This document shows, piece after piece, positions 1 through 30,251 of a DNA stretch of 30,251 bases. Position numbers and translations under genes: made by a program. The notes beneath the pieces are model-generated. The model did not search any database and was not told the DNA's origin. It was given only the letters and a program-made list of their open reading frames with translations. Location of the stretch: positions 1 through 30,251 of the IMG/VR virus record IMGVR_UViG_3300033144_006951; one strand, 5' to 3'. Within the stretch, counting starts at the first letter, position 1, and every line of letters begins with the position of its first letter. The DNA comes from a virus.

Positions 1-40
1 AAGTGTCAAATATTTTAACCATAGAATACGAGAAAAGTTG

Positions 41-78
41 CAGGTGCAGGTACAGTACAGGTACAGGTACAGGTGCAG
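41..78. repeat. CAGGTR hexamer tandem repeat
   Basis: Roughly six copies of CAGGTA or CAGGTG run head to tail, interrupted once by a shortened unit at 53-57 (CAGTA). The run is not inside a recognisable gene. It may be a slippage-prone satellite or protein-binding array. Confidence 0.75.
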
Positions 79-150
79 AGATGCACATTTTTCTAACCTA
101 TTGAAATCATTGGAAAATTTCGATACTAAATTGCACCTAAAAACAAAACT

Positions 151-226
151 CAATAAATTCAATACGTTACATGTGTAATTATGCAATTTGCCAATAAATT
201 AAATCCAATAAATTCAACATGTTACA
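151..226. repeat. AT-rich 21-bp direct repeats
   Basis: CAATAAATTCAA followed by GTTACA occurs at 151-171 and again at 206-226, with only three mismatches in 21 bases. A partial copy (CAATAAATTAAAT) lies at 192-204. The spacing is irregular. An AT-rich iteron cluster is possible; the function is not known. Confidence 0.55.
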
Positions 227-423
227 ATTCGGTGTTTTTTAACAAAATTCGTAACACTCCTTAGTAACTAAATCTCCTTAAAACTCTCCTCAGCAAGAAG
301 AAATTATGGCAAAATTCTCTTTTCCTTTTGGAATTCCCTTCTAGAAATGTGGTATTTCCCCCAGCCCCATGTGGAAAGAATTCTTTGACACTTATTGAGA
401 GGATTTCAGTAGAATTTCTTCTC

Positions 424-456
424 TCAGTAAGTGTCAAATGTTGACGTTTGCTGAGT
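424..456 (+). repeat. 33-bp palindrome, copy 1
   Basis: The left arm CTCAGTAAGTGTCAA and the right arm TTGACGTTTGCTGAG are separated by ATG and match at 12 of 15 positions. It is one of four related sites (others at 2651, 12056 and 21329). Here an extra right-type half-site lies upstream (TTGACACTTATTGAG, 385-399), so 384-401 and the left arm could also pair as a longer stem. It is not inside a gene. Confidence 0.7.
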
Positions 457-591
457 TGTCCTCCAGAAATGTGGGAAATTGGGGGGATTGAAATGCGTTG
501 TTCGTGTGGGACGCCGTCATGTCGTTTTTACGGCACGCAAAATATAACCTATATAGTTATACCATTTCGGGAAAAGAATTGATTTTACGAT

Positions 592-754
592 GTCTCAACC
601 CCCATGAAATAGATTGTGGGCCTCATTGTCACATGAGAATAGGTTATATGGATTCATGACCATAGCTATGACCTCATTTTGTCGTCGCCGTCCAAACCCA
701 TACAACCATATTGGTAAAAAAAGATCATTGAACCTGTAACGTCTCAACCCCCAT
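592..754. repeat. 14-bp direct repeat pair
   Basis: GTCTCAACCCCCAT occurs exactly at 592-605 and 741-754, each followed by a purine-rich RAAA stretch. Between them lies one half of a perfect 11-bp inverted repeat (ATATAACCTAT at 542-552, ATAGGTTATAT at 639-649). Two copies 149 bp apart do not make a CRISPR array. The role is unknown. Confidence 0.5.
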
Positions 755-784
755 AAAACCCGTTTTACAGTAATGTCACGTAAA

Positions 785-823
785 AAAATGGGCCACATGA
801 ATTATATCAATGTGACCCATTTT
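785..823 (-). terminator. Hairpin terminator (probably bidirectional)
   Basis: Bases 785-798 pair with 810-823: AAAATGGG, one C/A mismatch, then CACAT against ATGTG and CCCATTTT, with an 11-base loop. Read on the minus strand the stem is followed by a run of seven T, the form of a factor-independent terminator. It would end the transcript of the minus-strand gene at 1034-1504, about 210 bases downstream of its stop. On the plus strand the T-run is shorter, so weak two-way function is possible. Confidence 0.75.
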
Positions 824-906
824 ACATGCATAAAACATGCCAATTCACACATGCATAGAGTATGCCAACTCTTCCAATTCCACACATGCATAGAACATGC
901 CAACTT
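824..906. repeat. Three 23-bp iteron-like repeats
   Basis: Copies start with ACATGCATA and end in ATGCCAAYTY at 824-846, 849-871 and 884-906. Each contains a small dyad, clearest in the middle copy (GCATA-GAG-TATGC). They lie directly between the terminator hairpin and the left arm of the 30-bp inverted repeat. Candidates are binding sites for a phage regulator or a replication initiator; no such protein is visible here. Confidence 0.7.
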
Positions 907-920
907 TTCCACCTGTCTCC

Positions 921-950
921 AAAACTTATAAACTGTGCAAATAACTCTAC
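921..950 (+). repeat. 30-bp inverted repeat, left arm
   Basis: This 30-base segment (AAAACTTATAAACTG, continuing to TAACTCTAC) is repeated in reverse orientation at 1528-1557 with 28 of 30 identities; the only difference is AT against GC at bases 8-9. Similarity stops sharply at both ends. The pair encloses the only minus-strand gene of the window. Confidence 0.85.
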
Positions 951-1033
951 TAATTAATTGCCAGACTCCTTTTTAGCTCTTTTCACTCCGAAAATTTTTC
1001 GCCACTTTTTCGCATCTCAGTGGGGTAGAATTT

Positions 1034-1504
1034 TTATTCCTCCCCTTCCTCTACTTCTCTGTCCATCTCCTTTTGTATTAGTTCTACCGGTACATGTATT
1101 ACTTTTTGAATGCTTTCCGCCGTTGTATATACTCCTGTCGCCATGAGCGGTTTAACGCTCGCCAGGAGAAGATTTCTCCCAACACTTGTAGTTTTCCTAC
1201 CGCCCTTCACTCCGCTATTCCATTTTGGCTCTTCCCCGTCGGGCGGGGCAAGAATTCTATTGGCTACAGTCTCCTGTACCTCTCTCGCTTCTTTATCTGT
1301 TAGCTTTTCTTGCCGTGTTCTGGCAATGGCGTCGTCGATTTTTTGCTTTAACCCGTTAAAAACACATTGCTTTTGACAATCATTCATTGTAAGCCAGTTT
1401 GGGAAAAGCAGTGCTGCGTCAATGTTTAATGTTTCTACAGTAGTATTTTTGTAATTTCGTGTCATAATACCTGTAGTTATATCACTACTCCATAATTTTG
1501 CCAT
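1034..1504 (-). CDS. Conserved phage protein of unknown function
   Basis: A 156-residue soluble protein on the strand opposite to all other genes. The middle (about residues 35-90) resembles a family of small phage proteins I recognise by an (H/N)GL-KQK-(I/L)-D-A-A sequence, a LTDKEAREV helix and a later WN motif; those are often encoded near terminase genes and have no established role. The C-terminal half is basic then acidic, ending in EVEEGEE. There is no signal peptide or membrane segment. The ATG at 1504 has an AAAGGAG site about 8 bases upstream, partly buried in a hairpin. It is probably expressed separately from the late operon, perhaps early or constitutively. Antisense open frames over it on the plus strand look like shadows. 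A real gene is likely; the function is open. Confidence 0.75.
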   Translation of the reverse strand: MAKLWSSDITTGIMTRNYKNTTVETLNIDAALLFPNWLTMNDCQKQCVFNGLKQKIDDAIARTRQEKLTDKEAREVQETVANRILAPPDGEEPKWNSGVKGGRKTTSVGRNLLLASVKPLMATGVYTTAESIQKVIHVPVELIQKEMDREVEEGEE

Positions 1505-1507
1505 GCC

Positions 1508-1538
1508 AATAACTCCTTTATCTCAATGTAGAGTTATT
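1508..1538 (-). promoter_or_regulatory. Hairpin over the ribosome binding site of the minus-strand gene
   Basis: In the leader of the 1034-1504 gene, AATAACTC (from 1538-1531) can pair with GAGTTATT (from 1515-1508), an 8-bp perfect stem with a 15-base loop. The GAG of the Shine-Dalgarno sequence AAGGAG lies in the stem, so folding would limit translation. One side of the stem comes from the 30-bp inverted repeat. This is seen as sequence complementarity only; regulation is inferred. Confidence 0.5.
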
Positions 1539-1557
1539 TGCACAGTTTGCAAGTTTT
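1528..1557 (-). repeat. 30-bp inverted repeat, right arm
   Basis: This is the reverse-complement partner of 921-950, with 28 of 30 identities. It lies in the 5' leader of the minus-strand gene, 24 bases before its start codon. A TTGACA-like hexamer sits just upstream (1572-1567, minus strand), but no good -10 is seen at the proper distance. No target-site duplication is visible outside the two arms. Confidence 0.85.
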
Positions 1558-1621
1558 CAATCAAATTGTCAAAGAACGACTGTTACTCATACTCATAATT
1601 TTATTAAATCACTGTTAGAGA

Positions 1622-1716
1622 TTTTTGTCAATGATTTTTTATTTTTATTTTTTCTCTCCCTCAGCGTTAATTATATTAAACCATGATCAATTCTTTTTGT
1701 CAATGATTTTTTATTT
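1622..1716. repeat. Exact 23-bp direct repeat pair
   Basis: A T-rich 23-mer beginning TTTTTGTCAATGATTT occurs identically at 1622-1644 and 1694-1716, 72 bases apart. The TGTCAATGATT core faintly resembles the TGTCAATTATT core of the 33-bp palindromes, but the second arm is missing. It may be a degenerate binding site or simple duplication. Confidence 0.65.
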
Positions 1717-1866
1717 CTTTTTTCTTCACTTTTAATAACTTTTTATTTTTCTTTTTTCCTTTATTTCCACCTAATCCAAGTAATTTCTCTTCAACTGTCA
1801 TTCTTTTTCTCCCCTTTTTCTTCCTTTCCTTGGGGGGGTATAGGGCCAAAAAAATTCCTGGCACGC

Positions 1867-1887
1867 GGGGGTAATAACCCCCTTTTT
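1867..1887 (+). terminator. GC hairpin with T-run
   Basis: GGGGG (1867-1871), loop TAATAA, CCCCC (1878-1882), then TTTTT. This is the classic form of a factor-independent terminator, though the stem is only 5 bp. It would stop plus-strand transcription entering from upstream and insulate the promoter at 1982. Confidence 0.6.
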
Positions 1888-1952
1888 ACATATAAGTAAA
1901 AAATTCCTTTTTTACACATAAGTAAAAAATTCCCTTTTATATGCAAGTAAAA
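1883..1952. repeat. Three tandem 25-bp palindromic units
   Basis: Three units of the form TTTTTAC-ATATAA-GTAAAAA lie at 1883-1902, 1908-1929 and 1935-1952, joined by TTC(C) linkers, period about 25-26 bp. Each is a dyad with 6-8 bp arms. They end 30 bases upstream of the -35 box of the late-operon promoter, the place expected for operator or activator sites. Confidence 0.75.
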
Positions 1953-1981
1953 TTTCTTTTTAAATACTGCCTATTTTTTAA

Positions 1982-2010
1982 TTGACACCTTGAGATAAAT
2001 GTGGTATAAC
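1982..2010 (+). promoter_or_regulatory. Sigma70-type promoter of the structural operon
   Basis: A perfect -35 box TTGACA (1982-1987), a 17-base spacer and -10 box TATAAC (2005-2010), preceded by a very AT-rich stretch. Transcription would start near 2017, about 30 bases before the first gene. The -35 region (TTGACACCTTGAG) resembles the right arm of the 33-bp palindromes, which may mean a shared regulator competes here. Confidence 0.75.
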
Positions 2011-2045
2011 AAAATAGATGATAGAGAATGTGTAGGAGGAGGAGG

Positions 2046-2543
2046 ATGCGAGGGAGACCAAGAAAAGAAGTTGACCCTGAGGAATTGTATGATCTTACAG
2101 TAAGAGGAGTTGACAAGAAAGATATTGCAGCTGAGCTTGGGATGTCTATTCCAACTTTATCCGCAAGAATAGCGGATATTAAAAACAAACAAGGACTTCT
2201 TTTGCAGTATAGAACAGTGCAAAATTTACATCTTACAGAACTTCAAGCCAGATGTTTAGAGGCAATAACGCCTGAGAAAATTGAAGAAGCTGGTTTAAAA
2301 GATCTTGTACTTGCTTATAAAGTTTTGAAAGATAAAGAGTTGGTAGATGTAGGAAAGCCTACTGAAATTCGAGGAATCATGCACTACCTTATTGAAATTG
2401 AACGAGAAGAAATGGCCGAAAAGAAAGCTGGGAGTAGAAAAGAAGAAGAAGTAGTGGAGTGCAGTCAGGAAGATTTCGAGGAAGAGGAAGAGGAAGAAGA
2501 AAAAAACTTTGATAATTTATCAATATACACCCCGAATTTATAA
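2046..2543 (+). CDS. Putative terminase small subunit (HTH DNA-binding protein)
   Basis: About 165 residues. The N-terminal third carries a predicted helix-turn-helix (DKKDIAAELGMSIPTLSARI), followed by a helical stretch (QARCLEAITPEKIEEAGLKDLVLAYKVLKD, about residues 68-97; family resemblance to small-terminase-like phage proteins) and a very acidic tail with a run of Glu. Small terminase subunits recognise the packaging site and load the large subunit; the position directly before the large terminase supports that. The start at 2046 is chosen because AGGAGG at 2034-2039 is correctly spaced for it; an earlier in-frame ATG at 2028 has no such site and adds an Arg-rich MCRRRR leader. A transcription regulator is the alternative. 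Confidence 0.65.
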   Translation: MRGRPRKEVDPEELYDLTVRGVDKKDIAAELGMSIPTLSARIADIKNKQGLLLQYRTVQNLHLTELQARCLEAITPEKIEEAGLKDLVLAYKVLKDKELVDVGKPTEIRGIMHYLIEIEREEMAEKKAGSRKEEEVVECSQEDFEEEEEEEEKNFDNLSIYTPNL

Positions 2544-2592
2544 TTTCTGGTATCAAAAGAATTGCCTCCTTTATATACCAGGGTGTAGGTGT

Positions 2593-2622
2593 AAGTCCCT
2601 TCGTACCTCCACGGAGGGATTT
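2593..2622 (+). terminator. Hairpin after the small terminase gene
   Basis: AAGTCCCTTCGT (2593-2604) pairs with ACGGAGGGATTT (2611-2622) over 12 bp with two G-T wobbles and a 6-base loop ACCTCC. An outer stem GTAGGT/ACCTAC can extend it. The T-run is short, so it may attenuate or process the message rather than fully stop it. A second stem, CTGGTAT/ATACCAG, lies just upstream (2547-2553 with 2575-2581). Confidence 0.5.
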
Positions 2623-2650
2623 ATATCTACCTACTTAAAGTAATATATGA

Positions 2651-2683
2651 ATAAGTAAATGTCATGATTTGACACTTACTGAG
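2651..2683 (+). repeat. 33-bp palindrome, copy 2
   Basis: The right arm TTGACACTTACTGAG (2669-2683) is the clearest in the set; the left arm ATAAGTAAATGTCAT matches the consensus left arm at 11 of 15. It lies between the small terminase terminator and the large terminase gene, about 110 bases before the latter. No sigma70 -10 box is seen at a proper distance downstream. Confidence 0.7.
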
Positions 2684-2716
2684 AAGTAATGGGAGAGAGG
2701 GAGGGAGAGATAAAAA

Positions 2717-2794
2717 ATGAAACTTACCAGTTTTCGTTGCAAACGAAGATATACTTTTCTCGATTTTAGGCTGTTCTGGAGTAAGGAGGATTAA
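2717..2794 (+). CDS. Possible 25-residue leader peptide
   Basis: An ATG follows a purine-rich GGGAGGGAGAGA stretch and opens a 25-codon frame (starts MKLTSFRCKRR, ends WSKED). Its TAA stop overlaps the ATG of the large terminase as TTAATG, and its last codons contain the terminase ribosome binding site AAGGAGG. This arrangement fits translational coupling. The peptide is basic and resembles no family. It could equally be chance in a leader. Confidence 0.35.
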   Translation: MKLTSFRCKRRYTFLDFRLFWSKED

Positions 2795-5283
2795 TGTATA
2801 GTCCTTATATAATGGGAAAGTTAAAGGAGTGGAGACGTTCTCCCTTAGTTTTCGTCAATGATTGCATAGATGTTACGCCATCTTCTCAGCAACTCGATTT
2901 CCTTGCACATGTTGCAAAGCATAAAAGAATCACTATTAGAAGTGGACATGGTTGTCATGCAAAGGGAACTGGTATTCATATGTTTCCTTACGGTTTTAAG
3001 GCAGTAGAGGACATAAAAGTTGGCGATAAGATACTCGGTGACGACGGCACAGTAAGAAATGTTCTTACTCTTTACCGTGGCAGGGAAGAAATGGCTCGAA
3101 TCAAGTATCATGATTCAACTTACTATGATGTAAACATGAGCCATATATTGTCTCTTGTTTGCACTGAGTCAAAGTCTGGGTTTGTGTCTGGTAAAAAATA
3201 CACTACGACAGTCCGTGAATACTTAGCTATGATAGAAGAAAGACCTTCATTGAAGGGAAGGTTTGCCGGGTATAAAGTTTCAGTTGATTATCCAAAAGTT
3301 CCAGTAATGATTCCACCATATATTTTAGGATTATGGCTTGGGAATGGAAATCATAGAAGAATAGAAATTACTAATATTGATCCTGGACCAATCAATGCTT
3401 GGATTGATTTTGCAGAAGCTAATGGACTAAAAGCAACTACAACTTGTGAGAAATTACATAAGTTATCAGGTAATGATAAAAATGCAGTGGTTGCTGCTTT
3501 TAAGTACTATAATTTATTAGGCAATAAACATATTCCAGTAGAATATATTTATAACAGCAAAGAAGTCAGGCTTCAACTTCTTGCTGGTTTAATTGATAGT
3601 GATGGGTATGTTGATAATAGAAGTAACAGTACGCAGTTTCAGATAGTTCAAAAAAGAAAAGAAATTGCTGAAGGTATTCATCTTATTGCAAGATCTTGTG
3701 GAATGCATTCAACCTTCTCAGAAAAAGAAAAAAACTGGACTTGTAAGGGGGTTAAAAAGTGGGGAACTTATTACGAAGTTAAAATAAGTAGAAATACTGA
3801 ACTAATTCCTACAAGGATTCCAAAGAAACAAGCAAGTGGAGATAGTATAAAACGAAGAAGTAATTTACACTTTGGGTTTACTGTGGAAAAGTTAGAGGAA
3901 GATTATTATTACGGTTTCGAACTTGATGGAAATAATCTTTATGTTCTAAGCGATTTTACAGTTACTCATAATACTGGAAAGGACGCCAGCGTTAGTTGGG
4001 CCATCTTATGGTTTCTTGCAACGAGGGCTTATGCAAAAGTAGCTTGTACTGCTCCCACAGCCAGACAACTATCAGATATCCTTTGGAGTGAACTTTCAAA
4101 GTGGATTAGGAAGTCGATTTTTGCCGATGAATTTGTAATCCAAAAGGACAAAGTCTTTCAGAAAGATAATCCAAAAGAATGGTGGTGCAGAGCAATATCA
4201 GTTTCTGCGAGATCTTCAAAAGAAGAACAAGCAGAAACACTTGCTGGACTACATGGAGATCATCTTCTCATTGTAGTTGACGAAGCTTCAGGAGTACATG
4301 ATCCAGTATTTATTCCTCTTGAGGGAGCACTTACTCAAGAGGATAATAAAGTAGTTTTAATCTCAAATATGACAAAAAATACTGGGTACTTTTATGAGAC
4401 GCATTTCCATAGTCAAATGAAAAAATCTTGGTATCAACTTCACTGGGATTCACGAAAGAGTACTAATGTAAATCCTGACTACTCAAATTATATGAGAATG
4501 AAATATGGAGAGGATTCGAATGTCTTTCGAATTCGTGTTGCTGGTGATCCACCACTCCAGGATGAAAATACTTTAATACCTCTCTGGGCAGCACAGCAAT
4601 GTATTGGGAATGAGTTTGAGGTAGCCGAAGATGAACCTCTTTTTCTTGGTGTTGATGTCGCAAGATATGGAGATGATGCTTCTGTTATTCTTCCAAGGAA
4701 AGGTTTAATAATTCAGCCCTGGGAAATTTTCAGAAAATTAAACACGATAGATCTTGGGGGATTTGTAAATCAGACATATCAAGAACTTGATGCGCAAGGA
4801 GTTGCAATTGATGTTATTGGAGTAGGTGCTGGAGTTTCAGATTGGTTGGCTAAAAGAAATATTGTTAATCTCTACGAAGTAAATGTAACACATGCTTCCA
4901 GTAATATTGAGAAATTCAATCGTCTTCGAGATGAACTTTGGTGTAGAGTTAGAGATAATTGCATTCTGGGAAAGTATTCTTTCCCTCTTCTAAAGGCACA
5001 GGGAGATACTGAGTCTTACGGAGAACAACTTGCGAATGAACTCGCTACTGTACGTTATACATTCAATTCTCAGGGTGGATATATTGTAGAGTCTAAGAAA
5101 GATTTAAAGTCAAGAGGAATTCCTTCTCCAAATATAGCTGATGCACTTGGACTTACTGAGTATTTTGCGAATAAAGCTACACGAGTTTTTAGCAAGGAGA
5201 AAGAAGAAAGTGATTATATTGGCAGACAAGGGTACTCAAATAGCTACAATACAATGTCTTCAACTTCGTGGTTAGGAAATTAA
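2794..5283 (+). CDS. terL: Terminase large subunit, intein-containing precursor
   Basis: ATP-driven DNA packaging motor and headful nuclease. The 829-residue precursor has an intein at residues 54-393, leaving 489 residues after splicing, close to the usual size for P22-like large terminases. The spliced N-domain reads SGHG joined to TGKDAS, a P-loop (Walker A) with Asp where Ser or Thr is usual. Walker B is LLIVVDEASG (Asp496, Glu497). The C-domain has RNase H-type nuclease acidic residues in FLGVDVARYGDD (Asp621), IDVIGVGAG (Asp673) and NIADALG (Asp783). The start ATG has AAGGAGG 7 bases upstream. The next gene begins almost at once. The assignment is firm; the exact packaging mode is not visible. 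Confidence 0.95.
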   Translation: MYSPYIMGKLKEWRRSPLVFVNDCIDVTPSSQQLDFLAHVAKHKRITIRSGHGCHAKGTGIHMFPYGFKAVEDIKVGDKILGDDGTVRNVLTLYRGREEMARIKYHDSTYYDVNMSHILSLVCTESKSGFVSGKKYTTTVREYLAMIEERPSLKGRFAGYKVSVDYPKVPVMIPPYILGLWLGNGNHRRIEITNIDPGPINAWIDFAEANGLKATTTCEKLHKLSGNDKNAVVAAFKYYNLLGNKHIPVEYIYNSKEVRLQLLAGLIDSDGYVDNRSNSTQFQIVQKRKEIAEGIHLIARSCGMHSTFSEKEKNWTCKGVKKWGTYYEVKISRNTELIPTRIPKKQASGDSIKRRSNLHFGFTVEKLEEDYYYGFELDGNNLYVLSDFTVTHNTGKDASVSWAILWFLATRAYAKVACTAPTARQLSDILWSELSKWIRKSIFADEFVIQKDKVFQKDNPKEWWCRAISVSARSSKEEQAETLAGLHGDHLLIVVDEASGVHDPVFIPLEGALTQEDNKVVLISNMTKNTGYFYETHFHSQMKKSWYQLHWDSRKSTNVNPDYSNYMRMKYGEDSNVFRIRVAGDPPLQDENTLIPLWAAQQCIGNEFEVAEDEPLFLGVDVARYGDDASVILPRKGLIIQPWEIFRKLNTIDLGGFVNQTYQELDAQGVAIDVIGVGAGVSDWLAKRNIVNLYEVNVTHASSNIEKFNRLRDELWCRVRDNCILGKYSFPLLKAQGDTESYGEQLANELATVRYTFNSQGGYIVESKKDLKSRGIPSPNIADALGLTEYFANKATRVFSKEKEESDYIGRQGYSNSYNTMSSTSWLGN
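2953..3972 (+). other. Terminase intein with LAGLIDADG endonuclease
   Basis: A 340-residue in-frame insertion that starts at Cys54 and ends ThrHisAsn (residues 391-393), followed by Thr394 as the +1 nucleophile: a standard class 1 arrangement. Block A is CHAKGTGIHMFPYGF; the splicing His lies in VNMSHILSL; block F is YYGFELDGNNLYVLSD. The centre holds two dodecapeptide motifs of a homing endonuclease: LGLWLGNGN and LLAGLIDSDGYV. In the first, the usual catalytic Asp is Asn184 (codon AAT). Cleavage is therefore doubtful, while all splicing residues look intact. The insertion point is inside the Walker A loop. Confidence 0.93.
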
Positions 5284-5285
5284 TT

Positions 5286-5474
5286 ATGGTTTCTAATAGT
5301 ATTATTGATGCTAAGTACGATAGTGATAATGAAATTCTTACAGTATTTTTTTGTGGCGGAGGTGTCAATACTTTTGGTGTCTCTAAGAAAACATATCTCG
5401 AAGCAATTCAAAAATTAATACGAAGTACTATCGTAGGAATAAAAATTAGTAAAGGCAAACTTAATGGCTATTAA
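5286..5474 (+). CDS. Small KTSC-like protein
   Basis: A 62-residue protein. The pattern SNSIIDAKYDSDNEILTVFF, then GGGVNTFGVSKKTYLEAI resembles the KTSC domain (a short beta-rich domain common in phages, often near portal or lysine-tRNA synthetase genes), though the final Ser-Lys-Gly part is weakly kept. The ATG at 5286 is chosen for the AGGA 8-11 bases upstream; a GTG at 5268 in the same frame has no site. It lies in the translation chain between large terminase and portal and overlaps the portal start by 11 bases. The function of the family in phages is not established. Confidence 0.6.
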   Translation: MVSNSIIDAKYDSDNEILTVFFCGGGVNTFGVSKKTYLEAIQKLIRSTIVGIKISKGKLNGY

Positions 5475-8409
5475 TCTAAAAGACGAAAAAATCATTAGGA
5501 AAGCTGTAGCCAGGTTAAAAAAAGCTATTGAGGATGATGGTGATAATCGTCAAGCTGCTAAGGATGATCTTGAATTCACTGCAATTGATGGGAAACAGTG
5601 GCCTGAATCTGTAAGAGCTGAAAGAGAAGCAGAAGGTAGACCTTGTCTTACGATTAATAAGATGCCTGTTTTTATTGATCAGGTTGTTGGTGACCAAAGG
5701 ATGAATCGACCTTCGATTAAAGTCTTTCCCGTTGATTCTTCTGGTGATAAAGCAATTGCTAATATTCTTAGTGGTTGGATTAAGCATGTACAACATATCT
5801 CAAAAGCTGATTCAGTGATTGATCACGGTTTTGAGCATGCAGTTACTTGTGGTTATGGAGCTTGGAGGGTTGTTACAAAATATGTTTCAGATAACTCATT
5901 TGATCAAGAAGCGTATATTCAAAAGATAGATAATGCACTTTCAGTGTATTGGGGAAAACATTCTGAGTATGATTGTTCAGATGCTCAATATTGTTTTATT
6001 GTCTCTGACATGGATAGGGATGAGTATAAGGATAAGTACAAAGAAGAACCTATCCCGTTTAAAGACTCTGACGATCAATTTGTAGATGGCTGGTCAACTA
6101 AAGATACTGTTAGAGTCGCAGAGTATTTTGTAAAAGAGAAAATATCTAAAACTATTTATCTTCTTGATGGTGGAGAAATTGTAGAGAAAGCAGAAATTGA
6201 CCAAGTTGTTTTAAAGCAGAGAAAAGTAGATGCTTTTAAAATTATGTGGTATCTTCTTTCGGGTGACAGGATACTTGATAGACGAGAGTGGCCAGGAAAG
6301 AAATATATTCCTATTGTCCCTGTCTGGGGAAAAGAACTTAATGTGGCTGGTAAAAGAGTTATTAGAGGTTTGATAAGAAATGCTAAAGATCCTCAAAGAA
6401 TGTTTAATTACTGGGAAGCACTTTCATTAAATACTTCACTGCCAACGCCTAATGGGTGGATTAAAATGGCAGATGTACAAATTGGACAACACTTATTTGA
6501 TGATAAAGGTAAAGTCTGTAATGTAACTGCAATTAGTCCAGTATTTAAGGATAGAGAATGTTCTGAAGTATTATTTGATGATGGATCTGTTATAACAGCA
6601 GATATAAAGCATCTATGGACTGTTGAAGAAAGAGGGAAAAGAACCAGCAAATCTTTCACATGGAATATAAAAACACTTACTACAGATCAATTAGTACCAA
6701 AGAAACATTTTATTTGGGTTACTGATCCATTGGTATTACCAGAGAAAGATTTTCTCATTCCTCCTTATGTATTAGGAACGTGGCTTGGGGATGGAAATAC
6801 GTCAGAACCCTGTATAACTCAAAGTCCTGAAGACTGGGAAGAATTAGTAAAGCATTTAAAATTTTTTGGCTGTGATATAAGGAAACCACGAAATAGTGGA
6901 ACTACTGTAGCATTTACAATGCTTGGTATGAGGAGTAAATTTATTGAACTTAATCTTCTTGAAAATAAGCATATTCCGTATTACTACATTAGAGGGTCGT
7001 TTAAACAAAGACTTGAATTACTTCAAGGTCTTATGGATACTGATGGATCTGTCGACCATTCAAGTGGCCAATGTAGTTTTACTACTATTCTTCCAGAACT
7101 TGCTAAGGGTTTTGCTGAACTACTTCGAACTCTCGGAATTAAAGTGAAATGTATTGTTCGAAATAAGAGTAAAAAAAGTAATGTCAATGCTTCTAAGTTA
7201 CAGTATCAATTTGATTTTACTACAAGACTTCCAGTGTTTAGGTTCGAAAGAAAATTAGCCAGTTTAGGAAAAGTAAAAGCTCAAAACAGAAGAACTGAGA
7301 GATACAGTATTAAAAGTATTACTTCAGTAAAATCTGAGCCAGTTAAATGTGTAACAGTAGATAGCAAATCATCATTGTATTTAGCTGGTATCGGGATGGT
7401 ACCTACACATAATTCAAGTGATACCGAGACAGTTGCACTGCAACCAAAATCTCCATACATTCTTACACCTACTCAAGTTGCTGGCCACGAGCAAATGTGG
7501 AAGAATTCGCTTAGAAAAAATTATCCTTACTTACTTGTTAGTCCTGATCGAGATGCTCCTGGATGGCCTAAAAGAGAAGCTCCTCCACAAGTTTCGAGTG
7601 CGATGGTCAATAAGATTCAAGGAACTGACCAAGAAATTAGAGACACTATAGGACTTCAAAAAGCTTCTCTTGGCATGCAAAGTAATGAAAGAAGTGGAAC
7701 TGCTATCAGGGAAAGAAAAAAAGAAGGAGATATAGGAACTTTTTCTTTCATTGATAATCTCGCAAGATCTGTTGAGCATACAGGTAGAATTTTAGTTGAT
7801 ATTGCTTCTGCGATTTTAGACACTAAAAGAGTCATTCGTATTGGTGGTGAAGATGATGATGATGTTAATTTTGTAACTGTAAATATGGTTACTCCTGACG
7901 GAAAGATTTTCAATGATCTTTCAATAGGAACTTATGATGTAAGAGTAACAGTTGGGCCATCATCTACGACACAAAGAACTGAAGCTCAAATTTCAATGAA
8001 AGAATTTATACAGTACTATCCAAGTGCAGCACCTGTTATTGGTGATCTTTATGCTAAATCAATGGATTGGCCTGGAGCTGAGAAAGTAGCTAAACGTCTT
8101 GAGTATCTTCTCCCACCTGTTATTAGAGAAGAAATTGAAGCTAAAAGAGCAGCCAAAGATGGGAATATAGAACCTCCTGTAGAAAAGCAAGAGGATCCTG
8201 GAGTTATTGCAGAGAGAGAGAAAGCAAGTATAGAATTGGAAGAAATTAAGGTTTCTTTAGAAGTTGAAAAAATTAAACTTGGACAAGAAAAAGCGAAACT
8301 TGAAACTATTAATCTCCAAAATGACTTGATTATTAAGGAGTCTAAAGAGAGTATTAAAATTATGATGGATGAGATTAACGCAGAGGGAGTTAAGAAGGAG
8401 AGTGAGTAA
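5464..8409 (+). CDS. Portal protein (P22-like), intein-containing precursor
   Basis: The portal forms the dodecameric ring at the unique head vertex through which DNA is packaged and ejected. The 981-residue precursor has an intein at residues 319-650; the mature protein would have 649 residues (P22 gp1 is about 725). Recognisable parts are the N-terminal DGKQWPESVRAEREAEGRP stretch, PQRMFNYW before the intein, TETVALQPKSPYI after it, and GTAIRERKKEGD. The extreme C-terminus (about 905-981) is a Lys/Glu-rich coiled coil, comparable to a portal barrel. The precursor must splice to restore NYWE-SSDTETVAL, which has the same spacing as in intein-free relatives. The stop overlaps the next start (TAATG). 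Confidence 0.95.
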   Translation: MAINLKDEKIIRKAVARLKKAIEDDGDNRQAAKDDLEFTAIDGKQWPESVRAEREAEGRPCLTINKMPVFIDQVVGDQRMNRPSIKVFPVDSSGDKAIANILSGWIKHVQHISKADSVIDHGFEHAVTCGYGAWRVVTKYVSDNSFDQEAYIQKIDNALSVYWGKHSEYDCSDAQYCFIVSDMDRDEYKDKYKEEPIPFKDSDDQFVDGWSTKDTVRVAEYFVKEKISKTIYLLDGGEIVEKAEIDQVVLKQRKVDAFKIMWYLLSGDRILDRREWPGKKYIPIVPVWGKELNVAGKRVIRGLIRNAKDPQRMFNYWEALSLNTSLPTPNGWIKMADVQIGQHLFDDKGKVCNVTAISPVFKDRECSEVLFDDGSVITADIKHLWTVEERGKRTSKSFTWNIKTLTTDQLVPKKHFIWVTDPLVLPEKDFLIPPYVLGTWLGDGNTSEPCITQSPEDWEELVKHLKFFGCDIRKPRNSGTTVAFTMLGMRSKFIELNLLENKHIPYYYIRGSFKQRLELLQGLMDTDGSVDHSSGQCSFTTILPELAKGFAELLRTLGIKVKCIVRNKSKKSNVNASKLQYQFDFTTRLPVFRFERKLASLGKVKAQNRRTERYSIKSITSVKSEPVKCVTVDSKSSLYLAGIGMVPTHNSSDTETVALQPKSPYILTPTQVAGHEQMWKNSLRKNYPYLLVSPDRDAPGWPKREAPPQVSSAMVNKIQGTDQEIRDTIGLQKASLGMQSNERSGTAIRERKKEGDIGTFSFIDNLARSVEHTGRILVDIASAILDTKRVIRIGGEDDDDVNFVTVNMVTPDGKIFNDLSIGTYDVRVTVGPSSTTQRTEAQISMKEFIQYYPSAAPVIGDLYAKSMDWPGAEKVAKRLEYLLPPVIREEIEAKRAAKDGNIEPPVEKQEDPGVIAEREKASIELEEIKVSLEVEKIKLGQEKAKLETINLQNDLIIKESKESIKIMMDEINAEGVKKESE
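6418..7413 (+). other. Portal intein, class 3 type, with LAGLIDADG endonuclease
   Basis: A 332-residue insertion beginning ALSLNTSLPTPNGW with no Cys, Ser or Thr at position 1. It carries the three class 3 signature residues: Trp385 two residues after the block B His (KHLW), Cys629 in block F (VKCVTVD) and Thr648 before the terminal HisAsn (PTHN), then Ser651 as +1. Class 3 inteins use the block F Cys as first nucleophile. Two endonuclease motifs are intact: LGTWLGDGN (Asp443) and LQGLMDTDGSV (Asp527), so homing may be active. The Ala1 boundary rests on the spacing of the flanking portal sequence. Confidence 0.9.
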
Positions 8410-8744
8410 TGGATTTAGTTAGTACTGAGATGAAAAGGAAAACGAAAAGCAAGGTAGAAAGTGTAAGTACTGATTATGAAAGAGAGAGATGGCCGTATGG
8501 TCTTCGGCTCCATTTTGACACAGAACTTATTGACAAACTTCCAAAATTAAAAGCTTATACTGTTGGTGACAAAATAACAGTTACCGCCATTTGTACAGTG
8601 GTGCAAGTAAGAGTTGATGAGACTGACAGGAGAAAAACTCGTGACATTACTTTGCAAACAGAAAAGATTGGCTGTGAACCTTTAAGTACTAAGCCAGTGG
8701 AAAAAATGACACCTAAAGAATACAAAATTTATAGAGACAAATAA
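8409..8744 (+). CDS. Small head protein between portal and scaffold
   Basis: 111 residues. The segment RWPYGLRLHFDTELIDKLPKLKAYTVGDKI, then TVTAICTVVQVRV resembles a family of small phage head proteins found between portal and scaffold and sometimes named capsid staple protein, which have the RWPYGL motif and a beta-rich core. The C-terminus (EKMTPKEYKIYRD) is extra. It is translationally coupled to the portal gene (TAATG overlap). The family match is from memory of motifs, so the role is tentative. Confidence 0.6.
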   Translation: MDLVSTEMKRKTKSKVESVSTDYERERWPYGLRLHFDTELIDKLPKLKAYTVGDKITVTAICTVVQVRVDETDRRKTRDITLQTEKIGCEPLSTKPVEKMTPKEYKIYRDK

Positions 8745-8773
8745 AATATAGAAATCGTACTGAGGAGGTACGC

Positions 8774-9871
8774 ATGATGTTAACTACAATAAATGAAGTA
8801 GCAGCAGTTAGCCAGGTAATCAATGGAGTGGATAATCCAAATTTGATGTCAGTAGACTCTACTGCACCTATTGATACTGTTGCTGATGAGGTCAAGGCAG
8901 TTGACGATAATGGGGAAGCTTCAATACAGACGAATAAAGAAGTTGTAGTTACAGTAGAGACTGAGAGTAAAGAAGAAGGAGAGGTAGAGAAGGAAAAAAA
9001 AGTAAAATCAACGGAGGGAGAAAAAACTGTTGCAGAGGTAGAGGAAGAAGAGGGGAAAGGGAAAGAAGTAGAGGAAACAGATAGAAGAAAAGTAAAAGTT
9101 GAAGAATCAGGAGGAGAAAAAACTTCTGCTAAAGTAGAAAAGAGAATTGGAAAGCTTACTCGAAAATGGAGAACAGCAGAAAGAACTGCGGAGGCCGAAA
9201 AAATTAAGAGAGCAGAGCTTGAAGCTGAGTTAAATGCACTTAAAGCAGTTATTCCAGATACAGATAAACCTTCTGCTGATGATTTCGATGACACTGAAGA
9301 ATACATTGAAGCATTGACTGACTGGAAGATCGAACAGAAATTCAAAGCACAAAATGCTAAAGTCATAAATGGTGAAAAAGAAATTGTTGACAAGAAAACT
9401 ATTGAAGATAATGAGAATATGTTGGATGAAGTGATTGAAGATGGTCGTGATAAATATGCGGACTACGATACTGTAGTATTCGATGAAAATCTCACAATCA
9501 CTCAAGGGATGTATGATATCATTATAGACTCAGAAATTGCTTCTGACGTTCTTTATTATCTCGGGCAGAATCCTGATGTAGCATTAGAACTCAGTGAGTT
9601 ATCAGAATTAAAAGTTTCTAGAAGAATTGGTAAAATTGAGAGTATTCTTGAAAATGCTGTAGTTGGAGAAAGAGATAGTACTAATATTTTAGCTAAGAGC
9701 ATTTCAAGTACTGGTGGAATTGATGGAATTGTTAAACCTCCAAAAACTAAAAAGGTAACTAATGCGCCAGCTCCTATTACTCCAGTGCAGACTGATGGTG
9801 TTATTGATAAAGATCCGTCTAAGATGAATATGAGAGAATATAGAAAATGGCGAAATAAAAATAAGGAGTAG
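8774..9871 (+). CDS. Scaffolding protein
   Basis: 365 residues, strongly charged and mostly helical. The first third is low-complexity Glu/Lys/Val (about residues 48-115); then comes a coiled coil (KLTRKWRTAERTAEAEKIKRA), the KPSADDFDDTEEYIEALTDWK stretch typical of podovirus scaffolds, and a basic C-terminal tail ending MREYRKWRNKNKE. In P22-like phages the scaffold directs coat assembly and its basic C-terminal helix-turn-helix binds coat; the basic end here agrees. The start has GAGGAGG upstream. Its position directly before the coat gene supports the call. Confidence 0.85.
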   Translation: MMLTTINEVAAVSQVINGVDNPNLMSVDSTAPIDTVADEVKAVDDNGEASIQTNKEVVVTVETESKEEGEVEKEKKVKSTEGEKTVAEVEEEEGKGKEVEETDRRKVKVEESGGEKTSAKVEKRIGKLTRKWRTAERTAEAEKIKRAELEAELNALKAVIPDTDKPSADDFDDTEEYIEALTDWKIEQKFKAQNAKVINGEKEIVDKKTIEDNENMLDEVIEDGRDKYADYDTVVFDENLTITQGMYDIIIDSEIASDVLYYLGQNPDVALELSELSELKVSRRIGKIESILENAVVGERDSTNILAKSISSTGGIDGIVKPPKTKKVTNAPAPITPVQTDGVIDKDPSKMNMREYRKWRNKNKE

Positions 9872-9877
9872 TAGAAA

Positions 9878-11074
9878 ATGACTGTTTCGAATACACTGTT
9901 AAAACCTTCTATCATTGCTAAAGAAGCATTGATGCAACTTACGAATAATTTAGGTATGGCTGGTCATGTTCACAGGGCATACAAAAATGAATTTGTTAAA
10001 GTTGGTTCTACAATTACAATTAGAAAACCGAACAAATTTAGGGTAACTAAGGCTCAGGCAAGGACAAACTCTAACATTACTGAACCTTCGACTTCTCTTG
10101 AAATGGCAACACAAGCACATGTTTCTTGGTCTTTTAGTTCTGTAGATTTAACAACTACAATTGATGAGTACAGTAAACGTTATCTTGCTCCTGCTGCAAG
10201 TGCTTTAGCAAATCAAGTTGATGTTGATCTTTGTGGATTGTATAAAGATATTTATAACTCTGCAGGAACTCCTGGAAATACTCCTGCTACTTTTGGGGTA
10301 CTTGGTAATTGTCAGCAAATTCTTGATAATGAAGCTGTTAATAGTACTCCAAGAGTAGGGATAATGAATCCTAATGCTAATTGGGCACTTGCTGATGGGT
10401 TGAAGGGAACTTTTTCCGCTAAAGCCGCTGATAGTATTTATAGTAAAGGGTTCTTAGGGAAAGTTGCTAATCTTGATATTTATTCTGATCAGAATGTCGT
10501 ACGCCATACTACTGGTATTTTCACAACTGGTGCTACGCCTGTCATGAGTGGGGCTACAGCCAGTGGAGCAACTTCTGTTGTTACTACTGGTTGGGATGCT
10601 GCAAATAATACAGTTGTAAAAGGTGACGTTTTTACAATTGCTGGTGTTTATGCTGTTAATCCTGTATCAGGTGCAAGTACTGGAGAGTTGAGAAAATTCA
10701 CTGCAACAGCTGCTGGAACTTCTGATAGTGGTAATCTTACTATTGCAGTTTCTCCTGCTATTATTTCCAGCGGTGCATATCAAACTGTAGATGCTGTTCC
10801 TTTGACTACAGCAGCTTTAACATTTCTTGGAGCTGAAAACACAGCTTATCCACAAAATCTTGTTTACCACCCTGATGCTTTTGCACTTGTAACCGTTCCG
10901 ATTGAAATGCCTGCAAATGTTTGGGGTGCAAGAGAAACTGATTCTGATGCTGGAATTAGTATTAGAGTTGTTAAACAATATGACCTTGATGCGGATAACG
11001 AAGTTGTTCGAATGGACATACTTTACGGAGTGAAAACTCTCTACCCGGAGCTGGCTTGTAGACTCTGGGGTTAG
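9878..11074 (+). CDS. Major capsid protein (P22 coat-like, HK97 fold)
   Basis: 398 residues, slightly shorter than P22 coat (430). The opening NTLLKPSIIAKEALMQLTNNLGMAGHVHRAY is the usual start of this family. FKVGSTITIRKP-like text (KVGSTITIRKP), then WSFSSVDLTTTIDEY and the insertion-domain motif AVNPVSGASTGELRKF also fit. It forms the icosahedral shell. The gene starts 6 bases after the scaffold stop with AAGGAGTAG upstream and is followed by a short gap. There are no cysteine-rich or membrane features. Confidence 0.93.
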   Translation: MTVSNTLLKPSIIAKEALMQLTNNLGMAGHVHRAYKNEFVKVGSTITIRKPNKFRVTKAQARTNSNITEPSTSLEMATQAHVSWSFSSVDLTTTIDEYSKRYLAPAASALANQVDVDLCGLYKDIYNSAGTPGNTPATFGVLGNCQQILDNEAVNSTPRVGIMNPNANWALADGLKGTFSAKAADSIYSKGFLGKVANLDIYSDQNVVRHTTGIFTTGATPVMSGATASGATSVVTTGWDAANNTVVKGDVFTIAGVYAVNPVSGASTGELRKFTATAAGTSDSGNLTIAVSPAIISSGAYQTVDAVPLTTAALTFLGAENTAYPQNLVYHPDAFALVTVPIEMPANVWGARETDSDAGISIRVVKQYDLDADNEVVRMDILYGVKTLYPELACRLWG

Positions 11075-11108
11075 TTCAAATAGGGTAGTTAAAAATTAAG
11101 GAGATAAT

Positions 11109-11750
11109 ATGCCTTACTTAAATAGGGTATTTGAGAACGTTGAGGAAACTATAACAATACCTAATCCAATAGTGTTTACAGATGCTGTTGCAGCAACGGA
11201 TGCATTTGTGTCATCTGGTTCTTTTGCTACAATTGAAAAAACCCCAGTAAATGCTGTAGCGTCAGTTGGTACATTAACTTCTGACGCTACAGCGCCAGCT
11301 GATGGTGATACAGTTACTATTGGGACTAAAGTGTATACGTATAAAACTACACTTACACCAGTAGAAGGTGAAGTATTAATTGGCGTTTCGGCTGCAACAG
11401 CATTGGATAATATATTAGCTGCCGTTAATCATACTGGCACTGCTGGTACTGACTATTCTTGTGCTGCTGCTAATGCCACAGTTATTGGCACTACTAATAC
11501 TGACACTGCACAGTTGTTTGTAGCAAGAACTAAAGGAGTTGCTGGAGATAGTATTGCATTTGAGGAAAGTTCTGACCATTTATCAGTTGACGGTAGTGGA
11601 ACCCTCGGTACTACTACTTCTGGTGTAGATGGTACAATTGGTGTTGTTAATGAGATAGTCCAGGATGCTACATATTTATATGTTTGTATTGCAGCCAATA
11701 CTATAAGTAGTGATAATTGGCGTAGGGTTACATTAGGTTCTGCGTATTAA
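11109..11750 (+). CDS. Putative virion decoration or adaptor protein
   Basis: 213 residues. The middle (about 50-125) contains the pattern DATAPADGDTVTIGTKVYTY, then a TALDNILAAVNHTGTAGTDY stretch. This small beta domain occurs in many phage virion proteins, often with capsid decoration or tail roles. The protein is rich in Thr, Ala and Gly and ends with a short beta segment (DNWRRVTLGSAY), where SDNWRRVTLG-like ends are common in fibre or coat-associated proteins. It follows the coat gene with its own AAGGAG site. The specific function is unproven. Confidence 0.6.
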   Translation: MPYLNRVFENVEETITIPNPIVFTDAVAATDAFVSSGSFATIEKTPVNAVASVGTLTSDATAPADGDTVTIGTKVYTYKTTLTPVEGEVLIGVSAATALDNILAAVNHTGTAGTDYSCAAANATVIGTTNTDTAQLFVARTKGVAGDSIAFEESSDHLSVDGSGTLGTTTSGVDGTIGVVNEIVQDATYLYVCIAANTISSDNWRRVTLGSAY

Positions 11751-11761
11751 CTTAACTTTAG

Positions 11762-11785
11762 TGTGGGGAGGTAAAACTCCTCACA
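11762..11785 (+). terminator. Intergenic hairpin
   Basis: TGTGGGGAG (11762-11770) pairs with CTCCTCACA (11777-11785) over 9 bp with one G-T pair and a 6-base loop. It lies right after the stop of the preceding gene. No T-run follows, so partial termination or message stabilisation at the end of the capsid gene block is more likely than full termination. Confidence 0.45.
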
Positions 11786-11803
11786 TATTACTATGAGGAA
11801 TGT

Positions 11804-12064
11804 ATGACTGTTGATAATAAATTACTCGGATCAGGTAAAAAATACACAGATAACTCACTTACTCTTGAGGTTATTGAAGAGGATTTTCAAAGGCTCTGGG
11901 TATATCACAGAAAGACACGAGTGGGTAAAATTATTTGTAGTCAGGAAGCATTTGATAGGCTTGAAAAAGGTATGTGGGTTAAAACTCAGAAAGAATGTGA
12001 CAAAGAAAAATCTGTTAAAGCGTTTGATACTGAGACAGTTAAAAAATTATTTCCATCCAGATAG
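11804..12064 (+). CDS. Small conserved-looking phage protein, unknown
   Basis: 86 residues, soluble and charged (RLWVYHRKTRVGKIICSQ, then FDRLEKGMWVKTQKECDKE). I do not recognise the family. A good ribosome site (ATGAGGA) lies 6-10 bases before the ATG. It sits between the capsid proteins and the gp4-like protein, so a role in head completion is possible but not shown. Its last codons overlap copy 3 of the 33-bp palindrome. An overlapping frame starting at 11811 is weaker because it lacks a ribosome site. Confidence 0.6.
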   Translation: MTVDNKLLGSGKKYTDNSLTLEVIEEDFQRLWVYHRKTRVGKIICSQEAFDRLEKGMWVKTQKECDKEKSVKAFDTETVKKLFPSR

Positions 12065-12090
12065 TGTCAATTATTGACGTTTACTTATGA
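12056..12090 (+). repeat. 33-bp palindrome, copy 3
   Basis: The left arm TCCAGATAGTGTCAA ends at 12070, then TTA, then a right arm TTGACGTTTACTTATGAG that contains three extra bases before its GAG. The inner core GTCAAT-T-ATTGAC is a perfect dyad. It ends 16 bases before the gp4-like gene and overlaps the 3' end of the gene before it. The trailing AATTGGAG (12094-12100) is shared with copy 4. Confidence 0.7.
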
Positions 12091-12106
12091 GAAATTGGAG
12101 AGGTAG

Positions 12107-12826
12107 ATGATTGTAGCTGATTTAATAAAATCAAGCCTTAGAAAAATTGGAGCTCTTAGTAGTGGAGAAGTAATTGAAACTGCAAGAGAAACTGAGGCAT
12201 TGTCTGCTCTCCAAAGTATGTTACGTTCCTGGGGGGCTGTAAGTAATAATATATTTACAAATGTTATCGAAGACTTTACATTATCTTCGGGGACAGATTC
12301 GTATACTTGGGGAGTTAGTGGTGATATTGATACTGCCAGGCCTAATCAGATTATTGGTGCCTACATAACTAATAGTTCTGGTGTAACATACCCAGTTAAT
12401 ATAATCTCGCTAAATGAATATAGTAGTATTAGCGATAAAAATATTAGTGGTCATCCTGGTATTTTATATTTTTATCCATCATTTCCACTTGGGTATGTAA
12501 AGCTTTTTCCTATCCCTGATTATCCTTATATACTCACACTCGCCAGTATGAAACCTTTTGTGGAGACAGCATCTTTTACTCTTGCAACTGATACTCTTTC
12601 TTTCCCACTGTATTATGAAGAACCGATGATTTATAATCTTGCTATTAGACTTGCGCCAGAATACGGAAGAGAGGTAGCAAGTGAAGTTGCAGTAGTTGCA
12701 AAATCTTCATACATGAATATGGTTACAGTAAATGCAGCAAACAAAATTGAGGGTGTGTATATTCGTATACCTGCTGTGTCTCCATTTGGAACCGGCTACG
12801 ATATAAATTCTGATAGCTATAGATAA
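12107..12826 (+). CDS. Head-tail adaptor, P22 gp4-like tail accessory factor
   Basis: 239 residues. The start VADLIKSSLRKIGALSSGEVIE, with TEALSALQSMLRSWG, is the typical beginning of the gp4-like family; later the EPMIYNLAIRLAPEYGREV segment also fits. In P22 gp4 binds below the portal and seals the packaged head before tail attachment; P22 gp4 is shorter (about 166), but this longer form is common in podoviruses. It opens a gene block right after palindrome copy 3 with GGAGAGG upstream. Confidence 0.8.
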   Translation: MIVADLIKSSLRKIGALSSGEVIETARETEALSALQSMLRSWGAVSNNIFTNVIEDFTLSSGTDSYTWGVSGDIDTARPNQIIGAYITNSSGVTYPVNIISLNEYSSISDKNISGHPGILYFYPSFPLGYVKLFPIPDYPYILTLASMKPFVETASFTLATDTLSFPLYYEEPMIYNLAIRLAPEYGREVASEVAVVAKSSYMNMVTVNAANKIEGVYIRIPAVSPFGTGYDINSDSYR

Positions 12827-12841
12827 AAGGAGGTAATTTAG

Positions 12842-13198
12842 ATGATTACACAAGAAGAAAGAGATAGTATAATAAACGAAGCTGTAGAGAAAACTTTATT
12901 GTCTATTCCTGAAGTAATCGGTAATTTAATGGCGAATCATGCTGCATTGCATAAAATCAACAACAAGTTTTACAAAGATCACCCGGAATTTTCTACCAGA
13001 AGAGATATCGTTCAAACTGTTGTAGAAATGGTAGAGGGAAAGAATCCTACCATGCAGTATGAAGATATCTTAGAGAAGGCTGTTCCTGAAATCAAAAGAA
13101 TGATTACTATTTCAAGTGATATTAATGTATCCTCCTCTCCTGCAAAGCTTGAAAGGAATTTTAGTGACGTCGACATGTCTCAGAATGGGTGTGTGTAG
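12842..13198 (+). CDS. Small phage protein of the tail module, unknown
   Basis: 118 residues, helical. The stretch NNKFYKDHPEFSTRRDIVQTVVEMV, then a YEDILEKAVPEIKRMI segment resembles a family of small phage proteins usually found beside gp4- and gp10-like genes; no biochemical role is known to me. The start has AAAGGAGG with good spacing. Its TAG stop overlaps the next gene's GTG (TAGTG). Confidence 0.65.
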   Translation: MITQEERDSIINEAVEKTLLSIPEVIGNLMANHAALHKINNKFYKDHPEFSTRRDIVQTVVEMVEGKNPTMQYEDILEKAVPEIKRMITISSDINVSSSPAKLERNFSDVDMSQNGCV

Positions 13199-13668
13199 TG
13201 CCTGGCAGATTTTCGTATGAGATAGATTCTACTAAATTGGCTGTTGGGCTGCGAAGTAGTCCAAGAGGAATACGAGGAAAGGATCATCTTATTACGTCTA
13301 AGGGGGCAATTGTAAAAGATGGAATTCTTGTTTCTATAGATAAACTTACTCGACTCGCTACTACTGTTATAACAGATGTTTTCCCTTATCCCCAAATATT
13401 TGTTTTTGTGAATTCTGTAATTGTTTGCAGCAGTACAAAAATTTATGAATGGGTTGATGGAGCGTTAGTTTTTAAACTTACAACTACTGCAGGAAGTACA
13501 TGGTCTGCTGTTGATTTCTATAACTATGTTTACATGAGTAATGGAGTGGTAGCAGTTGTGCGGGATAGTGATAGTGAGGAATATAGCATTACGACTAATT
13601 TACCTACTGCTAACTGTGTGGTGAATTTTAATGGCCAGGTTATTGTTGGGTCACCAGGAGCAGCTTAA
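13198..13668 (+). CDS. Tail hub/stabilisation-type structural protein, N-terminal form
   Basis: About 157 residues beginning PGRFSYEIDSTKLAVGLRSS. The motifs LRSSPRGIRGKDHLIT, TRLATTVITDVFPYPQIFVF, KIYEWVDGALVFKLT and STWSAVDFYNYVYMSNGVVAVV are kept in podovirus tail proteins located where P22 has gp10, and look like beta-propeller blades. The start is uncertain: GTG at 13198 overlaps the previous stop (TAGTG), and a GTG at 13189 is in the same frame; neither has a clear ribosome site. The stop overlaps the next ATG (TAATG). It may work together with the next protein, as a fused or split partner. Confidence 0.65.
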   Translation: MPGRFSYEIDSTKLAVGLRSSPRGIRGKDHLITSKGAIVKDGILVSIDKLTRLATTVITDVFPYPQIFVFVNSVIVCSSTKIYEWVDGALVFKLTTTAGSTWSAVDFYNYVYMSNGVVAVVRDSDSEEYSITTNLPTANCVVNFNGQVIVGSPGAA

Positions 13669-15959
13669 TGAGTTGGATTGATGATAATAAGGGTCAGGGG
13701 CCTTGGGAGCTTCAAAAGCAACCTGATAAACTTGGGTATGTAAATAACCCCTTCTGGACTAAGACTGCTACCGGCAAACATGACCCTTGTGGCTATTGGC
13801 TAACAGGAGATAATTTTAAAGTTACTACATATACTAATTATATACAGGGGACTGGTTGGATTTTCAAAGCACCTACAATAACTAATGTTTTTGGCAATGC
13901 TTTAGCAACACATGACTCACAGATATATGGTTTCTCTATTCTCCCTGATACGCTAGCGAAGTGGAATAATATTAACGCTTGGGAGAACATTGGTAGTTAT
14001 TCACCAGTAGACCAAAATCAAAGTCCAGATATAATTTCTTTTGGTGAAAGTTTGTATGTTCTCTACAGTTACATATATAAAAATGAGATATTTCGTATAG
14101 TTAATAATTCTTTCGTTTTGTTTAATTCTGGTTTTGGTATAATGCTTAGAAGGCTTATTGGATATCACGATGTATTGTACGCTACAGATACCCATAAAAG
14201 CCAATTATTTAGAGTACTTGATGGAGCTTGTGTAGCATATACTGATAACTGGACTGATGGCCTATTAGCTAATATTGTTTATAACGATCTTCTGTTTTGT
14301 GCGACTTTTGGTGGAAGCGCTCATGACCTCTATAGTTGGGATGGGAATGATGGCAGCAATTTTATACTTAGAGCAACTCTGAATTTTGGTACTGGAGGGG
14401 TTATACAACTTATAGAGTACAACGAGGAGCTATATATTTTCGGGAAGTATAGTCTTGGATACAAGATGCATAAATGGAATGGAGTAGATGCAGTAGAGTT
14501 TGTGTGTAATTGTCCTACACATTTTCCGTTGACAGATAATTTTGCTGTAGTATATGGTAATAGACTTCATTATATTGATGAGAATGGAATATTATATATT
14601 TTTGACGACACAACAAAAGAGTTTACTGCACTAACAGCAGAAATAACTTCTTCTGGCCAATTTACAAGATTGATTATTCATAATAATCTTATATACGCTG
14701 ACTTAGCAGGCAGTTTATATGAGTACAATGGGTATATAAATGAAGTGACGAGAAAAGAATATATTAATAACATACTATCTGTAGATAATGCAGTATGGCC
14801 GTTCGAGAAGTCAGTACAAAAGCCTAATTATAATGAGGGAAACTTAATCAGTACCTACGCTAATCCTGTATGGAATAATGAGCACTTAGGAACTGCTATC
14901 ACTAAGCAGCATAAACCTTGTGGGTACTGGACTAAGAATTATATTCCACCAAAAGCTCCACTTCCACCTCCAACCTATAATTGGATTACTGCTATATTTC
15001 ACAATCCTCCACAAATGGTTGCGAAGATAAATTATTCATCTGGTGAGATAGGGGATAATGGTATTTTTGATATAACTCCTCCAGTTATATCTGCAATTGG
15101 TTATAATCCAGTAGTATATAAAGATTATTTATATGCTGCTGTGAAAGACGGTGATGATCAACTTGTTCTTGTAAAGTTTAATCTTGTTACTATGACTGTG
15201 GAAGATACTTTAATTATCATACCGCCAAATAGTTTTAACTTTCCCACATGCCACTGTCTCCGAGAAAATATTCTTTACATTGGCGTGCAATCTACATATC
15301 CAGGTATTAGTGATAGAGAGAGAGTCTATGAGATAGATTTAGATTCTTTTACCACATTACGTAGTGTAGGTCTTTATTACGGGTATGGTAGTGTACATAC
15401 TATTATCGCTACTGGCTCTATGCTGTATGTTTTTGTTGGCTACGGTGTATTTCCTGTTTACCTGTCTAACTTTTTGAAAGGTACCTATGGCATGATAGAA
15501 TATGATACGTTTAATAATTCTGTCGTATGCAATAAAGTAGGTACGGAATGCATTGTGACAAATAATAGTTATACAGTGTATAGAGTTTCTCTTACAGATC
15601 CTCCAGTTATACTCGAAACTAAAGCAGTGTTATTTTTAACACGGTCTCACTCAGTTATGTTAGATGCTAATAATTACGCTTATTTTGGCGATAAAAAGCA
15701 AGCAAAAATTCACCGCATTAATATGAGTATTTTTGATGATTTTGTAGATTTTGATTATTCTTCTTTTGGCATGGATGCTCCATTTAATAGTTTACAGTAT
15801 GCTGAGGGGAAGGGATTCTTTGTCAGTAATAATACCTGGTATGAAGACTCTTATAGAAAGATAGTAAAAATGGATTTAGCAACTATGGAAGTTGATTCAA
15901 TAATCAGCTTACCAATAGATCCTTACGTTGATACTATACATAGTATTGTAATCTCGTGA
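13668..15959 (+). CDS. Large repeat-rich tail protein, beta-propeller-like
   Basis: 763 residues, rich in Tyr, Asn and Ile, with repeated short beta strands (for example LYSWDGN, LYEYNGY, MHKWNGV). It starts MSWIDDNKGQGPWELQ. A motif NPFWTKTATGKHDPCGYW at about residues 27-44 recurs as NPVW with KQHKPCGYW at about 399-421, so the protein looks like two similar halves joined by a Pro-rich linker (PPKAPLPPPTYN). This suggests an internal duplication of an anchor plus propeller. Likely part of the tail, possibly receptor contact. No signal peptide or enzyme motif is seen. Confidence 0.6.
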   Translation: MSWIDDNKGQGPWELQKQPDKLGYVNNPFWTKTATGKHDPCGYWLTGDNFKVTTYTNYIQGTGWIFKAPTITNVFGNALATHDSQIYGFSILPDTLAKWNNINAWENIGSYSPVDQNQSPDIISFGESLYVLYSYIYKNEIFRIVNNSFVLFNSGFGIMLRRLIGYHDVLYATDTHKSQLFRVLDGACVAYTDNWTDGLLANIVYNDLLFCATFGGSAHDLYSWDGNDGSNFILRATLNFGTGGVIQLIEYNEELYIFGKYSLGYKMHKWNGVDAVEFVCNCPTHFPLTDNFAVVYGNRLHYIDENGILYIFDDTTKEFTALTAEITSSGQFTRLIIHNNLIYADLAGSLYEYNGYINEVTRKEYINNILSVDNAVWPFEKSVQKPNYNEGNLISTYANPVWNNEHLGTAITKQHKPCGYWTKNYIPPKAPLPPPTYNWITAIFHNPPQMVAKINYSSGEIGDNGIFDITPPVISAIGYNPVVYKDYLYAAVKDGDDQLVLVKFNLVTMTVEDTLIIIPPNSFNFPTCHCLRENILYIGVQSTYPGISDRERVYEIDLDSFTTLRSVGLYYGYGSVHTIIATGSMLYVFVGYGVFPVYLSNFLKGTYGMIEYDTFNNSVVCNKVGTECIVTNNSYTVYRVSLTDPPVILETKAVLFLTRSHSVMLDANNYAYFGDKKQAKIHRINMSIFDDFVDFDYSSFGMDAPFNSLQYAEGKGFFVSNNTWYEDSYRKIVKMDLATMEVDSIISLPIDPYVDTIHSIVIS

Positions 15960-15986
15960 CAATTAAAAATAATAGGAGAATAACTT

Positions 15987-16430
15987 ATGGCAAATCAAGT
16001 TCCTAATACGTGGAAAGGGCAGTTATGGAAACCCTTTTTAACTGATGTCTATAAAATGATTTTAATGCAGAGTGGGTTTGTCTTTAATAAGGATGAGCAT
16101 CATTCTTATGCAGACGTATCATCTTCTGAACTAGCTACAGGGAATGGTTACACTGCTGGTGGAGTTACATTAACTGGTATTGTAAGAACAGTAGATGATG
16201 TAGGTGATAAGTGTAGTATTGCTTGGAATAATGTTACAATAAATGCAACAGGTGGATCATTAACGGCTTCGGGAGCTATTATTTATAATGATACAGCAGA
16301 TGGAACAGGAATTTATGATTATGCTAAGATTATTGTAAGTTATAAAGATGCAGGTGGTAATATAACAGCAGTTGATGGTACGCCTATTGTAATTAGTGCA
16401 GTTTCTGAGACAGTTGAAGATAAAGTATAA
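15987..16430 (+). CDS. Small phage structural protein
   Basis: 147 residues. The pattern HSYADVSSSELATGNGYTAGGVTLTG, then a WNNVTINATGGSLTASGAIIYND stretch is typical of a family of phage virion proteins with a small beta-sandwich, common in siphoviruses and podoviruses. The role is usually given as structural, sometimes tail or decoration. The start has AGGAGAA upstream. It is followed 20 bases later by another small structural gene. Confidence 0.65.
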   Translation: MANQVPNTWKGQLWKPFLTDVYKMILMQSGFVFNKDEHHSYADVSSSELATGNGYTAGGVTLTGIVRTVDDVGDKCSIAWNNVTINATGGSLTASGAIIYNDTADGTGIYDYAKIIVSYKDAGGNITAVDGTPIVISAVSETVEDKV

Positions 16431-16450
16431 ATAAAGGAGATTAATATATT

Positions 16451-16885
16451 ATGAAATTATCACTTGCGGTTAGAACTGCTTCTGGAACAGATGCTGCGGC
16501 AGCATGGGAAATTAGAACCGGAGCAACGCCTGGAAGAGTGAAAGTTATTGAGATAGGATTATTTCTTGCAGCAGCTACGGCAAGCATTATTGGTCTTGGA
16601 AGGCCTGCTGTTACTGGGATCACACCTACAACTCCAGTCGATTTTTTACCAGAAGATCCAGATGATGTAATTGCAACTGGAATAGCTCAATCGTCATTAG
16701 CGTGGGGAACTGGTCCGACTGTCCCAACTGAATTTATCCGTAGAATAGCTTTGCCAGCTACTATTGGTACAGGAGTAATTTGGACATTTCCAGAAGGGCT
16801 CATTATACCTGTTTCCGATAGTCTTGTATTGTGGAATTTAAGTACTAACTCAGTACTTGATGCTTATGCTGTTTTGAGTTTGTAA
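16451..16885 (+). CDS. Small phage structural protein, jelly-roll-like
   Basis: 144 residues with WEIRTGATPGRVKVIEIGLFLAAATASIIGLGRP near the start and a late RRIALPATIGTGVIWTFPEGLIIP segment, typical of short beta-sandwich virion proteins of phages. There is no enzyme motif. It has an AAAGGAG site, although the spacing is long (about 12 bases). Together with the gene before it, it forms a pair of small surface-type proteins in the tail module. Confidence 0.55.
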   Translation: MKLSLAVRTASGTDAAAAWEIRTGATPGRVKVIEIGLFLAAATASIIGLGRPAVTGITPTTPVDFLPEDPDDVIATGIAQSSLAWGTGPTVPTEFIRRIALPATIGTGVIWTFPEGLIIPVSDSLVLWNLSTNSVLDAYAVLSL

Positions 16886-16902
16886 TGTTGGGGAGGTAAG
16901 CG

Positions 16903-19071
16903 GTGTCTAAAATTAATACGAATATTTTTAGTGCAGCACAGAAGATAAAATCTATTTCTATACCTCCATCAAGAATAGAAGAAAAACTTGTCACTTCTTA
17001 CCCTGGTTCTTCGTTCGGTTTAGGAGAAAAAAGTTGGGTATATAATGATTTTGACTTAGGTAGACAGTTTCATAGTGTAACTACTAACGGAGAAATTTTT
17101 TGCGCCATAGGTACAAATTCTACAGGACCTTTCATTGCCTCATCTACTAATGGTCTTAATTGGACACTAAGATACACTACTTCTTTTAGCTATGCAGAAT
17201 GTTTTATTACATGGGAAAATAATTTATTTTTAGCTTGCGCTGGTAGGCATATATTAACCTCTCCAGATGGAATTACTTGGACTTTACAAACATCAGATTT
17301 AATTAGAGCAGTTAATTCAATAACTTATGGGAATAACCTATTTGTCGGAGTTGGTGCTGATGCTTATATAGTAACTTCTCCAGATGCAGCTATTTGGACT
17401 CTGCGAACTCCACCAAAACATTATACTCTAATTACTGTAGCGTACGGCAATGGAGTATTTGTTGCTGGGGGGCAACAAAAAGATTTTGGGTTAAACTCTT
17501 ATTTATTAACCTCAGCAGATGGTATTACTTGGACCGAGAGAGCAATTAATTCATGGTCATCTATTAGGGATATAGTCTGGGACGGCAATAAATTTTACGC
17601 TGTAACAGCTCCATCGTATATTACAAGTGATATGCATGTTGGAATACAGTATTATACTATTTATACATCTGATGATGGCATTACTTGGTCGTACTTTAGA
17701 ACTGTTCCTGGTGGTCGTACCTTACATGGTGTAGGTGGATATGATGGAAATATATGCGTAGTAGGTACTGATGGATTTGCTTTTGCTGACATACTTGTTG
17801 ATGGAGTTTGGGTAGCTGTTTCAGGGGGAGTTAAGAGAGGACAATTTCTAGATGTTGTCTATGATAGAGTAAATGATCTTTTTTGCAGTGTTGGGTATGA
17901 TGGTGCTTACGGGTCTTACTCAGCTATACTTGTATCGCAGAGTAAGGCTATCAATAAGGTTGGGGTTAGTTCTATAGGTGTTATAAGTGCTCCTGGAACA
18001 GGTGCAGATGCCGGGCCCGCAGCGCAAGTAAATACTGATGCTACATTAAGTTTTAATTGGTACAATAAAGATATAGATGGTCTTAGTGTTGTCTCGTATG
18101 GGAATTTCACTCGTCATATTACAACTGATATTGATACTGAAGATAATGGAATATTAGTCATCAGTTCGTATGGTACGTTAAATACGGGTAAAAAGTTTTC
18201 TGTGGATGCTGTGACTAAGCTATCTGTAGTAAGTGCAGGAGATATACGGACAGACGTACTTAAGAATAATTGGGTTAAGTGGTCTAACATTGGAAGTCTT
18301 GATTTCACAATAGGTAGAGATAACGTAGCAGGAGAAAGACCACTTGACTGGAGTGGTATGATTTATTGTGTAAAGAAACTTAATGGTAAAATTGTTGTTT
18401 ATGGCGAAAATGGCGTTTCATTCTTAATCCCTTCTGGAGTTGCTTTTGGGCTTAAAACTATTTATAGGATAGGACTTAAAGGAAAATGTGCAATTGCTGG
18501 AAATGAGTCAAAACATTTTTTCATAGATAATTCTGGAAAGCTTTGCGAAGTGTCAGATACTTTTCGGGTGCACGATTTTTCTGAGTACCTTTCTAAGTTA
18601 ACTTCTAACCTTGTAATGTCATATGATGAGCTTGAAAATTTCATTTATATTTGTGATGGGTCACTGGGATATGTATTTAATACTGTAACAAGTAACCTTG
18701 GCGGATGTTCATCAAACATAACCGGGATTGGTTATAAAACTGGCATACAGTATGTTGCAGCATCGAATACTATCTCAGTAGACCCATTCGAAATATGCAC
18801 TGGAATTTATGACTTAGGGGAAAGAGCAAATAAAACAATATTTTCTCTTGAACTTGGCGTGAGTTTAGAAAATGCACTTTATGTTGCAATTGATTACAGA
18901 AGAATAAAATCTTCTAACTTTGTACAGACTCCCTGGAAGTTAGTTCCACCTAATGGAAGAGTTAATATAATTGCTTGGGGAGTGGAATTTAGGTTTAGAG
19001 TTAAAGTGCTTGAGTATGAGTATTTTGAACTTAATTATATCAGAGTTAATGGGGTGTTAAATGCTTACTGA
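16903..19071 (+). CDS. Tail protein: propeller repeats joined to a P22 gp10-like hub region
   Basis: 722 residues, GTG start with GGGGAGG upstream. Residues about 79-265 contain five blades marked by WT motifs: TNGLNWTLR, SPDGITWTLQ, SPDAAIWTLR, SADGITWTER and SDDGITWSYF, an Asp-box-like propeller pattern. The C-terminal part (about 455-722, from IGSLDFTIGRDNVAGERP) with IYCVKKLNGKIVVYGENGV and IDYRRIKSSNF resembles the gp10-type hub proteins of podoviruses, which cap the head and hold the tail. The combination suggests a hub with a surface propeller. Its stop overlaps the next ATG by 11 bases. The gp10 link is from motif memory. Confidence 0.6.
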   Translation: MSKINTNIFSAAQKIKSISIPPSRIEEKLVTSYPGSSFGLGEKSWVYNDFDLGRQFHSVTTNGEIFCAIGTNSTGPFIASSTNGLNWTLRYTTSFSYAECFITWENNLFLACAGRHILTSPDGITWTLQTSDLIRAVNSITYGNNLFVGVGADAYIVTSPDAAIWTLRTPPKHYTLITVAYGNGVFVAGGQQKDFGLNSYLLTSADGITWTERAINSWSSIRDIVWDGNKFYAVTAPSYITSDMHVGIQYYTIYTSDDGITWSYFRTVPGGRTLHGVGGYDGNICVVGTDGFAFADILVDGVWVAVSGGVKRGQFLDVVYDRVNDLFCSVGYDGAYGSYSAILVSQSKAINKVGVSSIGVISAPGTGADAGPAAQVNTDATLSFNWYNKDIDGLSVVSYGNFTRHITTDIDTEDNGILVISSYGTLNTGKKFSVDAVTKLSVVSAGDIRTDVLKNNWVKWSNIGSLDFTIGRDNVAGERPLDWSGMIYCVKKLNGKIVVYGENGVSFLIPSGVAFGLKTIYRIGLKGKCAIAGNESKHFFIDNSGKLCEVSDTFRVHDFSEYLSKLTSNLVMSYDELENFIYICDGSLGYVFNTVTSNLGGCSSNITGIGYKTGIQYVAASNTISVDPFEICTGIYDLGERANKTIFSLELGVSLENALYVAIDYRRIKSSNFVQTPWKLVPPNGRVNIIAWGVEFRFRVKVLEYEYFELNYIRVNGVLNAY

Positions 19072-19516
19072 TAATACCATTTACAGAGTATTACCTACAC
19101 AAATTCCTGTGTTTTGGGATGCAATTAAATTTGCTTGCATAAAAGCAGATGAAATTGAAGCAGATACTATGTTTTCTTATTTTACAGAGTTGTTAAAGGC
19201 TTTACTTAGTGATAAAGCACAATGTTTCATTGCGTTAGATAAAAATAAAATACTACATACGATTGCAATTACAAGAATAGTGTGTAATGCAGTATTTAAA
19301 ACTCAAGAATTTAATATTCAATGCATGTATTCAGTTTCTCCAGTAAAAGATCGTATGCTTCAAAAATATTTTGATTTTCTTGTTACAGTAGCTAAAGATC
19401 TTAAATGTGATAGTATTACTTTTTATTCGAAGAATAATAGAATATGGGAAATTGCTAAGACAGTAGGAAGTGTTGAACGTTATAGATATTTTATTTATGC
19501 CATAGAGGAGAATTAG
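19061..19516 (+). CDS. GNAT-like virion-module protein
   Basis: 151 residues. The layout IPVFWDAIKFACIKADEIE, then CFIALDKNKILHTIAITRIV and a KYFDFLVTVAKDLKCDSITFYSK segment follows the secondary structure of GNAT acetyltransferases, a family often encoded between hub and ejection genes in podoviruses. The usual acetyl-CoA loop (Q/RxxGxG/A) is not seen, so the protein may be catalytically inactive and structural. It is coupled to the gene before it by an 11-base overlap. Confidence 0.5.
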   Translation: MLTDNTIYRVLPTQIPVFWDAIKFACIKADEIEADTMFSYFTELLKALLSDKAQCFIALDKNKILHTIAITRIVCNAVFKTQEFNIQCMYSVSPVKDRMLQKYFDFLVTVAKDLKCDSITFYSKNNRIWEIAKTVGSVERYRYFIYAIEEN

Positions 19517-19517
19517 A

Positions 19518-20438
19518 ATGAGTAGTGGTGGTGGTGGTGGCGGAGGGGACTCACAAACAACTGTTAGATATGCTGGGTACGTAGAAGATAAGCATGCGTC
19601 ACTTTTGAATCTTACCGCAACTGCAGTATGTGACGTAGTAGATGATTCTCCATTTTCTGGTTATACTGATATTGAAGTAGATGACGCATTTTTTGGAGCT
19701 GGCTATAGTATAACAAGCTTTCCTGCTATGTATGATATGTATGGGAAGTTTATGGCAGGTCTTGATATAGAAGCATTGTGGAGTCAAATTTATAACGACA
19801 CACTTAATAACCCTGTTATTAATGACTTAATCGGTGCGGAGAGTAATCTTCTTGATGATGAAGTAAAAGAAAATTCTTTACCAAGGTTACAGACTGGTCT
19901 CCGTGATATAAATTCTGTTATGAGCAGTTCTTTTGTTGTGGGAAAATCTATAATAGAAAGTACACGAACTAAAGTGATTTCAAAATTTTCAGCAGATCTT
20001 AAGTATAGACTTATTCCAATAGCTCAGGAAAGATGGAATACGCATCTCAACTGGAACAAGATCGTAATAGGAACGTACGCTGAGATAATGAAGTTGTATT
20101 TCTCAGCAAAGACTGACGTAGACGAAGTTAATTATGCAATGGCAGTTAAAAACAAACTTTGGCCTTTTACAGTTCTTGATTTCCTGAGAGCAGCTGTAGG
20201 CGCATTGCAAGGTGCGACTACCTCAAAGACTGACGTTGCGGGCGCTTCTACTGCGTCAAGAGTTATTAGTGGTGCATTAACAGGAGCTGCTATGGGAGCT
20301 ATGGTGGGAGGACAGATAACTAATACAGCTGCTGTTCCTGCAGCAGCTGGGATGGCAGCAGTTCCTGGTACAACATATGCTGGAACAGGGTCGTTAATTG
20401 GAGCCGGGCTTGGAATAGCATCAGCGTATACATACTAA
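19518..20438 (+). CDS. Glycine-zipper internal virion (ejection) protein, paralogue 1
   Basis: 306 residues. It begins SSGGGGGGGDSQTTVRYAGY, has a central amphipathic helical body, and ends with small-residue repeats (GALTGAAMGAMVGG, then GTGSLIGAGLGIASA), typical of glycine zippers that enter membranes. Such proteins in this place are usually carried inside the head and ejected to build a channel through the host envelope. The next gene is clearly a paralogue, sharing SFPAMYDMYGKFMAG against SFPSLYDMFGKYMSG and WPFTVLDFLRA against WNFTVLDFQRA. Starts 2 bases after the previous stop with GAGGAGAA upstream. Confidence 0.65.
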   Translation: MSSGGGGGGGDSQTTVRYAGYVEDKHASLLNLTATAVCDVVDDSPFSGYTDIEVDDAFFGAGYSITSFPAMYDMYGKFMAGLDIEALWSQIYNDTLNNPVINDLIGAESNLLDDEVKENSLPRLQTGLRDINSVMSSSFVVGKSIIESTRTKVISKFSADLKYRLIPIAQERWNTHLNWNKIVIGTYAEIMKLYFSAKTDVDEVNYAMAVKNKLWPFTVLDFLRAAVGALQGATTSKTDVAGASTASRVISGALTGAAMGAMVGGQITNTAAVPAAAGMAAVPGTTYAGTGSLIGAGLGIASAYTY

Positions 20439-20450
20439 GGGGATAGCGCA

Positions 20451-21326
20451 ATGAGTAGTAGTGGTGGTGGATCATCTGATTCTAAGCAAACAAAAAGATT
20501 TGCTCCTTATGTAGAGAATTATCATTCCGCATTACTGAATTCTGTAGCAACTTTTAATACAATGCTACTTGATGATTCTCCTTATGAGACTTACAGTAAT
20601 CAGGATGTAGATACAGGAGTCATTGGTATTGGTTATACACTGGCGTCATTTCCTTCTCTTTATGATATGTTTGGAAAGTATATGTCAGGGTTTGACGTGG
20701 AAAAAGTATTTGATACAGTATTTGAAAAGTTGTTTACTTTACCTGATATCAATGCAGTAGTAAATCCAATCACTGATTTAGTGGATGAGACTGAAGATAG
20801 TATTTCCACAGTAACTTATTTACTCTCACAGCGAGAACTTAATGCAATTTCTTGCAGTACTTTTGTGATTAAGAAAGCTGTTCTCGAGAGTAGAAGATTA
20901 CGAATGATCGCTAAAATAAGTGCAGAAGTTAAGTATAAACTTCTTAGCCTAATTGCTACTGAAAATAACTCTTACTTAAACTGGAGAAAAAATACTATAG
21001 ATTCTTACTCGTTGCTTATGAAACAATACTACATCATGTCAGCAGACGCGACTGATGCTAATAGTATATTCGGTGCTAATAATGCAATTTGGAATTTTAC
21101 AGTATTAGATTTTCAACGTGCAGTTCTTGGTACTATGTTGATGAATGCTGGATATCAGAAATCTGGACTTGTAAGAAAAAGATCTGATATATCTAAAGTG
21201 CTTCTTGTGACAAGTCAAGTAGTTAACGGTGCTGTAATAGGTAATATGGTGGGTGGGCCAGTTGGAGCTATGATGGGTGCTGCAATAGGATTTACATTAG
21301 GTGTTGCACAAATGTTACTCGAGTAA
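20451..21326 (+). CDS. Glycine-zipper internal virion (ejection) protein, paralogue 2
   Basis: 291 residues, paralogue of the preceding gene with the same architecture: SSSGGGSSDSKQTKRFAPYV start, the shared DDSPYETYSNQDVD acidic motif, the SFPSLYDMFGKYMSG block, LNWRKNTIDSYSLLMKQYY helix, and a glycine-zipper end (GNMVGGPVGAMMGAAIG). The two proteins probably act together, as the ejection proteins of podoviruses do. Divergence is large, so the duplication is old. The gene is followed by palindrome copy 4. Confidence 0.65.
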   Translation: MSSSGGGSSDSKQTKRFAPYVENYHSALLNSVATFNTMLLDDSPYETYSNQDVDTGVIGIGYTLASFPSLYDMFGKYMSGFDVEKVFDTVFEKLFTLPDINAVVNPITDLVDETEDSISTVTYLLSQRELNAISCSTFVIKKAVLESRRLRMIAKISAEVKYKLLSLIATENNSYLNWRKNTIDSYSLLMKQYYIMSADATDANSIFGANNAIWNFTVLDFQRAVLGTMLMNAGYQKSGLVRKRSDISKVLLVTSQVVNGAVIGNMVGGPVGAMMGAAIGFTLGVAQMLLE

Positions 21327-21328
21327 AA

Positions 21329-21361
21329 CTAAGTATGTGTCAATTATTGACACTTGCTGAG
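21329..21361 (+). repeat. 33-bp palindrome, copy 4
   Basis: The left arm CTAAGTATGTGTCAA and right arm TTGACACTTGCTGAG flank TTA; 12 of 15 arm positions pair, and the core GTGTCAAT-T-ATTGACAC (21337-21353) is a perfect dyad. It fills the 55-base gap before the next gene, followed by GAATTGGAG as in copy 3. Confidence 0.75.
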
Positions 21362-21381
21362 GTAGAATTGGAGATAATTAA

Positions 21382-22950
21382 ATGGCAGGTAGTTTTCTAA
21401 AACGCAAATATGATACACCTAAAAGATATAAAATTGATAAGTATGGAAGGACAATTAGTCCTGGGGTAAAGACATTTAAAATTGGTAAGGGGGGAAGAAT
21501 ACCTTACGCAATACGACTTCCAGGAGAAGTAGCTGGTGGCAGTAGAATACCTATAAACATCCTTAGAAATAGAACTTCAGGGCAAATTGGAGATACTGTT
21601 CTCGGGGAAGTTAAACCTGTTGTCACAGAACCTATTGTTACGAAACCTGTTGTCACGGAACCTGTTATTCCTAAAACTTCTAACACTTTGCAAGCTAAGC
21701 AAACTATGCCACAGGTAACTGTTGCTCCACACGTAACTACTACTTTACCAGTATCGGAAATTCCTAGTCCAGATGTTACTTCTATACCAGTAACGCAGAA
21801 AGAAGCAGTTGAGAGTGCAACTATTCCTACACAACTTCCAATGGATAAGGAAGATGCTTACTGGGCTCAAAAAGTAGGGAAGACCGGAATTTCACTTGAT
21901 AAGTTTGTCCAGTTAGCTGGTATGGTATCAGGTGCTATTGTTCCTGAGAGTCCTCAAAGTAGACTTGGCGAGCAGTTATCTGCGATGGGTGGTAAAGCTT
22001 ATGCTGGAAGGATTGGTAGAGAACGTGATGCACCTAATGTTTTGCTACAAAGAAGGCTTGCTGAAGCACGATTGGCAGATATAGAAGGAACAAGTCCCAA
22101 TGCATTACTTAAGAGGCGTAATTTAGAAGCAGATGCTAAAACTAAAGAAGAAATGCTTAGCGATCTTATATCTGGCCGTGAAGGGAAAAAAGAAACAGCT
22201 GCTCAGATTGCTAAGAAAAGAAGACTTGAGATACAAAAATTAGAGTATGACCTTAAAAATCCTGATATTCCGTATAAAGATAAATGGACATCTTATACAG
22301 CTGAGGCTACTGCTGCTGGTATTCCCATGGAGCAACAGTTGAAAAAATTTACTGAGGCCACCACACTTAAAAGTAGGGGTAATAATTATCATTACGTTAA
22401 GAATGCTGCCGGTGGCATGGATATTTATCTTAATGGGAAATTGTTATCAGGTACTGGAACGTACATTGGCGAGGATTCTGCTGGTACAACAAGTGAACTT
22501 ACAAAGCCAACTGAGAAGCAGATTACAGATGCTGCTGTTGCTATAGAATCAGGTGTTGGTATTACTGCAGCTCCTCTCGTCAATATGGTTAATAGATACA
22601 ATACTGAAGGTTATGCTTACGTACGAGAAGGAGAAGGTGAAAGACGTGGAGCTATACCGTTTACTAAATTCGGTATCGTACCCTGGTCTAATAAGGGAGA
22701 GTGGGTTAAGCAAGAACTCCCAGTTATTGATGGCGAACAAATGACTGGACCGAAACTTGAAGCATGGTCAGAAGCTGCTGACGTGCCATTTGATCAAGTA
22801 TTACAATATGCTCTTACTTTTAAAACTGATACTACAAAACCTTACACTGAAAAAGACTTACGTAGTTTATTAGAAAAAAAGAAAGAGACTGATCCTACTA
22901 TTGATATTGAGAGAGCTTTAAAAAGTTATAGCTTAGGAGGTGCATATTAA
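21382..22950 (+). CDS. Putative internal virion protein
   Basis: 522 residues. An N-terminal basic part is followed by short Pro/Val/Thr repeats (PVVTEPIVTKPVVTEPV, about residues 78-96), then a region beginning QKVGKTGISLDKFVQLAGM with a helical, coiled-coil-like stretch (RRLAEARLADIEGTSPNALLKRRNLE) and a less distinctive C-terminal part. Its place between the glycine-zipper proteins and the giant protein fits an ejection-complex component. No enzyme motif is seen. It ends TAATG, coupled to the next gene. Confidence 0.5.
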   Translation: MAGSFLKRKYDTPKRYKIDKYGRTISPGVKTFKIGKGGRIPYAIRLPGEVAGGSRIPINILRNRTSGQIGDTVLGEVKPVVTEPIVTKPVVTEPVIPKTSNTLQAKQTMPQVTVAPHVTTTLPVSEIPSPDVTSIPVTQKEAVESATIPTQLPMDKEDAYWAQKVGKTGISLDKFVQLAGMVSGAIVPESPQSRLGEQLSAMGGKAYAGRIGRERDAPNVLLQRRLAEARLADIEGTSPNALLKRRNLEADAKTKEEMLSDLISGREGKKETAAQIAKKRRLEIQKLEYDLKNPDIPYKDKWTSYTAEATAAGIPMEQQLKKFTEATTLKSRGNNYHYVKNAAGGMDIYLNGKLLSGTGTYIGEDSAGTTSELTKPTEKQITDAAVAIESGVGITAAPLVNMVNRYNTEGYAYVREGEGERRGAIPFTKFGIVPWSNKGEWVKQELPVIDGEQMTGPKLEAWSEAADVPFDQVLQYALTFKTDTTKPYTEKDLRSLLEKKKETDPTIDIERALKSYSLGGAY

Positions 22951-25900
22951 TGACTGATGCATATGATCCTCTTGAACTGTTCGAAAAGGCAGAAAAAAGT
23001 ATGCCAGAACAATCTATCATTCAAAGGATGTCTAAGATTCCTGGGAGAGTAGATTCTGGAGTATATGACCCTCTCAAAATAATACGAAAAGATGGCAGTA
23101 TAATTCCACCTCCTCCTAAAATTGATGAACCTTCAATAGGTAAAGATTTTATAAAACCAACATTAGAGGCTGTTCCCAAGATTGTAGCAACAGGTTTACT
23201 TGAAATACCTGCAGTTACAGCTGGGTTAGCTACCCATCCTATGCGAATGGCGAAAGATATCAGCACAAGTCTCGGGGAGGTGATGCCTAAGACTTGGAGT
23301 CCTGATATGTCAGTGGAGGAAAAGAATGTAATAATCAGGAAATTTAAATCTGCTGGAATGAAGGGGTTAGCAAAAGCTGCAGAAGGTACTAAGAAGTTAA
23401 TGGCAGCACCTGTTACTGTTTTATTAAAAACTGAAGCAGAAAGAAAGGGTTTTGAGAATGTGATGAAACCCATGTCTTGGTTTTTTAATAATGCAGCAAG
23501 AGGATGGGGAGCACTCGCAGAATTAGACGTAACGGGGTCACTGTCAAAAGCTGCTAAAGTAGCTACTGGAGAGTCAGAAGGTTCACATATTATAGTTCCT
23601 ATTCTAAAAGCTGTTGGCGAAACTGCAGGAATGTTCGCTCTTAGTGGAGCGATAAAAGGGATTAGAGGTTCTAAGTGGTACAAGAGTTTAAATAGAAGAG
23701 AAAAACAATATGCTGATGCTACTATAGAAAGTGAAGTAGATGAGAGAGCAGAAGCTACGAAGGCAGAGAAAACTACCGAGAAGAAATTTAAAGCAGAAAG
23801 TAAAAAGGAATTTAAAACAGAAGCAAAAAAACATACATATAGAGAAGAAGTCTTCACTGAGAAAGAATCTGGTCCTGAAAGAGAATATACTTTTGCAGAG
23901 AAGTTAAGAGAGCGTGAAAGAGAAAGAAGAAAGAATCTTTCTAAAGAAAGTAAGAAAGAACAGGCTGAGAAAGTAAGAAATATTAGGAGAGAGTGGGCGG
24001 ATAAAGCTAAAAGAGAAGAACTTTTACGAAAACATGTTGGTGTTGATCCCGCTGAAACTATGGCGAGAGCTGCTGAGGAAGCAGCAAGGGAAGTTAAAGA
24101 AAAAGAAGTAGGAGCAAAGGAGGAAGCAGTTCCAGGAGAAGAAGTTCCAGGGGAAGAAGTGGGTATGCCTGCTGTGCAAGAAGTTCCTAAGCAAGAAGGG
24201 GAAGGGTTAGTCACTCAGGAATCACTTTCTAAATCTCTCCTCAGAGAAGTCATGCAGGAAAGAGGAATTAAACGTGTTCCTCGAATTACTGATGAGATTC
24301 CAGAGGCAGAGATTCTCTCTACCGAGATGATTGAGAGGTTAGAGGCTAATAAGCCAGGTAATTCGATTCCGAAATTAAAAGATAGTGGAGTCCCAGCTAT
24401 TAGAAAAAGAACTGATGAAGTTGTTATTGATGGAAAGAAGGTCGTAAAGGTTCCTAAAGTTATTAAAGCCTCTGAAACTAAAACTGCAGTCTTGTCTAAA
24501 GTCAAAGCTGAGAAACACAGAAAACATAAAGCAAAAATAAACGCTATACGTACTGATGCTAATGTTTCAAAAGTTAAATCAACCGCTCAAAAATTAGTAA
24601 AGACTACTAAAACTGTTGATTTAGCTGATTATGATAAGGATAAAGTTGAGCATTTTGAAAGTAGGATAAAGGAAATAGAGCCATTAGAAAAACCAGTAAA
24701 AAAAGAGAGAGATACAATAAATAAAGCAGCACTTAAAGCTGGAGGAATAATCAAAAGAAAAAAGAATTTTAAATCTTCCGGAGTGTATATTGCAACTTTT
24801 GGTAAAGAGGAAGTTGAGTTAAGCACTGCTTACAATAAAAAAGTTGCAAAGTGGCACGTAAAATATCCAGGTGGTAAATGGGAACCAGCTGGTGAATCTC
24901 CGTCTGAGTTTATTCCTAAGATTAAAGAAAGACTCATCATACCAGAAGAAGTTGTTAAAATCTTAGATTACGAAGGTATTGTAGATGGGGCTAAGTTTTA
25001 CGAAGAAGATGCTATTGAATACTTAGAAGCTAAGTATAATAAAAAGGCTGGTGAAGATTTTATAAGGTATAAAAAACTTTATACTCAAAATCGTCAATCA
25101 AAGGCTTTTGCTAAAGTAGTTAAAGAGCAAAATGCTATAATTGATAGTCTTGGTGCTACTAAAATACATAAAGTACTGACGAAAGCTCAGAAAGATTTCG
25201 TCAAGCCAGAGACACTAAAACGAAAGGTTAGAGAGTTATTTATCAATGAAGTTATAAGTGGTGCTGAATATGTCCAGGCGCATGCGAAGTTAAGTAAAGG
25301 CGATTTAACTGGTGTTGAGGAAATAATTAAGACTGCCGAAAAAGAACCCACAGAGATAAAAATACCAGATGTTGTCACAAAATTAGTAGTTGAGGAAATA
25401 GGTGGTAAAGTATTTGAGAGTGGGAAAGACACCTACAAAGAATGGACTGACGAAATGCAGAAGTTGCTTGGTAATAAGTGGGGGAAAAATAAACTCTCTG
25501 CTAAACTTTTCTGGGACAAAGTACTTAAACCTATTACGAACCAAAGAGGTTTCGTTGTAATCAGGCAAGGCGATAAAATAGAGAGGTATAAACGATTAGG
25601 CTTTAATACCTCTAAATTGCATGTACCAGTAGGATTCGATAAACATCTTGGAATAATGTCGACAAGACTTAAGAATATTGATCCAGTATTTAAGTACAAG
25701 TTGAGAAAGTTTGAATTGACTAATTTGCTACGTATTTTTAGGTGGGAAGATGGAGTAATTCCTATGTTTGTCGCAGCAAAAAAGAAAATGAATAAGTTTG
25801 ATTACAACGCTTTTGATATTGCAAGGAAAAATAGTGATGTTGCAATACTTAAAGTCTTAACGAAAAAGTATAATATTGGAAAAGAGTATAATAGATATTC

Positions 25901-27515
25901 TGCAACAATGAGAGAGATAGAAATGTTTGCAAGGAAATTAGGTTTCAGGTTTAAACATGTGAAGAATTTTCATTCAAGACAGGTTATTAAAGTAAGTAAA
26001 TATCTTGATTATCTTCATGGTACTGATGCACGATCTACTATCGAATTTCTAATTGATAAGAGAAATAAAAAGTTAGTGCAAGAAAAGAAACCTCTAATGA
26101 CTGAAGATGAGAAAGCAATATATATCGGACAGATACTTAGAGGAGTCCACGGTGACAGAATAACGTTGTCTAAACCTGGGCAGTTAAAGATGAGGACAGT
26201 AGAAAACGTTACTATGAAGACGAATAAATTCTATGCACATTCTGACTCAGCTACTTTAAAGTATATTAGAGATATATCAGAGGCGCTAACTGCTGCTGAG
26301 TTATTCGGAAAAGGCGGAGGGATTAAGGGAAGAATTCCTACACCATCTGAATCAATCGGACAAGTTGTTCTTGATTTATTGCAGAAGAGGGAGATAACTC
26401 CTTCCCAAGAAACTCAGCTTACAAGAATGTTAAATGCAAGATTTAATAGAAAAACACCAAGTGCAGTTATGCGTGGATTTAAAGATATAACATATCTCAC
26501 ATTAATGGGAGATATATTCTCGGGTATTCAGCAGATAGGTGATATAGCATACGCTGTTTATGACACTGGGCCATTGCAGACTATTAGATCATTTAAACAT
26601 GTTCTTAGTAAAACGAATGTGATGGAGATGAGAGACTATGGACTTAATACGATTGGAGCAGAGTTTATAGATAAGAGTGTACTGAGTAATCTTGTCGATA
26701 AAACTTTTGTTGTTAATGGCGTTAGAGGATTTGACTATTTAGGTAAAGATATTTTAGGAGATGCACTTTACTACACTGCAGTCAGAAGAGCGAGAAATCC
26801 TAAAAAATATACTAAGTTTGTAAAAGAACTCGACGAAGCTACACTAGGACTCGGGAAGGAAACGTTAGAAGATTTTAAAATGGAAAGGAAAACATATGGT
26901 ACTTTACTTTACGTATTCAATAAAATAAGTGATAGACAACCTATTACGCCACTCGAATTGACTGAAATGCATGCAAAGGGTGGTAACTGGAGTATTATGT
27001 ATGTTTTTAAAAGTTTTCCATTGAAAAGACTTGATGTATTCAGGACAGAGTGTTTTGAGCAAATGAAAACGAAAAATACAAGACTTCTGGGAATAAGGAA
27101 TCTTATTCATTTAACTGCACTACTCACGTTGGCTGATGCTACATTAGATACAGTAAGAGATTTTTTGCTTGGAAGACCTTTTGACTTATCTGGAACTGTA
27201 ATTAGTAATCTATGGCAAATGGCTGGTGCAACTAAATTTCTTCTACCAGCTGTAAAAAGAGAAGGTGCGGGTACAGCACTCATTCATCAACTACTTCCAC
27301 CTGCAAAAGTTTTTGATGATGTCTCAAGAGACATATTTAATGGCCCTGGAGAATACGGACTCAGGAGCGTTTCAGATATTCCGCTTGCTGGAAGATCTAT
27401 TTCAAGTAGAGTAGGGAGAGAGAAGTCACTGAGAGATAAGAAGAATAAGGGACTAAGAGGAAAATCAAGTTATTCTGGGTATTCATCAGCGTATAGTAGT
27501 AAGACGACAAACTAA
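22950..27515 (+). CDS. Giant internal virion protein
   Basis: 1521 residues, the largest gene. The N-terminus holds short hydrophobic stretches (APVTVLLKTEAERKG, then IIVPILKAVGETAGMFALSG); residues about 250-400 are Lys/Glu-rich and low in complexity, including a PGEEVPGEEV repeat. The C-terminal third (from about 1170, KTPSAVMRGFKDITYLTLMG) with RQPITPLELTEMHAKGGN, a hydrophobic helix pair (IRNLIHLTALLTLADATLD) and SDIPLAGRS near the end resembles the C-terminal region of the very large internal proteins of podoviruses. These are ejected with the genome. A lytic transglycosylase domain is sometimes present in relatives; I do not see clear catalytic motifs here. Confidence 0.65.
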   Translation: MTDAYDPLELFEKAEKSMPEQSIIQRMSKIPGRVDSGVYDPLKIIRKDGSIIPPPPKIDEPSIGKDFIKPTLEAVPKIVATGLLEIPAVTAGLATHPMRMAKDISTSLGEVMPKTWSPDMSVEEKNVIIRKFKSAGMKGLAKAAEGTKKLMAAPVTVLLKTEAERKGFENVMKPMSWFFNNAARGWGALAELDVTGSLSKAAKVATGESEGSHIIVPILKAVGETAGMFALSGAIKGIRGSKWYKSLNRREKQYADATIESEVDERAEATKAEKTTEKKFKAESKKEFKTEAKKHTYREEVFTEKESGPEREYTFAEKLRERERERRKNLSKESKKEQAEKVRNIRREWADKAKREELLRKHVGVDPAETMARAAEEAAREVKEKEVGAKEEAVPGEEVPGEEVGMPAVQEVPKQEGEGLVTQESLSKSLLREVMQERGIKRVPRITDEIPEAEILSTEMIERLEANKPGNSIPKLKDSGVPAIRKRTDEVVIDGKKVVKVPKVIKASETKTAVLSKVKAEKHRKHKAKINAIRTDANVSKVKSTAQKLVKTTKTVDLADYDKDKVEHFESRIKEIEPLEKPVKKERDTINKAALKAGGIIKRKKNFKSSGVYIATFGKEEVELSTAYNKKVAKWHVKYPGGKWEPAGESPSEFIPKIKERLIIPEEVVKILDYEGIVDGAKFYEEDAIEYLEAKYNKKAGEDFIRYKKLYTQNRQSKAFAKVVKEQNAIIDSLGATKIHKVLTKAQKDFVKPETLKRKVRELFINEVISGAEYVQAHAKLSKGDLTGVEEIIKTAEKEPTEIKIPDVVTKLVVEEIGGKVFESGKDTYKEWTDEMQKLLGNKWGKNKLSAKLFWDKVLKPITNQRGFVVIRQGDKIERYKRLGFNTSKLHVPVGFDKHLGIMSTRLKNIDPVFKYKLRKFELTNLLRIFRWEDGVIPMFVAAKKKMNKFDYNAFDIARKNSDVAILKVLTKKYNIGKEYNRYSATMREIEMFARKLGFRFKHVKNFHSRQVIKVSKYLDYLHGTDARSTIEFLIDKRNKKLVQEKKPLMTEDEKAIYIGQILRGVHGDRITLSKPGQLKMRTVENVTMKTNKFYAHSDSATLKYIRDISEALTAAELFGKGGGIKGRIPTPSESIGQVVLDLLQKREITPSQETQLTRMLNARFNRKTPSAVMRGFKDITYLTLMGDIFSGIQQIGDIAYAVYDTGPLQTIRSFKHVLSKTNVMEMRDYGLNTIGAEFIDKSVLSNLVDKTFVVNGVRGFDYLGKDILGDALYYTAVRRARNPKKYTKFVKELDEATLGLGKETLEDFKMERKTYGTLLYVFNKISDRQPITPLELTEMHAKGGNWSIMYVFKSFPLKRLDVFRTECFEQMKTKNTRLLGIRNLIHLTALLTLADATLDTVRDFLLGRPFDLSGTVISNLWQMAGATKFLLPAVKREGAGTALIHQLLPPAKVFDDVSRDIFNGPGEYGLRSVSDIPLAGRSISSRVGREKSLRDKKNKGLRGKSSYSGYSSAYSSKTTN

Positions 27516-27525
27516 AGGAGAAAAA

Positions 27526-27888
27526 ATGAGAGCGTTAGAATTATTTGATAATGAGATAATTGTAGCAGGTGGATGGATAGAAAGTTTTGACATAGACCTC
27601 AAGTATATTGAACCTCTTGAAGGATATTTTTCAGCTCAAGTTAAACTTACTGGTACAGGAAAGGTAAAGATTTCTTACAGTTCTTCTAATGACGGTGAAG
27701 ATTTTATTAACCAATCTACTACTGTTGATCTAATCAGTGAAGAATTTACAGCTACAAGTGGTCCAAAGTCTAATGGAAAAGACGTTATTTCTTTCTCTCC
27801 TGAGCCATCAAGATTTTTGAAGCTTAGAATCGAAGAGATTGGTGCTGTTAATCCTGTTACTGTTTCAGCTACATTACTTGCAGCGTAA
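27526..27888 (+). CDS. Small phage structural protein
   Basis: 120 residues. The pattern GYFSAQVKLTGTGKVKISYSSSNDGEDFI, then TSGPKSNGKDVISFSPEPSRFLKLRIEE is a beta-sandwich of a family often encoded near tail fibres in phages. There is no enzymatic motif. It has an AAAGGAGA site and ends 11 bases before the fibre gene. Probably a virion surface or tail-attachment protein. Confidence 0.65.
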   Translation: MRALELFDNEIIVAGGWIESFDIDLKYIEPLEGYFSAQVKLTGTGKVKISYSSSNDGEDFINQSTTVDLISEEFTATSGPKSNGKDVISFSPEPSRFLKLRIEEIGAVNPVTVSATLLAA

Positions 27889-27899
27889 GGAGATATTAC

Positions 27900-29588
27900 A
27901 TGGCTTGGGATTTTATAAAAAAACTGTTGAGCACAAAACACAGTTGGACTGGTGAACAGTCTTTTGAGGATATTAACGTAACTGGCGGCAGTATTAAAGA
28001 TATCAATGATCTCGCAATTGCTGATGGCGGCACAGGTAAAAGCACAGCCCTGGAGGCATTTAACGTATTGAAGCAATCTGCTACAGAAACGTCAACAGGA
28101 GTAGTCGAACGTTCTACGGATGCTGAGGTGATATCGGGTGCAGCTGATGTGATCCCAGATGCAAAACAGATCGGCGATAACTATGCTAAAACCTCAGATT
28201 TAACCGCTGATAATATAAATTTTTTAAAGCTTGGCGCGCCATCCCTTGAATCTGTTCAGGACTGGTTTAACGTAACACAGTCATCTGGTTTAATCTCGGG
28301 TGGCGCTATCACAGATAATGAAGACGGGAGCGTGACGGTTCAATCTGGTGAGGGTTTTATAAAAACAGCTGACTCGCCAACAGCAGAAACAAAATTTTTC
28401 AAATGGGATACAGGCATTAATGTAACGTTGACAGATAACGGAAGTATTAATTGGATTTGTGTATGTTATAACTCTGGGGCGCCGATAATTCAGGCCACTA
28501 CGGCTTTTGATTCGATTAATTATACTACTCAGTTTTTTATCGGGATAGTTTATCGTGAAGGCACAACCATCAATATTCAAGAAGTCGGGTCACGGCGTTA
28601 TGATCTTGCACATAGACAGGCATTAAGGGAATATGATCTGCGAGGTTTTGAGCGATCTGATGGTTTGAAATTAGGCGCAACTGGGACTCCTGCTCTTAAA
28701 GTAAGTTTAACAGCCGGACATTACTATGCACTGTATGAGAAGCAGGCGATTGATGCCATCAATACGAACGTTGCCGGGTTAGTGCGGTATTGGCATCGAG
28801 ATGGCTCAGGAGGTTGGAATCAATCAACTGAAACGACATATGAAAATATTCATTACGATGATGGGGATGGTACACTCGGAGAATTAGGCGCTGGGAAATA
28901 TGGCAATATTTGGTGTTTCGTATCCTTCGACGGAAACCTTAATTTCGTGTACGGCCGGCTGAACTCATCTACACTAAGTATCAATCAAAACGAAAAACTT
29001 TATACCGACCTGCCTGATTTTATCTCTAAGTTCTGTATCTTAATCGGCAAGGTTATTGTTCGTGAAGGACAAACAACAACTGAAGAAATTATTTCAGCTT
29101 TTAAAACCACTTTAGAAACGGCCCAGGCAGTTGATCATAATAATCTTGCAAATTTGAATGTTGGTGATTATAAGCATCTGTCAGCTGATGAAAAGACTAA
29201 ATTCGATGGTATAGAGGCATTGGCAGACGTGACCGATGCTACGAATGTTGAGGCTGCTGGAGCTGCAATGATTACTATTCCTGGCGTAAACGATGATATC
29301 ACAGCCATGACAGGCCTGGATGATGATGGAATCCCAGTGATAAAAGTGGCTGGGGCTGCAAGAGAAGGTCTTTTCGGTACTGGCACTTTTGCAAGTGATA
29401 CGGGCGACACGATAGACATAACAGCTCTTGCAGTTGGAACTACATCCTATCACGTAGATATCACGCCGGATATTTCAAGCGGCTATATCGGAGAAATTAG
29501 CGTTGAATCAAAAGCAGAAAATTCATTTGTAGTGAAAAATTCAGGGAGTGATATTACAACAACATTTACATGGAGCTTAACATTATGA
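27900..29588 (+). CDS. Tail fibre protein
   Basis: 562 residues. The first 25 or so residues (AWDFIKKLLSTKHSWTGEQSF) would attach to the virion. The AIADGGTGKSTALEAFNVL motif, ATETSTGVVERSTDAEVISG, and the later HNNLANLNVGDYKHLSADEK motif are typical shaft and trimer repeats of tail fibres. The C-terminus (about 500-562) is a beta-rich tip. Codon choice changes from AT-rich (first 30 codons) to GGC, CTG, GTG and CCG in the rest, which suggests that the distal part was replaced by recombination. Start follows AAGGAG. The stop overlaps the next ATG. Confidence 0.8.
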   Translation: MAWDFIKKLLSTKHSWTGEQSFEDINVTGGSIKDINDLAIADGGTGKSTALEAFNVLKQSATETSTGVVERSTDAEVISGAADVIPDAKQIGDNYAKTSDLTADNINFLKLGAPSLESVQDWFNVTQSSGLISGGAITDNEDGSVTVQSGEGFIKTADSPTAETKFFKWDTGINVTLTDNGSINWICVCYNSGAPIIQATTAFDSINYTTQFFIGIVYREGTTINIQEVGSRRYDLAHRQALREYDLRGFERSDGLKLGATGTPALKVSLTAGHYYALYEKQAIDAINTNVAGLVRYWHRDGSGGWNQSTETTYENIHYDDGDGTLGELGAGKYGNIWCFVSFDGNLNFVYGRLNSSTLSINQNEKLYTDLPDFISKFCILIGKVIVREGQTTTEEIISAFKTTLETAQAVDHNNLANLNVGDYKHLSADEKTKFDGIEALADVTDATNVEAAGAAMITIPGVNDDITAMTGLDDDGIPVIKVAGAAREGLFGTGTFASDTGDTIDITALAVGTTSYHVDITPDISSGYIGEISVESKAENSFVVKNSGSDITTTFTWSLTL

Positions 29589-29863
29589 AACCTAACGTAA
29601 CGATATTGAATAATATATTAACAATTGATGGATATTCCGGAGAAATTGATCTCGCACAATTGCAGATGCCTGATCAGGTAAGGGCCCGGATTTACGATAA
29701 TGATGGCGCTCTCGATATAGCAGGCACATGGCTACTATGTGAGGTAATCCTGCCCGCAATCAGCTATGATTCAGTCGGGGAGGGTGAAGAGACGCAATCT
29801 GTTCGAAAAGATATGGATGATTCTGACGTGACTGTAATTCTTTGGGATTTGAAGGAAATTTAA
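29585..29863 (+). CDS. Small tail-associated phage protein, unknown
   Basis: 92 residues from the ATG at 29585, which overlaps the fibre stop as ATGA and has GGAG 9 bases upstream; an earlier ATG at 29570 would add only five residues and lacks a site. It reads MKPNVTILNNILTIDGYSG at the start and has an acidic C-terminal half (DNDGALDIAGTWLLCEVILP). No family is recognised. It lies in the GC-richer block and may be a fibre chaperone or assembly factor; this is only position-based. Confidence 0.5.
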   Translation: MKPNVTILNNILTIDGYSGEIDLAQLQMPDQVRARIYDNDGALDIAGTWLLCEVILPAISYDSVGEGEETQSVRKDMDDSDVTVILWDLKEI

Positions 29864-29864
29864 T

Positions 29865-30122
29865 ATGGCCACTATTATCAGCAGATCAAAATTATATCTT
29901 GGAACTGAAATTTTGTGGTGCCCACAATGCAAAGGGGTTGTGCCGATTCCAGTACATTCAGATATGCCGGAACGGGTTTATTTATCGTGTCGTGGCTGTG
30001 GCTATCGTGCGGTGCTCAACACAGTGCCAATATTGGATAAATACGGTCTACCTCATGGATTAAGCCAATCAGAACGGCGGCAGACAGCAACTTGTTTAAA
30101 AAATGAAGTAGCAAAAATATAG
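29865..30122 (+). CDS. Small zinc-ribbon-like phage protein
   Basis: 85 residues. Two Cys pairs, WCPQCKG (about residues 18-22) and LSCRGCGYRA (about 42-45), 20 residues apart, have the spacing of a zinc ribbon. The remainder is basic at the end. No known family is identified; possible nucleic acid or protein binding. It lies between the fibre accessory gene and the truncated final gene, and begins 1 base after the previous stop. Confidence 0.6.
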   Translation: MATIISRSKLYLGTEILWCPQCKGVVPIPVHSDMPERVYLSCRGCGYRAVLNTVPILDKYGLPHGLSQSERRQTATCLKNEVAKI

Positions 30123-30131
30123 GAGTCATAT

Positions 30132-30251
30132 ATGAGTCTGATGGATTTGAGCTTTTGGGATAATTACAAACATACAATCGAAGCGCTCAGCGGTGGCCGA
30201 AACACAGTTGAATTTGATGATCTTGACCTGCCCAGCGTGATGGTGCGGATA
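30132..30251 (+). CDS. Partial: receptor-binding-type tail protein, N-terminus only
   Basis: An open frame of 40 codons runs off the window. It starts MSLMDLSFWDNYKHTIEALS and continues GGRNTVEFDDLDLPSVMVRI. The segment around NTV--DD---PSVMVRIP is the usual N-terminus of a group of phage host-range proteins that carry a formylglycine-generating-enzyme-like (C-type lectin) domain; some relatives are targets of diversity-generating retroelements. Only the N-terminus is visible, so neither the lectin domain nor a retroelement can be confirmed. AGGAG lies 7 bases upstream of the ATG. Confidence 0.5.
   Translation, partial: MSLMDLSFWDNYKHTIEALSGGRNTVEFDDLDLPSVMVRI

Follow-up and report, generated by a model that had tools for sequence, protein, structure and literature searches.

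A class 1 intein in the terminase and a class 3 intein in the portal of one uncultured phage: probably two separate mobile elements

Introduction

Do two inteins lying close to each other in the large terminase (TerL) and the portal of one phage form a joint control of head assembly, or are they mobile elements that have merely accumulated in neighboring genes? This question is raised by an uncultured phage represented by an IMG/VR virus record; the sequence studied (30,251 bases, hereafter the window) encodes both proteins in the following open reading frames (ORFs):

2794-5283, plus strand: TerL ORF, an open reading frame of 829 aa
5464-8409, plus strand: ORF of the P22-type portal, an open reading frame of 981 aa

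The inteins interrupting these ORFs are 2,445 bp apart, so the spacing of about 2.4 kb given in the initial annotation of this DNA is borne out by computation. Searches of the 30,251-base window revealed no third intein. Further downstream, 3' of the head genes, there are large ORFs at 13668-15959, 16903-19071 and 21382-29588 (763, 722, 522, 1521 and 562 aa), which gave no confident family match; these probably encode tail and ejection proteins.

Host Genes and Empty Insertion Sites

PHROGs assigned the two ORFs to the terminase large subunit and the portal, respectively. Profile searches, proposed in the initial annotation as a check, recovered the Pfam families Hom_end_hint (2e-16), Hom_end (1.4e-14) and LAGLIDADG_3 (9.6e-8) in the TerL ORF, and P22_portal (1.2e-169), LAGLIDADG_3 (3.3e-9) and Hom_end (1.3e-6) in the portal ORF; the portal exteins also match P22 and Sf6-type portal structures. 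For both TerL and the P22-type portal, the family match is accompanied by intein-free homologues with the same flanks.

The junctions were set with the help of relatives fetched from viral contigs. In the intein-free homologues, the N- and C-exteins adjoin directly (gap of 0 nt), both in TerL and in the portal: TerL genes lacking the intein read RSGHG|xGK uninterrupted (the bar marks the insertion point), and intein-free portals of the same type read through NYW|x|S-type flanks. Hence, both insertions are precise at the codon level. The zero-gap empty sites, the Pfam and PHROGs profiles and the solved relatives (see below) substantiate the earlier claim of two inteins residing in TerL and the portal, and the boundaries then proposed fall exactly on the empty sites, so that the mature lengths would indeed be 489 and 649 aa.

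The TerL Intein and Its Endonuclease

The first intein occupies aa 54-393 of its ORF, so that its removal would leave a mature TerL of 489 aa. The insertion point lies in the Walker A loop (SGHG|TGKD), and the gene is arranged as follows:

2794..2952, plus strand: TerL N-extein, 53 aa, ending ...RSGHG in Walker A; adjoins the C-extein in intein-free relatives
2953..3972, plus strand: TerL intein, 340 aa, Cys1...VTHN, class 1 with a LAGLIDADG endonuclease (Pfam, PI-SceI matches, same-site relatives)
3142..3144, plus strand: block B His64 of the TerL intein (N61xxH64), kept in all same-site relatives
3343..3345, plus strand: Asn131 (AAT) replacing the catalytic Asp of the first LAGLIDADG motif; Asp in 11/11 same-site relatives
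3601..3603, plus strand: Asp217 of the second LAGLIDADG motif, intact by sequence comparison
3973..5283, plus strand: TerL C-extein, starting T(+1)GKDAS, with the stop codon (PHROG terminase; 56-73% identity to relatives)

The insertion bears the class 1 signature, i.e., C1, N61xxH64, H339-N340 and T+1. The Cys1, His and Asn residues are retained in 12 TerL inteins, the penultimate residue being Arg in some of them. Among solved structures, PI-SceI/VMA1 inteins match the TerL intein best, and the alignment with an intein-containing V-ATPase chain covers even the Gly directly preceding the intein. Judging from its sequence, the insertion is a class 1, PI-SceI/VMA-like LAGLIDADG intein, for which splicing is predicted. 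The +1 residue is Thr or Cys in all 12 intein-bearing TerL, and Val, Ile, Pro or Ala, residues unable to serve as the +1 nucleophile, stand at this position in 11 of the 26 distinct intein-free TerL contexts.

The endonuclease of this intein retains the fold and the Pfam family matches and bears the D131N replacement, which leaves Asp217 as the catalytic Asp of its two motifs. Compared with that of L045, the endonuclease part of the window TerL intein is 3 to 14 points less conserved against each of eight reference inteins, and the difference between the two is smaller in the Hint part. In comparable pairs of relatives, dN/dS is about 0.10-0.17 in the Hint and endonuclease halves alike, the window's own dN/dS being near saturation (dS about 1.2). 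The endonuclease domains of both intein families thus appear to be generally under purifying selection, as expected of mobile elements. Still, the D131N replacement and the faster divergence of the endonuclease half suggest decay in the window: its TerL intein is probably a homing element whose cutting activity has been or is being lost while splicing is still needed. By analogy with PI-SceI, a D-to-N copy is presumably inactive. Alternatively, the AAT codon at 3343-3345 could be a sequencing or assembly error.

The Portal Intein

The second intein spans aa 319-650 of the portal ORF, its removal giving a mature portal of 649 aa, and comprises the following features:

5464..6417, plus strand: portal N-extein, 318 aa, ending ...FNYWE (P22_portal 1.2e-169; P22 and Sf6-type structures)
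6418..7413, plus strand: portal intein, 332 aa, Ala1...PTHN, class 3 with a LAGLIDADG endonuclease (6rix/6bs8 matches, same-site relatives)
6559..6561, plus strand: Cys48, at the position of the redox-trap Cys48 of M. smegmatis DnaBi1 (ungapped alignment)
6616..6618, plus strand: Trp67, W of the WCT triplet (6rix/6bs8 alignment, same-site relatives)
6790..6792, plus strand: Asp125 of the first LAGLIDADG motif, intact by sequence comparison
7042..7044, plus strand: Asp209 of the second LAGLIDADG motif, intact by sequence comparison
7348..7350, plus strand: Cys311, block F nucleophile, C of WCT (6rix/6bs8 alignment, same-site relatives)
7405..7407, plus strand: Thr330, block G, T of WCT (6rix/6bs8 alignment, same-site relatives)
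7414..8409, plus strand: portal C-extein, starting S(+1)SDTE, with the stop codon (P22_portal profile, relatives)

The class 3 hallmarks A1, W67 (Trp B:12), C311 (Cys F:4) and T330 (Thr G:5) are all present, along with a DxxH block B and THN preceding Ser+1, and the intein aligns with the class 3 DnaB inteins 6rix and 6bs8. The WCT triplet and all splicing residues are retained in 8/8 same-site portal inteins, in some of which the first residue is Arg instead of Ala. A Ser or Thr at +1 is nearly always available in P22-type portals. The portal endonuclease possesses both catalytic Asp residues (Asp125 and Asp209). The insertion is therefore classified as an Ala1 class 3 intein with a complete WCT triplet, predicted to splice. 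Thus, the classes initially ascribed to the two inteins (Cys1 class 1 in TerL, Ala1 class 3 in the portal) agree with the signature residues and the alignments to solved inteins. AlphaFold models of the inteins were poor (mean pLDDT 60.4 and 46.2, from alignments of 5 and 3 rows); Foldseek searches with them ranked PI-SceI top for both inteins and listed class 3 DnaB inteins among the portal matches, lending the class assignments weak, model-based support.

Since residue 316 of the window portal aligns with residue 332 of the P22 portal, the insertion falls at approximately residues 334-335 (P22 numbering), i.e., within the stem (320-343), with some ten residues left before the clip (344-398). 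Both regions of the portal are probable interaction sites for the terminase motor (PMC12005531). Even sampling of 747 phage records gave 60 relatives of the portal intein, not one of which carries a portal annotation; class 3 inteins in portals may thus be unreported so far, 60 relatives being a small sample.

Occupancy among Relatives and the Question of Joint Control

Both inteins split functional cores of proteins meeting at one vertex: TerL is interrupted in the Walker A loop and the portal in the stem by the clip, so it can fairly be inferred that two splicing reactions would be required for packaging. It was proposed in the initial annotation that splicing might act as a timing control. 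In the form considered here, neither the portal nor TerL would become active before a late stage of infection, or before a redox or stress state permits both to splice. The distribution of the inteins bears directly on this proposal. The occupancy set comprised 28 records with both genes of the window type, or 20 after near-identical ones were merged by hand. Among the latter, both inteins were present in three, only that of TerL in three, only that of the portal in one, and neither in 13. The double carriers represent three separate lineages (the window; 3300005326 with 3300027419; 3300035456), slightly above expectation, which would hint at some link between the inteins, but the association falls short of significance (Fisher p = 0.06, relatedness ignored).

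Nor do the histories of the two inteins coincide. On the extein tree, five changes are needed for the TerL intein and four for the portal intein, with separate gains and losses, so that the 20 lineages do not display a pair gained and kept together. In L062 and L066, the portal intein even resides beside an unrelated, uninterrupted TerL. Identity of the portal intein does not correlate with that of its extein (rho -0.11), and the correlation is moderate for TerL (rho 0.54); the pairs are non-independent, so both values are descriptive.

A mechanistic argument for joint timing comes from Cys48 of the portal intein: in DnaBi1, likewise a class 3 intein, the corresponding residue is one partner in a demonstrated redox trap (PMC6195587). 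The residue that DnaBi1-like regulation would require is there in addition to the catalytic Cys, and it is conserved in 8/8 portal inteins. However, Cys48 is also found in 6/10 other phage class 3 inteins and is therefore not diagnostic of conditional splicing; its interpretation as a special trait of the portal intein was rejected on the same grounds. Moreover, no counterpart of the Cys48 trap was identified in the TerL intein, and nothing in the sequence indicates coordination of the two. It is highly unlikely that a Cys48-Cys311 disulfide gates portal splicing while the P-loop intein of TerL idles the motor, delaying packaging until conditions are right; if this were true, the repeated double occupancy would reflect selection. 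Overall, joint timing is improbable: most close relatives package DNA without either intein, and single carriers exist in both directions. The proposal made in the initial annotation is accordingly not supported, although the sequence would be compatible with regulated splicing.

Several observations concern the wider gene neighborhood. In L053, L057, L062, L064 and L066, portals 63-68% identical to that of the window are located next to an unrelated terminase, suggesting that each of the two genes is exchanged as a module of its own. The record L023 (3070-5188) harbors two tandem TerL-like genes, the first divergent (31% identity, C-extein) and the second at 70%. In a distant TerL, that of Salmonella phage 66FD (L188), the Walker A loop likewise harbors an insert, probably a class 3 intein, but shifted by three residues towards the C-terminus (GHGIGK|A...THN|S); the P-loop of TerL is hence a target of different inteins at neighboring positions. 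The intein-free relatives L191, L192 and L193 were binned in MAGs labelled Brevinema, Desulfobacterales and Micrarchaeota; since these labels disagree, at least some of them must be misbinned.

Origin and Fate of the Two Inteins

A further possibility is that splicing has been lost in one of the inserts or in both, which would then remain in the protein as a tolerated domain. Intein pseudogenes are indeed known, e.g., the Arthrobacter Arth_1007 intein (PMC3196547), but all splicing residues are kept here, dN/dS is low in the Hint halves of the relatives, and neither protein would be expected to function with an insert in Walker A or in the portal stem, making this explanation very improbable. 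That ectopic homing within the phage gave rise to one intein from the other, making them a pair by descent, is scarcely conceivable: the 27-30% identity shared by the two inteins (over about 230-290 residues) could speak for it, but their splicing classes differ, and the intein tree contradicts it.

In this tree, the two inteins belong to separate lineages, falling into two starred, deeply separate clades: the first unites class 1 inteins located in the P-loops of ATPases, terminases and helicases among them, and the second unites class 3 inteins. Each of the two is nearest to inteins of other phages. Their initial description as unrelated-looking holds as far as the deep separation of the clades is concerned but is too strong in view of their mutual identity; on the sequence evidence, they are distant cousins acquired separately.

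The best explanation, to which we assign a probability of roughly 0.87, is that two genuine full-length LAGLIDADG inteins entered the phage independently, the TerL endonuclease probably being in decay, so that the pair would represent accumulation and not a joint switch. Each intein occurs without the other in relatives, which argues for mobile passengers independent of each other and against a coordinated switch. By the known mechanisms, Cys1 of the TerL intein would attack the N-junction, the acyl group would pass to Thr+1, and Asn340 would cyclize. In the portal, Cys311 would attack the N-junction, Ser+1 would take over, and Asn332 would cyclize. The mature 489-aa TerL and 649-aa portal would accordingly be formed post-translationally. 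Both elements may have persisted by homing into conserved, indispensable sites (the Walker A loop and the portal stem), from which they could not be lost imprecisely without breaking the gene. The TerL endonuclease of the window phage is probably losing its activity (D131N), and both catalytic Asp residues persist in that of the portal.

Comparison with Known Systems and Implications

The TerL intein resembles PI-SceI/VMA1 of S. cerevisiae in its class (class 1, Cys1), NxxH block B, two-motif LAGLIDADG endonuclease and location in a P-loop following a Gly; it differs in length (about 340 vs. 454 aa), phage TerL host, Thr+1 and the change of the first catalytic Asp to Asn. Terminase P-loop inteins are well known (PMC5050341): the same type of site and the same broad clade are shared by other phage inteins, e.g., mycobacteriophage TerL1-a/b (PMC5050341), helicases of Salmonella and Klebsiella phages, and TerL of Salmonella phage ST46. 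Many of the phage P-loop inteins lie between Lys and Thr of Walker A, whereas that of the window TerL is positioned four residues earlier (G-x-G|x-G-K), as in phage ST46. The portal intein shares Ala1, WCT, DxxH, THN, Ser+1 and Cys48 with the mycobacterial class 3 DnaB inteins MchDnaB-1 and MsmDnaBi1; the latter, however, are mini-inteins in a helicase, whereas the portal intein has an endonuclease and sits in the portal stem.

Portal inteins are already known in C1 mycobacteriophages, and the combination of a portal intein with a terminase intein is on record for one phage: like the window phage, mycobacteriophage ET08 (cluster C1) bears them in gp79, a portal by PHROGs (1878 bits), and in the terminase gp239. 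Unlike those of the window, both ET08 inteins are Cys1 (class 1-like), the protein families and sites are different, and the genes lie far apart. In cyanophage Mic1, the packaging machinery likewise contains two inteins differing in type, but both reside in one protein, TerL (PMC7156551), and a biosensor role has been proposed for them (PMC7156551). Against this background, the occurrence of a class 3 family in P22-type portals is somewhat new, as is the pairing of a class 1 with a class 3 intein.

The findings add a same-site class 3 family in P22-type portals as well as a TerL P-loop family. Empty sites, single carriers and double carriers together constitute a natural series with which one can ask if the inteins of phages are mere parasites or affect assembly. 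Since the sites are in the ATP-binding loop and the clip-adjacent stem, direct assays of ring assembly and ATPase activity could be run on the precursors as well as on the spliced proteins.
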